Shown one piece after another: positions 1-64,000 of a stretch of DNA of 64,000 nt. The notes below the pieces were generated by a model. The model had not been told where the DNA came from. It saw only the letters and a program-made list of their open reading frames with translations, and ran no database searches. Source of the stretch: Halorhodospira halochloris (GTDB lineage Bacteria; Pseudomonadota; Gammaproteobacteria; Nitrococcales; Halorhodospiraceae); assembly GCF_002356555.2 (NCBI RefSeq), contig NZ_AP017372.2:1302001-1366000 (forward strand). Direction: 5' to 3'. The position numbers and the translations under genes were made by a program. Position 1 is the stretch's first letter. Every line of letters begins with the position of its first letter.

Positions 1-2
1 AT

Positions 3-617
3 GAGGAGAAACTTGCCGCCGTTAGTGCCGCCGAGCTGCGCCGGGGAGCTCGCGTGATGCATTACGACGGTCTTTATGAGGCAGCAGATGCGGCCTTGGA
101 ACGTGCTTGTAGTGCCCTGCGGGGTGATTCCCAAAGTGAGCAGGGTGACGGCGAGCAATTTGCGGGGTTGCCGGAGCCGGTCGAGGAGCTGGCGGATGTT
201 ATGGCGATTCGAGTTGCCTGCGCCTCCAATTCAGCGGCGAATCTCGATGGCCACTACGGCTCTTGTGCCCGCTTCTTGGTCTTCCAGGTTCTGCCCGGCG
301 AGGCGCGGTTGATCGATGTGCGTTCGACAGCTGAGGTTGCCAGCGGTGTTGCTCGAACCGAAAAGAGTGCGGCCCGCGCTGCGCTCATCAATGACTGCCA
401 TATTCTCTACTGCTGCTCGATTGGCCCGCCGGCGGCGGCCAAGGTAGTCAGGGCCGGATTGATGCCGGTTAAGCGTGCCGATGGTGGCAGCGCGCCGGAG
501 CTTATGGCGGATTTGGCTGACATGCTCACCAGCAATCCCCCGCCGTGGCTGGCTAAGCTGCTGGGCCATGAACAGCAATCGCGGGTTCGCTATGCCGATT
601 TTGCCGGCACCAGTTAG
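3..617 (+). CDS. NifY/NafY-type FeMo-cofactor-binding protein, 5' end outside window
   Basis: The frame is open from base 3, so the protein probably begins upstream; the first in-window start codons are GTG 54 and ATG 57. Roughly residues 65-160 of the visible product form a dinitrogenase iron-molybdenum cofactor-binding domain: a strand-rich start (IRVACAS), the signature DGHYGSCARFLVFQV, and a later ARAALINDCHILYCCSIG segment with GPPAAAKVVRAG. Members of this family (NifX, NifY, NafY) hold FeMo-co or its precursor, or escort apo-dinitrogenase, in the cytoplasm. An N-terminal helical region before the cofactor domain and the conserved C-terminal tail PPPWLAKLLG favour NifY/NafY over the shorter NifX. 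It is followed by a nif-type ferredoxin and faces nifEN, which fits the end of a nifHDK operon lying to the left (inference). Confidence 0.8.
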   Translation, partial: EEKLAAVSAAELRRGARVMHYDGLYEAADAALERACSALRGDSQSEQGDGEQFAGLPEPVEELADVMAIRVACASNSAANLDGHYGSCARFLVFQVLPGEARLIDVRSTAEVASGVARTEKSAARAALINDCHILYCCSIGPPAAAKVVRAGLMPVKRADGGSAPELMADLADMLTSNPPPWLAKLLGHEQQSRVRYADFAGTS

Positions 618-625
618 CAACACAA

Positions 626-650
626 CAGCGGCTGGGTTGCTCAGCCGCTG
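626..650 (+). other. Intercistronic hairpin between NifY-like gene and ferredoxin gene
   Basis: A 9-bp perfect inverted repeat (CAGCGGCTG / CAGCCGCTG) with a 7-base loop starts 8 bases after the upstream stop codon. No T-run follows, so it looks like an mRNA-stabilising or partial-attenuation hairpin rather than a strong terminator. Confidence 0.4.
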
Positions 651-708
651 TGGAACTCAACCTTGATACCACAAAAATTCTTGTTTACTAGTGCGGAGGA
701 AGATTTGT

Positions 709-993
709 ATGGCTAGAGCTAAATTGACATTTCAGGATATCAACTTAACCGTTAACGCCCCGGTTGGCTCGCGAGTAGTAGAGCTATCCGATAAGGTCGG
801 TTCGGGCATAGCTTACGGCTGCCGCGAAGGCGATTGCGGAACTTGCTTGATGACAGTAGTTGAGGGGATGGAGAACCTCAGTGAGCCCTCGTCGGTAGAG
901 AAGAAGCTGCTTAAGGAGAATGTCGCCGGTAAGAATGACAGAGTCGCCTGTCAGGCCCAAATACTCGGTGATGTGACGGTAAAACCAGCCTGA
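709..993 (+). CDS. nif-associated [2Fe-2S] ferredoxin
   Basis: This 94-residue protein is a plant/adrenodoxin-like [2Fe-2S] ferredoxin. The cluster ligands are visible as CREGDCGTC around residues 38-46 plus a distal Cys in RVACQAQ near residue 82. It is probably a cytoplasmic electron carrier linked to nitrogenase or cofactor assembly, as for FdxD/FeSII-type ferredoxins of nif clusters; which partner it serves cannot be read from the sequence. The start chosen is ATG 709, preceded by GGAGGA at 695-700; an in-frame GTG at 691 lies upstream of that ribosome site and is less likely. It is codirectional with the NifY-like gene and ends at a hairpin before convergent nifN. Confidence 0.85.
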   Translation: MARAKLTFQDINLTVNAPVGSRVVELSDKVGSGIAYGCREGDCGTCLMTVVEGMENLSEPSSVEKKLLKENVAGKNDRVACQAQILGDVTVKPA

Positions 994-1008
994 TCTCAGC
1001 TATCTTGT

Positions 1009-1044
1009 AAAGGCCTTGGTTCCAGGAATGGTGCCAAGGCCTTT
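1009..1044. terminator. Hairpin terminator after ferredoxin gene
   Basis: An 11-bp perfect stem (AAAGGCCTTGG / CCAAGGCCTTT) closes a 14-base loop 16 bases after the ferredoxin stop codon. The flanking A and T residues could let it work in both directions between convergent operons. The next 230 bases (1045-1277) hold no convincing gene; a short plus-strand stretch reads loosely like a transposase fragment but is too weak to call. Confidence 0.6.
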
Positions 1045-1277
1045 ATCATCCGATCCCTGCCCAAATCGACTGCGCATGGATAGTACTCTGCTGGGCAGCA
1101 ACCTCTGGCTACCTGCAACCGCTTACAAACGATCTGAGACCTGTCAGGACGAAAGGCTCAACCTCATTGTCGATGTCCAGATCGACCCCGCCACTGCCGC
1201 CGACAACAGCTACCTCCAAGAGGCGGTCACGAACAGCGAACAGACCCGGGGCAGTAGGTGGCGCAGGGGAAGCTCTG

Positions 1278-1410
1278 AAACCTTCTCCTGAGCTACTGTG
1301 GCTGCCCCGAAGTGGAGGACGCCGTGAATCCATCCCTGGAGGCTTCATGGCGCCACCCCTGGCGCCAAGACCTCCACTCCGGGGCAGCCACAGTAGCTCT
1401 AGGAAAGGTT
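1278..1410. repeat. Large palindromic repeat, copy 1 (core orientation A)
   Basis: One of six related intergenic palindromes in the window. The core runs from GTGGAGGACGCCGTGAATCC through GGCGCCAAGACCTCCAC. The outer arms here read ...GAGCTACTGTGGCTGCCCC and its near-exact reverse complement GGGGCAGCCACAGTAGCTC. It lies between the convergent ferredoxin and nifN genes, ending 10 bases from the nifN stop. Arms differ in sequence from those of the other copies but remain self-complementary. Confidence 0.85.
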
Positions 1411-1419
1411 ACAGAGCTA

Positions 1420-2805
1420 CTAACTAGGCTCTGCTTCCGGATGCTTGAATACAGAGCGATAAGGCTTGAGGGCAGGATGGTGCTCACGGTGCTCAAGGAG
1501 GGCATTGGCCAAATCAAAGAGCAGATCGCGACTGCCCCGATAGCCGACCCGCGAGCGGGTATGCAGGCCAAGACGCTCCCAGATCGGATACCCGTGCTGA
1601 ACTATCGGGATACCCAAGCGCTCAGCAGTGGCCGCCGCATGGCCGCTGCCGACGATAATCTCGGCCCCATTCTCGCGGGACGCCAGCTCTAGATCTTCTA
1701 AATCGCCAATCTTGACAGTGCTCGCGGCGATACCCTCGAGTCCTCTAGCGTTATCATCCGGAGCCACCAGGCTGACAATCTCCATGCCGACCGAACTTAC
1801 CAGATTACTTAACCCGGCGAGCAGATCCGCCTCACCGGCCATGCCTATCCGGCTTTGACCAAGGACTAGGTGGGTGTCGAGAAGGGCGTCCTGGAATTGC
1901 TGGCGCTGCCGCTGGATTTTGCGTGGGACGGCGCGCCCGCTAATCTCGCGCAGGGCCATTATCAAACGGTCGGTTTGCTGCATGCCCATAATGTGATCGA
2001 AGCGAATATCGGGCACCCCTGTGCGGTTGGTGAGCAGATCCGCTGCGGCATACAAGGACGAACCGATCACAATGGTTGCTGCAGCGTTGCCGCACTCATC
2101 GAGTGACTCTACCGCGGTACCAGCAGTGGTCAACGGGTCAAACTCACACGCTTCTAGGTGACCGTCGAGCGATGCGCTTAAATCGGGTATGGCTACCGGC
2201 TCTAGGCCAAAGGCACTAATCAACTCCAGCAGCTCTTCCACATCACCGGGGGTCAGCGAGCTGGAGAGGAGTAAATTAACCCGCCGTGAAGATTTGCCTG
2301 GGCGGGTTCTGGCGAAGGCTGTATTGGGCAGAGTGGCATCGAGGATAGCGGTTAGCGTGGCGGCATAACCACTCTCCAAGCTGCCGGTAAAATCGGCTGT
2401 GTTAACCGGCACTATGGTAGTGGTGGCGGCTAGTTCGGGGTTATTGCGGCGAAAGTCCTTGACTAGGCGCTCGATATCAGTCCCGGCCGTTTCGGTAAGG
2501 CCGGTGGTGAGCACGGTAATCAGGCTCGGTGAGTTTTTGGTGCAGATCGTGTGCAGCGCCTGCTCAATGTTCTCATCAGCCCCCATGATGGCGCTGGTTT
2601 TATCCACCGCGCTGCTTTGCAACGGGATAGGTTCATTGAAGTGGCGGACAAAATAGACCTTGCCGAAGGCGGTGCACCCTTGTGAACCATGTAGAAGTGG
2701 CATGGCGCGGCAAAAGCCGAGGGTGGCGAGGCTGCCGCCGAGGGGTTGACTGGCCTTAAGGGGGTTAACGGTCAGCGCTTTAGTACGGTGTTCTATGCTG
2801 GGCAT
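1420..2805 (-). CDS. nifN: Nitrogenase FeMo-cofactor biosynthesis protein NifN
   Basis: The 461-residue product is in the size range of NifN and belongs to the nitrogenase component 1/oxidoreductase family. Near the N-terminus it shows NPLKASQPLGGSLATLGF followed by LLHGSQGCTAF, the NifK/NifN-type signature with a cluster-ligand Cys. Later segments such as IVGSGHAAATAERLGIP match the C-terminal Rossmann-like domain. NifN pairs with NifE as a cytoplasmic heterotetramer on which the NifB-derived iron-sulfur core matures to FeMo-co. It begins 3 bases after the nifE stop, so the two are almost certainly translated from one mRNA. There is no sign of damage. Confidence 0.95.
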   Translation of the reverse strand: MPSIEHRTKALTVNPLKASQPLGGSLATLGFCRAMPLLHGSQGCTAFGKVYFVRHFNEPIPLQSSAVDKTSAIMGADENIEQALHTICTKNSPSLITVLTTGLTETAGTDIERLVKDFRRNNPELAATTTIVPVNTADFTGSLESGYAATLTAILDATLPNTAFARTRPGKSSRRVNLLLSSSLTPGDVEELLELISAFGLEPVAIPDLSASLDGHLEACEFDPLTTAGTAVESLDECGNAAATIVIGSSLYAAADLLTNRTGVPDIRFDHIMGMQQTDRLIMALREISGRAVPRKIQRQRQQFQDALLDTHLVLGQSRIGMAGEADLLAGLSNLVSSVGMEIVSLVAPDDNARGLEGIAASTVKIGDLEDLELASRENGAEIIVGSGHAAATAERLGIPIVQHGYPIWERLGLHTRSRVGYRGSRDLLFDLANALLEHREHHPALKPYRSVFKHPEAEPS

Positions 2806-2808
2806 CGT

Positions 2809-4266
2809 TTAGGCCTCTTCATGTTTAGCTGTGGTAACGCCCTGCCGAGGCATATCCCAGGGCGCCGGCTCACGAACTTGCGGCCATATCGGGCTGTCTA
2901 TGGTCAGGCAAAGCTGCCGGGCTAGCTCAATCATCCCTTCATAACCGGCATAGGCGTGGGGGCGCTCCTGGTTGATATCGAGAAAGGGGATGCGCGCCTT
3001 AAGGGCGGTGTACATATTCCGGCCTCCGGCTATGAGGACATCGGCCTGCTGCTCTTTGAATGTGTCGATGAGCAATTGCGGTCCACCACTGTCGAGCATC
3101 CGGGTCTGTTCGCCCATCAGCTGACGTATCCGCTCCTTGTCAGCATCAGTCGATTTGCGCGTGCCGGTAGCCACTACCTGCATGCCTAGATCCTGCAGCG
3201 CTGAGACTATCGACCAGCTCTTTACTCCGCCGGTATAGAGCAAAGCCCGTTTGCCTTTAAGTCGCTCGCGCCAAGGCTCAAGGGCCTCACTGACCCGTGC
3301 CTCCTCACGCGCGATAAGCTCTTCGGTGCGCTGCGCTAGATCTGGATCGTCGAGCAGATGGGCGAAGTTGCGCAGCGCCGCTGAGGTATCGGCTACGCCG
3401 TAAAAACTGCCTTCAAAGTAGTTGGTGCCGTAATCCTGCTTGAGCCGTTCAGCGACATTCATCATCGCCTTTGAGCAAACCACCATGTTTGCTTGACTAC
3501 GATGCAAGGTCTGAATCTCGTGAAAGCGTGAATCCCCCGAGATATTGGCAAGCAAGCGCAGCCCTAGCTCATCGAAAAGGGGGGTTACGTGCCATAGCTC
3601 GCCGGCGATGTTGAACTCACCGATCATGCCGATATCGTGTACCTTTATGCCGGGGCGCTGGGCTGATGGTGCGACCGGTTCCGGTTCACGGGTGCCGATG
3701 ACGTGATCGATGAGGGTAGCGCCGGCGATACGATTGCCGTAGTTCTTAGCGCCATAAAAGCCGGCGCAATCAACCGGCACAACCGGCAGCCCATAGTCAC
3801 GTTCGGCATCACGGCAGACGGTATCTATATCCTGTCCGCTCAAGGCAGGTACGCAGGTGGTGTAGACGAAGACCGCAGCCGGTTTATAATGGTGCACGGC
3901 GTGGCTGATTGCCTCATACAGGCGCGGCTCACCGTGGCCCATAATAAGGCTTTGCTCATCGATATCCGTGGTCATGCCGATACGCCAGAGCGTCGGCCCG
4001 GTAGAGCGGGTGCCGCGGTTATCCCAGGAACTACCGGCACAGGCAATAGGGCCGTGGACGATATGGGCGGCGTCTGCTATTGGGAGCAGCGCTATCTGTG
4101 CACCATCGAAGGCGCACCCGCCGGCTGTTGCACCAGGTTGGGGCTTCGGGCAGGCGCCCTTTTTGCACCCAGACTTGGGATCGCTGCGGGGTTTGGCTGA
4201 TGAGTCGGGCGATGTGCTCTCCCGCTTAGTGAGGCTGTCATCGGTGGCTGCTTCCTCGGTTGGCAT
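2809..4266 (-). CDS. nifE: Nitrogenase FeMo-cofactor biosynthesis protein NifE
   Basis: The product is about 485 residues when started at ATG 4266, which has AAGGTAAG about 8 bases upstream; the frame is open further to a TTG at 4338, but that lies inside the proposed sigma-54 promoter. After an extended Ser/Lys-rich N-terminus come CKKGACPKP, then [20 protein letters not shown] and [14 protein letters not shown], the P-cluster-like ligand region of NifD/Nif[16 protein letters not shown] and [11 protein letters not shown] are further family motifs. NifE with NifN forms the scaffold for FeMo-co maturation. The N-terminal extension is longer than in many NifE proteins. The operon runs nifE-nifN and converges on the NifY-like/ferredoxin operon. 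Confidence 0.95.
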
Positions 4267-4333
4267 GACTATCTTACCTTTTGAGCTTGTTGCATGTCCG
4301 GGGCTGGTTGTGCCCCATGGTTTTAATGATTTC

Positions 4334-4349
4334 TGCAAGTAGCGTGCCG
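4334..4349 (-). promoter_or_regulatory. Sigma-54 (-24/-12) promoter for nifEN
   Basis: On the minus strand the sequence CGGCACGCTACTTGCA matches the RpoN consensus TGGCACG-N4-TTGCA with one mismatch, including the critical GC and the correct spacing. It sits about 70 bases upstream of the chosen nifE ATG. This fits NifA-dependent control, but no TGT-N10-ACA NifA site was found up to 4700. Confidence 0.7.
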
Positions 4350-4384
4350 CACGGTTTGGCTCGCCTCGGCAGAGTCTTAGCGAC

Positions 4385-4568
4385 GTTGAAGCCCCCGGGT
4401 GGGGGGATTCTCAAACATCCCCTGAGTCAATTGGTTGCCCCGGTGTGGAGGACGCCGTGAATCCACCCCTGGAGGCTTCATGGCGCCATCCCTGGCGCCA
4501 AGACCTCCACACCGGGGAAATCCAATTGGCTCAGGGGATGTTTGAGAGGTGCCCCCTGGTGCTTCAAC
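4385..4568. repeat. Large palindromic repeat, copy 2 (core orientation A)
   Basis: The core is the same as in copy 1. The inner arms pair TCTCAAACATCCCCTGAG with CTCAGGGGATGTTTGAGA and CAATTGG with CCAATTGG. A further outer pair, GTTGAAGC at 4385 and GCTTCAAC at 4561, extends the fold to about 184 bp. It lies upstream of nifE, between it and the lpxR-like gene. Beyond it, 4569-4850 holds no gene; TAGTTGGCAATACT near 4605 resembles the outer repeat of copy 3. Confidence 0.85.
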
Positions 4569-4850
4569 AGCCACATCCTTACAGCCGAAACCCCTTATGT
4601 ATGCTAGTTGGCAATACTGCCTGAAAGGCTGCTAGAGGCTTGTGAGCGCTTTAGGTTTGTTCAGGAATTCCGATAACTAGAGAAGGGCGCGAATATTTGG
4701 TCGACCAAGGGCAGGGATCGCAGGGTCCGCCTCTACTTGGCCTATCTTTACGGCTCGGGTGGATTTGGGCTGGGTGACTTAACAGAGGCATTAGAAGCTT
4801 TCCCCGGGTGCTGCAAGCACATGATCAATCATGATGGATTAAGGGATCTA

Positions 4851-5876
4851 ATGAGTAGCAACCGTAGCTGCTTTTTGGGACGATTTTTTATTAGAGTCGT
4901 TCTGCTTTGTGCGGTGTTGATTACGACTCTTGCCTATGCCGGATTGGTTACGGCGGGGAATAGGAGTATCTCCGTAACCCACGAAAACGATATGTTCACC
5001 GGGCGGGATCATTACTACACTGCTGGTAGTAGTATTACATGGTACGGTCAGCGGCGCCGACATATAGGCATTGCCGATCAGATCGCTGCCGCTTTGCCGG
5101 CATTCCCGCTCGCTGGTACCCGGCGGTTGGCGATGTCTGTGGGACATAAGATGTATACGGCTGAAGATATAGAGGAGGATAACCCTCCTGAAGATGATCG
5201 GCCTTACGCTGGCTGGGCATATTTGAGTTCGAGTCTTATTGTCGAGTCTGGGTGGCGGCAGAGCATAGCCGACGTAAGTGTTGGTGTTGTTGGGCCGACG
5301 GCACAGGGTCATGAGGTGCAACGTGCCGTTCACGATCAGATCGATGCATCTCCCGAGCCCCAGGGTTGGGATTATCAGCTACATGATGAAGTGGGTGTGG
5401 TGGGCCGCTACACCGATCGCTATCGGGCCCGGTTGGTGTTTGGTTCTGGTAGAGGAGTGAACTGGGGTTTGGATATTATACCGGGCTGGACGCTGTGGGC
5501 CGGGAATGTCTATACCGCCGCTGAGGCTGAGCTAATAGTACGCTTCGGGGCGAACCTACCAGACGATTACGGCGGCCCGATATTCCATCCGGTCACCAAC
5601 CCGGAGAGCTTCTTTCGGCCCAATCGCGGCGGTTGGTACGTCTACGCCCGCGGGGTGAGAAGGCTCGTTGCGCATAATATCTTTCTCGACGGTAATACTG
5701 TCAGGGATAGCCGCGAGACTGAGAAAGAGCGCTATGTGAATCAGTTATATGCCGGTATTGCCTTCCACGGGCCTAGAATGAGGGTCAGTGCCACATATTC
5801 TATGCCGGAGCACGAATTTGTTGCGCAGCAGGAGAACGACCCATACTGGGCAATGCAAGCTAGCTGGGCGTTTTAG
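4851..5876 (+). CDS. LpxR-family outer-membrane lipid A deacylase-like protein
   Basis: The 341-residue product matches the LpxR (DUF2219) family of outer-membrane beta-barrel enzymes that remove the 3'-acyloxyacyl chain of lipid A in a Ca2+-dependent reaction. A signal peptide is visible (FFIRVVLLCAVLITTLAYAG). Motifs typical of the family are THENDMFTGRDHYYTAGSSI near the mature N-terminus and DDRPYAGWAYL in the middle, and the chain ends in an aromatic residue (QASWAF), as expected for a barrel protein. ATG 4851 is preferred to an upstream TTG at 4737 because it directly precedes the signal peptide and has AAGGGA upstream. The next gene begins 5 bases after its stop, so the two are probably cotranscribed. 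Confidence 0.8.
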   Translation: MSSNRSCFLGRFFIRVVLLCAVLITTLAYAGLVTAGNRSISVTHENDMFTGRDHYYTAGSSITWYGQRRRHIGIADQIAAALPAFPLAGTRRLAMSVGHKMYTAEDIEEDNPPEDDRPYAGWAYLSSSLIVESGWRQSIADVSVGVVGPTAQGHEVQRAVHDQIDASPEPQGWDYQLHDEVGVVGRYTDRYRARLVFGSGRGVNWGLDIIPGWTLWAGNVYTAAEAELIVRFGANLPDDYGGPIFHPVTNPESFFRPNRGGWYVYARGVRRLVAHNIFLDGNTVRDSRETEKERYVNQLYAGIAFHGPRMRVSATYSMPEHEFVAQQENDPYWAMQASWAF

Positions 5877-5881
5877 GGCAT

Positions 5882-8617
5882 ATGGGTATGGACGATTATT
5901 GTCCGACAGTGCGGGTTTCGACCGGCTTAGAGGGTCTGGATGAGGTCCTTGATAGCCTGCGCATCGGTGATAACGTGGTCTGGCGCGTCGAGGATCTGGC
6001 CGATTACCGGCGCTTCATCCGCCCCTTTGTCGACGCTGCTAAGCAACAGGGGCGCTCGATTATCTACCTGCGCTACGGCCAGCACGAACCTTTCTTGACT
6101 GATGAGCCCAACGTCAGGGTAGTGGATATTGATGCGTTGGGCGGCTTCGAGGGATTTACCCGCGAGGTCTATCAGCTCATCAGCGATCACGGCAGTGGCG
6201 CCTTCTACGTCTGCGATTGTCTCTCTGATCTGCTAGAGGCGTGGGCAACCGATTATATGGTCGGCAATTTTTTCCGTGTCGTTTGTCCATATCTGTTTGA
6301 GTTGGACACAGTTGCCTATTTTGCCCTGCTACCGCAACGCCACTCGCACACGACACTCGCGCGGATTCGTGCCACCACCCAGGTGATGATTGACGTGCGC
6401 TGCTCAGCCGAGGAGCTGCATGTGCAGCCGGTAAAGGTGTGGCAGCGATATTCACCAACCATGTTTCTGCCCCACCGTTGGCTTGATGATCAGTTTGTGC
6501 CGGTTATTGATAGTCACGATGCCACCCGGCTGCAGGCTGAGCTTGAGCGGCGCCATCAAAGCCAGCGCCAGCGCCGCTTGCTCGATTACTGGGATCGACT
6601 ATTCCTAGAGGCTACCGAGGTTATCGCTTCGCGTGCTCAGCCTCACCGGCAGGATCCGCGTCTGGGCGAGCGTTACGAGCAGGTCAAAGAGCGCATCCTC
6701 AATGTTCTGGTCAGCCGCGATGCGCGCATTCGCGACTTGGCAAGCCGGTACTTGGAGCTGGAAGATTTGCTCGCAGTAAGGGCCAGGATGGTAAGTAGCG
6801 GGACAATTGGTGGCAAGGCTGTCGGCATGTTGCTGGCGCGCAAGATTCTGCAGTATGAAGGCGCGCAGCAGATAGGCACGCGTCTGGAGCCGCACGACTC
6901 TCACTATCTGGGCTCGGATGCTTACTACGCCTATATAGTCCATAACGGCTGGTGGCCGATACTTATGCGTCAGCGCTGTGCTGGCGAGTACTACAGTGCT
7001 GGCAGAGAGCTTCACCAAGCTATGCTCAGTGGTGAGATGCCGCCGGAGATCCGCACTGAGCTGGAACGGCTACTCGATCACTACGGTCAGTACCCGATAT
7101 TGGTGCGCTCGAGCAGCTTGCATGAAGACGGCTTTGATAACGCCTTTGCGGGTAAGTATGAGAGCATCTTTTGCGTCAATCAGGGCAGCCCGGAGCAGCG
7201 CTTGGAGCAGCTTGAGGAGGCGATAAGGCGCATCTACGCCTCTACCATGAGCGAGGACGCCCTAGTCTATAGGATGCAACGCGGCCTGGCTGATCAGGAA
7301 GAACCGATGGCGCTACTGCTGCAGCGGGTCAACGGTCGCTATCATGGCAAGTATTACTTCCCGGATGCTGCTGCGGTAGGGATCTCGCGCAATATCTTCG
7401 TTTGGGATAGCGATATGGATCCGAGCGCCGGTATGCTGCGCTTGGTGATGGGATTGGGTACGCGGGCGGTGGATAGAATAGGCGGCGATCACGCCTGCGT
7501 TGTAGGCCTCGATCAGCCGTCTAAACGGCCATTTCGAGACCGTGATGATCTCTACCGTTTCTCGCAGCACCAAGTTGATGTTCTGGATGTTGCGGCCAAT
7601 GAGCTAGCCACCCTCAGCCTGCGCGATTTGACTAAGTCTGATGATGACCTGCCGTTAAGTAGGTTAGCCGAGTTCGACCGCCGAGCCAGCGCCCAGGCAA
7701 AGTCAATGGGCGATACCAGCGCGGTGTGGCGGTTGACATTCACGCCACTGTTGCGTGATAAGGGCTTTGTCGATCTGGCTCGATCGATACTGCGCACGCT
7801 GGAGGAGGCCTACGAGCATCCGGTCGACATTGAATTGACCATCCATTTCGATGCCGATGGCAATAGTTTCGTAAACCTGGTCCAGTGCCGGCCTTTGCCT
7901 ACCTTGGGCAGCGCAATCCCGCGGCCAATGCCGGCTGAACTGCCTCCGGCGCAGCTATTTTTTGCCACCCAAGGCCACTTTATGGGCGGTAATATAGATT
8001 TGAATATTGAGCGTGTAGTACACGTCGATGGGCATAAATATAGCCAGCTAAGTACCTCGCAAAAATATCAGGTTGCCCGCATTGTAGGCGCAATAAACCG
8101 CTCTTTAGTGACTGGCTTTGATGATCGAAACAGGTCTGCGCCGAGATCTATTAGCGTAGAAGCAGAAGCGGGTGCAGGCGTGGATCCGGAAGCGAGGCTG
8201 TTATTGATCGGCCCGGGGCGCTGGGGCACAAGCTCACCAGAGCTCGGTGTGCCGGTTCGCTTTGCCGATATCAACAACGTCGCCGCTCTTGTCGAGGTGG
8301 CTGAACTAGGCGGCGATCTGATCCCCGATCTCTCCTACGGCTCGCACTTTTTCCAAGACCTGGTCGAGTCGGGGATTGCCTATATAGCACTTTTCCCAGC
8401 CGATAGCGATACAACCTATAATCCGCACTGGCTAGAAGAGGGGGCTGCTGCGTGTCGGCAGGAACTGCCCCTCGATGCCTCGGCGCATGAGCCGGTTGAC
8501 CCAGAAGTGGCCGCGGCCATTGACTACTACGTAATCACCGACAAGACCCTGCGCCTGGTCAGCGATGTCGTCGCCCAACGCATGCTCTGTTATTTGGAAG
8601 AGCCTTCCAGTATATAG
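5882..8617 (+). CDS. PEP/pyruvate-binding (PPDK N-terminal) domain protein with KaiC-like N-terminus
   Basis: The 911-residue cytoplasmic protein has two visible parts. Residues 1 to about 210 look like a KaiC/RecA fold (STGLEGLDEVLDSLRIGDNV) but lack a Walker A glycine-lysine loop. From about residue 300 it resembles the ATP-grasp nucleotide-binding domain of pyruvate phosphate dikinase/PEP synthase: IGGKAVGMLLARK, then PILVRSSSLHEDG and AGKYESI, and the C-terminal-side NLVQCRPLP. There is no phosphohistidine swivel domain or PEP-binding barrel, so it is not a full PEP synthase. The reaction is unknown; ATP-dependent phosphotransfer is an inference from the domain. ATG 5882 or ATG 5888 could be the start. 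Its tight link to the LpxR-like gene is unusual. Confidence 0.65.
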   Translation: MGMDDYCPTVRVSTGLEGLDEVLDSLRIGDNVVWRVEDLADYRRFIRPFVDAAKQQGRSIIYLRYGQHEPFLTDEPNVRVVDIDALGGFEGFTREVYQLISDHGSGAFYVCDCLSDLLEAWATDYMVGNFFRVVCPYLFELDTVAYFALLPQRHSHTTLARIRATTQVMIDVRCSAEELHVQPVKVWQRYSPTMFLPHRWLDDQFVPVIDSHDATRLQAELERRHQSQRQRRLLDYWDRLFLEATEVIASRAQPHRQDPRLGERYEQVKERILNVLVSRDARIRDLASRYLELEDLLAVRARMVSSGTIGGKAVGMLLARKILQYEGAQQIGTRLEPHDSHYLGSDAYYAYIVHNGWWPILMRQRCAGEYYSAGRELHQAMLSGEMPPEIRTELERLLDHYGQYPILVRSSSLHEDGFDNAFAGKYESIFCVNQGSPEQRLEQLEEAIRRIYASTMSEDALVYRMQRGLADQEEPMALLLQRVNGRYHGKYYFPDAAAVGISRNIFVWDSDMDPSAGMLRLVMGLGTRAVDRIGGDHACVVGLDQPSKRPFRDRDDLYRFSQHQVDVLDVAANELATLSLRDLTKSDDDLPLSRLAEFDRRASAQAKSMGDTSAVWRLTFTPLLRDKGFVDLARSILRTLEEAYEHPVDIELTIHFDADGNSFVNLVQCRPLPTLGSAIPRPMPAELPPAQLFFATQGHFMGGNIDLNIERVVHVDGHKYSQLSTSQKYQVARIVGAINRSLVTGFDDRNRSAPRSISVEAEAGAGVDPEARLLLIGPGRWGTSSPELGVPVRFADINNVAALVEVAELGGDLIPDLSYGSHFFQDLVESGIAYIALFPADSDTTYNPHWLEEGAAACRQELPLDASAHEPVDPEVAAAIDYYVITDKTLRLVSDVVAQRMLCYLEEPSSI

Positions 8618-8627
8618 CCTACAAAGG

Positions 8628-8910
8628 TTAAGGAAAGTATTGCCAGCTATCTTTCATATAGGATCTTTGCCGCAGTAGTGCGATCGTAAAGCCTCCAGAG
8701 GGTGCTTCTAAAAAATCCCCTGAGCAAATTGGATTGCCCCGGTGTGGAGGTCTTGGCGCCAGGGATGGCGCCATGAAGCCTCCAGGGATGGATTCACGGC
8801 GTCCTCCACACCGGGGTAGCCAATTGGCTTATGGGGATTTTTTAGATGTTGCTCAGGGAGGGATTGGCGGAATCCCCCGTATAGACGCTAGCCGGCAATA
8901 CTTTCCTTAA
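8628..8910. repeat. Large palindromic repeat, copy 3 (core orientation B) nested in an outer inverted repeat
   Basis: The inner palindrome spans about 8703-8849, with CTAAAAAATCCCC on the left and GGGGATTTTTTAG on the right around the conserved core in reverse orientation. It sits inside a separate 20-bp inverted repeat: 8628-8647 (TTAAGGAAAGTATTGCCAGC) and 8891-8910, with one mismatch. The whole 283-bp unit fills the gap between the PEP-domain gene and gdhA. A-run plus stem plus T-run suggests a bidirectional terminator. Nothing else is visible in this gap. Confidence 0.85.
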
Positions 8911-10326
<1,416 letters not shown>

Positions 10327-10327
10327 A

Positions 10328-12340
10328 TCAATGGCCCGGACGGGGAGGGCGGCCGATCCTCCCCCCAGCATCGTGATCAGAGACCCCGGCCTGTTCCTCG
10401 TATGCAGGGGGCAGGCTCATTAGATCGGCAGCCTCTTCGAGCACCGGCACGTCGTTCCCATCCATATAGCCTACGCCGCGCTGCTGTGAGGCGAGCTGAC
10501 GGTTGCGCATCATGGTGTATTTGGGGCTAGTCACAGCCCTGGCGTCATCGCGGTTCTCAACGATGCGCGGGCGGATGAAGACCATGAGGTTTTGCTTTTG
10601 CTGATCCGCCTGCTCATAGCGAAACAGCCGCCCAAGAAAAGGGATGCTGCTCAGTCCGGGCACCCTTTGGGTGCCAGCGCTTACTTGATCGTCTATTAGG
10701 CCGCCAAGGACAATGATCTGACCATCGTCGACCATTGCAGTTGTGGTTATGGAACGCATGCTGGTAACCAGGTCCTCGGCACCATCGGGAGGGTCTTCGA
10801 CACCGGAGATTTCCTTCTCTATTTCCAGTTTCAAGGCGTCACCCTCATTTATCTGGGGTACTATACGTAATTGAATGCCGACGTCTTCGCGTTGGATAGA
10901 GGAGAAAGCCTGCCCCGACTCCTCAATGGCGCGACCGGTTACAAAGGGGACATTCTGGCCGACCACAATCTCGGCCTCCTCGTTGTCCATGGTCATTATA
11001 GAGGGGGTTGAGAGGATGTTAGTGTCGGAGTGGCTAGCAAGTACACGCAACATGGCGCCTAGATTGCCGCCGCGGTCGGCTGCCCCAGCTGTAATACCAG
11101 ATACGCCCGGCGGCGTTCCTTCTTCAACTGCTCGAGCGATGTTGCTCAGCGAGCCCTCACCGGCGGCCCCAAAATTGATCACCCCAACACCACGCTCGCC
11201 AAGCGCTCCCCACTGCACACCGAGTTCGCGTTCCCGATCGGCGGACACCTCGGCAATGATCGCCTCGACATGGACCTGAGCGCGCCGAACATCGAGTCTG
11301 TTGACCACGCTACGCAACGACTCTACCGCGTCCGGCGGCCCATCAATGACCAGAGAGTTGGTGCTCTCGTGGGCATGGATGCTGATATCGGCCATCTCCT
11401 CAGCACCGTCCATCATCCCTTCTGCTAGCCCCTCTAGGACTGGGACGATCTCTTCGGCATCGGCGTAGCGCAGATAGGAAACCGCGGTGCCTTCCTCTTC
11501 GGATAGTTGCTCATCGAGTTCCTCGATAAGCTTGAGTACGGCACTGCGCCGAGTCGGGTCTCCAGCCACCAAAACGCTGTTGCTGCGCTCATCGGCAGTC
11601 AGGACGAGGCGCCGGCCAGCCCGCTCCTCGGGCTCTATATCAGTAACCATCTCGACCATCTCACTGGCCGAGGCGTTATCTAGCCTGATCACCTCGGTGG
11701 TGCCGCTGGTATCGCGGTCGACTTGAGCGAGTATCCGCTTGATACGCTCAATATTTCCTGCCGATTCAGAGATTATAAGGGTGTTGGTCTCTTGGTAGGC
11801 GGCCAATTCGGCCTCATCAGAGATTAGCGGGCGCAGCAGAGGGACTAGCTCGCCAGCCTCGGAGTGCTCCACCTCAATAACCCGAGTCACAAAATCGTAT
11901 TCACCGTGTGCGGTCTCGCCCTCGTCTACCGGCACCTGGTCACGTTTGGCGATATTTTTGGGGACTATACGTATTGCCCCATCTACTGGAATGGCCGCGA
12001 ATCCGTGAATCTGCAGCGCAGACAGAAAGACCTGGTAAAGCTGTTGATCATCTACCGGATGGTGAGAGATTATGGTTATCTCGCCGCTAACCCGTGGATC
12101 AACAATGAAGTTGCGACCGGTGCGTTCGGCGACCATCGCCACTACGGACTCGATATCAGCATCTTCAAAGTTGAGCGTAACTCCACCGTCGCCCTCAGCC
12201 CAGGGGTCCCCGTCTGTCTTATCGGCTTGCAGGTTAGTTGTATAGATTAGAGCTAGAACAGATAACAGCACATACGCTGCGTAAATAACCCGGGGGTAGG
12301 TGGTATTGTGGTGATTTTGGTTGTTATTCAGGCTAAACAT
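10328..12340 (-). CDS. gspD: Type II secretion system secretin GspD
   Basis: The 670-residue protein is a secretin, the outer-membrane channel of type II secretion. After a signal-like N-terminus (VIYAAYVLLSVLALIYTTNLQA) comes the N0 domain (VTLNFEDADIESVVAMVAE). N1-N3 repeats follow, with NTLIISESAGNIERIKRI, ERSNSVLVAGDP and STNSLVIDGPPDAV. The secretin core then starts at VHVEAIIAEVSADRERELG and ends with VPGLSSIPFLGRLFR. No other gsp genes lie in the window, so the rest of the system must be elsewhere. The stop lies one base past the gdhA stop on the opposite strand, so the two genes converge with almost no spacer. Confidence 0.9.
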   Translation of the reverse strand: MFSLNNNQNHHNTTYPRVIYAAYVLLSVLALIYTTNLQADKTDGDPWAEGDGGVTLNFEDADIESVVAMVAERTGRNFIVDPRVSGEITIISHHPVDDQQLYQVFLSALQIHGFAAIPVDGAIRIVPKNIAKRDQVPVDEGETAHGEYDFVTRVIEVEHSEAGELVPLLRPLISDEAELAAYQETNTLIISESAGNIERIKRILAQVDRDTSGTTEVIRLDNASASEMVEMVTDIEPEERAGRRLVLTADERSNSVLVAGDPTRRSAVLKLIEELDEQLSEEEGTAVSYLRYADAEEIVPVLEGLAEGMMDGAEEMADISIHAHESTNSLVIDGPPDAVESLRSVVNRLDVRRAQVHVEAIIAEVSADRERELGVQWGALGERGVGVINFGAAGEGSLSNIARAVEEGTPPGVSGITAGAADRGGNLGAMLRVLASHSDTNILSTPSIMTMDNEEAEIVVGQNVPFVTGRAIEESGQAFSSIQREDVGIQLRIVPQINEGDALKLEIEKEISGVEDPPDGAEDLVTSMRSITTTAMVDDGQIIVLGGLIDDQVSAGTQRVPGLSSIPFLGRLFRYEQADQQKQNLMVFIRPRIVENRDDARAVTSPKYTMMRNRQLASQQRGVGYMDGNDVPVLEEAADLMSLPPAYEEQAGVSDHDAGGRIGRPPRPGH

Positions 12341-12524
12341 AAACTATTATCTGCTTTGAGGGTGAATACCGGGGAAATGATTACTTGCTTGCAGACACGG
12401 GGAAATGGCCTGTTGCTATTAAACGACATCCAATAGGCTTCGCCAACTTTAGACACATGGTGCGCGCGTTGGTTCCCGGAGTCACAGGCGTTACTGCTGC
12501 AGCTTGACAAGCAGGATTAAATAA

Positions 12525-12550
12525 GCATCTTAACTTGTTGATTAAGATGC
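12525..12550. promoter_or_regulatory. Palindrome in the gspD / HD-GYP divergent intergenic region
   Basis: A perfect 9-bp inverted repeat (GCATCTTAA, 8-base spacer, TTAAGATGC) lies 28 bases upstream of the HD-GYP start codon. A TTGACA hexamer at 12504-12509 could be a -35 element, which would put the palindrome over the -10/+1 region, as for an operator. No regulator is identifiable from the sequence. Confidence 0.4.
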
Positions 12551-12577
12551 CTAAAAACGGTCAAGATAGGGGGGTCT

Positions 12578-13834
12578 ATGGTGGCAAACAGGGGGGAAAG
12601 TTCTCGCATACAGATCGATGTGTGCTATTTACGCCCCGGCCTATACGTGACCGATCTTGGCGTACACTGGGCCAAACATCCCTTCTTAAAAAACCAGTTT
12701 GAGCTGGATGCCCAATCTATCCTAAAAATCCGTGGGATGGAGCTTAAAAAGGTAGAAATTGACCTGGATAGAAGCTCGCCAGATGCAGTGCGCGACCTGT
12801 ATGGGCCGGCTTGGGTAGCCGAGGAGGACGATTCGGACAACGCTGAGAGCGAGTCGGAGCCAGCGCATGAAGATACCTCCCTGACTGGAGCCAAAGGACT
12901 GGGTGGTAGTGCTAAGGCCCGTCCCGGCAAGGTTACCCGTGAAGCAAGGCGCTTTGTACGCGGCATGCTGGAAGGTGCTCGCGCCGGCAAGTCCATCGAC
13001 ATGAAGGATGTCAACTCAGTAACCGAGGAGATTTACTCATCTCTGTGCACCAATAAAAACGCAATGCTTGCCCTAGGGCGGGTTCGCTCGCTCGATGGCT
13101 ACACATATCAGCATAGTGTGAATGTCGGTGTGCTGATGATGGCCTTTGGCCGTTACCTTGAGATGGATCATAAGCAGGTACAGCTGCTCGGCGCCGCCGG
13201 CTTGCTCCACGACATCGGCAAGGCCTTCGTGCCAGAGCATATACTGCTCAAACCGGATCGCCTGTCGAATGAAGAGTACAAGACCATCAAGGCCCACCCA
13301 TCCAAAGGGGCACAGCTGTTGCGCGGACAGCAGGGGATACATCCGTTAATTGTCGAGGTAGCTGAGAAGCACCATGAGCGTGTCGATGGGACGGGGTATC
13401 CTTTCCGCCTGGAGGAGAAACAGCTGCGCCGCGAAGTCATGATGGCCGCTATAGTGGATGTCTACGACGCCGTAACCGCAGTGCGCGCCTATCATCGGGG
13501 CAAGCCGCCGGCTGGTGGCTTAAAGGTTATAATAGATGGCAAGGGTACCCACTTTAATGCCGAGCTAGCTTATGATTTCGTTCGCTGCATAGGCGTCTAT
13601 CCGGTAGGCAGCCTGGTGCGCACCAATGCCGATCAACTCGGCATTGTCCTGGAGTGCACCGCGCATGAGCCATCACGCCCGATGCTCCGCGTGGTCTACG
13701 ATATCAAACGGGACAAGAAGCTGACCTCGCCATATATCCTTGATCTTGGTGAAAGTGCCAGCAAGCTACAGGTTGTAGGCTACGAGGATCCAGAGAAATG
13801 GTCGATAAAACCGGAGAAATACCTCGGATATTAA
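12578..13834 (+). CDS. HD-GYP domain cyclic-di-GMP phosphodiesterase with DUF3391 N-terminus
   Basis: The 418-residue cytoplasmic protein begins with a DUF3391-like region (IDVCYLRPGLYVTDLGVHW), followed by an acidic linker. An HD-GYP domain then runs from about residue 170 to 320, with the metal-binding motifs LLHDIGKAFVP and HHERVDGTGYP and the helix VDVYDAVTAVRAYHRG. HD-GYP enzymes hydrolyse cyclic-di-GMP to pGpG or GMP and so influence motility and biofilm. ATG 12578 follows a strong GGGGGG purine tract. It stands alone, divergent from gspD, and ends 10 bases before palindrome copy 4. Confidence 0.9.
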   Translation: MVANRGESSRIQIDVCYLRPGLYVTDLGVHWAKHPFLKNQFELDAQSILKIRGMELKKVEIDLDRSSPDAVRDLYGPAWVAEEDDSDNAESESEPAHEDTSLTGAKGLGGSAKARPGKVTREARRFVRGMLEGARAGKSIDMKDVNSVTEEIYSSLCTNKNAMLALGRVRSLDGYTYQHSVNVGVLMMAFGRYLEMDHKQVQLLGAAGLLHDIGKAFVPEHILLKPDRLSNEEYKTIKAHPSKGAQLLRGQQGIHPLIVEVAEKHHERVDGTGYPFRLEEKQLRREVMMAAIVDVYDAVTAVRAYHRGKPPAGGLKVIIDGKGTHFNAELAYDFVRCIGVYPVGSLVRTNADQLGIVLECTAHEPSRPMLRVVYDIKRDKKLTSPYILDLGESASKLQVVGYEDPEKWSIKPEKYLGY

Positions 13835-13844
13835 CCCTGCATTA

Positions 13845-13996
13845 GGGAACCTCTAAAAACCTCCCCGGCGCCATTATCTGCCCCGGTGTGGAGGTCTTGT
13901 CGCCAAGGACGGCGCCATGAAGCCTCCAGGGATGGATTCACGGCGTCCTCCACACCGGGGCAGATAATGGCGCCGGGGAGGTTTTTAGAGGTTCCC
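13845..13996. repeat. Large palindromic repeat, copy 4 (core orientation B), perfect 50-bp arms
   Basis: The left arm 13845-13894 and right arm 13947-13996 are exact reverse complements over 50 bases, separated by a 52-base loop made of the conserved core. The arms carry CTAAAAACC and GGTTTTTAG next to a GC-rich stem, so it could terminate transcription from both sides. It lies between the convergent HD-GYP and DUF815 genes. Arm sequence (CCCCGGCGCCATTA) is shared with copy 5. Confidence 0.92.
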
Positions 13997-14038
13997 ATTA
14001 GTTTCCGCAGAGTCAGCGGTGAAGTTTTACCCTTTTGC

Positions 14039-14926
14039 CTAATCTAGGTGCTCCTCGCCAAGTTGGTGGCGGCCTGCCCAGTCACGGGCAAATTGCCATG
14101 CGACCCTACCACTGCGCGAGCCACGATCCAGAGCATAAGCTAATGCCGCTCGGCGGACACGTTCGCCTGCCGGATCGCGATGGCCTAGATGCTCCAGCCA
14201 GGCGCGGCAAATCTGCAGATAGCGCTCCTGATCGAAAGGGTGGAAGGAGAGGCGAATGCCGAAGCGTTCAGCGAGCGATATCCGTTCCTCGACGCTATCC
14301 CCTGGGTGGATCTCATTATCGTAGACGCGCGCCTGCTGGTTATCCTGCATCTGCTCCGGGACTAGGTGGCGACGGTTAGAGGTGACGTACAATAGGGTGT
14401 TATCAGCGCTGGAGGTCAGTGAGCCATCGAGGACGGCCTTAAGGGCCCGGTACTGCTGATCGTTGGCATTGAAGGAAAGATCGTCACAGAAGATCACAAA
14501 CCGCTCCGGGCGCTCGGCGGTAAGCTCAAGGATATCGGGCAGATCGCCTAAGTGCTCAGGCTCGACTTCGATAACCCGCAGGCCGTGCTCGGCGTAGGAG
14601 CTGTGCAGCGCCTTAATCAAGGATGATTTGCCGGTGCCCCGGGCGCCCCAGAGCAGGGCATTGTTGGCAGGCAGGCCGGCCAAATGCTGCCGGGTGTTGC
14701 GCTCAAGTGTCTGTTTTTGCTGCTCGATGCCGTGTAAATTGGCTATATCTATGCGGTGGGGACGACGGATCGGCTCCAGTTTACAGTGGCCAAATCTGCT
14801 TGCGCAGCGCCACCGGAAAGCGGTTGCGGTAGACCAGTCGGGTTCGGCGTTGGGGGTGTCGATAATCTGCTCGAGCCGTTCAATCAGCCCCTCAACACGC
14901 TCAAGAACTCTTGTAGGCTTAGTCAT
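14039..14926 (-). CDS. DUF815-family AAA ATP-binding protein
   Basis: The 295-residue protein is a P-loop ATPase of the DUF815 family. It shows Walker A LLWGARGTGKSSLIKAL near residue 92, a Walker B-like FVIFCDDLSF, a sensor-like LYVTSNRRHLVPEQM, and an arginine-rich C-terminal lid. Family function is poorly defined, so no reaction is assigned. It is divergent from the cytochrome gene by only 66 bases, and its 3' end faces palindrome copy 4. Confidence 0.8.
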   Translation of the reverse strand: MTKPTRVLERVEGLIERLEQIIDTPNAEPDWSTATAFRWRCASRFGHCKLEPIRRPHRIDIANLHGIEQQKQTLERNTRQHLAGLPANNALLWGARGTGKSSLIKALHSSYAEHGLRVIEVEPEHLGDLPDILELTAERPERFVIFCDDLSFNANDQQYRALKAVLDGSLTSSADNTLLYVTSNRRHLVPEQMQDNQQARVYDNEIHPGDSVEERISLAERFGIRLSFHPFDQERYLQICRAWLEHLGHRDPAGERVRRAALAYALDRGSRSGRVAWQFARDWAGRHQLGEEHLD

Positions 14927-14992
14927 AATTTTTTCTATGCTTTATTATATATCGGCAGGAGCTGGTAAAGAGAGTACCAAGAGGGGGTTATT

Positions 14993-15538
14993 GTGGCAGA
15001 TGAGAGAGCTGGAAATCGAGGTGTCGCTGCGGTGCTGGGTTTTGTGGCCATCGGCATCGTCATCGGGTTAATAGTGGCTGCAGGCAGCGCTACTATGGTC
15101 GAGGTGACTAATAAAACCGAGTACTGCGTCTCCTGCCACATCTATGATGATCTCTATGAGGATTACAAGCAGACTGCGCACTATAGCAACACAACAGGAT
15201 TCAAGGCTGGCTGTGTCGATTGCCACCTGCCGTTCGATAACTGGTGGAATATGGTCACCACCAAGGCCGACCACGGCATAGGTGCTATGTGGAAATATTA
15301 CATAGGTGGGGTTAATACCCCGGAGGACCTCGCCGAACGCCGCGAGGAGCTTGCTGATAGTGTCTTTGAGTGGTTTCAGGAGACCAATAGCAAAACCTGT
15401 AAAAGTTGCCATTCACCGCAGCGTTGGAACCTCGACGAGCAGAGCTCCCGCGCGCAGCAGGCCCATGATGGGTTGGATGAGGATGACGGTTGCATTGGCT
15501 GTCATCGACAAGACGCGGCCCATCCGCCCACAGATTAA
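14993..15538 (+). CDS. NapC/NirT-family membrane-anchored tetrahaem cytochrome c
   Basis: The 181-residue protein has one N-terminal membrane anchor (VAAVLGFVAIGIVIGLIVAA) and four CXXCH haem sites: CVSCH, CVDCH, CKSCH and CIGCH. This matches the NapC/NirT/NrfH family, which takes electrons from quinol and passes them to periplasmic reductases. No partner reductase (NapA, NrfA or similar) is adjacent, so its acceptor is unknown. The start is GTG 14993, with AGAGGGGG just upstream. GltX follows about 65 bases later on the same strand. Confidence 0.88.
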   Translation: MADERAGNRGVAAVLGFVAIGIVIGLIVAAGSATMVEVTNKTEYCVSCHIYDDLYEDYKQTAHYSNTTGFKAGCVDCHLPFDNWWNMVTTKADHGIGAMWKYYIGGVNTPEDLAERREELADSVFEWFQETNSKTCKSCHSPQRWNLDEQSSRAQQAHDGLDEDDGCIGCHRQDAAHPPTD

Positions 15539-15604
15539 GCTGTGCTAAAGTGGGGCACCAAACAACTCCAAATACAACACGACAAGGAAAGGCAATAGCC
15601 CGTT

Positions 15605-17023
15605 ATGAGCATGATCCGTACCCGTTTTGCCCCGAGCCCGACCGGTTATCTGCACATCGGCGGTGCCCGCACCGCTCTGTACTCCTGGCTGCACACTCGC
15701 CGCCATGGCGGTCGCTTTGTGCTGCGTATCGAGGATACCGACCGCGAGCGCTCTACCCCCGAGGCGGTTAACGCCATACTCGAGGGGATGTCATGGCTTG
15801 GGCTGGATTATGACGAGGGTCCTTTCTATCAGACCGAGCGCTTTGAGCGTTACCACGAGCACTTGCAGCACCTTCTCGAGAGCGGCCAGGCCTACTACTG
15901 CTACTGCACCCGGGAGCGCCTTGAGCGGGTGCGTGCCGAGCAGCAGGAGCGTAAGGAGAAGCCGCGTTATGATGGCCGCTGTCGTGACCTGAGTGGGCCG
16001 CCATCAGATGAGGTAAGTGACGAGCCGGTGGTGCGCTTTCGCACGCCGCTGGAAGGCCATGTAGTGATCAACGATGGTATTCGCGGTAAGGTCAAGTTCG
16101 ATAACTCCGAGCTTGATGATCTTATCATCGCCCGCTCCGATGGCTCGCCCACTTATAACTTCACTGTCGTTATCGATGATCTGGAGATGGGGGTGACCGA
16201 TGTAATTCGTGGTGATGATCATCTCAATAACACCCCGCGCCAGGTCCATCTTTATCATGCACTCGGGGTCGAAGCGCCGCGCTTTGCCCACGTGCCGATG
16301 ATCCTCGGTGAGGACGGTAAGCGGCTGTCCAAGCGCCACGGTTCGGTTAGTGTGCTGCAGTATCGTGACGAGGGCTACCTGCCCGAGGCGTTGCTCAACT
16401 ACTTGGTGCGGCTAGGCTGGTCGCACGGCGATCAGGAAGTTTTCAGCGTCGATGAGCTGATCCAGCTGTTCGATATCAACGACGTTAACCACTCCGCTTC
16501 GACCTTCAATCCGTCTAAGCTGCTGTGGCTTAACCAGCAGCACATAATGGGCTCTGATCCGGCTCACATCGCCCGGCATGTGGCTCCGTTTCTCAGCGAG
16601 AGGGGAGCAGATCCGGTCTCTGGACCGCCGTTGGAAGAAGTAGTACGCGCCCAGCAGGAGCGGGCCAAGACTTTGGTCGAGATGGCGGATAACAGTCTGT
16701 TTTTCTACAAGAGCCCCGACTCTTATGACGAGAAGGCAGCGAAGAAGAACCTGACCGCTGACACTGCAGCTATTCTAGAGCATTGTGCTCACTGTTTTGC
16801 CGGTCTGCCCAGTTGGGATAGGGAGAGCATCCACGGGGTTGTCAATGAGTCGGCACAGACCTTCGAGGTAAAGATGGGTAAGGTGGCGCAGCCGTTGCGG
16901 GTGGCTGTCACTGGTACAACGGTATCACCGCCAATTGACGTTACCCTGGAACTGCTCGGCCGCGATGAGGTTGTCTCCCGAGTCAATGCGGCGGTTGAGT
17001 GGGTGCGTGCTAAGGCCGCCTGA
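15605..17023 (+). CDS. gltX: Glutamyl-tRNA synthetase
   Basis: The 472-residue class I aminoacyl-tRNA synthetase shows RFAPSPTGYLHIGGAR with the HIGH-type motif at the N-terminus, and the KMSKS-type motif in GKRLSKRHGSVSV near residue 240. It charges tRNA-Glu in the cytoplasm and has the usual length. ATG 15605 or ATG 15611 can serve as start; AAGGAAAGG lies at 15583-15591. The gene is followed by palindrome copy 5 and then tRNA-Ala. Confidence 0.95.
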   Translation: MSMIRTRFAPSPTGYLHIGGARTALYSWLHTRRHGGRFVLRIEDTDRERSTPEAVNAILEGMSWLGLDYDEGPFYQTERFERYHEHLQHLLESGQAYYCYCTRERLERVRAEQQERKEKPRYDGRCRDLSGPPSDEVSDEPVVRFRTPLEGHVVINDGIRGKVKFDNSELDDLIIARSDGSPTYNFTVVIDDLEMGVTDVIRGDDHLNNTPRQVHLYHALGVEAPRFAHVPMILGEDGKRLSKRHGSVSVLQYRDEGYLPEALLNYLVRLGWSHGDQEVFSVDELIQLFDINDVNHSASTFNPSKLLWLNQQHIMGSDPAHIARHVAPFLSERGADPVSGPPLEEVVRAQQERAKTLVEMADNSLFFYKSPDSYDEKAAKKNLTADTAAILEHCAHCFAGLPSWDRESIHGVVNESAQTFEVKMGKVAQPLRVAVTGTTVSPPIDVTLELLGRDEVVSRVNAAVEWVRAKAA

Positions 17024-17061
17024 ATTTGAATCGAGAAGGTTGGGGATTTTGGAAATTTCTA

Positions 17062-17215
17062 GCGGTGTCCCGAAAAACTTCCCCGGCGCCATTAGCTGCC
17101 CCGGTGTGGAGGACGCCGTGAATCCATCCCCGGAGGCTTCATGGCGCCATCCCTGGCGCCAAGACCTCCACACCGGGGCAGCTAATGGCGCCGGGGAAGT
17201 TTTTCCGGTCGCCGC
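17062..17215. repeat. Large palindromic repeat, copy 5 (core orientation A)
   Basis: The arms CGAAAAACTTCCCCGGCGCC and GGCGCCGGGGAAGTTTTTC pair over about 45 bases, closing the conserved core. The outermost bases pair with four mismatches. It lies between gltX and the tRNA-Ala promoter, and the A-run/T-run at the stem base fits termination of gltX transcription. Arm sequence is close to that of copy 4 although the core is in the opposite orientation. Confidence 0.9.
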
Positions 17216-17263
17216 TCCAGTGGCTGTTCAAGATCCCTGCAGGAGTTAGGTCCTTCACCCCCC

Positions 17264-17292
17264 TTGACGGGGGCAGGGGCATTTACTAGACT
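17264..17292 (+). promoter_or_regulatory. Sigma-70 promoter of tRNA-Ala
   Basis: TTGACG at 17264-17269 and TAGACT at 17287-17292 are separated by 17 bases, placing the start point a few bases before the tRNA 5' end at 17307. Confidence 0.65.
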
Positions 17293-17306
17293 ACGCAATC
17301 TCAAAA

Positions 17307-17382
17307 GGGGCCATAGCTCAGCCGGGAGAGCGCCTGCATGGCATGCAGGAGGTCGGCGGTTCGATCCCGCCTGGCTCCACCA
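17307..17382 (+). tRNA. tRNA-Ala (anticodon GGC)
   Basis: The 76-base cloverleaf has acceptor strands GGGGCCA and TGGCTCC, a D-arm with GCTCAGCCGGGAGAGC, anticodon stem CCTGC/GCAGG around loop ATGGCAT (anticodon GGC at 17340-17342), T-arm GGCGGTTCGATCCCGCC, discriminator A and an encoded CCA. Confidence 0.97.
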
Positions 17383-17388
17383 AATTGT

Positions 17389-17422
17389 AAAAAGGGCTGC
17401 ATATTGTCGCAGCCCTTTTTTC
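17389..17422 (+). terminator. Rho-independent terminator of tRNA-Ala
   Basis: A stem AAAAAGGGCTGC / GCAGCCCTTTTTT with an 8-base loop ends in six T residues just after the tRNA. Confidence 0.9.
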
Positions 17423-17889
17423 GTTTAGGCCTCAAGCAACTCTTCTTCCGCTTTACTCATTCTAGTCCTCTGGGCCTGCCGGTCTTCGTCTTTACGCCCC
17501 GCCACATGGGATGATCCACTAGCGAACAGCACCTAAGAAAGGCTGATTCGGATAGGCATTTTGGTGGTAATGCCCCAAAACCAACGGGCAACGGTGGGCA
17601 GTTTTTATTGGTAATTTTTGCCTCTTACCTCTTGCAACCCATAACGACTTTGGCAGAATTAACTTGTGTCAAGCAGTCGAATATCTCTTCTACCAAATCC
17701 GTTGCGCACCTGTTTAGTAGCTCATATGGGCACTGCATGCTTGTGCGGGGCATTTAGGGACGCCTTGGAGGGGCGTGCAGCACCGGCTAGGGGGAGGGCA
17801 CTACTATGAGGCTTCCTGAATTTGTTTTCAATGCGCAATAACGATCTGACTACACCTGCCAACATTACCCAAAGCAAAGGAGGCTAGCA
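17423..17889. other. Non-coding stretch upstream of surface locus
   Basis: I see no convincing gene here. A minus-strand reading ending MSKAEEELLEA (about 17429-17530, GTG start possible) looks faintly protein-like but is too short to call. The right part must hold the promoter for the TPR/beta-barrel gene. Confidence 0.4.
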
Positions 17890-19335
17890 GTGCATAAAGG
17901 TCCTCGCCACCTGCTTGAGTGTCACTTGGCAAAATATCCTTGTCGACGAGGTGTTTTTAGGCTTGGGCCTGTGCGGTTTAGCCTAGCGTTTCTGGTACTC
18001 CTTTGTTGCTCGGGCTTTGCTGCAGCCGAAAATGAGACTCACTGGCAGGATGCGGTTACGCAGATTGAGCAGTTTATAGATCAGGGCGATTATGATGCAG
18101 CCATCGAGGTAGGACAGGATAATGAACAGCACACGGGCATACCTGAATTCGATCTGGCTGTCGGAAGGGCCCATTTGTTTGCTGGTGAAGGTGAGCGGGC
18201 AGCACGCGCCTTTGAACGAGTCATAATAGTTCAACCTGGCCACGACCGGGCGCGCCTGGAACTAGGCCGAGCACTTTATGTCATCGAAGACTACGAGACC
18301 TCCAGGGATCACTTTACTCAGGTTATTGAGCGTGAGCCACCAGACCAGGTGCAATCCCAGGCCCAACGGTTTGTTGACGCCATAGATCGGGCCATGGCTG
18401 CAGCTCGTCCGGCAACAGATGCCTGGGTATCGTTGCGCGGCGGCCACGATAATAACGTTTACAGCACTAGTGGCGAGGACTTTTTGTTAAGTGTCGAAGG
18501 GCTCGAAGCGTTTGGTATTGATCAGCTGGAAGTCGAAGAGGAGGTAGAATCTGACCAATTTTTGGAGGGGGCTGTGGGGGGCTTTTACCACACCCCTTGG
18601 GTGGCTGACCGGCAGTGGCGCTTTTCCGGGCAGGCTCAGCACCGTGACTATGAGCGTTTCAGTGAAGTTGATCAAAGTGTGGTGCAGGCAGAGGCAACAC
18701 GGGTTGTGCGCACATCCGAGATGGAACAATTCCATCTCGGCGCTGAGTTGCAGCAGGTTTACATCGATGGTGATTATCAGCGCACCCGGGCACGGTTAAC
18801 CCCGGAATGGAGGCGCAATACAGGTCCGACAGATCAGTGGCGCTTTCAGCCGGTGATAGGTTATAGCGACTACGATAATGACGATCTTGACACGCTACGC
18901 GGTGAGCTTGGCGGGAGCTGGGTTAGGCTTATATCTGAAGACCTTGGGGTTATTTTGCTAACCCGGCCTGTAGTACACCATGAGCAGACTGACATCGATT
19001 ACATGGTCCGCACCGGATTTGATGTGGACGCTAACTTTATTGTGCCGGTTAATGATTGGAATACCTTCTCGATGGCGCTATCGTCCGGTTATCACCTATA
19101 TCATGACGGTGCTGATGAGGATGATTATAAGCAAGCCTATGATAGGCGATACGAGGACGATAGCGCGGAGCGTGCGTTTTTGGTAGGCATTAATTTTAGC
19201 TACAGCGTTGATGTTCCACAGGAGCCGTGGCGAATTACCGCGATGATAAATCATCGAAACAAAAACTCTAACATAGACACACGAAATTATGAGCAGACCC
19301 TCATAATGGCTGATTTTCGCTATACCTGGGAATAG
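17890..19335 (+). CDS. TPR plus beta-barrel outer-membrane protein (Slam/DUF560-like)
   Basis: The 481-residue product has a long signal sequence ending near AAAENE (about residue 47). TPR-like helices follow at about 50-165 (FDLAVGRAHLFAGEGERAARAFE, HDRARLELGRALYVIEDYETS, with an intervening gap). A C-terminal region of alternating strands then ends in FRYTWE, a typical barrel terminus. This TPR-plus-barrel layout resembles surface lipoprotein assembly modulators (Slam) and related DUF560 proteins, which help surface proteins cross the outer membrane; that function is inferred. The start is GTG 17890 behind a strong AAAGGAGG at 17876-17883. The FecR-domain gene follows 12 bases later, so the two form an operon. 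Confidence 0.65.
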   Translation: MHKGPRHLLECHLAKYPCRRGVFRLGPVRFSLAFLVLLCCSGFAAAENETHWQDAVTQIEQFIDQGDYDAAIEVGQDNEQHTGIPEFDLAVGRAHLFAGEGERAARAFERVIIVQPGHDRARLELGRALYVIEDYETSRDHFTQVIEREPPDQVQSQAQRFVDAIDRAMAAARPATDAWVSLRGGHDNNVYSTSGEDFLLSVEGLEAFGIDQLEVEEEVESDQFLEGAVGGFYHTPWVADRQWRFSGQAQHRDYERFSEVDQSVVQAEATRVVRTSEMEQFHLGAELQQVYIDGDYQRTRARLTPEWRRNTGPTDQWRFQPVIGYSDYDNDDLDTLRGELGGSWVRLISEDLGVILLTRPVVHHEQTDIDYMVRTGFDVDANFIVPVNDWNTFSMALSSGYHLYHDGADEDDYKQAYDRRYEDDSAERAFLVGINFSYSVDVPQEPWRITAMINHRNKNSNIDTRNYEQTLIMADFRYTWE

Positions 19336-19347
19336 TGAGGCTTGCAT

Positions 19348-21000
19348 ATGAAGACCGCCGCCCTAACTAGAGCAACCCTGCGTAAAACCCCTCTAGCTGT
19401 TGCCGTAGTTACCATGGCATCCCCTCTTGCATTGATGGCTGATCAGGCCGACGAGATTGGTGTGGTACTTGCGGCAAGGGGCGAGGTATATGCCGAGAGA
19501 GAAGACAGTACCAGGTCATTGGATAGGCGGGACCCTGTTTATGTGGGTGATACCGTAATTACCTCAGAACGGAGCCGAGCGCAGATACGCCTTGAGGATG
19601 ATCAGAGCCTAACCCTGACCTCTGAGACTCAGCTCGAATTCGAGGCTTATGAATATGATCCGGAGACGGAAGAGGGCGAAAGTCGAAAATCGCTACTCGA
19701 AGGGGGGCTGCGTGCCATTAGCGGGGCAATTGATGGTGAGGACGACTTTTCAGTAGAGACACCGGTAGCGGTCATAGGCGTTCGCGGCACCATATCTGAT
19801 ATCGTTCACAGCGACGAGACTGGCACCGTGGGCGGTACACCCCGCGGCGGCGGCTGGGTAGAGAACGTCGGCGAAGAGAGTGAGCGTGCCGATGTCGGTG
19901 AAGGTGAGCCTCATGACTATTATGAGGTCGAAGATGCCGATCTGCCGCCCACCACAATGGCTGAACGCCCAGCTGCCCTTGAGGGCCTCACAGAGGAAGA
20001 TGAGGAGGAAGAGGACGAAGACGAGGAGGAGGACGAAGACGAAGACGAGGACGAGGATGACGAAGAGGAGGATGAGCCTGATGAAGATGCCGAGGAAGAA
20101 GATGAAGAGGCCGAAGACGATGATATAGGGCCTGATCCAGACGGCGATGGTGATAACGGTCAAGATGATATGGACTCGGAAGATGTAATGGATGACCGCT
20201 TATCCGATTTGTTGTCAGATATTGGGGCCGATCAAGCGGCATCAGATGCTGAGTTCCAAGGGGTAACCTACTTTGATGGTAACAAACATAGCATGGCTAG
20301 CCTCCGGGTTGCGGATTGGAAAACCTACCCGGTATTTCAAAACATAGAAGAAGACAAGTATCTAGTACGCGAAGAGGACGATGATTACGTATTCGATCAA
20401 GCCAGTGACCCGGAGGTATATTGGGGGGCTTGGTATGCAGAAGATGGTGAAGAGTTGATCAGCAATATAATTTACTCTGAAAGCGAAGATGACCCAATTG
20501 ACGCAGACCACCCGACATTCTGGATTCATGGCGATGTTATGTCGGCTGATGATATAGAAGCGATTGAAGATTCGCTTGTTTTGAATGATGGGCTGCTGCA
20601 CGATTCTGACAATAATCAAGTTGTAAGTTTGGCTGACAGATATAATATTCTTGATGAATCGGAATTAAACGTTAGTAGTGATTCAGCAGAAGTGCTTTTG
20701 CATTTTCGTGATCCCGAATTTAATCATAATGGCGACTCAGTGGAAAAAGATTGGTTTCTCGACTACACTGAGACAGCACGCTTTGATCCGGGAGGTGAGG
20801 GTATCTTACTGAAAACTGATGAAGAAAATTCTGAGCTCACGCTTGATGATCATTCTTCTCAGGTCGAAGGGGAAATGCTTTTAGAGATCTTCGGCGACTC
20901 AAATGCTCCAGCCGCAGGTGCTGTCTTTGATGCGATCGCTGATGATTTCGATGACATTGATGACGACTTCAAAATCGAAGGTGTGCTCCATTTTAAGTAG
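19348..21000 (+). CDS. Exported FecR-domain protein with long acidic tract
   Basis: The 550-residue protein has a signal peptide (TPLAVAVVTMASPLALMA) and a FecR-type domain at about 30-160: VVLAARGEVYAERED, then DTVITSERSRAQIRLEDDQSLTL and VETPVAVIGVRGT. A tract of almost only Asp and Glu follows at about 215-265. The C-terminal part contains VYWGAWYAEDG and FWIHGDVMS, resembling the beta-rich domain that follows FecR in many secreted proteobacterial proteins. It is probably periplasmic or outer-membrane-associated, and no sigma factor or FecI gene is adjacent, so iron-signalling should not be assumed. ATG 19348 is preferred over TTG 19342. Cotranscribed with the TPR/barrel gene. Confidence 0.7.
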   Translation: MKTAALTRATLRKTPLAVAVVTMASPLALMADQADEIGVVLAARGEVYAEREDSTRSLDRRDPVYVGDTVITSERSRAQIRLEDDQSLTLTSETQLEFEAYEYDPETEEGESRKSLLEGGLRAISGAIDGEDDFSVETPVAVIGVRGTISDIVHSDETGTVGGTPRGGGWVENVGEESERADVGEGEPHDYYEVEDADLPPTTMAERPAALEGLTEEDEEEEDEDEEEDEDEDEDEDDEEEDEPDEDAEEEDEEAEDDDIGPDPDGDGDNGQDDMDSEDVMDDRLSDLLSDIGADQAASDAEFQGVTYFDGNKHSMASLRVADWKTYPVFQNIEEDKYLVREEDDDYVFDQASDPEVYWGAWYAEDGEELISNIIYSESEDDPIDADHPTFWIHGDVMSADDIEAIEDSLVLNDGLLHDSDNNQVVSLADRYNILDESELNVSSDSAEVLLHFRDPEFNHNGDSVEKDWFLDYTETARFDPGGEGILLKTDEENSELTLDDHSSQVEGEMLLEIFGDSNAPAAGAVFDAIADDFDDIDDDFKIEGVLHFK

Positions 21001-21134
21001 GATTATTGAGGAAGTTACTCACATCGATCTTCTACAATCTGGGAGCCACATGACTCAGGTAGTGATTATTAAGAATTTACGGTGAGACTTGGGATCGCTG
21101 GAGCAGAGAGTCCATATGAACCTCGGGGGCAGCC

Positions 21135-24100
21135 ATGGCAAATGATGAATTATGGTACAAAGATGAGGGCTTCTGGTTTAACGGGGAGGCCCACGACGAC
21201 TCCGTAAGGGATCTAGCGCTCGGCCATGAGATACTTTATAGCGCTAGCGACGACGGCACCGTAGGTTTCTTTGACCGCGAGACCGGCGAGCACCTCGGCT
21301 CTTGGGAATATGGGTCTGAACTCGACAAGATACGCGCTGTAGAGGTAACCGAAGGTTACGTCTACATGGCGGGTACTACGGGCAATATATATCGCGCCGA
21401 GAAACCGACAGATTTAGAAGATATTCAGCAGCCGGATGATGATGAATTCATCGAGTTTGAACCTAATTACGATCAGTATGGAGTCCACGATCTGGCCATC
21501 GACTATGATGATCCGGAACTGTACGCGGTCGGCTATGATGGATCTGTGCGTGCCTACAGCACAGATCTTGAGAAAGAATGGAAAAAAGAAGATGTCCATG
21601 ATCACAGCGACAGCGGTGATGGAGATGGCCGAGGAGTAGTTTCCGTAGAACTGTCCGATGATGGCGGTACGGTATTTAGCGCTGGTCACAACGGTCGCAC
21701 GATTGTTGCTCAGGACGCCGAGAATGGCGAAGAAAATTGGACGGTCTCGCTGGACGACGTTGACGATGATACACCCGGCGATATTGTGGACATGGCGCTG
21801 GCGGGTGACGTGCTATCGGTGATCAGCTCTAAAGGCAAGTACTATGAGTTTGATACTAATGATGAACCAGAAGAGCCGATTTACGAGTACCAGTATCACA
21901 CCGATTTTGAAATTCGCTCCGTTGATGCTATACCAGCTCCATGGTCGCCCGAAGATTGGGGTGATGAGTACGAAGAAATCTCATCATCTTTGCATTTTGT
22001 GGGTGCTGGTCCAGTCTTATTGGAGGGGGGTGAGGGATCTCTCGAGCTGTACATGGGGCACATTGGAGATGATCATCCTCATCCTTACGAAGATGAGTAC
22101 ATGTACCCTATTATGCTTAACACATATTACTGGGATCCGGACGACTTCGATCCGGACGACTTCGATCCGGAAGATATAGATGATTCCCCTGACCTGCAGC
22201 AGGATCCCGCCGAATTCAAGATAACTCAAGGACCTGAGCTGGATCCGGAGACAGTGGAGTGGGGTGATTCTTTCGATATCACCAGTAAGGTTAAAAACTC
22301 TGGTGAGATGGTGGGTGATCAGGAAGTTTCAGTCAGCGTATCCGGCAAAGAAGTTTACGCAAAAGAACTTGAGCTTGATGGCGGGGAAAGCTCTGAGATC
22401 AGCACTACGGTCGAAACTGACGAATGGGACTGGCTGATTGAGCCGGGCGATTATGAGGTTGCGATAAACACAGAGGATGACTCGGCTACTAGTGATTTGA
22501 CGTTAGAAGCCCCATCCGATTTCTATCGCGTCAGCGATGAAGATGATCTTCGTCAGGCATTGGCAGATGAAGACGGTCTCGCCGAAGATACTCTTGAGAT
22601 ATGGATTGATGGCGAGATATCGGTTTCCGAATCTCTTACTTATGATTTGGATGTTGACCTAAAAATTGAAGCAGTGGGATCCGAAGCGGCTCTGTCAGGC
22701 GATGGCGATGGGCGACTTCTGGATGTCACTGGGGCTCCTGAGAAGGTCGAGATCGATGGTGTCGATCTTCGCGATGGCAACGCCGAACATGGGGGAGGGG
22801 GCGCAATACGCGCTGGTAGCACGGAAGAACTCCACCTCAGTGATATGGAACTTAATGGCAACGAGGCAATGGCCGGGTACGGCGGCGCCGTGCAGGCCCG
22901 CTCGGTGATAGCTGAGCAAGTCTACTTCAATGATAACGAGGCGGTGGCCGGTGGCGCTATCCACCAGAATGGCTGGAGCAATCAGAGCCTAGAGCTTCAT
23001 GAGGTGGTATTTGAAGGAAATGAAGCTATTACCCGAGGCGGTGCCATCAAGACCCGGAGGGCCGATCTGGACCTTGACCGCGCCGCCGTCAACTCTGGCA
23101 ATGAGGCTGGAATAGCAGGGGACGCCTTATACACGCGCCTCGGTGACCATACCGGGGATATCGAAGGAGATTCGATTGGGGATAGTGCCGGGAAAGAATG
23201 GGGAACGGCGGATGTAGAGATTGATTTTGAACTGGCAGATGAATACTCGGTAGATTTTGGTGAAACGAAAGAGGTAACTGTTGCCACGCTTGAGAACGAT
23301 GATGGGGAATTCCTCGGCAGCCGTAATATAGAGCTTGAAATAAACGGTGAAAAAAAGCTATTTGAACGTGGCTGGGTTGATGTTGAAGATTCCGAGACTA
23401 TAAGTTTTGATGTTGATACTGAAGAGCTAGCACTACAGCCAAGTGTTTACGATATAACATTGCGCACCCCGGATGGTACGAAAGACGATCAAGCGGAGCT
23501 GATAGTCGTGCCAGGAGATGATTTTAGTCTGGATGGAGAAACATTCTACCTTTTCGGTGAGGAGGACATCAGCATCGGTGAGGTTTTTGGTGCGCTTATA
23601 TTTGATGAAGGCAGTAAGCTGGATGCCAGTGACCTAAGCGGCGATCTCGATTTATGGATTGACCGAGAGAATAGCGATGATGGTGAATACGAGATACAGC
23701 TTGGACAAGGGCAAAACGAAGTTTATTTAGAAAATAATGAAGATGGTGGTGCCAAGTTTGATTTCTGGTTCGCTGATGCCCAAAGCACCGATAACGTGAT
23801 TCATGGCTTCACATCAGAAGATGTCTTGCACTTTGCCAGCATCGATGGCATAGATCCGCGCCAATTTGAAGAATATGAAAATGACGATTGGGATTGGGTC
23901 ATACAAGACGATGAAGGCAATAATCAGATTGGTATAAAAGAAGAAGATGCAGATATTGTGTTTGAAGTGGCAGGTGATGGTGAAGGCACATACGATTCTG
24001 ACGATGTGATCGTGACCTTAAAAGACGCATCCGAGGAATGGGATGGTGGTATATTTAGTGATAATATAATAGCTCTAATGGGAGATAATGGTGAGGCCAT

Positions 24101-25577
24101 TACTGCGTACGATGCGCAAGAAGTTAACGGAAAGGGTTGGGACTCATTAACCGGCTTTGGTGAGATCGAAATGGACGATGACGATAACAACAACACGCTG
24201 AAGATCAACGAGCTTAACCCCGATTTCACCGCTACTATCCACTCGCCGGATGAAACACTAGTTGGGTTAATTGCTGGGAGTGTTGAAACCGACGCCACGA
24301 ACTTGGATCTCTCCGGCAAAGATTCGGATATTGACGGCCCGATCACCTTCGACTTTAGTAAACACACTGAAAATTTCCAACTTTCTTTCATGTTTGATGA
24401 AGAAAACGATAATCACTACGAAGATATTAGAGTAAAAGGTTTTGACCACGGAAATGATGACTCTGTTTTTGAGTTCCATATTGATGTTGATACAGATTTA
24501 CCTATTATGGCTGAAGATGCTAGAGTCGAAAACGAAAACGAAGATTGGTTGGTCGTCTCGACGAATAATTTTGCCAGTGAGGAAGATCTGGCAATTAGGT
24601 TGGAGTCGGTTGGCGATAAAGGTGGTAACGCCGTCCTCGATTTGGAGTCCATGTTCACCTTCGATAAAGATTGGGGGGATGTCATCGGAGATGGAGGTGA
24701 TGTTGAAGAAGATAAGGTCGACGAGGTTAGTGCTAAATCGGGTGAAATAGAGCTTGTTGATGTTGATGCCACCGATATAACCAGTGATGACTTTTTCTCC
24801 CCAATAGTTGATTATGACGGCATTCTTACGGCGAGCCAAGTTAACGAATTTGGCTGGGGTAACATTACCGATGCTGACGGAATCATGATGGACGATGGCG
24901 ATAACGACACGCTGGAGATCGACGAGTTCAACTACGCTTGGGGCGGCGCCGAGATCTCGGATAGCATGGATCATAATAACACAGTGGCCCTTATTTCTAC
25001 CTCTTTGGAAGGTGACAGAACGGACCTGCATTTTACAGGTAATGACTCCGAGATTGGGGATTCAGATTCGATCACCTTCGACTTTAGAGATTACACGGAA
25101 GAAGGTTTCTTCTGTCTTGATTTCGTTGGTTATGGGAATAACGATTACTTTGAGGATATGATCATCCATGGTTTTGAGGAAGATAACTACAACAGCATCC
25201 TTGATTTCACCGCCTTGGAAGAGAACCAATACAGCCCCCCCGATCAGGAGGATATAGATTTTGATGAAATCGACTCTGTTGGCACCGTGAACGACGACGA
25301 GGGACAAGACTGGCTTGTCCAGTATGATGCTTCTGATGGAGGTCAATGGTTGGCGATTGCAATTGATGGCGATGAGCTTGACCTGACAAACGCTACCGTC
25401 GGATCTGATGACGGCAACCTTACGGATAATCTTAGCGATCTGGAGGAGGTCGATATGTCTAAAGGTGAAGAAGGTGGTGTAGGGGACCCAGTCGGAGCCC
25501 CTAACTCTGGAAGTATCAAGCTGGTTGAGGTCGGTTACGAAAATCTGACTGAGGATGACTTCATCCTCTACACTTGA
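21135..25577 (+). CDS. Giant acidic beta-propeller / beta-helix surface protein (1480 residues)
   Basis: I know no named family for the whole chain. Residues 1 to about 290 form WD40/PQQ-like blades (LYSASDDGTVGFFDRETGE, VFSAGHNGRTIVAQD). About 365-460 and 695-800 look like CARDB-type adhesion domains (GDSFDITSKVKNSGE; DFGETKEVTVATLENDDGE). About 465-690 is a right-handed beta-helix with GGAIRAGS, GYGGAVQARS and GGAIHQNG turns. About 1000-1480 carries two copies of a domain containing ITFDF, the motif YFEDMIIHGF or its variant, and DWLV. There is no signal peptide. Lack of Sec signal, extreme acidity and a nearby type I secretion operon suggest type I export to the surface; this is inference, as no RTX nonapeptides are seen. 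The leader GAACCTCGGGGGCAGCC before the ATG is shared with the paralogue at 51162. Confidence 0.6.
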   Translation: MANDELWYKDEGFWFNGEAHDDSVRDLALGHEILYSASDDGTVGFFDRETGEHLGSWEYGSELDKIRAVEVTEGYVYMAGTTGNIYRAEKPTDLEDIQQPDDDEFIEFEPNYDQYGVHDLAIDYDDPELYAVGYDGSVRAYSTDLEKEWKKEDVHDHSDSGDGDGRGVVSVELSDDGGTVFSAGHNGRTIVAQDAENGEENWTVSLDDVDDDTPGDIVDMALAGDVLSVISSKGKYYEFDTNDEPEEPIYEYQYHTDFEIRSVDAIPAPWSPEDWGDEYEEISSSLHFVGAGPVLLEGGEGSLELYMGHIGDDHPHPYEDEYMYPIMLNTYYWDPDDFDPDDFDPEDIDDSPDLQQDPAEFKITQGPELDPETVEWGDSFDITSKVKNSGEMVGDQEVSVSVSGKEVYAKELELDGGESSEISTTVETDEWDWLIEPGDYEVAINTEDDSATSDLTLEAPSDFYRVSDEDDLRQALADEDGLAEDTLEIWIDGEISVSESLTYDLDVDLKIEAVGSEAALSGDGDGRLLDVTGAPEKVEIDGVDLRDGNAEHGGGGAIRAGSTEELHLSDMELNGNEAMAGYGGAVQARSVIAEQVYFNDNEAVAGGAIHQNGWSNQSLELHEVVFEGNEAITRGGAIKTRRADLDLDRAAVNSGNEAGIAGDALYTRLGDHTGDIEGDSIGDSAGKEWGTADVEIDFELADEYSVDFGETKEVTVATLENDDGEFLGSRNIELEINGEKKLFERGWVDVEDSETISFDVDTEELALQPSVYDITLRTPDGTKDDQAELIVVPGDDFSLDGETFYLFGEEDISIGEVFGALIFDEGSKLDASDLSGDLDLWIDRENSDDGEYEIQLGQGQNEVYLENNEDGGAKFDFWFADAQSTDNVIHGFTSEDVLHFASIDGIDPRQFEEYENDDWDWVIQDDEGNNQIGIKEEDADIVFEVAGDGEGTYDSDDVIVTLKDASEEWDGGIFSDNIIALMGDNGEAITAYDAQEVNGKGWDSLTGFGEIEMDDDDNNNTLKINELNPDFTATIHSPDETLVGLIAGSVETDATNLDLSGKDSDIDGPITFDFSKHTENFQLSFMFDEENDNHYEDIRVKGFDHGNDDSVFEFHIDVDTDLPIMAEDARVENENEDWLVVSTNNFASEEDLAIRLESVGDKGGNAVLDLESMFTFDKDWGDVIGDGGDVEEDKVDEVSAKSGEIELVDVDATDITSDDFFSPIVDYDGILTASQVNEFGWGNITDADGIMMDDGDNDTLEIDEFNYAWGGAEISDSMDHNNTVALISTSLEGDRTDLHFTGNDSEIGDSDSITFDFRDYTEEGFFCLDFVGYGNNDYFEDMIIHGFEEDNYNSILDFTALEENQYSPPDQEDIDFDEIDSVGTVNDDEGQDWLVQYDASDGGQWLAIAIDGDELDLTNATVGSDDGNLTDNLSDLEEVDMSKGEEGGVGDPVGAPNSGSIKLVEVGYENLTEDDFILYT
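22134..22175 (+). repeat. 15-bp in-gene tandem repeat encoding DPDDF
   Basis: GATCCGGACGACTTC occurs twice in tandem, followed by a partial third unit ending in GAAGAT. It codes for the acidic linker DPDDFDPDDFDPED and keeps the reading frame, so unit number could vary by slippage. Confidence 0.85.
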
Positions 25578-25630
25578 TAGAAAGTTTGCTCCGGGCGCGA
25601 TCTAGTCTGCTAGATCTCTCAGGAAGGCTG

Positions 25631-25667
25631 GAAGGCCTCTTCCCTCACAAGGGGAAGGGGGCTTTCT
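25631..25667 (+). terminator. Hairpin terminator after giant surface-protein gene
   Basis: GAAGGCCTCTTCCC pairs imperfectly with GGGGAAGGGGGCTTTC around a short loop and is followed by TTAT, 54 bases after the stop. The rest of 25578-25802 shows no gene. Confidence 0.55.
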
Positions 25668-26299
25668 TATATCTGGGCAATCGAGAGGTGATGATATGAA
25701 GCACACAGAGAGCCTTTGAGAAGAATAGCAAGCGGACATGCAGGGGTACATAAAGTGCTTACAAAAGCTTCTGTGAAGCTCTGTGAAGGCGAGAGAGGGT
25801 GATGTTGTTGGCTGCCAAAATCCGTACATATTTGGCGGAGGATTCAAGAATAAGCATATCTACTGGGTAGTTAAAAGCTAAGACTAACTACCACGCTCTG
25901 TGTCGATTTCTGCTTTCGTTTGTCCCTTCTTTTCCTTATAAACCAGTAACTGGCTCTGTGGGCCCTGTGGGCGAGAGCCCTGAGAGTGTGGGCAGGCGGT
26001 GGGCAACCCGCAGGGTTGTCCACGGGCTGTCCACACGGCCCGTAGGGCTCAGGGCGGCGCGAAGCGCTCGTCCACAAGTCCACAGAGCTATTGCTTAAGC
26101 AGCTAAAAGTACTGGAGATTTGCTTATAAGAGGGTGAGAATCGGTAGGCAAGTAGTAAGGGCGACGCGACATCAGGTAACCAGAGGCTGACAACCCTCCT
26201 GATGCCGCGCCCACCGCGTCCTGCGACACGGCACTTATCAGTATCCTCGGGTTTAGCGCCGTTGTCCAGTGTTTGCAATTTACCTGGATAAGCGCCCCG

Positions 26300-26800
26300 A
26301 TGAGCCAGCCTAAAGCATTGACCCGCCGACTTTTCTTTTGCGATTGCTGCAATCGACAGGTCATGATCTGCAGTCAATGTGATCGCGGCAATCGCTACTG
26401 TAGCCAGCAATGCGCAACTGCTGCCCGCCGCCAGTCCCTGCGCGAGGCGGGTAGGCGTTATCAAGACTCTAGGCGAGGCAAAGCCAAGCATGCAGAGCGC
26501 CAGAGTCGTTATCGAGCCAGGGCCCGGACTCGACCCCTATCCCTATCCCTAAGCCGAGACAAAAAAGTGACGCATCAGGGTTCCACACCTGTTGATAGTG
26601 ATGCTTCACTTAAGCTCTCGCAGCCAGATAACCAAGCTCGAGCACGGCCTGTTCAGCGGCCCGATTATCAGCAAGCGCGCCGACTCACAGAGAGCGCCCC
26701 GCGCTGTGACTTCTGCGCTCGCCCGTGCTCGGTATTTGTCCGCACAAATACCCTGCGCCGCTATTCTCGCCGCGAGCCGTTGCGCCCCTCGGGTCCCTGA
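26300..26800 (+). CDS. IS-borne zinc-ribbon passenger protein
   Basis: The 166-residue, Arg-rich protein has a clear metal-binding cluster near its N-terminus: FCDCCNRQ, ICSQCDRGNRYCSQQCA, and a second CDFCARPC motif near residue 135. Between them is a basic region (RRGKAKHAERQSRYRARAR). This type of small cysteine-rich ORF travels ahead of istA in some long IS21-type elements; its role, perhaps DNA binding, is not known. ATG 26300 is preferred to an in-frame TTG at 26273. It ends 81 bases before istA and is codirectional. Confidence 0.6.
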   Translation: MSQPKALTRRLFFCDCCNRQVMICSQCDRGNRYCSQQCATAARRQSLREAGRRYQDSRRGKAKHAERQSRYRARARTRPLSLSLSRDKKVTHQGSTPVDSDASLKLSQPDNQARARPVQRPDYQQARRLTESAPRCDFCARPCSVFVRTNTLRRYSRREPLRPSGP

Positions 26801-26881
26801 GATCCGGCGAGAATTGCCTTGCGCTAAGCCCGAGGCGCATGTTTCTGCGCTCATCTCGCCGAGCATATGGAGTGTAAGGAT

Positions 26882-28399
26882 ATGGCTATATCCAAAGAGC
26901 TTGAGGCGCAGATCATGCGCTATCACTACGCCGAGCACTGGCGCGTCGGCACCATTTCCCGACAACTCAATGTCCACACCGATGTCGTCCATAGGGTGCT
27001 GGCAAAGGCCGGTATCCCTAGTGCACAACGCACTAGGCGAGAATCGATCATTGATCCCTATGTACCCTGGATCGAGCAGACCCTGGCAGATTACCCCAAA
27101 ATACCAGCTAGCCGGCTCTATGAAATGGCCCGCGAGCGTGGTTATTCGGGCGGCCCTGATCACTTTCGCCACCTGATAAGCCAGTACCGGCCGAAACCGG
27201 TCGCTGAGGCGTATATGCGCCTGCGTACCCTGCCCGGGGAGCAGGCACAGGTCGATTGGGGCCATTTCGGCAAACTGCCCATAGGTCGGGCTAAGCGCCC
27301 ACTGATGGCATTTGTCATGGTCCTGAGCTATTCGCGCTGGATCTTTCTGCGCTTCTACCTCGGCTCATCGACGGCCAACTTTTTGCGTGGCCACGTCGCC
27401 GCCTTCGAGGCCTGGCAGGGGGTGTGCAGGTGCCTGCTCTACGATAACCTCAAAAGCGCGGTGCTGGAGCGCTACGCCGAACAGATCCGCTTTAATCCGC
27501 AGCTACTCGATCTTAGCGCCCACTACGGCTTTGAGCCACGGCCAGTAGCCGTAGCCCGAGGCAACGAAAAGGGCCGTGTCGAGCGGGCAATCCGCTACGT
27601 GCGTTCCAGCTTCTGGCCCGGTAGGCAGTTTAACTGCCTTGATGATCTGAACGAGCAGGCGCAGCACTGGTGCGTAAGCATTGCCGCCGAGCGGCGCTGC
27701 GATCAGGAGCAAAAGAGCAGTGTTCGCCAGGCATTTGCCGAGGAGCAGCCTTACCTACGTGCCTTACCCAGCGAGCCATTTCCTTGCTATGAGAACGTGC
27801 CTGTAAAGGTAGGCAAAACCCCTTATGTGCGCTTTGACCTTAACGACTACTCGGTGCCGCACGAATATGTCCGCAAAACGCTCAGCGTCAGCGCAACTCT
27901 GGAGAGGATCCAGGTGCTTGATGGCGAGAATGTTATAGCCTCGCATCCACGCAGCTATGATCGCCACGCTCAAATCGAGGACCCGCGCCATATCGATAAG
28001 CTAGCCCAAGAGAAGCAAGCTGCTCGACTACATCGTGGCACCGATCGGCTTAGTAGCTCTGTACCGCGCGCCAAGGAGTTTCTCTCGCAAGCGGCAACGC
28101 GCACCAACAGCCTCGGCAGCGTCACAGCTGCGCTACTTCGTCTGCTCGATCACTACGGCGCCAGCGAGCTCGATGCCGCCATTGAGCACGCTCTCGAGCG
28201 TGGTGTACCCCACCCACATGCCCTCAGCCAGATCCTCGAACAACGCCGCGATCAAACCCCTGGCCCGCCATCGCTGCCTCTGCGCTTACCCGAGCAGCTA
28301 CGTCAACGTGAGCCAAGCATCCGGTTGCGCGGGCTCGATGGCTACGACGCCCTAACTCCTAACTATGAGAAAGACGACAATGGCCCCGAAAACACCTGA
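26882..28399 (+). CDS. istA: IS21-family transposase IstA
   Basis: The 505-residue protein has an N-terminal helix-turn-helix (YHYAEHWRVGTISRQLNVHTDVVHRVL). An RNase H-like DDE catalytic core follows, seen as QVDWGHFG (first Asp), LLYDNLKSAV (second Asp) and ARGNEKGRVERAI (Glu). IstA binds the IS ends and catalyses strand transfer. ATG 26882 is favoured, with GGAG at 26869-26872; an in-frame ATG at 26867 has no ribosome site. It overlaps istB by about 35 bases, as usual for this pair. The frame is intact, so the element may still be active. Confidence 0.93.
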   Translation: MAISKELEAQIMRYHYAEHWRVGTISRQLNVHTDVVHRVLAKAGIPSAQRTRRESIIDPYVPWIEQTLADYPKIPASRLYEMARERGYSGGPDHFRHLISQYRPKPVAEAYMRLRTLPGEQAQVDWGHFGKLPIGRAKRPLMAFVMVLSYSRWIFLRFYLGSSTANFLRGHVAAFEAWQGVCRCLLYDNLKSAVLERYAEQIRFNPQLLDLSAHYGFEPRPVAVARGNEKGRVERAIRYVRSSFWPGRQFNCLDDLNEQAQHWCVSIAAERRCDQEQKSSVRQAFAEEQPYLRALPSEPFPCYENVPVKVGKTPYVRFDLNDYSVPHEYVRKTLSVSATLERIQVLDGENVIASHPRSYDRHAQIEDPRHIDKLAQEKQAARLHRGTDRLSSSVPRAKEFLSQAATRTNSLGSVTAALLRLLDHYGASELDAAIEHALERGVPHPHALSQILEQRRDQTPGPPSLPLRLPEQLRQREPSIRLRGLDGYDALTPNYEKDDNGPENT

Positions 28400-29159
28400 G
28401 CAGCAAATGATTGAGCGGGCCAAGGCCCTGCGCTTGCATGGCATCCTCGCCCACTGGGAAGAGATTGAGGATAAGGAGTGGATCGAGCAGATGCTGTGCT
28501 GGGAAGAGCAAGAGCGCACCCGCCGCTCTCTCGAGCGCCGCCTGAGCGAAGCACATATAGGGCGTTTCAAGCCGATGAGCGAATTCGATTGGTCGTGGCC
28601 TACTAGCTGTGACCGCGGCGCTATCAATGCCCTGATGAGCCTGGAATTCATCCCCGAGGCCGGTAATGTCGTCCTGCTCGGCAGTAATGGCGTCGGCAAA
28701 ACCATGATAGCCCGCAATATCGCCTACCAGGCGGTGATCGCCGGCTATACCGCGCTCTTTGTCAACGCCAGCACCATTCTCGCCGAGCTGGCCTCACAAG
28801 ACAGTGAGAGGCTACTCCAGCAGCGCTTTAACCGATTCACTAGGCCACGCTTACTGGTCATCGACGAGCTAGGGTATCTCTCCTACTCGACGCGTTATGC
28901 CGATCTGCTCTTCGAATTGGTCAGCCGCCGGTACGAGAAGAACTCTATTATCATCACCACCAATCGCCCCTTTAGCGAGTGGGGCGAGGTCTTCCCGAGT
29001 GCTGCATGTGTCGTATCCCTGATCGATAGACTGCTGCATAACGCTGAAGTGCTCGCCATAGACGGCGAGTCATATCGCTACAAGGAAGCTCAAGAACGCA
29101 GAAACACCCGAGAAGCTAAGCGCAAGTCCCCGAGCAAAAAAGCCAAAGCAGAGAGTTAA
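28365..29159 (+). CDS. istB: IS21-family helper ATPase IstB
   Basis: The 264-residue AAA+ ATPase shows Walker A LLGSNGVGKTMIARN near residue 105, Walker B LLVIDELGYLS, and IIITTNRPFSEW as sensor region. IstB assembles on target DNA and delivers it to IstA. Two starts are possible, ATG 28365 and ATG 28380; both overlap the istA 3' end, so translational coupling is likely. The basic C-terminal tail (KRKSPSKKAKAES) is typical. Confidence 0.93.
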   Translation: MRKTTMAPKTPEQQMIERAKALRLHGILAHWEEIEDKEWIEQMLCWEEQERTRRSLERRLSEAHIGRFKPMSEFDWSWPTSCDRGAINALMSLEFIPEAGNVVLLGSNGVGKTMIARNIAYQAVIAGYTALFVNASTILAELASQDSERLLQQRFNRFTRPRLLVIDELGYLSYSTRYADLLFELVSRRYEKNSIIITTNRPFSEWGEVFPSAACVVSLIDRLLHNAEVLAIDGESYRYKEAQERRNTREAKRKSPSKKAKAES

Positions 29160-29261
29160 TTTACCACCTGTAAGGAAAAGGACATGGCGGTGGATCTCAG
29201 AAACGTATTAGTATGTCTGAATCCTCCGCCAATTTTGTACGGTTTTCCAAAGCCGCTAACA

Positions 29262-29380
29262 CACTCGGCTACGCGCAGGTTTACCAACTGCTGACGGGCA
29301 TTCTCAGAGAGATCCCCCAGCTTGTACTCGACCCCATCAATCATGACCGTACGAGTCTGCTGCTCTTGCTCTTCTGCCAT
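29262..29380 (-). pseudogene. DUF6447-like small protein gene, truncated by the IS21 element
   Basis: From ATG 29380 the reading is colinear with the intact gene at 29820: TVMIDGVEYKLGDLSENARQ against TVTIDGTEYKIDEMSENARQ, and then QLVNLRVAE. Homology stops after about 39 residues, exactly where the IS end begins at 29261. The open frame runs on into IS sequence to 29156 and would add unrelated residues. The missing C-terminal half is not found on the far side of the IS. It lies 19 bases downstream of the 60-residue gene ending at 29400, so the two formed a small operon. Confidence 0.8.
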
Positions 29381-29399
29381 CTCTATCTCCTCTTAACCT

Positions 29400-29582
29400 C
29401 TACTCACTAGCGGTCTTCTCCTTGCTGGAGTTCTCCTCGCCCTGATGGGCCTGGAACTGCTCGACTAACTCCCGGGCCTCCTCGAGGGCCTCGTCCTGGA
29501 TGAGGCTTTGCAGGCGGACAAGCTCCTTGCGGCTCGGCTCCTGGTTTTTCCCTCCTTGCGTTGAGCGTTTCGCCTTCGCCAT
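29400..29582 (-). CDS. Small charged protein (60 residues), unknown function
   Basis: I do not recognise this protein. It is highly charged and helical-looking (KELVRLQSLIQDEALEEARELVEQF), with a basic N-terminus (MAKAKRSTQGGKNQ) and an acidic tail. ATG 29582 has AAGGAG about 9 bases upstream, which supports it being real; an upstream in-frame start at 29639 lacks this. It precedes the truncated DUF6447-like gene and is divergent from the intact one, so it may belong to the same secretion locus. Confidence 0.6.
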   Translation of the reverse strand: MAKAKRSTQGGKNQEPSRKELVRLQSLIQDEALEEARELVEQFQAHQGEENSSKEKTASE

Positions 29583-29716
29583 TCTCAGGCTCCTTTCGCT
29601 TACCGCACCCCCGGCATCCCTGAGATGCACCAATAACACGCGTGAAGGAGAAAGGCCACCATACCCGCGGATTCGAGAGTACCGAATAGCGTCTCACAAC
29701 ACCACTTGCGTATTCC

Positions 29717-29761
29717 GAAGGCATGTTAAGAGGCCAAGGTCTCTCGCCTCAAGCGCTCATA
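29717..29761. repeat. 45-bp repeat, copy a (upstream of DUF6447/SapC/T1SS operon)
   Basis: GAAGGCATGTTAAGAGGCCA followed by AGGTCTCTCGCCTCAAGCGC and TCATA recurs at 36106-36150 with three differences. It ends 58 bases upstream of the DUF6447-like start, a position suited to a promoter or regulator site. Confidence 0.8.
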
Positions 29762-29819
29762 ACAGGAAATACAACCGTGAACCACAGTGATAGGCTGGGT
29801 ATCTGACTAGGAGTCAACG

Positions 29820-30032
29820 ATGGCTGAAGAAGAGACGCAGCAGCGTACTGTCACCATAGATGGTACCGAGTACAAGATTGATGAAATGAGTGAAAACGCC
29901 CGTCAGCAGCTAATCAACCTGCGTGTTGCAGATCAGGAGATCGCACGACTTAACCGCCAGCTGGCGATTACCCGCACCGCACGCCAGGCCTACGCCCGTG
30001 CGCTGCAAGGTGAATTGGGCAAATCACAATAG
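29820..30032 (+). CDS. DUF6447-family small protein
   Basis: The 70-residue protein contains RTVTIDGTEYKIDEMSENAR, then QQLINLRVADQEIARLNRQL and a basic helical tail. This small family tends to sit beside type I secretion genes; its role is unknown, and a helper or export-linked role is inference. ATG 29820 follows TAGGAGTCAACG. A truncated paralogue lies just to the left on the opposite strand. Confidence 0.65.
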   Translation: MAEEETQQRTVTIDGTEYKIDEMSENARQQLINLRVADQEIARLNRQLAITRTARQAYARALQGELGKSQ

Positions 30033-30162
30033 GCTTGCGGCAGGTTAGTTACTCCGAAGCCTCGGTGGTCAGCTATTGGCTACGAGACTTGGGAGGTCCC
30101 GGTTGTTAAGATTGAATTCGTCGCCTAAACGACGATCAAAAAACAAAACCTTCGCTGCAAGC

Positions 30163-30975
30163 ATGACTCAAATATCATCCTTAAAGCCGTTATCAGCAAA
30201 CAGGCACCGCAATACTTATTGGCAACGGGCCCGAGGTTATTTCCACGCCGCAGAGCATCACCTCGTCCCCGTTACCAGTCGGGAACTGCCCCGTGCGGTA
30301 GGCTCTTTCCCCCTAGTTATCACTCATCAAAAATCGGGTCCGATTTTACAGGCTTTGTTAGGGGTGGAATCTGGTCGTTCAGCCTTTGTCGATTCGCATG
30401 GGTGTTGGCGGGGAGGTTATGTTCCTGCCTACCTGAGAGCCTATCCGTTCTACTTGGTAGAAACTGCGCAAGATAAGCACGTCGTCGCTGTAGATGAGTC
30501 GTCCGCGGCATTACAGGCGGACGCCTATATCGGTCAGGCGCTGTTTACGGCAGATGATAAGCCTACACCGCAGTTGCAGAAGGTTATCGATTTCCTTGGT
30601 CAGGTAGCGCGCAACAGAGCTCTAACTGATAGGGCTTGTCGTAGTTTGGATGAGGCTGGAGTTTTGGAGCCATGGCCTTTGGAACTTGACATCGGTAATC
30701 AGCCATGGCGGTTTAGCGGATTGTATAGAGTCAGTGAGAAGCAATTGAACGCCCTCGAAGGCGCGGCTTTGCATGCATTGCGTGACACTGGGGCGTTGGG
30801 AGTAGCGTATGCCCAGCTTTTGAGCACTGGTCAGAAAAGCCGCCTTGAGGCTTTTGCTCGGGCGCGAGAGAATGAGCAGCGATTACCCGAGAGTGAGTCG
30901 GTTTTTACTGAGCCGGATCTTGAGGAGCGTATTGACTGGGATTCACTGGACTTCGATGAAGGCTACGAGGGCTAA
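30163..30975 (+). CDS. SapC-family protein
   Basis: The product (about 270 residues from ATG 30163) matches the SapC family linked to S-layer/surface-protein type I secretion. It shows RELPRAVGSFPLVITHQKSG, LLGVESGRSAFVDSHGCWRG and YVPAYLRAYPFYLVE in order, then the conserved FLGQVARNRALTDRACR. It has no signal peptide, so it is presumably cytoplasmic. The exact job of SapC is not established; a role in handling the exported surface protein is inferred from its constant neighbours. TTG 30076 would add 29 residues and is less likely. It is followed 35 bases later by the ABC exporter. Confidence 0.8.
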   Translation: MTQISSLKPLSANRHRNTYWQRARGYFHAAEHHLVPVTSRELPRAVGSFPLVITHQKSGPILQALLGVESGRSAFVDSHGCWRGGYVPAYLRAYPFYLVETAQDKHVVAVDESSAALQADAYIGQALFTADDKPTPQLQKVIDFLGQVARNRALTDRACRSLDEAGVLEPWPLELDIGNQPWRFSGLYRVSEKQLNALEGAALHALRDTGALGVAYAQLLSTGQKSRLEAFARARENEQRLPESESVFTEPDLEERIDWDSLDFDEGYEG

Positions 30976-31010
30976 TCACATTTCAATTATTCCTGCAAAT
31001 AGAGAGGCTC

Positions 31011-32717
31011 ATGGCCAATCCTCAGAATATTCAAGGAGCCGGCGCTAAGGCCAAAGGCGAGCTGCGCGAGTGCCTCGGCCAATTCAAGCAGTCCATAATC
31101 GCGGTGGCCGTATTCAGCTTCTTTATCAATCTACTGATGCTGGTCCCGCCGCTGTTCATGCTGCAGATGTTCGATCGGGTGCTCTCGAGCGGGAGCGTCG
31201 AGACCCTGGTCATGCTGCTGATAGTCGCGGTTGGCTTGCTGATCGTCCTGGGGTTGTTGGAGTTTTCGCGGAATCGGGTTTTGGTACGCGCTGGAGGCCG
31301 GCTCGATCAGATGCTCAGCTCACGGCTTTTCGACGCTACTTTCCTGCGGGCCTTGCGCCGCCCGGATAGTGCTACATCGCAGCCGCTGCAGGATTTGACC
31401 ACCCTGCGTCAGTTCATGACTGGTCAGGGCGTTTTCGCCTTTTTCGATGCGCCGTGGACGCCGCTTTTTTTGCTGGTTATCTTTTTGTTCCATCCGTGGC
31501 TGGGTATATTCGCAACAGCAGCGGCACTAATTTTGTTTACCCTTGCCTATATCAATGAGTTGATCACCCGCGAGCCGCTCGGCGCCGCCAACTCTCAACA
31601 TAACAAAGAGACCGATTTCACCAACAAAAACCTGCGCAATGCCGAAGTGCTCGAGGCCATGGGCATGACCGGCAGGTTGCGTCAGCGCTGGCAAACCATG
31701 CACTCCAATGTCCTCTCTTTGCAGGCCCTGGCTAGTGATCGCTCGGCAAATCTGACCTCGGCATCCAAATCACTGCGCCTGATTGCCCAGGTTGGTATTC
31801 TGGCTATGGGTGCTTATCTGGCAGTAGAGCAGATAATAACCCCGGGGGTGATGATCGCCGCCTCAATCATAATGGCCCGGGCTCTGGCGCCGGTGGATCA
31901 AGCCATGCACGCTTGGCGCGGCTTTGTCGGGGCGCGCAACGCCTGGCAGCGGCTCGATGAGGTGCTGCGCAGCACCCCGCAGCGGGCTGAGCACATGGAG
32001 TTACCACCCCCGCAGGGCCAGGTGACCGTAGAGAACCTAGTGGTTGTTCCTCCGGGTGGGCAGACTCCGGCCTTGCGCGGCATTAACCTAGAGTTAAACC
32101 CGGGAGACACGCTCGGTGTGATCGGGCCGAGCGCTGCCGGTAAATCGACCTTGGCTCGGGCCCTGGTTGGGGTGTGGCCTGCCTATGCCGGGGCGGTTCG
32201 TATCGATGGTGCCGAGATGGCGCACTGGAATCGAGAACAAATCGGCGCCTATATTGGCTATCTGCCGCAGGATGTCGAACTGTTCGATGGTACGGTTGCT
32301 GAGAATATCGCTAGATTCGGCGAGGTCGACTCGCAACAAGTAGTTGAGGCGGCGCGCAAGACCGGCCTGCATGAGATGATCCTGCGCTTACCCCAAGGCT
32401 ATGATACCTATATCGGGATAAACAGCGGTGCACTGTCCGCCGGACAGCGTCAGCGAGTGGCCCTAGCACGCGCCGTCTACGGTAACCCGAGCTTGGTAGT
32501 CCTGGATGAGCCGAACTCGAACTTGGATCAAGCCGGAGATGAGGCGCTGGTTAGTACCGTGCGGCAGTTGCGTGAGGATGGCTGCACGGTGGTGATGATC
32601 GCCCATCGACCGGCAATTTTAAGCGGCGTGGAGCAGGTCTTGGTGTTGCGCGACGGTAAGAGCGCAGCCCTCGGATCCCGTCAGGATATCCTTAACCGCT
32701 TGACCAAGGCGAGTTAA
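31011..32717 (+). CDS. Type I secretion ABC exporter (PrtD-type permease/ATPase)
   Basis: The 568-residue inner-membrane protein has an N-terminal ABC transmembrane domain (IIAVAVFSFFINLLMLVPPLF, LVMLLIVAVGLLIVLGLL and further spans to about residue 290). The ATPase domain shows Walker A GPSAAGKSTLARAL, signature LSAGQRQRVALARAV, Walker B VVLDEPNSNLD and the switch histidine in IAHRPAIL. It lacks a C39 peptidase domain, so it fits the PrtD/AprD group that exports proteins with uncleaved C-terminal signals. It begins an exporter operon with the HlyD- and TolC-type genes. ATG 31011 follows AGAGAGGC. Confidence 0.92.
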   Translation: MANPQNIQGAGAKAKGELRECLGQFKQSIIAVAVFSFFINLLMLVPPLFMLQMFDRVLSSGSVETLVMLLIVAVGLLIVLGLLEFSRNRVLVRAGGRLDQMLSSRLFDATFLRALRRPDSATSQPLQDLTTLRQFMTGQGVFAFFDAPWTPLFLLVIFLFHPWLGIFATAAALILFTLAYINELITREPLGAANSQHNKETDFTNKNLRNAEVLEAMGMTGRLRQRWQTMHSNVLSLQALASDRSANLTSASKSLRLIAQVGILAMGAYLAVEQIITPGVMIAASIIMARALAPVDQAMHAWRGFVGARNAWQRLDEVLRSTPQRAEHMELPPPQGQVTVENLVVVPPGGQTPALRGINLELNPGDTLGVIGPSAAGKSTLARALVGVWPAYAGAVRIDGAEMAHWNREQIGAYIGYLPQDVELFDGTVAENIARFGEVDSQQVVEAARKTGLHEMILRLPQGYDTYIGINSGALSAGQRQRVALARAVYGNPSLVVLDEPNSNLDQAGDEALVSTVRQLREDGCTVVMIAHRPAILSGVEQVLVLRDGKSAALGSRQDILNRLTKAS

Positions 32718-32768
32718 TTTGGGCTTAGCTAGGCTCAACACAGCTAACAGTGGAGTCATCTGCCCGAT

Positions 32769-34217
32769 ATGAGCAGGCACGACGATAATCATCAAGATAA
32801 CCAAGATCATGATCATGAGCGTGACGACCGCCTGCCACCTCAGCAAAACACTGCCTCACGCGGTTCCGAGCAGGCTCACAATGGCGAGTATCTGCCGGCA
32901 AGTGCAGAGGGTGGTTCAGCGTCGTCACAGCCGCCAACTAATGATCGCTGGCCGCGGCTGTTCGGCTTTATCGTAATACTCATCGCCTTCGGCGGAGTAG
33001 GCGGTTGGGCGAGCTTTGCCAAGATCGATGGGGCGGTAGTAGCCCAGGGCACGGTGACGGTCGACTCTTATCGGCAGACAGTTCAGCATCTCGAAGGAGG
33101 GATAGTAGAGCGGCTGCATGTGCGCGATGGCGATGTAGTCGAGCGGGGCGATCTGCTCATTCAGCTTGATGAAACGCAAGCTCGTGCCGAATATCTGATG
33201 AACTGGAGCCGGTATATCTCCGCACTCGCCCGTCAATCCCGCCTTGAGGCAGAGATCGAGGGGCTTGAGGAGATTGAGTTTGCCGAGCAGGTGCTAAGCA
33301 GTGCCGAGCAGAGTGAGCGTACGCAGCAGGTTAAGCGGGCGCAGCGACGCGAATTTGAAACCCGGCGCGATGCCATGGAAGGCGAGGTCGATGTGCTCAA
33401 TCAGCGCATTGAGCAGCTCGGTGAGAACATTGCAGGCATGCAGGCGCAGCGTGAGGCCAAACTGCGTGGCATCGAATCGCTTGAGGAGGAGATCGAGACC
33501 AAGGAGCGACTAGTAGAGCGTGAGGCAATACCTAGCTCCGAGCTGCGTCCACTCGAGCGCGAATTGGCCGCCATGGAGGGTGAGGTCGGCGAGTTGCAGG
33601 CCTCGATCGCCTCGGCACGGGTCGAGATCGGTGAGACGCGCCTACAGATAATTCAAACCGAGCGCGACTTTCATCGCGAAGTAGCTGCAGAGCTGCGCGA
33701 GACCTCTGATCAAGTTGATGAACTCGAAGAGGAACTGCAGGCCCTTGAAGATAGACTAGCCCGCAAACAGATAGTAGCCCCCGTAGATGGCGAGGTAGTG
33801 AATATGCAGGTCCACGCCCGTCGCGCGGTTATTCAAGGCGGCGAGCCGGTTCTCGACCTGGTCCCCGAAGATGAGCCGCTGATATTGGAAGGGCAGGTCG
33901 AGCCGCAGGATGTGGATAATGTCTATCCGGGGATGAGCGCAGATGTGCGTTTTACCGCCTTTAGTTTCCGGCGTACACCGGTGATTAGCGGCGAGATCAC
34001 CTTCGTCTCCGCCGATCGGATCGAGCCGGAGAATGAAGAGCCGTACTACAAGGTGCGGGCGATGGTAACCGATGAGGAGTTAGCCAAGCTCGGGGATGTG
34101 AGCCTGCGCCCGGGTATGCCGGCGGATATCATGATCAAAACCGGCGAGCGTACCCCGGTGCAGTATTTGGCTAAGCCGATTACCGATGCCCTGGCGCGCT
34201 CTTTCAGGGAGGATTGA
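32769..34217 (+). CDS. HlyD-family membrane fusion protein of type I secretion
   Basis: The 482-residue adaptor has an unusually long hydrophilic His/Asp-rich N-terminus (about 60 residues, HDDNHQDNQDHDHERDD). One membrane span follows (LFGFIVILIAFGGVGGWASF), then a biotinyl-lipoyl-like half (GAVVAQGTVTVDSYRQTVQH), a long coiled coil at about residues 140-340, and the second half (KQIVAPVDGEVVNMQVHARR). It bridges the ABC exporter and the TolC-type channel across the periplasm. The stop overlaps the ribosome site of the TolC gene. The charged N-terminal extension is odd and would be cytoplasmic. Confidence 0.92.
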   Translation: MSRHDDNHQDNQDHDHERDDRLPPQQNTASRGSEQAHNGEYLPASAEGGSASSQPPTNDRWPRLFGFIVILIAFGGVGGWASFAKIDGAVVAQGTVTVDSYRQTVQHLEGGIVERLHVRDGDVVERGDLLIQLDETQARAEYLMNWSRYISALARQSRLEAEIEGLEEIEFAEQVLSSAEQSERTQQVKRAQRREFETRRDAMEGEVDVLNQRIEQLGENIAGMQAQREAKLRGIESLEEEIETKERLVEREAIPSSELRPLERELAAMEGEVGELQASIASARVEIGETRLQIIQTERDFHREVAAELRETSDQVDELEEELQALEDRLARKQIVAPVDGEVVNMQVHARRAVIQGGEPVLDLVPEDEPLILEGQVEPQDVDNVYPGMSADVRFTAFSFRRTPVISGEITFVSADRIEPENEEPYYKVRAMVTDEELAKLGDVSLRPGMPADIMIKTGERTPVQYLAKPITDALARSFRED

Positions 34218-34218
34218 G

Positions 34219-35679
34219 ATGACAGGCAGGGGGCTGCGGCAGTGGCGTGCGGCGCTGTCTGCTTTATTCTTAGCGATCACTCTTATCCTACCGCTAAGTC
34301 TCCCAGCGCAGGGGCCAGAAGGTGGCTCGGTGGTCGCCGCTAACGAACTGCCGGCTTACGGTGCCGATGGACGGCAGGGCGCAGAGACCGAAGACCTGCT
34401 CGACATCTACCGTTTAGCCGAGCGGGCCGATCCGCAGTTGCGCGGCCAGCACTTAGAGCGTGAGGCGCTGCTCGAAGAACAGCGCGCGGCGCTAGGTGCG
34501 CTGCTACCTAGTGCCACGATCAGCGGCGAGATCCGCTATACCGATCGCGAAGAAGAACGCGCCGGTGCCGTGGCAGGAGAGACAGAGCGCACTTTTACCC
34601 AGCAGCAGTACATGGCCAACATCTCCCAGCCCCTTTTTAATTTACCAGCTTGGCACGAGTGGCAGGCGAGTCAGCACTCCTCCAGGGTGGGTGAGGCAGA
34701 ATTGGAGATGCGCCGCCAGGAGTTGGTTCATCAGGTGGCTGAGGTCTATCTAGGCGTACTCAGCGCCCAGTCGAATCTCGCCCTGCAAGAGCGCGAGCTT
34801 GAGGCCGTCAGCGCGAGCCTGAGACAGGCGCAAGCGCTTCATGAGGAGCGCGAGATCGCCCCGAGTGAGTATGAGCAGGCCCGGGCGCGGCACGATAACG
34901 TCAAGGCCGAGGTGATCCGCGCTGAGGGCGAGCTGGAGATCGCCCTCGAAGAGCTCTCCGAGCTGACCGATAGCGAGCACCGCTATTTGGCCGAGCTGCG
35001 TTCTGAGGCTGAGCTGCCGCGCCTCGACCCGTTAGAACTAGATGAGTGGCTGGAGCATGCCTATGCCGGCAACCCTGAGTTGCTTGCCGCCCGCGCCGAA
35101 CTTGACGCTCAGGGCCGGCAAGTGCAAGCGGCTGCCGGTCAGCGCTACCCGAGCGTCGATCTGGTCGCCGGCTATACCCGCTTTGATGACGCCGACGATG
35201 TCGATATGGACGATCCTGATTATGACGCTGGAGAGCAGACCGCACGGACACTGGACGATTACTACATCGGTGTGCAGATGCAGATGCCGCTCTACCAGGG
35301 CGGTTCTGTGGGCGCACAACGGCGCAGCGCCGAGCATCGCCGCGATCGGCAGCGCACCGAGGTTGAGCGTGTCCGCCGAGCCGTGCGAGCTCAGGCACGC
35401 AGCGCCTATCAGGGCATTATAAGCGGCAGCAGCGAGATCGAGGCCTACAGAGTTGCCGTACGCTCCGGCGAGCGTACCGTGGATGCCATGGCTGCCGAGG
35501 TCGAGCTGGGTACACGTGATGTTACAGACCTGCTGGAGGCGCAGCGCGAGCTTTTCGAGTCGCAGCGCAACCTCTCCCAGGCGCGCTACGAATACCTGCT
35601 CAACACCCTTGAACTGCGGCGCGCTGCCGGTCACCTGAGTGCTCAGGACATAGTCGCGCTTAATGAGCTATTCGAATGA
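34219..35679 (+). CDS. TolC-family outer-membrane channel of type I secretion
   Basis: The 486-residue protein has a signal peptide (LSALFLAITLILPLSLPAQ) and two outer-membrane-efflux-protein repeats rich in coiled coil. The first includes LLDIYRLAERADPQLRGQHL and AALGALLPSATISGEIRY. The second includes ELLAARAELDAQGRQVQAAAGQRYPSVDL and DVTDLLEAQRELFESQRNLSQARYEYL. It forms the exit duct of the exporter. ATG 34219 is preferred to an in-frame start at 34186: GGGAGG lies 6 bases upstream and the gene starts 1 base after the HlyD stop. An acidic insert (DDADDVDMDDPDYDAGEQ) is consistent with a halophile. Confidence 0.92.
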   Translation: MTGRGLRQWRAALSALFLAITLILPLSLPAQGPEGGSVVAANELPAYGADGRQGAETEDLLDIYRLAERADPQLRGQHLEREALLEEQRAALGALLPSATISGEIRYTDREEERAGAVAGETERTFTQQQYMANISQPLFNLPAWHEWQASQHSSRVGEAELEMRRQELVHQVAEVYLGVLSAQSNLALQERELEAVSASLRQAQALHEEREIAPSEYEQARARHDNVKAEVIRAEGELEIALEELSELTDSEHRYLAELRSEAELPRLDPLELDEWLEHAYAGNPELLAARAELDAQGRQVQAAAGQRYPSVDLVAGYTRFDDADDVDMDDPDYDAGEQTARTLDDYYIGVQMQMPLYQGGSVGAQRRSAEHRRDRQRTEVERVRRAVRAQARSAYQGIISGSSEIEAYRVAVRSGERTVDAMAAEVELGTRDVTDLLEAQRELFESQRNLSQARYEYLLNTLELRRAAGHLSAQDIVALNELFE

Positions 35680-35703
35680 TATCCAACCAGGAGATGAAAA
35701 CAG

Positions 35704-36060
35704 ATGCGATTGACAATCAGCGATGACTCAGGCTGTTTTTCCAAGAATTTGCTCCTGCGTATGACCTATCCCGCACAGGCGCTGTTGCTGAGTATTTGCG
35801 CAGCGCTTGCAGTGGTTAGTGGCTGCGCTTCGCCGAGCGCGACACCGGTAAGCCTGGATGATGGTCAGAGAGGGCATCTGATTGTCTGCGATGGTATGCG
35901 CTTGTCAGCAATCGATTGCATCAAGCAGGCCAACGAGCAGTGTGATAATGACTACGAGGTGATCGCTACTACTGGTGAGTGGCCGGAGGGGCAGGGAGTT
36001 GCCGGGGTGCTCAAGCACTTCGACCGGGCTATGGTTATAAGTTGTCTTGACGGTGGATAG
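35704..36060 (+). CDS. Small Cys-containing lipoprotein at end of secretion operon
   Basis: The 118-residue product has a hydrophobic segment ending in a lipobox-like VVSGC (ALLLSICAALAVVSGCAS), so the mature form would be a lipoprotein of about 77 residues with three further Cys (IVCDG, IDCIKQANEQCDND) plus one near the end (ISCLDGG). ATG 35704 has AGGAG at 35690-35694; ATG 35761 would give a more standard signal length. I do not recognise the family. It is 24 bases after the TolC gene, so probably in the same operon. Confidence 0.6.
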   Translation: MRLTISDDSGCFSKNLLLRMTYPAQALLLSICAALAVVSGCASPSATPVSLDDGQRGHLIVCDGMRLSAIDCIKQANEQCDNDYEVIATTGEWPEGQGVAGVLKHFDRAMVISCLDGG

Positions 36061-36105
36061 ATTATAGTGCCCAAAAAACCTTAAGAGCTCAGAGTTAGCA
36101 TCATA

Positions 36106-36150
36106 GAAGGCATGTTAAGAGGCCAGTGTCTCTCGACTCAAGCGCTCATA
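36106..36150. repeat. 45-bp repeat, copy b
   Basis: Same 45-bp sequence as at 29717-29761 with three differences and in the same orientation. It lies 50 bases upstream of the frameshifted ORF at 36201. The two copies bracket the SapC/type I secretion operon. Confidence 0.8.
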
Positions 36151-36200
36151 TGGGATTTATAGCGGGGTTAAGCGGCTCCAGAATACAGTAATAAGGCCAC

Positions 36201-36486
36201 ATGAGCCGTCAAATGGGTAATACAGGACATGCGCAGACTTTACAAGAGAGGCTGCATAAGGCCGGGGCAGAACTTTGGCAGACAGCGCTTAATGAGGCCG
36301 AACAAAGGCTTGCGCAGCGGCTTAAAGAAATCGATGAAGAGAAAGTTGCAGATAAACCGCCAATTAGCCGATGTCCAGGACGTTATACAAAGCCTGGAGC
36401 GAAATCAAGGGTCCGGGTTTGTTCTGGTGTACCTGCCGCCACTGTTGCTGCCGCTAACCAACCATGTAAGGATTAAGCGGTATTGA
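36201..36486 (+). pseudogene. Frameshifted small coiled-coil protein gene
   Basis: The first frame gives a heptad-rich helix (LQERLHKAGAELWQTALNEAEQRLAQRLKEIDEEK, with the last residues near 36345). The overlapping +1 frame continues smoothly as KLQINRQLADVQDVIQSLERNQG and ends at 36486 with a hydrophobic tail. The switch of coiled-coil character between frames near AAAGTTG suggests a one-base change in a gene of about 95 codons. I do not recognise the family. Confidence 0.45.
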
Positions 36487-36493
36487 GTGCAAT

Positions 36494-36741
36494 ATGGGAG
36501 ATGATAAACAGACGGTAGAGCAGGGATTGACGGTATTGGCCCCGTCAGTCAGGATTTAACATCATTGAATTTGACGATGTAACCGTTAGCGCTAAAGACG
36601 AGCAATTCGATATCTCTGGTGTTATTGAAAACTCAGCTGAGGTTGCGGCCGGAACCTCTTGGTCAAGCAGCCGCGCTCGGAGAGCTACCGGGCCGGGATT
36701 GCGCTTCGGTACCGGGTTGACTGAGCAAGGAGTTCTTGGTG
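36494..36741 (+). pseudogene. Possible decayed ORF
   Basis: ATG 36494 opens MGDDKQTVEQGLTVLAP and stops after 22 codons. Another frame then reads FNIIEFDDVTVSAKDEQFDI and SGVIENSAEVAAGTSW, up to a stop at 36741. The second reading looks coding-like but has no start. I cannot name it. Confidence 0.25.
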
Positions 36742-37218
36742 CGTAAGATTCAACCTGATCAACCGGACCGTGTTCTACAGATCCTCGATCGGCTCGCCTT
36801 TTTCCATGAGTTCTCTCCGCTGGAGAGACACCAACTCGCCGAGACAAAGGACATTACGGTACTTGCCGAAGCGGGCGAGAACATCATCCAACGCGGCCAG
36901 CAAGGTAAGTGCTTCTACATTCTCTTGCACGGTCGCGCAGAGGTGCTCGGTGACGGCGATACTCCGCCGTGCTTTCGGGAACTGGGATCCGGCGATGTCT
37001 TTGGGGAGATTGGCTTCCTTGCCGACATTGCGCGCACGGCTCACGTTCGCTGTACCGAGCGATCCATCCTTTTCCGCTTCTCGCGGCCGGCACTGGATGT
37101 CCAGCCCATCGGAATCAGGGAGAAGATCAAGGACCAACTCCTCGCCAATCTCGCGCGGCGCCTGGAAGAGCTCAACAGCCGCCTTGAGGGAAATCCCCTG
37201 GAACAGAACGCCCCCTGA
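36739..37218 (+). CDS. Cyclic-nucleotide-binding (CAP-ED) domain protein
   Basis: The 159-residue protein is a single cNMP-binding domain: ILDRLAFFHEFSPLERHQLAE, then AGENIIQRGQQGKCFYILLHGRAEV and the phosphate-binding cassette GSGDVFGEIGFLADIARTAHV. A helical tail has no DNA-binding HTH, so it is not a CRP-type regulator. The cassette keeps the FGE(I/L)-A-R pattern needed to bind cyclic nucleotides. The start is GTG 36739, 6 bases after AAGGAG; TTG 36736 is too close to it. It is convergent with the histidine kinase to the right, which suggests a signalling role but no defined partner. Confidence 0.75.
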   Translation: MRKIQPDQPDRVLQILDRLAFFHEFSPLERHQLAETKDITVLAEAGENIIQRGQQGKCFYILLHGRAEVLGDGDTPPCFRELGSGDVFGEIGFLADIARTAHVRCTERSILFRFSRPALDVQPIGIREKIKDQLLANLARRLEELNSRLEGNPLEQNAP

Positions 37219-37314
37219 CTTCTCCGGTTGCGCACGCAGCGCAACCTGGAAGCCGCTAACACTGCACGTTATTCACCGGACAATGACATCGGTTTCTACA
37301 TCTTGCCAACAGTG

Positions 37315-39738
37315 CTACTTATACTCCTCATCCAGGTTATGCTTGCACCTGCCGGCATCATTTCCATCCTTCTTTGCCCAAGAAAGCAGATCAGTAAGCG
37401 AATCTAAGCGTACTGGCTTCGTTATATAGGTATCGGCACCGCTTTGCAAACACTGCTCGCGAACCTCTGCGCTGGCGTGCGCAGAGAGCATGGCTACTGG
37501 CGTATAGACTCGGCTTTGTTCTACTTCAGCTTCACGAAGTGATTTTACCGTCTGTGCTCCATCGAGTATCGGCATTTGCATATCGAGCAGGATCAAATCG
37601 AACTCCTGTTCAGCCTGCTGCCATATATCAAGCGCCTCCTGGCCATTTTCGGCCACTGTGGCCTCCGCCCCGCAGCGCTCAAGCAACGCCTGGATCAGCA
37701 GGATATTAGTCGGCTCATCCTCGGCAACGAGTACCTGCATGCCGGCTATATGCTCTTTATTGGTTGGTGTTTGACGGGCAGAGTCAGGTGCGCTTAGAGC
37801 AGGATCAGCTGCGGGCTCAGATTCATCCTCAAGAAGCTCGGCGGTAAAGTAAAAGGTCGATCCTTGGCCGGGGGTGCTGTGAAGCCATATTTCGCCACCC
37901 ATTAAGTTGACTAGCTGTCGACTAATAGCCAGACCTAGACCGCTGCCTTGCAGATGCTTGATTGCATCGGTGCCTCGATCAAATGGCTCAAAGATCCGCT
38001 CCTGCAGCTCATCCGGGATGCCGGGACCATTATCCTGGACTGAGACTTGTAATCTATTTGTATCGTATCGGGAGAAATGCACCCGGACGTAGCCGCTGTC
38101 GGTAAACTTGATGGCGTTGCTGACAAGATTGAATAGCACCTGGGAGAGGCGGGTTGTATCTCCCTGAAGCCTATCCGGCAGGCCATTATCGACTGAGCAT
38201 TGCAGATTCAGACCCTTATCCTCGGCCTGCTGAGACAACATCGGCATCCTCTCTGCGAGAAATTTACGCAGCAGAAAAGCCTCTTTTTGCAGCGTCATGC
38301 GCCCGGCCTGCAGGCGCGATAGATCGAGCAATGTATCTATCAGCCCCAAAAGAGTGCGTCCTGCGGCCTGGCACAGCTTAACTTGCTCCCTTTGGTGAGC
38401 GTCGAGTTCTGAGTCAGCGAGCAGATCAGTAAAGCCGATGATGGCGTTAAGCGGGGTGCGCAGGTCGTGGCTGACGGCGTTCAGGAACACACTTTTAGTC
38501 CGGTTGGCCTCGCGAAGCTGGGTTAATACCTGTTCACGCTCGGTCACATCGCGGGCAATGCCGGCGCGCATGCCCTCACTTTCACGGCCTGGCACCGGCA
38601 GGCTGTGCATTTGAATCCAGCGAACTTCACTATTGGAGCGGATTATCCGGAATAAGGCGTTGAACTCTTCGCGCTCACTTATCGCCTGATCCAGCGCCTT
38701 CTCAACCCCATAACGATCTTCCGGGTGGCCACTCTCCAAAAAGGCTTTGGGATTGGCGTAGAAGCTCTCTACCGGCTGTCCCCAGATATTCGCATAGGCG
38801 GGATTGACGTATAGGGTTTGGGCATCGGTGCGCAGCCAAAAGGCGTCGCGGATATTCTCGGCAATCAGCCGAAAACGCCTCTCGCTCTCGGCCACTTCCT
38901 GCTGAGCCTTTTTCTGATCAGAGATATCTCGCAGTATTGTGGAGATATAGGTTAACTCACCGTAGCTATTGCGATGGCCGATCAGCACTTGTGAGGTCGG
39001 GGCCTGTGTCCCATCTGCCTTGAGGATCGCCGTCTCGCCTTGCCACAGCCCTTCACGCCGGACAGTAGGCAGACCTTCGTTAAGGAGCAGATCGGCCGCC
39101 CACGGTGGATGGAACCGACTAATCGCTTCTTCAAGACTCAGGGGCGGCATTGAGCCATCATCCGCAATACCCAACATCCCGTCGACAGCCTGTACATCTA
39201 TGCCGGCGTTTGCCCTGCCAGCGGCGTTCAGGTAAAGCAGCGTCCCATCTTCGCCGTGTAATGCGACGATGTCCGATGTATTATCGAGTATCGCCACCAG
39301 CTGCTGCTGGAAACGCTCGCGAGCGCGCTGTTCGGTTATATCCTGCACCGTTCTGCACTCGCGCAGTGTAACCGCCACTTCGCCCGCGGCTGTCTCTGCG
39401 CTACGCAGCGCTGCCACCTCAACCTCTACCGGGAGCGCAGCGCCTACACGCGGCTGCAGCCATAGCGTCGTGTCAGCGCATAGCGGTTCGTCGGTTGCCG
39501 CAACTAATCGCTCCGTGACTGTATCTGCTGGCAGTGGAGTGCGCTCGGCATCGATTACAGCGCTAAAGTTTACACCGAGCAGCGCACTCTCATCGGGGTA
39601 GCCGAGCAGCTGACAAGCGGCGGTGTTGAGGTAGGTGAAGCAGCCTGCTGAATCGAGGCTGCAGACGGCTACAGGCAGTTTGTCGAGCAAGTTTTGGGAA
39701 AAATCAGACGTGCGTTGCTCGACTTTATCGCGACCCAT
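37315..39738 (-). CDS. Hybrid sensor histidine kinase (3 PAS, HisKA, HATPase, REC)
   Basis: The 807-residue soluble kinase has three PAS units at about 15-130, 145-270 and 285-405. The H-box is NAVSHDLRTPLNAIIGF near residue 420, the N-box LFNLVSNAIKFTD, G-boxes VQDNGPGIP and GSGLGLAIS. A C-terminal receiver (about 670-790) has VLVAEDEPTN, acceptor LILLDMQMPILDG and ITKPVRL. No membrane segments are seen, so it senses a cytoplasmic cue (redox, light or ligand through PAS; unknown). There is no separate response regulator beside it. It is divergent from a second, longer kinase whose kinase and receiver parts are clearly related. Confidence 0.9.
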   Translation of the reverse strand: MGRDKVEQRTSDFSQNLLDKLPVAVCSLDSAGCFTYLNTAACQLLGYPDESALLGVNFSAVIDAERTPLPADTVTERLVAATDEPLCADTTLWLQPRVGAALPVEVEVAALRSAETAAGEVAVTLRECRTVQDITEQRARERFQQQLVAILDNTSDIVALHGEDGTLLYLNAAGRANAGIDVQAVDGMLGIADDGSMPPLSLEEAISRFHPPWAADLLLNEGLPTVRREGLWQGETAILKADGTQAPTSQVLIGHRNSYGELTYISTILRDISDQKKAQQEVAESERRFRLIAENIRDAFWLRTDAQTLYVNPAYANIWGQPVESFYANPKAFLESGHPEDRYGVEKALDQAISEREEFNALFRIIRSNSEVRWIQMHSLPVPGRESEGMRAGIARDVTEREQVLTQLREANRTKSVFLNAVSHDLRTPLNAIIGFTDLLADSELDAHQREQVKLCQAAGRTLLGLIDTLLDLSRLQAGRMTLQKEAFLLRKFLAERMPMLSQQAEDKGLNLQCSVDNGLPDRLQGDTTRLSQVLFNLVSNAIKFTDSGYVRVHFSRYDTNRLQVSVQDNGPGIPDELQERIFEPFDRGTDAIKHLQGSGLGLAISRQLVNLMGGEIWLHSTPGQGSTFYFTAELLEDESEPAADPALSAPDSARQTPTNKEHIAGMQVLVAEDEPTNILLIQALLERCGAEATVAENGQEALDIWQQAEQEFDLILLDMQMPILDGAQTVKSLREAEVEQSRVYTPVAMLSAHASAEVREQCLQSGADTYITKPVRLDSLTDLLSWAKKDGNDAGRCKHNLDEEYK

Positions 39739-40202
39739 ACATCCCCCCCCGCCTCAATTCCTGAAAAAAATCGACCGAACGCTACTTCGCAGGCTTAACT
39801 ACGTCAAGCCCCTTTAGCTGCGCAGATAGGCAGTCTCTAACAATTGCTTATCATCAAAAATAATTCTTTGTTTATAACGGCTTATGCTGTAGCTACGATA
39901 GTATCACCACAAAAAAAGAGCTTAAGTGGCGTTAACGCGCACCCGTTTCTGGTCTGGCTGCTATATTGCGCGGAAATGCAGCAGTGGTAGCTAAGGAGGC
40001 TAGACTCGCGCTGCAGAAATGCATATTCTGCATATCATGTAGGGTTTTTTGTTGGGGCGTAATTGCATGCTATTTCAATATATAGGCCTGCAAACATCAC
40101 CCATCACCAGGTCTCCTACTCGCAGGATCTGCTCAGTCACTCCCCGAGTCTTTGCGCTGACAGCGTAAGGTCCAAATACAGGCCCGGAGAGGTCTTAAGC
40201 TC
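39739..40202. other. Divergent intergenic region between two histidine kinase genes
   Basis: This 464-base stretch has no gene. It is locally AT-rich (about 39840-39920, with runs such as TCATCAAAAATAATTC) and must hold promoters for both kinases. I found no clear operator or terminator. Confidence 0.5.
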
Positions 40203-43200
40203 ATGGAAAATAAAAAAGGCTCCAAGTGCGGCTGCCTAAGCGCTAAGTGCAAATTGGACCTGCTCCAGCAGGTCAGTGGAATCGGCTTTTGGGAATATGA
40301 CCTGTGCACCGGGCAGGTCAATGCCGATGCGCAGTGCCAGAGTCTATACGGTTATGACAATAGCGAGTCCGAGCGCAGCCTCGCTACAGACTATGCGCTT
40401 TGGCGTGAGCATGTGCATCCTGAAGACCTATCATGGGTAGAAGAGGAGGTACAAGCCGCCATAGCCAACGGACAGCCTTGGCGGTTCACATATCGGATAT
40501 ACCGCAGTGATGGCCAATTGTGCTGGCTGCACTCAAGTGGCCACCTCGAGCGCGACGATCAGGGTGAACCCTGTCTGCTCATTGGTTTTGAACAGGATGT
40601 TACTGCTCAAAAACTTCAGGAGCAGGCGCTAGAGCAAGCTCACGAAAGGCTGCAAAGGGCTGAAGAGATAGTCTCTTTGGGCCACTGGATCTCCTATCCT
40701 GCAACAGGAGAGCTGATCTGGTCGCCTATGACCTATCAGCTTTGCGGTTTCCCTGCCGAGGCCGAACCGCCGGGCTGGGAAGAGTTTATCGCCCGGATAC
40801 CGGAGCAAGATCGCCATCAGGTAGCCGAATATCAGCTGCAGTCGAAAGCCGACACCGACCAGAGCCAGGGTGAATACCGGATAGTCCACCCGAATGGGCG
40901 CGTGGTATGGGTGCGGGAAATAGCCAATCGCTGGCAAGACGAGAACGGCCGGTGGATCATCCAGGGGACCATCCAGGATATCACTGAGCAGCGCGAGGCG
41001 TTGGAGCGTAGTGAGGCGCGCCGGCAGCGGCTTGAGGCTATCCTGGAGACGATTCCCGATGTAGCCCTAACTGAGACGGATCTTGAGGGTACGATTCGCG
41101 AGGCGAGCCGCAGCGCCGAGCGGATATTTGGCTACTCGCGTGAGGAGTTGCTCGGCAGTGATATCTGCATGCTCCACGATCCGGCTGAGCATGCGCGGGT
41201 GCGCGAAGGTATCGCTAGATTGCAGCGCACCGCTCAGGGTTACTCTGTGGAATGTGAACTGATTCGCGGCACCGGCGAGCGCTTTCAGGCGCAGCTGAGT
41301 GTCGCACCGCTACTCAATGAGCGCGGCGAGGTGGTAGGTAAAATCGGGGCCTGTATCGATTTATCGGCGCAGTTCGCCGATGAGCAGCGCCTGCGCATGG
41401 CCCAGGAGGCGGCCGGCTTCGGGGTCTGGGACTGGGATCTAGCGGCGGATCAGGTCTACTGGGATGAGGCGTGCTGGCGTATGCTCGGCTACGATCCCGA
41501 GCAGCAGAGTATTCTGACCTTTGCCGACTGGCAGAAATTCGTCCATCCCGAGGATCTAGAGCGGGTCCAACCCATCGTTGAGAGCCATTTGGCTGCAGGC
41601 AGTCCGTTCACCATCGAGCTTCGCTACCGCTGCGCCGATGGTAGCTGGCTTTGGGTGCAGGGCCGGGGGCAGACCCTGCGCCGTGGCGCCGATGGTTCAC
41701 CGACCTACATGGTCGGTACCCATGTCGATGTCCAGACCCTCAAGGAGACTGAGTTCGCGCTGCGCCGTAGCGAGTTGGAACTCACTGAGGCTAAGCGCAT
41801 AGCCCGACTCGGTCACTGGCTCTACGACATAAAGTCTGGGGATGTCCACTGGTCGAGCGAGATCTACGAAATTATTGGTCTGGAGCCGGCGGAAACGGCC
41901 ATGGACTGGGACACCTTTCTCTCCAGAGTGCCGCCTGAAGATCACCCTGAGCTCTATGAGGCCATAGAGCGCACTCTAAACCGGGGGGATCCCTACGAGC
42001 TTGAGCACCACCTCATGAGTGTGGATGGCGGTCGGCGGATTGTGCAGGCCCGTGGCTATGCGGAGTTTGATGCAGCCGGGAATCCGCAACTTCTACGCGG
42101 TACGGCCCAGGATGTCACCGAGCAGCGGGTTCTGCAGCGCGAACTTGCCGAGCGCGAGGCGCACTACCGGGATCTGGTAGAGAACCAACCGCTGATGATT
42201 GAGCGCTTTCTGCCCGACACCACGGTCACCTACGCTAACCCTGCCCTTGGGGATTGCCTCGGTGTGGAGCCGGAGGCGCTGATTGGCCAGCGCTGGCTGG
42301 ATTATTTACCTGCCGAGGAGCGTGAGAACATCGAGGCGCACTTGGCGGGCTTCACTCCGAGCCATCCGGTTAGCCAGTTCGAGAACAGCATGCCGGGCAA
42401 GAACGGTATGCAGCTCTGGACGATGTGGACTAACCGGGCCTTTTTCGATGAAAAAGGGGAGTTGAGCCATTTCCAATCGGTAGGCGTAGATATCACCGCA
42501 CGCCGGCGCGCCGAGCAGGCCGAGCAGCAGCTACGCGAGCAGCTTGAGACAAGGCAAAAAGAGCTCGAGGCGATCTTCGCGGCGGCCCGCTCGGTCAGTC
42601 TCATCAAGACTGATCTCAATTCAGTCATCGAAGAGGCCAGTACTGGTGCAGAAGTACTGTTCGGTTATTCGCGCGGGGAACTTATTGGTCAGCACGTCAG
42701 CTTACTGCATACGGCAGAGGACATTGAGCGGCTTCCCGATTACGTCGAGAGATTGTTTAAGGACCATGAGCCGATCCGCATGGAGACGGATCTAGTCTAT
42801 CGGGATGGTAGTCGTTTTCCCGCGCTGTTTACGGTGCACCCGATCACGGATGGTCGAGGTGCAATGGTGGCCACGCTCGGCGTCAGTCTCGATATGAGTG
42901 CCCAAAAGCGCGTTGAGCAGGAACTCGCCGACACTATACGCGCGAAAGACACCTTCCTCAGCGCCGTCAGCCACGACCTGCGCACGCCGCTAAACGCCTT
43001 GATGGGCTTTCTTGAGCTGCTCGATGATCCGCAAATTTCACCCGAGCAACGCTCTGAGTACATGGAGCAATGCCGGCAAGGAGCACAGCGGCTTCTCGGC
43101 CTGATTGAGACTCTGCTCGATCTCGCCCGTCTTGAAGCCGGTCGTTTGGAACTGCGCCCACGAGCAACCGAGTTGCCTGCACTGATAGACAACCAGGTTG

Positions 43201-44081
43201 CTATGCTTAGGTCCCGGGCCTGTGAGAAGGGCCTAAGTCTAGACTACAGCATAGCTGAAGCTGTCCCCAGATGGGTCGAGGTGGATGATACGCGACTCGG
43301 GCAATTGCTCTCTAATCTTCTCAGTAATGCCGTTAAATACACCCAGCAGGGCGGTGTCGAGCTTGAGGTGCGAACAGTAGACAATACCCGAGTCAGTTTT
43401 GCTGTCCACGACACCGGGCCGGGTCTAACTGAGCAGCAGCAAAAAGAGATTTTCACTGCCTTCGATCGCGGTGGCTATAGGGGCACTAGCCAAGGTTACG
43501 GGCTGGGGTTGGCGATTGTCAGCGAGTTAATCAATCTGCTTGATGGCGAGCTCTCCCTGAGTAGTACACCAGGGCAAGGCTCAACCTTTGCGTTCACCAT
43601 TCCCTTGCCCAGAGCCAGTGAGCCGAGCCCTGAGGGCGAGTCTTCGATAGCGGCGGGCGAGTCTGATGCAGAGCCAACTGCGAGTTCAGCACGGCGCCCC
43701 CTAAATGTTCTTGTCGCCGATGATGAGCCGGCCAATGTGATGCTCGCTCAGGCCCTTCTGCTCAAGCTCGGTTGCGAGGTTGTTTGCGCGCAGAGTGGCA
43801 CAGAGGCCCTAGCGGCTTGGCAGGCAGGGGATTTCGACATGTTGCTGCTTGATTTAAAGATGCCGGATCTTGATGGCGATCAGGTAGCCCGAAGCGTCCG
43901 CGCCGAGGAACATGAGCAGGGCAGGCAGCCTACCAGGATTGTGCTATGCACAGCCTACGCCTACAGCGAGGTTGAGTCGCTGATAAACGAGTCGGGTTGC
44001 GATGCATATCTTGGCAAGCCGCTTGATCGCAGCGCCTTGAGCAGTTTGTTGGACTGGGTGGCTAGCAGCTATGCCAAATAA
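40203..44081 (+). CDS. Seven-PAS hybrid sensor histidine kinase with receiver domain
   Basis: The 1292-residue soluble protein shows seven PAS/PAC units, at about 13-135, 140-265, 270-395, 397-520, 525-650, 655-775 and 780-910. Five of the C-terminal PAC ends are recognisable as D(V/I)T(A/E)Q or close variants. The kinase core has NAVSHDLRTPLNALMGF-like LSAVSHDLRTPLNALMGF, N-box LLSNLLSNAVKYTQ, and G-boxes HDTGPGL and GYGLGLAIV. The receiver (about 1165-1290) has VLVADDEPAN, acceptor LLLDLKMPDLDG and YLGKPLDR. The output partner is not encoded nearby. A 3'-end fragment of a related gene recurs at 47186, which implies duplication. ATG 40203 follows GGAGAGG by about 12 bases. Confidence 0.9.
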   Translation: MENKKGSKCGCLSAKCKLDLLQQVSGIGFWEYDLCTGQVNADAQCQSLYGYDNSESERSLATDYALWREHVHPEDLSWVEEEVQAAIANGQPWRFTYRIYRSDGQLCWLHSSGHLERDDQGEPCLLIGFEQDVTAQKLQEQALEQAHERLQRAEEIVSLGHWISYPATGELIWSPMTYQLCGFPAEAEPPGWEEFIARIPEQDRHQVAEYQLQSKADTDQSQGEYRIVHPNGRVVWVREIANRWQDENGRWIIQGTIQDITEQREALERSEARRQRLEAILETIPDVALTETDLEGTIREASRSAERIFGYSREELLGSDICMLHDPAEHARVREGIARLQRTAQGYSVECELIRGTGERFQAQLSVAPLLNERGEVVGKIGACIDLSAQFADEQRLRMAQEAAGFGVWDWDLAADQVYWDEACWRMLGYDPEQQSILTFADWQKFVHPEDLERVQPIVESHLAAGSPFTIELRYRCADGSWLWVQGRGQTLRRGADGSPTYMVGTHVDVQTLKETEFALRRSELELTEAKRIARLGHWLYDIKSGDVHWSSEIYEIIGLEPAETAMDWDTFLSRVPPEDHPELYEAIERTLNRGDPYELEHHLMSVDGGRRIVQARGYAEFDAAGNPQLLRGTAQDVTEQRVLQRELAEREAHYRDLVENQPLMIERFLPDTTVTYANPALGDCLGVEPEALIGQRWLDYLPAEERENIEAHLAGFTPSHPVSQFENSMPGKNGMQLWTMWTNRAFFDEKGELSHFQSVGVDITARRRAEQAEQQLREQLETRQKELEAIFAAARSVSLIKTDLNSVIEEASTGAEVLFGYSRGELIGQHVSLLHTAEDIERLPDYVERLFKDHEPIRMETDLVYRDGSRFPALFTVHPITDGRGAMVATLGVSLDMSAQKRVEQELADTIRAKDTFLSAVSHDLRTPLNALMGFLELLDDPQISPEQRSEYMEQCRQGAQRLLGLIETLLDLARLEAGRLELRPRATELPALIDNQVAMLRSRACEKGLSLDYSIAEAVPRWVEVDDTRLGQLLSNLLSNAVKYTQQGGVELEVRTVDNTRVSFAVHDTGPGLTEQQQKEIFTAFDRGGYRGTSQGYGLGLAIVSELINLLDGELSLSSTPGQGSTFAFTIPLPRASEPSPEGESSIAAGESDAEPTASSARRPLNVLVADDEPANVMLAQALLLKLGCEVVCAQSGTEALAAWQAGDFDMLLLDLKMPDLDGDQVARSVRAEEHEQGRQPTRIVLCTAYAYSEVESLINESGCDAYLGKPLDRSALSSLLDWVASSYAK

Positions 44082-44097
44082 TATTGGGATAATCAAG

Positions 44098-44904
44098 CTA
44101 CCAACTCCAGTCCATTCCGCCATCCACACTTAATGTCTGGCCTGTTATGTATGAGGCTTCATCAGACGCAAGATAGGCAACTGCTGAGGCAACGTCTTCG
44201 GGCTGACCTTTTCTTCGGATTAAAAGGTCGCCAGTTTTAATGGACTGATCAACAATCCAGTCAGATAGCGTGCCTCGTTCCATCATCATCTTATCTTCTG
44301 TAAGGCCAAATATATCTGTTTCTATAACCCCAGGCGCTACACAGTTGACCCTTATGTTATGAGATGACAAGCATTTAGCAAGCGTCTTTGTAAACATGAT
44401 TATTGAAGCTTTGGATGCGGAATATGCTCCAGTAGTGCCGCTCACCCCTCTTGCAACGACCGATGATAGGGTAATTATTGAGCCCTTAGCGCCATTATCT
44501 ATCATGTGTTGGGCGCAACCCTTGCAAAAAAAGAAAGAACCTTTTGCGTTTATGTTAAAGACTTGGTCCCAATCTTCTGGGGTTATTTCAACACCCACCG
44601 GCTTAGTCTCGCTTATCCCTGCATTGGATACGGCAACATGAATCGGCCCAAAAGTTACATGTGCATTTTCGATAAGCTCGTTTATCGAGTCGATACTAGC
44701 CACATCCACAGGGATGTATTTAGCAGATAGCCCAAGATCAGTTATTTCCTTCTCTACAGCTTCACCTTTTTTCCTGTCCCTATTTGCGATAGTTACGTTT
44801 GCCCCTTCTCTGGCTAGGCGAAAAGCAACACCTCGTCCTATTCCGCTGCCACCCCCTGTGACCACAACATGATTATTCTCAAATCTTTTGTTGGCATTTA
44901 TCAT
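44098..44904 (-). CDS. Short-chain dehydrogenase/reductase (SDR)
   Basis: The 268-residue protein is a classical SDR: cofactor motif VTGGGSGIGRGVAF, a NNAG-like VSNAGIS, active-site Ser in TLSSVVARG and YSASK, and PGVIETDIF. The C-terminus SYITGQTLSVDGGMDWSW is typical of FabG-like oxidoreductases. The substrate cannot be told. ATG 44904 has GGAGGGGG upstream; an in-frame ATG at 44937 does not. The gene is visibly AT-richer than its neighbours and lies alone at the edge of a remnant-filled stretch, so recent transfer is likely (inference). It converges on the seven-PAS kinase with 16 bases between the stops. Confidence 0.88.
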   Translation of the reverse strand: MINANKRFENNHVVVTGGGSGIGRGVAFRLAREGANVTIANRDRKKGEAVEKEITDLGLSAKYIPVDVASIDSINELIENAHVTFGPIHVAVSNAGISETKPVGVEITPEDWDQVFNINAKGSFFFCKGCAQHMIDNGAKGSIITLSSVVARGVSGTTGAYSASKASIIMFTKTLAKCLSSHNIRVNCVAPGVIETDIFGLTEDKMMMERGTLSDWIVDQSIKTGDLLIRRKGQPEDVASAVAYLASDEASYITGQTLSVDGGMDWSW

Positions 44905-45175
44905 GATGACCCCCTCCCGAAGCTCATGCAGGCTCATCTGAGGCGCACATCACCGGCATGGCACCGCGTTGTAAACCCTGGGAAAAATGGGCAACGTTGC
45001 AATGCAGTATTAACTAAATTAGCCCTCGCTTCGTGCAGATTGCATTTCTTGCTTTTTATCAAAGCAAATTTCAAGGCACCTAACTTATGCTTTCAGACTT
45101 CAGGCGAGAATGTCAACCAAATGCATATGCAACTTAGTTGACATTACGCAATGAGATTGGATGAGTGCAGAGTGG
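44905..45175. other. Non-coding stretch upstream of SDR gene
   Basis: No gene is visible; the DNA is AT-rich and must contain the SDR promoter. Confidence 0.4.
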
Positions 45176-45310
45176 AGGCAGAAGGCTAAAATGCCGATAA
45201 AGAATTAGTGGAGAAAGCTTCCCTGGCACAGCTTTTGATCACTGGTTTGATCGAGCCATAGATGCTGAACGAGTAGAGAACGTGTTTGCTGAAGATTAAA
45301 GCCTTTTAGT
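45176..45310 (+). pseudogene. Orphan 3' fragment of Rpn-type gene
   Basis: The sequence repeats the last about 100 bases of the Rpn-type pseudogene ending at 46564. GATCACTGGTTTGATCGAGC and GCTGAAGATTAAAGCCTTTT occur in both, with small differences elsewhere (for example one added T in CAGCTTTTGATC). It has no upstream coding region. Confidence 0.75.
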
Positions 45311-45481
45311 CCAGTATAACGCAGCCAGTGGGTTGAGGATTTACGTAGTGCTGGGCACCACTTGAGTCGCCAAACTCTATGCGCTCAGCGGTTTCGGTGA
45401 ATACCCGCTTTGTGATCCGATAAACGGTGCTGCTGTAAACCGGCCGCAATAAACCTCTGCATCGTTAAACAGCAGAACTTG

Positions 45482-45870
45482 ACCCACCATCCTCATCAGT
45501 CGAGCTTTGCGATTGCTTCTCGGCAAATTGCTCCACAATGGCGGCCAGGCGCTCTTGCTCGCTGTGGGTGTACACTCGCGTTGAGCCTATATCTCGGGGT
45601 CTGGCCAGATCCCGGGCGTCCTGGATGCCAACCCCATGCGGCGCTAAAAGATGCGTGACAAAGGTATGGCGCAGGGGTGTGCTCCCCAGGGGGTAGGGTA
45701 TGGCGATAGGCCAAGCGCCCCGCGATATTCTGCCAGGACTTCAACCAGACCCCCCGGCGCCGGGATATCGTCCGGGTCATCAAGATTGCGGTGATGCTTG
45801 CCGCGCAGAGTGACACGTTTCGCCAGGGAATGGGGTCGTTTATACTCCCTGCACAAAAGAGAAAAGCAGA
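45482..45870 (-). pseudogene. Decayed tyrosine-recombinase fragment A
   Basis: On the minus strand this matches the integrase fragment at 50395-50982: RGKHHRNLDDPDDIP and LAEYRGALGLSPYP against RGKHRRDLDDPDDIP and the same next motif. About 180 bases in the middle, including the HWLRHT catalytic region, are deleted, and the frame is broken. The 3' ends share AGCAGAACTTGACCCACCA. Confidence 0.75.
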
Positions 45871-45882
45871 TGCTCGATACCG

Positions 45883-46564
45883 ATGGCTGATCATCCGAAG
45901 ACTCCCCACGACTCGCTGATCCAAAAGCTCCTAGAGTCGCCGCAGCGAGCCAGTGTGGTACTTCGCGAGAATATGCCCAAAGCTGTGCGGGAGCGGCTTG
46001 CCGATGATCTTCCAGAGCCACTGCCGGGCAGCTATGTCGAGCCTAATCTTCGAAAGACGTATGCGAGCCGATGAAGCGGACGAGTCTTACTCTCAAGACC
46101 CGCAAGTCAGATCAGTATTCCGTGCTATGGCGTGGGCATATCGCGAGAGTCTCAGCCGCGATCAGTTGGAGAAGCTGCTTGAGGATTTGCCCTCAGGTCA
46201 TCCGCTGGAGAAGCCGTTACTGGTCTATCTTATCCAAGTCCATGGTAATACCATTGAGCAATCGGATCTAAACTATGCGGTGACGCAAAACCGTTCTGGT
46301 GAGCGGGTGGAGGAATTAACGATGGCAGTGGCAGAAGAGTGGAGACAAGAGGGACGTCAAGAAGGACGGCAAGAGGGGCGTCAAAAAGGGCGCCAGGAGG
46401 CTAAGGCATCAGACCTTCTTCGCCTGATTGAGCGCAAATTCGGATCTCAGGCAAAAAGGCTCTATAAAGAACGAGTGGAGAAAGCATCCCTGGAACAGCT
46501 TGATCACTGGTTTGATCGAGCCATAGATGCTGCACGAGTAGAGAACGTTTTTGCTGAAGATTAA
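45883..46564 (+). pseudogene. Rpn/YhgA-type nuclease-transposase gene, internally deleted and frameshifted
   Basis: The N-terminal frame from ATG 45883 reads PHDSLIQKLLESPQRASVVL, then NMPKAVRERLADDLPEPLPGSYV, a typical start of the recombination-promoting nuclease (Rpn/PD-(D/E)XK transposase-like) family. It stops at 46074. A second frame carries the C-terminal half with PLLVYLIQV, the (EGRQ)n tract and a helical end to 46564. The central nuclease domain of roughly 100 residues is missing, so the gene cannot be functional. A 3' fragment copy lies at 45176. Confidence 0.75.
46338..46400 (+). repeat. 12-bp tandem repeat encoding EGRQ
   Basis: Degenerate GAGGGACGTCAA-type units code for EGRQEGRQEGRQKGRQ inside the Rpn-type pseudogene. 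Such Glu-Gly-Arg-Gln tracts are common in this family. Confidence 0.7.
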
Positions 46565-46682
46565 AGCCTTTTAGCGCAAGACTGTTCGGCAAAAGGCAAG
46601 ATGTAACTCAACAACTACAGGGTTTGCTTTACCCGACTAGATGGTCAGAGTCGGCTGGTGTTTTGCATCTGCCACGTGACAT

Positions 46683-47036
46683 GCCTTTCCTAGAAGAGAA
46701 GAGTTACCAAATCGCTTCACCGGTAAGGTGCTTGCCTACACCGAGGGCCTCGACTAGGCGGATTTCGTGGCCAGTAGTCTCACTTACGATGCCACCCTGT
46801 GCAATCTGGAGCTGATCGGCGAAGCCGCCACCCATATTTCGGATGAGGTTCGGGACGAGCATCCTGAAATCCCCTGGAGGATGATCATCGCCACCCGCAA
46901 CCGCCTCATCCACGGCTACCTCGGTATCGACGATGACACTCTGTGGAGCATCATCCAGGATGATGTGCCCCGACTTTTGCCCCAGCTCAAGGCGCTGAAA
47001 GATGAAGTGCAGTCGTGGAACCCGGCAGATTCATGA
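46683..47036 (+). pseudogene. HepT-like HEPN-domain toxin gene with in-frame stop
   Basis: The reading GKVLAYTEGLD, stop (TAG at 46755), ADFVASSLTYDATLCNLELI matches a HepT/DUF86 protein across the stop codon; a single C-to-T change from CAG would explain it. Downstream the HEPN nuclease motif RNRLIHGY (R-X4-H-X-Y) is intact. A GTG at 46767 could still start an 89-residue product. The usual MNT nucleotidyltransferase antitoxin is absent on both sides, and the N-terminal codons are poorly conserved, so this is probably a dead gene. Confidence 0.65.
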
Positions 47037-47185
47037 GCATCCTCACCTACGTACCTACATCTTCGAGCAATCCATTTCGCAGATCTCTCCTGCTCCATCC
47101 GAGAGTTATCTTATAAGGCGTCTGCTGACCGAGTGAGAGCTAGCACTGCTTTGGATGGCGGGAGCCGGCGGATCGGCACGTTGTG

Positions 47186-47250
47186 AAGCCGCTTGATCGC
47201 TGCGCCTTGAGCAACTTGTTGGACTGGGTGGCTAGTGGGCTGCAACGCTA
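47186..47250 (+). pseudogene. Orphan 3' fragment of hybrid histidine kinase gene
   Basis: KPLDRCALSNLLDWVAS here repeats the last residues of the seven-PAS kinase (KPLDRSALSSLLDWVAS), followed by a stop. The matching DNA spans about 55-65 bases. The rest of 47037-48069 shows no gene I can support; several overlapping open frames there look like chance. Confidence 0.7.
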
Positions 47251-48069
47251 GCGCCCTGAGGTGTTGTTCGTCGGCAGGTTTAGGCGCCCGAAGGACGCTA
47301 AATATTCATTTGCTTGTCGTGCTGTTTTAGTTGTAAGCTTAGAGCTAGAACAGTTAAAGCAGACGAGTCACCAGTGCGTCCGCCCCCCATTGGCTGGATA
47401 GCTGCTCTGCTCATTGCCAATCACTTCGGAGTGTACTGCGGCGCAGGTGTAATGCCTTTGGCTCAGTATGGTTGGATGACACAACCACGGTCTTCGGTCA
47501 TACCTTTGAGGAGAGGGCCCAGGCACCACTGACCAAGTCCTGCGAAGCCGCGGTCGCTGAGCCTTGTGAAGCGGTGGCCTCGCGCACCCCATTAGATATC
47601 CGGGTTGTCGAATACGGATGTGCTTGCATCCTGGGGTGTGCATGAACGGTGAGTCACGGTGCCGAGACAGACGCCTCAACAAGCTTGCCTCTCCGAATTT
47701 TGTACTCGAAAGTACTCGTTGATCTTCGCGGGTAGCGGGGGTTCCGGCTCCAAGGTTGGGGCCAGCTCCGAACTCATTAAATTCGGCATTACCTGAACAT
47801 GCTCCTCTGGTTGGGTGGGCTTGGTGGGCATTATTTACAAATTCCACCATGACATATACGCTTTTTCATGTGCCCTCCCCCCGGGCCATGCTAACGACCA
47901 GTGCCGGAGTAATCCGGTACTGGCGATGGCTAAGCATTAACTTTTGGTAGACGGCTTCACTAACTTGCTCTGGCCTGAATCTGGCCATGTTTGATAAGGG
48001 GTTAAGCCGCCAAGAGCGGAGATACAGTTGCTGTCAATGCCCTAGTCTGAGGGCAATGGGGGGAGTGCA

Positions 48070-50037
48070 ATGATGACCAACATGTGGCACCGCATAGCTC
48101 TTCGTAGTCGTATTTTTTTTGTTATTTCGATTTTGCTGGTTATCATTTTAACCGCACTTGTGGTGTTGCAGTCTAAACTGACGGCGCGCGACCGCCTCGA
48201 ACACCTAGAGCACACCCAACTTCCCGCCTCTCTGCAAGGAATAGCGGCACAAATTCAATCAGAAATCAGTCCTTCTATCGCTAGATCCGGCGCCCTAGCC
48301 GAGAACACCTTTATCCTCGATTGGATCCGCGATGGCGCACCGCAAGACCGGCTTCCTGTCATCAAGGAAGCCATGCGAGAAGCCTATAAGTCTATCGACT
48401 TTAGTGGCGTTTTTATGGCTATCAATGCAGAAAATCAACTGTATTTCATTTTTTACCAAGACGAAGAGCTGCAGATGCGTGAGATGTCTGCCGAAAACCC
48501 AGACGATGAGTGGTATTATGCTTTCGTCAAGAGCGGCGCAGACTTCGAACTCAACCTGGATACCAATGAGTTCGCCGGCGATGATTTGCTGATGTTCGTG
48601 AATTATCGCAGCGCAGAAGAATCCGAGAACAACCGCCCACTGAACGTCGCCGGCGGGGCCATCAACATGGCTACAATAGCCGGGATGATCAGAGAGCATC
48701 GCATTGCTGAAAGGGGGCAGACGATGCTAGTAGATGCCGACGGTATCGTAGATATGCACCCCGATCTGGATTTGGTCGGGCAGCTAGATCTTTCACAGCG
48801 GGAGGGGTCTGATACCCTGTTCGGCCATAGAGATCAAGCAGGAAATATACTCGAGGTAGAATGGGAAGAAAGCGAGCGCTTTGTCGGGTCAGTTTGGATC
48901 CCTGAGCTGCAGCGATATCTAGTCTCTGAAGTTCCGACCGAAGAGATCCAGGAACAGATCAGCGCTAATCAAAGAGTGACATTTGCTGCTGGGGGCGCTC
49001 TACTACTGATCTCTGTGATCCTGCTCCACCCGTTGATTGGTACCTTAGTCGCGCCTCTTGGCAATTTGCGTAAGCAGGTAAACACCATCGCCGATGATCT
49101 TGACCTGCGTAAAGATTTGCATACTCGCGATCAGGCGGAGATAGGCGAACTCTCTAGCCAGCTCAACCACTTTTTGGAGAGATTGCGTGAAGTGCTAGTT
49201 GATATACAAGCTGCGAGTGATGAGATCGATGGCATCAGCCGACAGCTGAGCGATGGTGCGCGTAGAACTGATGAGTCGCTTGAGAGCCACCACCAAGCGC
49301 TTGACCAAGTTAACGCCAGTGTCTCTGATATCGCCGATCGGGTAGCCGAAACAGCGCAGCAAGCACGAGATGCCAGTGGGGCCTCAAATGAGGGAAGTGC
49401 CTTACTCGAGAATTTGGAAAGCGGCATGGTGACCAGTTACAAGGAGGTTAAAGAACTTGATGAAGCTATGCGCTCCGCTCAATCCCATATGGACACCCTA
49501 AACAAGCAGATCGACCAGGTCGTGGAGGCGATGAAGACAATCGATACCATCACCGAACAGACCGAAATTCTTGCACTTAATGCCTCTATCGAAGCAGCAC
49601 GGGCCGGGAATACCGGCCGCGGGTTTAGTGTAGTGGCTGATGAGGTTAAGGCCCTAGCGTCACGCACACAATTATCGACGGCCGAGGTAAATCAGGTTAT
49701 TGCCGATCTGCGCGAAGCTAACGCAGTGATGGTCGAGCAGATGGCTCAAAGTGCGGATAAATCGCATAAGGCCGTAGACTGGCTACAGCAAGCACAAGAG
49801 CATCTGCAATCTTTGAACCTGAGGTTCAATGACATACTCAGCCAAAATGACAGCATAGCTGCTGCTGCCGCGTCACAAGAGCAGGAAGTTCAGCAGATTC
49901 ATCGCGGCCTGCAGGAGATTGCGGAACAAGGTCATTATTCTGGAGAAATAGCAGCACGTGCACGAGAGGCAAGCGAGAGCCTAGGTGAACGCATCGCCAG
50001 TTTCCGCGAGCGTGTCCGAGCATTTAAATCTTACTAG
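48070..50037 (+). CDS. Methyl-accepting chemotaxis protein
   Basis: The 655-residue receptor has an N-terminal membrane span ([20 protein letters not shown]), a periplasmic Cache-like sensor (about 40-300, with [19 protein letters not shown]), a second span ([21 protein letters not shown]), a HAMP region and a signalling domain. The hairpin tip is [29 protein letters not shown]. It would pass ligand signals to CheA/CheW for flagellar control; the ligand is unknown. ATG 48070 has GGGGGAG just upstream. It is intact although it lies between two integrase remnants. Confidence 0.93.
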
Positions 50038-50039
50038 TG

Positions 50040-50394
50040 GGGGGATTATGAGATGGGCCTACTCTTGGTTGGTCGAGTGTCGCGGCAAGGTAAGTAGGCT
50101 TTTCCTTTACAGTCAAATCCCTGTGTGCGCGACGTGACATATCTGAGATCTCTTCCGTGACCAGTTTTGTCTCATATGGCCTCTATATCTATAGTTCGCC
50201 GACTGAATTGTTGCAGTACCTTTGATCGCCACAAAGCTGAACTGTGTCAGCGCTCAAAAATTATCACCTAGTTGGTTGCTTGCTATTAGCGACGGCCTAA
50301 ACTTGCACATCATTAGTTGAGTATACTGTTATTACTCCACTGTTTCGGGCCTCTAAATGAGCACTAGCTTTCGATTTATAATGGCTTTTGATAG
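50040..50394. other. Non-coding stretch between chemoreceptor and integrase remnant
   Basis: No gene or clear hairpin seen. Confidence 0.4.
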
Positions 50395-50982
50395 TCAAAA
50401 AGCAGAACTTGACCCACCACCCTCATCACTTGAACTCTGCGATTGCTCCTCGGCAAATTGCTCCACAATGGCGGCAAGGCGCTCTTGTTCGCTGTGGGCG
50501 TACACTTGCGTTGATCCGATGTCTCGGTGTCTGGCCAGATCCCGGGCGTCCTGGATACCAACCCCATGCGCTAACAGATGTGTAACGAAGGTATGTCGCA
50601 GCCAGTGGGTCGAGGCGGACTCAAGGGCTCGGGCTTGTTCGGGTTGATCCGCCGCCACAGCTGCGGCTGCGTTTTGGAAAATACCCTTGCAGATGCTAAA
50701 CAGGCGCTGCCTGGTGATAGGCTGCCAGCCATCGCGTTGCGGATAGAGGCTTACAATCATCGGGGTGCGCTCGCCAGCGGTAGGGTAGGGCGATAGGCCA
50801 AGAGCCCCGCGATATTCTGCCAGGATTTCAACAAGACTCACCGGCACCGGGATATCATCAGGGTCATCAAGATCGCGGCGATGCTTGCCGCGCACCTGCC
50901 AGCTGTAGTGCCTAAAAACCTTTTTTGTCTTTGGTATTCTAAGCTCCCAAGAGGAAGCACTTGCGGTGACAGTACGAGCCAA
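50395..50982 (-). pseudogene. Tyrosine-recombinase fragment B (catalytic C-terminal half only)
   Basis: The 195-codon frame holds the C-terminal catalytic half of a phage/XerC-type integrase: THWLRHTFVTHLLAHGVGI (Arg II and His), ARDLARHRDIGSTQVYAHS (His/Arg and nucleophile Tyr). The N-terminal DNA-binding domain and Arg I are missing, and the frame opens only after a stop at 50992-50994 with a weak TTG. So it is most likely a remnant. A more decayed homologue lies at 45482-45870; the two bracket about 5 kb. Confidence 0.75.
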
Positions 50983-51161
50983 ATTGTTGGCCTAACACAT
51001 CGTTGAAAAATGGCCTAACTAGAGGTAGGGTTTTTCCCGAGGGGGTGGTACTTCATCTGTAAATCTTGGTTCCCAGCTCCTGTTAACCAGAAAGCACAGT
51101 CCTGCGCTAAGAAATTTGAAATCACAGCAGTAACAATACGAGTGAACCTCGGGGGGCAGCC

Positions 51162-53819
51162 ATGGCAAATGAGGACTATTGGAGCACATGGTGGGCGGAG
51201 CCACCCCATAGCGATACTGTTAGGGATCTTGCGATTGGTCAGTGGGGATTTCTCTACAGTGCCAGCGACGACGGCACGGTAGCTGCCTTTGACCGTGAGA
51301 CCGGCGAGCGCATCGGCACCTGGGACGAGGTGGATCTTGGTAGCCTCCGTGCCGTTTCCGTTACCTCGGACTATCACGTCTATATCGGTGGCACAGCTGG
51401 GACGCTGCTGCGGACCGGTAAGCCGGACGAGATAGTCGAGGGCGAGGATGATGCCGAGGGCCTGGACAACATTTCCACTGAGTTTGGTGATGGTAGCGGC
51501 ATAAACGCCCTTGCCATCAACTACGAGAGTCCAGATCGACTCTTCGCAGTTGGCTATGACGGATATGTGCGGGCCTATAGCCCGAATCTGGAAAAGCAGC
51601 ACTGGGAGAAACAGGTCCACGAGAGCGGCGAAGGCGGCGATGCCGGTCGCGGCGCAGTGGCAGTCGAGCTTGCCGAAGATGGTGAGACTCTCTTCAGCGC
51701 TGGCCATAACGGCGGCACTGTGCTAGCGCAGGATCCAGGCGACGGGGAGATCCTCTGGGAGGTCTCACTCGAAGATGAAGGTGCCGGCAAGTTAATGGAC
51801 CTGGCGCTGGCCGGCGACAGGGTCGTGGCGGTTGGCGCGGAGGGCGGCATCTTCGAACTGGATGTTGATACTGGCGAGGTACTTCATACGCTGCTGGACG
51901 AAGATGATGAAATAGCGCCGATAGGGGCTATTGATGCTCACCCGGACCTGTCTAGTGGCGAGGGGTCTTTAGAACATTACACCACCTCCGAATCTGCGGT
52001 GCTCATCGAGGATCACGAGGAGAGTGTCTCCAGCTTTTGGGCGATGGGCGATGGGCATATTCAGCACATCGATGCCCCTCCAGAGTTGATTCCTGAGATC
52101 CTCGGAGCAGATCATCCAACCAATATTTATCACGTCAGCGACGAGGATGAGCTACGCGCGGCTTTAGCAGATGCGGATGGTCTCGCCGAGGATGCGCTTA
52201 AGATCTGGATTGATGGCGAGATAACGGTTTCCGAATCTCTTACTTATGATTTGGATGTTGACTTAAAAATTCAAGCAGTGGGATCCGAAGCGGCTCTGTT
52301 AGGCGATGGCAGTGGGCGACTTCTGGATGTCACTGGGGCTCCTGAGAAGGTCGAGATCGATGGTGTCGATCTTCGCGATGGCAGCGCCGATCATGGGGGA
52401 GGGGGCGCAATACGCGCTGGTAGCACGGGAGAGCTACACCTATATGGTCTGAATATTGAGAATAACGAGGCAATGTCCGGGTACGGCGGTGCCGTGCAGG
52501 CCCGCTCGGTGATAGCTGAGCAAGTCCATTTCAATGATAACGAGGCGGTGGCCGGCGGCGCTATCCACCAGAATGGTTGGAGCAACCAGAGCCTAGAGCT
52601 TCATGAGGTGGTATTTGAAGGAAATGAAGCTATTACCCGAGGTGGTGCTATAAAGACCAGGAGGGCCGACCTCAATTTCGAAAATGTCTTAGCCTATGCT
52701 GGAAACGATATCGGCAACGATGCTGGCATCGAAGGGGACTTCCTGTATGAGCGTCTCGCTGGTCATACTCATGGCGGCGATATCTCAGGAGATTCCCTAG
52801 GTGATGGTGCTAGGCAGGCCGAATATAAAAAAATACTCGATGTGTCTGATGGCAGCGATTTGATAGATGCTGATTACTGGGATCCGGAGAACATCGAGGT
52901 TCTCGATTTCCGCGGTGAGGAAAGCACCCTAACGGTGACTGTTGATCACTACAATAAGCTGTATTCGCTAGTCAGTGGTGAAAACGCCACTATTGAGCTG
53001 GGTGGTTACGATGGCGACCAGGTCGAAGTGGAAGTTGTCGCCGATGATCATACCTTGGATCTTGATAGCAATAATTTTATGATCCATGCCGATGATGTCA
53101 ACCAGCTCGGTTGGGGTAACTTCGAAGGAGTTTCCGGGGACTCGGTACTCATGGACTGCAGCGAAAACCGCTCGCTGACGATCGACGGGTACAATGAAGA
53201 TTGGGATGGCGTTTCAATACAGTCTCCTGATGAGACGATATTTTCATTAATAGTATCAACAGATGCTGTGCCATACGAAGGCGGCAGCAACACCACAGTA
53301 CTTTTATTCAACGGCGATGATTCAGATATAGGCGCTCCAATAACCTTCGACTTTGGCGATCACTCTGAAGCTTTTGGACTTAGCCTTCTCGGTTATGAAG
53401 ATGACGATAAATTCGAGGATATGATTGTTGAGGGGTTTGAGGAAAATGACTACAACAGCATCCTAGATTTAGCCAATTTAGTCTATCATAGCGATATCAA
53501 TAGGGTAGATTCGGTAGGCACCGTAGAAGACGACGCAGGTCAAGACTGGCTTGTTCTGTATGAATCTCCTGACGGAAATGAATGGTTGGCGATTGCCCTT
53601 GAGGGCGATAAGCTTGACCTGACGAACGTTACCTATGGAGCCACTGAAGGTGACTTTTCCGGCGATATTGATGCTCTAGGAGAAATCGACATGTCCGCAG
53701 ATGGCAAAGGGTCCCTAGTCGGAAACGTTAACTCTGGGAGTATTGAGCTGGTCGGAGTAGACTACGACAAGTTGACTGAGGATGACTTTTTCCTAGGTAA
53801 CTATACTTATACTATCTGA
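51162..53819 (+). CDS. Acidic beta-propeller / beta-helix surface protein (885 residues), paralogue of 21135 gene
   Basis: This is a shorter relative of the 1480-residue protein. Residues 1 to about 290 are WD40/PQQ-like (LYSASDDGTVAAFDRETGE, LFSAGHNGGTVLAQD). Residues about 325-540 form the same beta-helix (GGAIRAGSTGELHL, GYGGAVQARS, GGAIHQNGWSNQSLELHE). Both CARDB-like domains are missing. One copy of the C-terminal domain remains (ITFDFGDHSEAF, FEDMIVEGFEENDYNSILDL, DWLVLY), ending LTEDDFFLGNYTYTI. There is no signal peptide, so export by type I secretion is inferred. The leader GAACCTCGGGGGGCAGCC before ATG 51162 matches that of the larger gene. It stands alone. Confidence 0.6.
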   Translation: MANEDYWSTWWAEPPHSDTVRDLAIGQWGFLYSASDDGTVAAFDRETGERIGTWDEVDLGSLRAVSVTSDYHVYIGGTAGTLLRTGKPDEIVEGEDDAEGLDNISTEFGDGSGINALAINYESPDRLFAVGYDGYVRAYSPNLEKQHWEKQVHESGEGGDAGRGAVAVELAEDGETLFSAGHNGGTVLAQDPGDGEILWEVSLEDEGAGKLMDLALAGDRVVAVGAEGGIFELDVDTGEVLHTLLDEDDEIAPIGAIDAHPDLSSGEGSLEHYTTSESAVLIEDHEESVSSFWAMGDGHIQHIDAPPELIPEILGADHPTNIYHVSDEDELRAALADADGLAEDALKIWIDGEITVSESLTYDLDVDLKIQAVGSEAALLGDGSGRLLDVTGAPEKVEIDGVDLRDGSADHGGGGAIRAGSTGELHLYGLNIENNEAMSGYGGAVQARSVIAEQVHFNDNEAVAGGAIHQNGWSNQSLELHEVVFEGNEAITRGGAIKTRRADLNFENVLAYAGNDIGNDAGIEGDFLYERLAGHTHGGDISGDSLGDGARQAEYKKILDVSDGSDLIDADYWDPENIEVLDFRGEESTLTVTVDHYNKLYSLVSGENATIELGGYDGDQVEVEVVADDHTLDLDSNNFMIHADDVNQLGWGNFEGVSGDSVLMDCSENRSLTIDGYNEDWDGVSIQSPDETIFSLIVSTDAVPYEGGSNTTVLLFNGDDSDIGAPITFDFGDHSEAFGLSLLGYEDDDKFEDMIVEGFEENDYNSILDLANLVYHSDINRVDSVGTVEDDAGQDWLVLYESPDGNEWLAIALEGDKLDLTNVTYGATEGDFSGDIDALGEIDMSADGKGSLVGNVNSGSIELVGVDYDKLTEDDFFLGNYTYTI

Positions 53820-53934
53820 GCCACTTCGTGCTTAATGAACTATTAGAATAAAGCAGTTGCTCCTTGGTGGCGTTCAGGTAGTAGCGTAGTTCCCAAATGT
53901 TCCCAGATGTGCTAATCCGAGATAGGAGGAATTC

Positions 53935-54051
53935 ATGCAAATAGTGCGCACGATCTTACTAGTGCTAACTGCTGGCTGCATATTTCAGAGCAAACCTGCC
54001 ACTGATTACACGCGAAAGCTGCCACCCGAGCAGCGCCGAGGAATCACCTGA
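53935..54051 (+). CDS. Putative 38-residue lipoprotein
   Basis: ATG 53935 has a near-perfect ribosome site (AGGAGGAATTC). The product starts MQIVRTILLVLTAGC, a short signal with lipobox LTAGC, followed by a hydrophilic tail (TDYTRKLPPEQRRGIT). Too short to match a family. It is codirectional with the surface-protein gene 116 bases upstream and converges on thiC. Confidence 0.4.
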   Translation: MQIVRTILLVLTAGCIFQSKPATDYTRKLPPEQRRGIT

Positions 54052-54126
54052 TTGATGTTTTATGCAGGATAACTACCTGATTCCCTCCACCCACACCCCA
54101 CCACTACCCCTATCCATCACCAGACT

Positions 54127-55824
<1,698 letters not shown>

Positions 55825-55865
55825 TCAAACCGCTATGCCTACAGCTTGTTGAAGTAGCGCCTGGA

Positions 55866-55950
55866 AGCTCCCTCCGCCGGTACTAGCCGGGTCAGGTTCC
55901 AAGGGTCTGTCTCAGCCCTATAGTAATTTAATAGGGCACCCCCGCTTCCG
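55866..55950 (-). promoter_or_regulatory. TPP riboswitch (THI element) upstream of thiC
   Basis: On the minus strand the order GGGGGTGCCC, GGGCTGAGA, ACCCTTGGAACCTGA, CCGGCTAGTACCGGCG, GGAGGGAGC matches the conserved THI-box, including CTGAGA and CTTGAACCTGA-like sequences. It ends about 115 bases upstream of thiC. Confidence 0.93.
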
Positions 55951-56042
55951 TCTTCAGGTCTATTTGAACATATTAAAGCAATTATTGCACGTGCCTGACC
56001 CTAGAGAGCCCCGGGGCTATAAATGAGCACGGTTGAGATTGC

Positions 56043-56738
56043 TTAGAGGTCCTTTAGGTAGTAGCTCTTTTGCACCGAATGATCGCCATTCAGTTCATAG
56101 ACCAGCGGCTCACCGGTAGGGATCTCGACTTGCATGATATTGTCGTCTGACATCCCATCGAGGTGCTTCACTAAGGCCCGCAGGCTGTTGCCGTGGGCGG
56201 CGATGAGGATGCACTCGTGCTTGCGCAGGGCTGGGGCGATTTCCCGATCCCAATAGGGGAGAACGCGCTCGAGGGTTAGCTTCAGCGACTCGGTTGCCGG
56301 CAGCTGATGCTGCTCGAGGTCGGCATAACGCGGATCGAAGCGTGGATGGTAGTCATCATCAGGATCGAGTGCCGGGGGCGGGGTGTCGTAGCTACGCCGC
56401 CAGATATGGACCTGTTCATCGCCGTATTTAGCTGCGGTCTCCGCCTTGTCTAGGCCGGTTAAACCACCATAATGGCGCTCGTTGAGCCGCCAACTCTTGA
56501 TCTCCGGTATCCACATCCTATCGAGCTCTTCGAGCGATAGCCACAAGGTGCGGATAGCCCGCTTGAGCACTGAGGTAAAGGCGAGTTCTGGGGCAAGGCC
56601 GTGCTCGCGCATGGCGATACCGGCGTTGCGCGCTTCATGGACACCCTTCTCGGTAAGGTCGACATCGTGCCAACCGGTGAAGCGGTTCTGCAGATTCCAC
56701 TCACTTTGGCCGTGGCGCAAAAGTATCAGTTTGGGCAT
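56043..56738 (-). CDS. gpmA: 2,3-bisphosphoglycerate-dependent phosphoglycerate mutase
   Basis: The 231-residue glycolytic enzyme interconverts 3- and 2-phosphoglycerate. It shows [20 protein letters not shown] with the catalytic His, [34 protein letters not shown] and the second His in [12 protein letters not shown]. Length and motifs are normal. It is divergent from the CYTH gene. Confidence 0.95.
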
Positions 56739-56897
56739 GACAAAGCATCTCCGTTGCTGTGAGGATCACTCAGGCAAACCGTTTTTCATGGCGACACATT
56801 ATGCCATATCATTCGCAAAATGCATTGCTGGCAAACCATTACTGATCGATGCAGCCCTTACCAGCTCCCCGCCGGGAGATTCGCAGGAGAGTTATAA

Positions 56898-57365
56898 ATG
56901 GCTCAAGAAATAGAGCGTAAGTTTCTGTTAAAAAACGATGATTGGCGAAATTATGCCGATAGTGGTCAAGCTATGCGTCAAGGTTATCTGATAGGTGCCG
57001 AAAAGGCCTCTATAAGGGTGCGTACAGCGGGCGATAGAGCTTGGCTTAACATTAAGAGTGCTACTTTAGGCGTTGAGCGGCTTGAGTATGAGTACGAGAT
57101 ACCGCTGACGGATGCGGAGGAAATGCTCGAGAGTTTGTGCGAGCGGCCGCTGATTGAGAAGGTTCGCTACGAGGTCGCCTGGCACGGCGATGTATGGGAG
57201 ATAGATGTCTTTGAGGGCGATAACGCCGGGCTGGTGGTTGCGGAGATAGAGCTTGAGGATCCGCAGCAGCAGTTTACGCTTCCTCCCTGGGTGGGCGAGG
57301 AGGTCTCCGACGATCCGAGATATTACAACGTCTGCCTGGTCAAGCACCCATTCAGTCAGTGGTGA
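56898..57365 (+). CDS. CYTH-domain protein (inorganic triphosphatase-like)
   Basis: The 155-residue protein begins with the CYTH signature EIERKFLL (EXEXK) and continues with RVRTAGDRAWLNIKS and EYEIPL, strands of the triphosphate tunnel fold. Single-domain bacterial members hydrolyse inorganic tripolyphosphate with Mg2+; this activity is expected but not proven here. ATG 56898 follows GGAGAGTTATAA. The L,D-transpeptidase gene begins 5 bases after its stop, so the two are coupled. Confidence 0.88.
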   Translation: MAQEIERKFLLKNDDWRNYADSGQAMRQGYLIGAEKASIRVRTAGDRAWLNIKSATLGVERLEYEYEIPLTDAEEMLESLCERPLIEKVRYEVAWHGDVWEIDVFEGDNAGLVVAEIELEDPQQQFTLPPWVGEEVSDDPRYYNVCLVKHPFSQW

Positions 57366-57369
57366 AGTT

Positions 57370-57876
57370 TTGGCGCAATGGATAAACATCGAGCTGCGCT
57401 CTCAGCAGCTTACCCTGTGGCGTGATAGCGAGGCGGTTTTCACCCGCCCTGTCTCAACCGCAGCAGCGGGGGCTGGGGAACTTAACGGCAGTGGCGGCAC
57501 GCCCCGTGGTTGGCACTACATACGGGCGAAGATTGGCGCGAACGCCCCGCGCGCAGCCGTCTTTCGCGGTCGTCGCGCTACCGGAGAGATTTGGACACCG
57601 CAGCTGGCGCGTCAGTATCCGCAGCGCGATTGGATCCTAAGCCGCATCCTCTGGCTCTGTGGCCTTGAGCCCGGTTTCAATCGGCTGGGGGATGTCGATA
57701 CGATGCGCAGGTTTATTTACATACACGGTTGCCCGGATGATGAGCCGCTCGGTGTGGCCAATTCTCACGGTTGTGTGCGGATGGATAATGACTCGGTTAT
57801 GGAGCTTTTTGATCTGGTGGACCCCGGGATCAAGGTCTGGATTGGCGAAGGGCAACCGTTGAATGAGGAGGATTGA
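57370..57876 (+). CDS. L,D-transpeptidase (YkuD) family protein
   Basis: The protein (about 168 residues) has the YkuD catalytic motif in IYIHGCPDDEPLGVANSHGCVRM, with the nucleophile Cys in SHGCVR. The family cross-links peptidoglycan 3-3 bonds or attaches proteins. No signal peptide is seen with the proposed TTG 57370 start, just after the CYTH stop; the longer open frame from 57253 lies inside the CYTH gene and is unlikely. The tail overlaps the start region of nagZ. Confidence 0.75.
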   Translation: MAQWINIELRSQQLTLWRDSEAVFTRPVSTAAAGAGELNGSGGTPRGWHYIRAKIGANAPRAAVFRGRRATGEIWTPQLARQYPQRDWILSRILWLCGLEPGFNRLGDVDTMRRFIYIHGCPDDEPLGVANSHGCVRMDNDSVMELFDLVDPGIKVWIGEGQPLNEED

Positions 57877-57877
57877 T

Positions 57878-58930
57878 TTGACGCTTGGCCCCCTACAGGT
57901 TGCCATCGATTCACAGCAGCTTACCGAGACCGAGCGAGAGATGCTTCTCAGCCCCGCGGTCGGGGGCGTGGTGTTGTTTGCGCGCAACTTTAACAATCCC
58001 CAGCAACTATCTGAGTTAACACATAAAATAAAATCCCTGCGCGATCCGCCGCTGCTGATAACTGTCGATCAGGAAGGGGGCAGAGTACAGAGGTTCAAGA
58101 ACGGTTTTACGCTGCTTCCCGAGCCGGCGCGCTTGGGACGGATATACTTCTGGGAGCCGGGGTTGGCTATCCAGCTAGCGACTACGCTCGGTTGGCTGAT
58201 GGCCGCGGAGTTGCGGGCATGTTCTGTCGATCTAAGCTTCGCCCCAGTGTTGGATCTAGATCGCGGTCTGAGCTCGGTGATTGGTGACCGCGCCTTTCAC
58301 TCCCAGCCGCAAGCCGTTATCGCTCTTGCCCAGGCCTGGATTAAGGGTATGCGCCAAGCCGGTATGGCCGCTGTCGGCAAACATTTTCCTGGCCACGGCG
58401 CGGTCGAGGCCGATAGCCATGTTGCTATGCCGTACGATGGGCGCTCGCTCTCGGCCATTGCCAGCTCCGATTTAATCCCCTTTCAGCGCCTAGCGCTGGA
58501 GAGCCTACCGGCGATAATGGCCGCCCATGTCATTTATCCGCAAGTAGATGAGACCCCTGCAGGGTTCTCCTCGACCTGGATAGGCGATGTTCTGCGCCGG
58601 CGGATAGGTTTTCGCGGTGCGGTATTTAGCGACGATCTGGGCATGGTCGGGGCATCCGGCGTCGGCGATATCCGTGCTCGGGTAGACAGGGCTTTGCAGG
58701 CCGGCTGTGATGCTGCGCTGGTATGTGATCGCCAGCTCGCCGAGCAAGTGCTCAGCACCGATCCGCTACCGAGACACGCGGATGGCAAACTTTCATCCTT
58801 GCGTCTAGCGCGCCTATACGCAACCGATACTGGCGCTGACTTGGCGAGCCTAAAGGCCAGCGCGCAGTGGCAGCAAGCGAGCCGCGCACTGGACGCGGTG
58901 CCAGAAGTTTTTTACTCGCAGGCCTGTTAA
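57878..58930 (+). CDS. nagZ: Beta-N-acetylhexosaminidase NagZ
   Basis: The glycoside hydrolase family 3 enzyme (about 350 residues) cleaves GlcNAc from muropeptides in the cytoplasm during peptidoglycan recycling. It shows PLLITVDQEGGRVQRF, SFAPVLDLD, VGKHFPGHGAVEADSH (catalytic His loop) and FSDDLGM (nucleophile Asp). TTG 57878 sits 6 bases after AGGAGG and is the likely start; ATG 57863 includes that ribosome site in its codons. It follows a cell-wall L,D-transpeptidase, consistent with wall recycling. Confidence 0.92.
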   Translation: MTLGPLQVAIDSQQLTETEREMLLSPAVGGVVLFARNFNNPQQLSELTHKIKSLRDPPLLITVDQEGGRVQRFKNGFTLLPEPARLGRIYFWEPGLAIQLATTLGWLMAAELRACSVDLSFAPVLDLDRGLSSVIGDRAFHSQPQAVIALAQAWIKGMRQAGMAAVGKHFPGHGAVEADSHVAMPYDGRSLSAIASSDLIPFQRLALESLPAIMAAHVIYPQVDETPAGFSSTWIGDVLRRRIGFRGAVFSDDLGMVGASGVGDIRARVDRALQAGCDAALVCDRQLAEQVLSTDPLPRHADGKLSSLRLARLYATDTGADLASLKASAQWQQASRALDAVPEVFYSQAC

Positions 58931-58966
58931 GATACAACTTAGGTCTTGATTTAAAGGGAGAGAGTG

Positions 58967-59509
58967 ATGCCTTGGGAAGATGTCCCGGAGCTCAAAGGAG
59001 CCGAGTTGATCTTCGATGCTGATGCGATAGAGCAGGCGTATGATCGTATCGCTGCACAGATAACTAGCCAATACTCGGATAAGCGCCCGCTTATTCTCAG
59101 TGTGATGATAGGGGGCATAATCCCTGCCGGACAAATCGTGCCCAGGCTCGACTTTCCTTTGGAGATGGACTATTTGCACGCCACTAGATACCGCAACGAG
59201 ACCCGCGGCGGTGATCTGGTATGGCACGCCCTGCCTACAAGCAGCTTTGAGGATCGCGATATTATCGTAATCGATGATATTCTAGATGAGGGCTTTACCT
59301 TGGTTGGTATTATAGACGCCCTCAAGGCCGGCGGGGCCCGCTCGGTAGCAACTGCTGTGCTGGTCAATAAGATTCATGAGCGCAAACATGAAGGTATTAG
59401 CGCCGATTTCTTCGGGGTCGAGGCGCCTGACCGTTATCTGTTTGGCGCCGGCATGGATTGTAAGGGCTTAGGCCGTAATGCCCCAGGGATCTACGCTATA
59501 GACGTATAG
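58967..59509 (+). CDS. hpt: Hypoxanthine-guanine phosphoribosyltransferase
   Basis: The 180-residue salvage enzyme converts hypoxanthine or guanine with PRPP to IMP/GMP. The PRPP-binding motif is DIIVIDDILDEGFTL, and the N-terminal SVMIGGIIPAG holds the pyrophosphate loop. ATG 58967 is preferred to GTG 58964; AAAGGGAGA lies upstream. The next gene makes hypoxanthine from methylthioinosine, so the pair forms a salvage route. Confidence 0.9.
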   Translation: MPWEDVPELKGAELIFDADAIEQAYDRIAAQITSQYSDKRPLILSVMIGGIIPAGQIVPRLDFPLEMDYLHATRYRNETRGGDLVWHALPTSSFEDRDIIVIDDILDEGFTLVGIIDALKAGGARSVATAVLVNKIHERKHEGISADFFGVEAPDRYLFGAGMDCKGLGRNAPGIYAIDV

Positions 59510-59528
59510 TTGTGAAAGGAGATAGTGC

Positions 59529-60272
59529 ATGAGCTTGGCGATCATAGGCGGAACCGGACTAACCTCGCTGGAAGGCTTGGAAATAACCCGTCGCGAGGTT
59601 GTCCGTACGCCCTATGGCGAACCATCAACACCCTTAATTCACGGCAGCTTTAAGGGCTACGACATAACCTTTTTGGCCCGTCACGGCTACAGCCACAACA
59701 TCCCCCCACATCAGGTAAATTATCGCGCTAATATCTGGGCCCTGCGTCATGTCGGGGTGCAAAGGGTCCTAGCCGTGGCTGCGGTAGGCGGTATTAACGA
59801 GCAGTACGGTCCGGGTCGGATCGCGATCCCTGATCAGATCATCGACTATACCCACTCGCGGACGACCACATTCTTCGATGAGGACCTTTCCCAGGTTACC
59901 CATATAGACTTCACTTACCCCTATGATGATGAGCTGCGCTCCTGGTTGTTGAGGGCTGCTCAGGAGGCAGGTGTGGATGCAGTCGATGGGGGCACCTATG
60001 GGGCTACCCAGGGGCCGCGCCTCGAGACAGCCGCTGAGATTAAGCGCATGCGCCAGGATGGCTGTGATGTGGTCGGCATGACCGGAATGCCAGAGGCCGC
60101 GCTAGCGCGTGAGGCTGAGCTGCCCTATGCCCACTGCGCGGTGGTTGCTAACTGGGGTGCGGGTATGGAGAGTGGGCAGACGCTGTCTATGGATGATATT
60201 CGGGCAAACCTGACTCGCGGCATGGAATCCGTCAAAATGATCATCGGCTCGTTGGCCCCCAAAGTCTTGTAA
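59529..60272 (+). CDS. S-methyl-5'-thioinosine/methylthioadenosine phosphorylase family
   Basis: The 247-residue PNP/MTAP-family protein shows IIGGTGLTSLEG, the phosphate-binding FLARHGYSHNIPPHQVNYRAN, and the substrate loop VVGMTGMPEAALAREAELPYA. Short members next to hpt in proteobacteria such as Pseudomonas act on methylthioinosine, releasing hypoxanthine, which matches the neighbour; substrate choice is inferred. ATG 59529 follows AAAGGAGATAGTGC. It ends 44 bases before palindrome copy 6. Confidence 0.88.
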   Translation: MSLAIIGGTGLTSLEGLEITRREVVRTPYGEPSTPLIHGSFKGYDITFLARHGYSHNIPPHQVNYRANIWALRHVGVQRVLAVAAVGGINEQYGPGRIAIPDQIIDYTHSRTTTFFDEDLSQVTHIDFTYPYDDELRSWLLRAAQEAGVDAVDGGTYGATQGPRLETAAEIKRMRQDGCDVVGMTGMPEAALAREAELPYAHCAVVANWGAGMESGQTLSMDDIRANLTRGMESVKMIIGSLAPKVL

Positions 60273-60315
60273 CCAGCGTTCAGCCTGGACAGCAGCTTCT
60301 CATCAGAGACCAAAA

Positions 60316-60435
60316 CCCCTAGTTCACTTGTCTGTCCTTGGCGTGGGGGTAGTGGCGCCAGGAATGGCGCAATCTAGCCTCCGGGGATGGAATCACGGCG
60401 TTTTCCACACCGAGGGCAGGCAAGTGAACTAGGGG
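60316..60435. repeat. Large palindromic repeat, copy 6 (core orientation B, degenerate)
   Basis: The arms CCCCTAGTTCACTTG and CAAGTGAACTAGGGG are perfectly complementary, but their sequence is unlike the other copies. The core is recognisable (GTGGCGCCAGGAATGGCGC, GCCTCCGGGGATGG, TCACGGCG) though worn: GTGGAGG is replaced by GTGGGGG. It lies between the convergent phosphorylase and csiV genes. Confidence 0.8.
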
Positions 60436-60454
60436 GAGAGTGTTGCGATTCCCG

Positions 60455-61285
60455 CTAAGGGGGACCATCAACCTCACGGACGACTATCAAAACACCTAAA
60501 GTAGGGTGATCTAAGTAGTGCAGATCGCCCTCACGCATCCTCCTGCTCTGGTGCATCACATGCAAAGGGGCGCGGAGCCACTCTTGCTCATCCACCTCCG
60601 CGCCTGATGCTGAGCGGTGCATGCGCAAATCGACTACGGCGTGAACAAAGCGCTCCTTGAACACGCGAATCAGGCCGTAGACCGGCTCTTGGGGTAGCGG
60701 CCGCTCGTTTTCTACAGCGATTAACTGCTGTTCGGGCTGTGGGTGCCAGTGGTAAGGGACGGGTACCGCTATTGAGCGTGCCTCGTTGAGTTTGGGCTGC
60801 GCCCAGGCCGCGTAGTAGAGCTGTTGATAATCACCCGAGCGGGCGATATTGGCCCACTCATCACCGAGTTGCCGGCTTTGCTCGGGCAGGCAAACGAATG
60901 TCGGCTGTTGCTCTTGCTCGCTATCCTCGTTTTCATCCTGCGCATCGTCTGGGGCAAAGTCGCCGACATCCTGGTCAGGGTCGATTGCAAGCTCACTGCC
61001 CAATGGGGTAGGTGAACCGAGGTGCTCACCCTCACAGCCGGCGGGGATTTGCCAGAGGGGGTAGTGGGGGTCTGCGGCCCGGGTTGGCCAGCGCTCAGCG
61101 TGACGTCCACCCCGCTCCCATTGGCGAAAGATCAAGACCTCGATTTCATGCCACTGCTCCTGTTCTTGCTCTTGCTCATCGGCGTTAGCATCACTATCAG
61201 CCCAGCTGACAGAGCTGAGCATGGCCATTGTTAGCAAACACCAGATTAGGGCATAAGGCAGCTGTGGTATGCCGCGTAATTTCAC
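60455..61285 (-). CDS. CsiV-family peptidoglycan-binding protein
   Basis: The 276-residue exported protein has a signal peptide (LIWCLLTMAMLSSVSWA), an acidic linker (DANADEQEQEQEQ) and then WHEIEVLIFRQW, the CsiV (cell-shape integrity) start. It ends with HYLDHPTLGVLIVVREV, the family's C-terminal motif. The gene follows mfd, as in many gammaproteobacteria, which supports the call. The start is GTG 61285, overlapping the mfd stop by 3 bases (GTGA), so translation is coupled. A Glu/Asp-rich insert near residue 120 is probably a halophilic adaptation. Confidence 0.8.
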   Translation of the reverse strand: MKLRGIPQLPYALIWCLLTMAMLSSVSWADSDANADEQEQEQEQWHEIEVLIFRQWERGGRHAERWPTRAADPHYPLWQIPAGCEGEHLGSPTPLGSELAIDPDQDVGDFAPDDAQDENEDSEQEQQPTFVCLPEQSRQLGDEWANIARSGDYQQLYYAAWAQPKLNEARSIAVPVPYHWHPQPEQQLIAVENERPLPQEPVYGLIRVFKERFVHAVVDLRMHRSASGAEVDEQEWLRAPLHVMHQSRRMREGDLHYLDHPTLGVLIVVREVDGPP

Positions 61286-64000
61286 GCTGTCTCCTCCACG
61301 CAGGCTATGGCATCGAGAACCTGCTCAATTGCCGCGAAGCGTTCCTCTTCATCACCGAGAGAGGAGTGGATTAATAGCCGATGCTGACCTTCGAGCCGGT
61401 AAGTCTTGGGATTGTTCTGGACCAAGGAGACAAGGCGGGCTGCATCGATCCGCGGGTGGTTGGCAAACTGTACAGCACCACCTTTAGGGCCGGCCTCGAT
61501 CTTGGCTATGCCGAGCTGCTCGGCGCGCTGCTTAAGGGCGGCAACGCGAAACAGGTTGCGGGCCGGTTGCGGGAGCAGTCCGAAGCGATCGATCATCTCT
61601 ACCTGCAGCTCATCGAGCTCGGCTGTGCTTTTAGCGCTACTGATCCTTTTGTACTGGACCAGGCGGGTATGCACATCGGGTAGATAGTCCGCCGGCAACA
61701 GCGCTGGTAGGCGCAGATCGACCTCAACACCGCTTTCAAGCTCAGCCTCCGGCTCCGGCGTCTCCCCAGCCTTCATGTCCTTAACGGCACGCTCGAGTAG
61801 TTGACTATAGAGGGTAAAGCCGATCTCTTGGATTTGGCCGCTCTGCTCATCGCCGAGCAGCTCGCCGGCGCCGCGGATCTCGAGATCGTGGGAGGCGAGG
61901 GCGAAGCCGACACCGAGATCTTCATGCAGCGATATGGCCTCCAGGCGCTTGATGGCGTCACGGGTCATAACGTTCGGCGGTGGAGCGAGCAGGTAGGCGT
62001 AGGCACGATGGTGGGAGCGACCCACCCGGCCGCGCAGTTGATGCAGCTGTGCTAGGCCGAAGCGATCAGCGCGGTTAATGATGATGGTGTTGGCGGTAGG
62101 CACATCGATCCCGGATTCGATAATAGTCGAGCAGACCAGTATGTCATAGCGCTGATGGTAGAAATCCAGCATGACCTGTTCAAGCTCGCGCTCACGCATC
62201 TGGCCGTGGGCGACGCCGATACGCGCCTCAGGCATCAGGTTTTCCAGATCATGCGCTGCCCTGTTAATGGTTTTGACCTCATTGTAGAGGAAGTAGACCT
62301 GACCGCCGCGCTGCATCTCGCGCTGACAGGCCTCGCGGATTAGGCCGTCACTCCACTCCTGGACGAAGGTCTTAACTGCTAGGCGTCGCTCTGGCGGGGT
62401 CGCGATAATTGACAGATCACGGATTCCGGCCAGCGACATATTCAGTGTTCGCGGGATCGGGGTGGCGGTGAGGGTCAGCACATCGACTTCCGCGCGCAGC
62501 TGTTTGAGCTTCTCCTTTTGACTGACGCCGAATCGCTGCTCCTCATCGATTATGACCAGCCCCAAATTGTGGAAATTGATATCTTTGCCGAGCAGCTTGT
62601 GGGTACCGATGACAATATCAGATTGGCCCTCAGCAATACGCCGGAGGGCTTGTTCATTCCCCTTCTTGCCGGAAAAGCGCGACAGCGATTCGATGCGGAT
62701 CGGCCAGTCGGCGAACCGATCGGTGAAGCTTTGGTAGTGCTGCTGCGCCAACAGGGTAGTAGGCACCAGCATGGCGACTTGACGACCGGCCTGGACGCCG
62801 GCGAAGGCGGCCCGCATGGCGACCTCGGTCTTGCCGAAGCCGACATCGCCGCAGACGACGCGATCCATCGGCTGGTCGCGGTGCATGTCGGCAAGGACTG
62901 CCTCGATTGCCGCCTGCTGATCAGGCGTCTCCTCAAAGGGGAAGCCCTCGGCGAAGGCCTCATAGGCCTGCTGATCGATCTGACAGCTGTGTCCGGAGCG
63001 CGATTGTCGCCGGGCATAGATCTCGAGCAACTCAGCAGCAACATCGCGCGCGCGCTTGGCCGCGCGCCGGCGCGCCTTATCCCACTGATCGCTGCCGAGT
63101 CGATGCTGTGGCGCTTCATCGGCATCTGCCCCTGTATAGCGGGAGATACGATCCAGCGAGGCAACCGGCACATAGAGTTTATCGCCGCCGGCGTATTCTA
63201 GGGTTACGAACTCGGTCGGTACGCCACCCATATCCAGGCTCTGCAGTCCGACATAGCGGCCAACGCCGTGGTCTTCGTGGACCACAGGGGCGCCCTCATG
63301 AAGATCAGACAAATCACGGATGACCGCAGCCGGATCGCTGGCCGTGGAGCTACGTCGCCGCCGACTCTGCCGGGCCCGCTCGCCGTATAGGGCGCTCTCC
63401 GGTACCAGGGCGATTTGGTCATTAATGATTGCCCCACGCTCCAGAGGCGCTACACAGATGGCGTCAGCGGTCTGCTCAGCGTCAGCTGACTGCTCAGCGC
63501 TGAACAGGTCAGCCCAGCTCTCTACGCTGGTGAGATCGATACCGAGGCGCTGCAATCGCTCGTATAAGCCCTGACGGCGCCCGGCGCTCTCGGCAGTAAA
63601 CAGGACCTGGACACCGCTGCGGTGCTGTTCTTCAAGGAATTGCTCGAGTCTTGCCAAAGGCCGCTCGGCCTGAGCTTGAGAGGAGAGATTAGGCAGAGCG
63701 CTGACGGCTGCCTCACTGCCCCGACCAGGTTCGCTGTGCAGGACTATTTGGGGGTGGCGATTGAGCCCGCTGCGCAGTTCGTCAGGGTCGGTAAACAGGT
63801 GCCGAGGGGACAGGGGCGGACGCTCAATGTCGCCCTGGCGCTGCTCGAAGCGCTCACCAATCTGCCGCCAAAAGCTCTCGGCTGCTTGATCAATCCCTTC
63901 AAGGCGGATGGCAAGGCTGTCTGCCGGCAGGTAATCGAACATAGTCGCGGTATGCTCAAAAAACAGCGGCAGGTAGTACTCGATGCCGCCAGGGATGCGC
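61282..64000 (-). CDS. mfd: Transcription-repair coupling factor Mfd, N-terminus outside window
   Basis: The frame stays open to the right edge (GGIEYYLPLFFEHTATMFDY across the usual in-frame Met at 63942), so roughly the first 230 residues are missing. Visible are the RNA-polymerase-interaction region (GAPVVHEDHGVGRYVGLQSL), the helicase motifs VCGDVGFGKTEVAMRAAFA (Walker A), IDEEQRFGVSQKE (DEEQ), LTATPIPRTLNMS and QLRGRVGRSHHRAYAYLL, and the C-terminal regulatory domain. Mfd removes stalled RNA polymerase at lesions and recruits UvrA. It is the first gene of an mfd-csiV operon. Confidence 0.95.
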   Translation of the reverse strand, partial: RIPGGIEYYLPLFFEHTATMFDYLPADSLAIRLEGIDQAAESFWRQIGERFEQRQGDIERPPLSPRHLFTDPDELRSGLNRHPQIVLHSEPGRGSEAAVSALPNLSSQAQAERPLARLEQFLEEQHRSGVQVLFTAESAGRRQGLYERLQRLGIDLTSVESWADLFSAEQSADAEQTADAICVAPLERGAIINDQIALVPESALYGERARQSRRRRSSTASDPAAVIRDLSDLHEGAPVVHEDHGVGRYVGLQSLDMGGVPTEFVTLEYAGGDKLYVPVASLDRISRYTGADADEAPQHRLGSDQWDKARRRAAKRARDVAAELLEIYARRQSRSGHSCQIDQQAYEAFAEGFPFEETPDQQAAIEAVLADMHRDQPMDRVVCGDVGFGKTEVAMRAAFAGVQAGRQVAMLVPTTLLAQQHYQSFTDRFADWPIRIESLSRFSGKKGNEQALRRIAEGQSDIVIGTHKLLGKDINFHNLGLVIIDEEQRFGVSQKEKLKQLRAEVDVLTLTATPIPRTLNMSLAGIRDLSIIATPPERRLAVKTFVQEWSDGLIREACQREMQRGGQVYFLYNEVKTINRAAHDLENLMPEARIGVAHGQMRERELEQVMLDFYHQRYDILVCSTIIESGIDVPTANTIIINRADRFGLAQLHQLRGRVGRSHHRAYAYLLAPPPNVMTRDAIKRLEAISLHEDLGVGFALASHDLEIRGAGELLGDEQSGQIQEIGFTLYSQLLERAVKDMKAGETPEPEAELESGVEVDLRLPALLPADYLPDVHTRLVQYKRISSAKSTAELDELQVEMIDRFGLLPQPARNLFRVAALKQRAEQLGIAKIEAGPKGGAVQFANHPRIDAARLVSLVQNNPKTYRLEGQHRLLIHSSLGDEEERFAAIEQVLDAIACVEETA

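Follow-up and report, generated by a model that had tools for sequence, protein, structure and literature searches.

Genes of the exporter operon and its surroundings

The window analysed here is a 64,000-nucleotide stretch of the Halorhodospira halochloris genome, positions 1302001-1366000 on a single 2,834,560-base contig. Six closely spaced genes are located on the + strand at 29820-36060 of the window. All six genes of the one-direction operon claimed by a sequence-only reading of this DNA were found there.

29820-30032, + strand: DUF6447-like small protein, 70 aa, first gene of the operon (PF20045, 25.6 bits, E 1.1e-5)
30163-30975, + strand: SapC family protein, 270 aa (PF07277, 198.2 bits, profile positions 1-220 of 220)
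31011-32717, + strand: type I secretion ABC transporter, PrtD type, 568 aa (TIGR01842 type_I_sec_PrtD, 749.6 bits; curated NCBIfam cut-off 510)
32769-34217, + strand: HlyD-type periplasmic adaptor, 482 aa (TIGR01843 type_I_hlyD, 386.6 bits; curated NCBIfam cut-off 209)
34186-35679, + strand: TolC-type outer membrane channel, 497 aa (TIGR01844 type_I_sec_TolC, 286.6 bits; curated NCBIfam cut-off 225)
35704-36060, + strand: small putative lipoprotein, 118 aa, last gene of the operon (lipobox-like VVSGC, by eye)

The ABC, HlyD and TolC scores are all above their cut-offs, and the operon has the sapCDEF-type order, SapC followed by three exporter genes. The DUF6447-like protein scored 25.6 bits against a curated gathering cut-off of 27, while its homologue in the related genome G002 scored 32; it is 64-73% identical to relatives in G002 (two) and G009. 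The ABC protein is 81% identical to its counterparts in G002 and G009, and the HlyD and TolC proteins are 71% and 66% identical to those of G002. The small lipoprotein matched no Pfam or NCBIfam family and has relatives in G002 and in G009, in the latter adjoining the ABC gene. The ATG at 30163 is more likely to be the start of SapC than the ORF start at 30076 because the alignment of relatives begins there. The first ATG of the TolC gene gives a 32-base overlap with the HlyD gene. The AlphaFold2 model of SapC (pLDDT 83.4) matched no PDB fold at E<=0.001, and the SapC profile matched no PDB sequence at E<=0.1. The promoter and terminator scan gave no excess over shuffles. A 45-base direct repeat (93%) is present on both sides of the operon, at 29717-29761 and 36106-36150. 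The right copy lies within a 168-base stretch that recurs behind DUF6447 in G002 (92% identical) and at G000:C1:1071353 in the window's own genome (77%).

The operon had also been described as lying between two giant protein genes.

21135-25577, + strand: giant acidic protein P0001, 1480 aa, candidate substrate (homology to P0003)
51162-53819, + strand: giant acidic protein P0003, 885 aa, best candidate substrate (tail profile rank 1 of 152)

Giants do stand on either side, but the description holds loosely, for they are 4.2 kb and 15.1 kb away and the intervals hold a transposon, kinases and other genes. The remaining ORF of more than 1000 aa in the ORF list (40203-44081) encodes a PAS histidine kinase. 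Further features of the window, and pieces of the operon duplicated elsewhere in the genome (loci L014 and L015), are as follows.

1420-4338, - strand: two adjoining nitrogenase component 1 type oxidoreductases
25790-29264: IS21-type transposon between P0001 and the operon (istA 26867-28399, Pfam; istB-like 28365-29159, by eye)
29264-29380, - strand: 5' remnant of another DUF6447 gene, which breaks off near 29264
L014 1168-6208: tandem pair of similar PQQ/WD40 proteins, called at 763 and 761 aa (identical in 655 of 781 alignment columns)
L015 3928-4377: partial operon duplicate, first 150 residues of the ABC protein
L015 8864-9061: partial operon duplicate, DUF6447 copy

The oxidoreductases are possibly subunits of a dark-operative pigment reductase. 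The transposon ends may be two similar inverted sequences recognised by eye close to 25790 and 29255. The first ~38 residues of the remnant match DUF6447 and are followed by unrelated sequence beside the transposon. The second SapC of the genome, beside two propeller proteins at L014, was considered as a second substrate cluster and dropped, because it is part of a copy of the window's DUF6447-SapC pair that is truncated at the 3' end (DNA 92% identical across 1030 bases) and because the propeller proteins carry, close to their starts, stretches that look like Sec signals by eye. A transposase gene lies further along L014.

The giant proteins and their C-terminal tail

P0001 is laid out as a WD40/PQQ-like N-terminus, marginal PMP-type repeats and a duplicated C-terminal module, and its final residues are ...SGSIKLVEVGYENLTEDDFILYT.

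24675-24803, + strand: second, internal copy of the tail-like module in P0001 (tail alignment A4, E 5.4e-12; this module was itself one A4 row)

P0001 and P0003 are 47% identical in their WD40/PQQ-like N-terminal regions, 79% identical over 234 residues of the middle part, where PMP-type repeat matches are marginal, and 48% identical in the C-terminal module. Both have a pI of 4.05 and one cysteine; the 12 giants examined have pI 4.05-4.24 and 0-1 Cys. By eye, no Sec signal is visible at the N-terminus of either protein, and RTX repeats (PF00353) were not found in them by Pfam. Acidity, one cysteine each and the lack of a visible Sec signal agree with what is seen in S-layer proteins but prove nothing. 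The N-terminal part of the P0003 model is of moderate confidence and was matched by Foldseek to beta-propellers such as BamB (among the matches listed, E 3e-9 to 6e-8 and TM-score by target length about 0.3-0.5). The whole model is poor (pLDDT 44.5) and was used for this match only. P0003 had no match in the plasmid collection.

Some giants of relatives end in a tail of roughly the form L.L.GV, then later [DN]F. With a loose pattern for this tail 22 of 762 genes matched, where shuffled tails gave 12 on average; this was too weak, and a profile was used instead. For its training, ten giants located near SapC or DUF6447 in genomes other than the window's were selected by eye, and the 30 C-terminal residues of each were taken. 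When the 152 window ORFs of at least 80 aa were searched with the profile, P0003 came first (E 3e-6) and P0001 fourth (3.0 bits). The best match among the non-giant ORFs had E 0.43, which bears out the earlier statement that the window offers no better substrate candidate than the giants. P0003 was also the top match outside the training set among 1315 ORFs of at least 200 aa in the loci searched.

The tails were then held out by genome. The 13 set members were scored against 1303 background tails, from which set members were excluded, and 1000 shuffles; the loci are bounded by contigs, and genes running off a contig end on the 3' side are omitted from the tail sets. For P0003, 0/1303 background tails and 0/1000 shuffles scored as high. 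Five other tails also did well (G002a, G002c and G260a, 0/1303; G002b and G258, 2/1303). Four were intermediate, G333 with 9, G008 with 14, G009 with 16 and P0001 with 22 of 1303, and three failed or nearly failed, G376 with 29, G260b with 80 and G308 with 154. Judged by these sequence scores, the tail motif is real for part of the set, P0003 included. The tail of P0001 is weak by itself, as 82/1000 shuffles also scored as well, and P0001 joins the putative tail-bearing cargoes by its homology to P0003.

Seven tails were searched against 12 family genomes, and the strong matches, in the four SapC genomes only, were the input rows themselves. A weak match of tail alignment A4 (E 0.29, one of several weak ones) fell on the exact C-terminus of a 1059-aa giant of G002 that is outside A4; held out, this tail gave 0/1303 and 0/1000. 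In the window's own genome (G000), apart from the two giants, no match of the tail search was better than E 0.27, with sensitivity limited by a short query and a loose first look. Two tails from a Rhodospirillum rubrum plasmid failed the profile. A strict tail pattern, composed post hoc when all tails including these two had been seen, matched 7 of 15 set members, both R. rubrum tails among them, and 0/1303 background tails; neither P0001 nor P0003 matched it.

P0001, whose tail is weak by itself, might instead belong with the two genes before it.

17890-19335, same direction as P0001: TPR protein with probable barrel (TPR families in Pfam; barrel by eye)
19342-21000, same direction as P0001: FecR protein

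All three genes have the same orientation and are separated by 6 and 134 bases, and the TPR and FecR proteins begin with stretches that look like signal peptides by eye. P0001 would then exit through the barrel protein and not through the type I exporter. We consider this highly improbable. P0001 has no visible Sec signal, P0003 carries a homologous C-terminal module yet no such gene pair precedes it in the ORF list, and the barrel was read by eye where Pfam matched TPR families only.

Giants and companion genes in relatives

DUF6447 is present in three of the 12 family genomes (G000, G002 and G009), the exporter ABC (E<=1e-60) in the identical three, and SapC in these and G008. A P0003 query found relatives in G000 only and no homologue in the other 11 genomes, some of which are fragmented or incomplete (family genomes 77-100% complete), so that absences are soft. 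On the exporter contig of G002, a CAP-domain protein and several giants come after the exporter, and DUF6447 is encoded there too; one giant lies immediately upstream of DUF6447 and ends LLLVGVGLDELHEDNFDFA. SapC of G002 is on contigs other than the exporter's. In G009, a 1113-aa RTX-bearing protein stands between SapC and DUF6447, and in G008 a DUF4214 protein of 1304 aa is encoded 3.9 kb away from SapC. A different neighbouring substrate in relatives had been named as evidence against the giants. Literally, other giants do stand there; however, part of them have the common tail, and for this reason we read the swap of giants as a change of cargo. Giants without the exporter, the other observation named as adverse, were not seen in the 12 family genomes.

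Type I exporters serve unlinked substrates too. The exporter might serve other substrates elsewhere in the genome, an S-layer-like or RTX protein for example, with the giants exported otherwise or intracellular. Giants without detected homology to P0003 do lie next to the exporter or its companions in relatives. This explanation seems unlikely to us, as P0003 bears the tail, the own-genome tail search, within its limited sensitivity, brought up no further strong match, and the 1059-aa S-layer-like giant of G002 has no homologue in G000.

In the class, DUF6447 was found in 6 of 369 genomes, and in four of these six, the window's included, a PrtD-like ABC gene (E<1e-100) lies within about 10 kb. 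SapC was found in 53 of 369 genomes at 72 places. The surroundings of all 72 were surveyed, about 10 kb in each direction or up to a nearer contig end, and 3 of them contained an ABC gene of this PrtD-like kind (E<1e-100). Because of this difference (4/6 against 3/72), DUF6447 and not SapC looks the better marker for a PrtD-type exporter, on small numbers. The premise that SapC-type operons export S-layer-like proteins does not survive as a general one, given the few SapC places near such an ABC gene and a DUF6447-SapC pair on a plasmid. This two-gene pair (L138 8729-9795) is on a 36.8-kb plasmid of Pseudomonas canadensis, where no type I exporter is annotated among the 39 listed features of a possibly incomplete gene table. 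G260 has an RTX protein next to DUF6447, SapC and the exporter. On the R. rubrum plasmid DUF6447 has an RTX protein as its neighbour, SapC at a distance of about 9 kb and a type I exporter at about 4 kb. When a TonB receptor of one SapC locus was used as query, 1 of the 72 SapC loci matched, its own, and this query does not support a general link of SapC with receptors. We found no paper on DUF6447, on SapC with DUF6447 or on 'SapC family protein' in the open-access full-text literature. A 401-aa trypsin and Calx-beta protein occurs near DUF6447 in three genomes (G229, G308 and G333).

L041 3691-4896: 401-aa trypsin and Calx-beta protein
L042 15436-16641: 401-aa trypsin and Calx-beta protein
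L045 5219-6424: 401-aa trypsin and Calx-beta protein

The plasmid pair, the 3 of 72 SapC places and the separate contigs in G002 would also fit SapC and DUF6447 being a two-gene module of their own that stands upstream of the exporter by chance. We find this doubtful, since four of the six DUF6447 genomes of the class have the PrtD-like ABC gene nearby and the identical SapC-ABC-HlyD-TolC order recurs in Alcaligenaceae.

Known systems and the proposed export route

The operon resembles the PrtD/E/F (AprD/E/F) systems for metalloproteases in having an ABC protein without an extra N-terminal domain (by Pfam), an HlyD and a TolC protein. In contrast to them, no RTX protease adjoins it, the candidate cargoes have no RTX repeats by Pfam, and SapC, DUF6447 and a lipoprotein are added. 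In Campylobacter fetus, the exporter is SapDEF. The S-layer export locus of that species is described as sapCDEF with sapA/sapB copies (PMC4943207), and the present operon shares with it a SapC gene together with three exporter genes, a likeness of gene order. It differs in having two propeller/beta-helix giants as candidate cargoes and no large sapA family. The S-layer locus Metal_0877-0880 of Methylomicrobium album BG8 encodes a PrtD-family ABC protein, HlyD, TolC and the S-layer protein (PMC13274458), and is likewise a gammaproteobacterial PrtD-family exporter, there directly adjoining a giant surface protein. The S-layer was demonstrated in BG8, whereas here it is hypothetical; SapC is not mentioned in the text of that paper (PMC13274458). 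Chromatium okenii, also a purple sulfur bacterium, has SapC and a SapDEF-like exporter, which lie apart by their locus tags, and its SapC is reportedly homologous to HH1059_1773 of H. halochloris (PMC6374484).

The simplest account of the locus is a PrtD-type exporter whose giant cargoes are exchangeable and here are probably P0003 and P0001; we assign this account a probability of roughly 0.7. The choice of the giants as the window's best substrate candidates is supported by the tail of P0003, which resembles those of giants adjacent to DUF6447 or SapC elsewhere, and by the homology of P0001 to P0003. Counting against this account, the operon and P0003 are 15 kb apart, two genes with signal-like starts precede P0001, and the giants and the exporter are not co-conserved in relatives. 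The operon supplies all parts of a PrtD-type type I secretion system, with inner-membrane ABC protein, HlyD adaptor and TolC channel. The ABC protein would recognise an uncleaved C-terminal tail of both giants, and the giants would be threaded unfolded to the outside in one step. The acidic propeller/beta-helix proteins may then remain on the cell surface of this halophile or in its matrix. From gene neighbourhood we guess that SapC and DUF6447 may act on the cargo in the cytoplasm as partner or chaperone and that the lipoprotein may help at the outer membrane.

More broadly, and quite tentatively, DUF6447, often with SapC, might mark type I exporters of Proteobacteria whose giant cargoes have little in common besides a short tail, so that exporter and tail stay while the giant passenger (propeller/beta-helix, RTX, DUF4214 or S-layer-like) is swapped between species, with DUF6447 and SapC possibly being dedicated cytoplasmic cargo handlers. 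Substrates of type I exporters that have no RTX repeats are difficult to find by sequence. The combination of a DUF6447 neighbour and the short tail could help to track down giant surface proteins without a recognisable family, and a functional hint for DUF6447 would follow.
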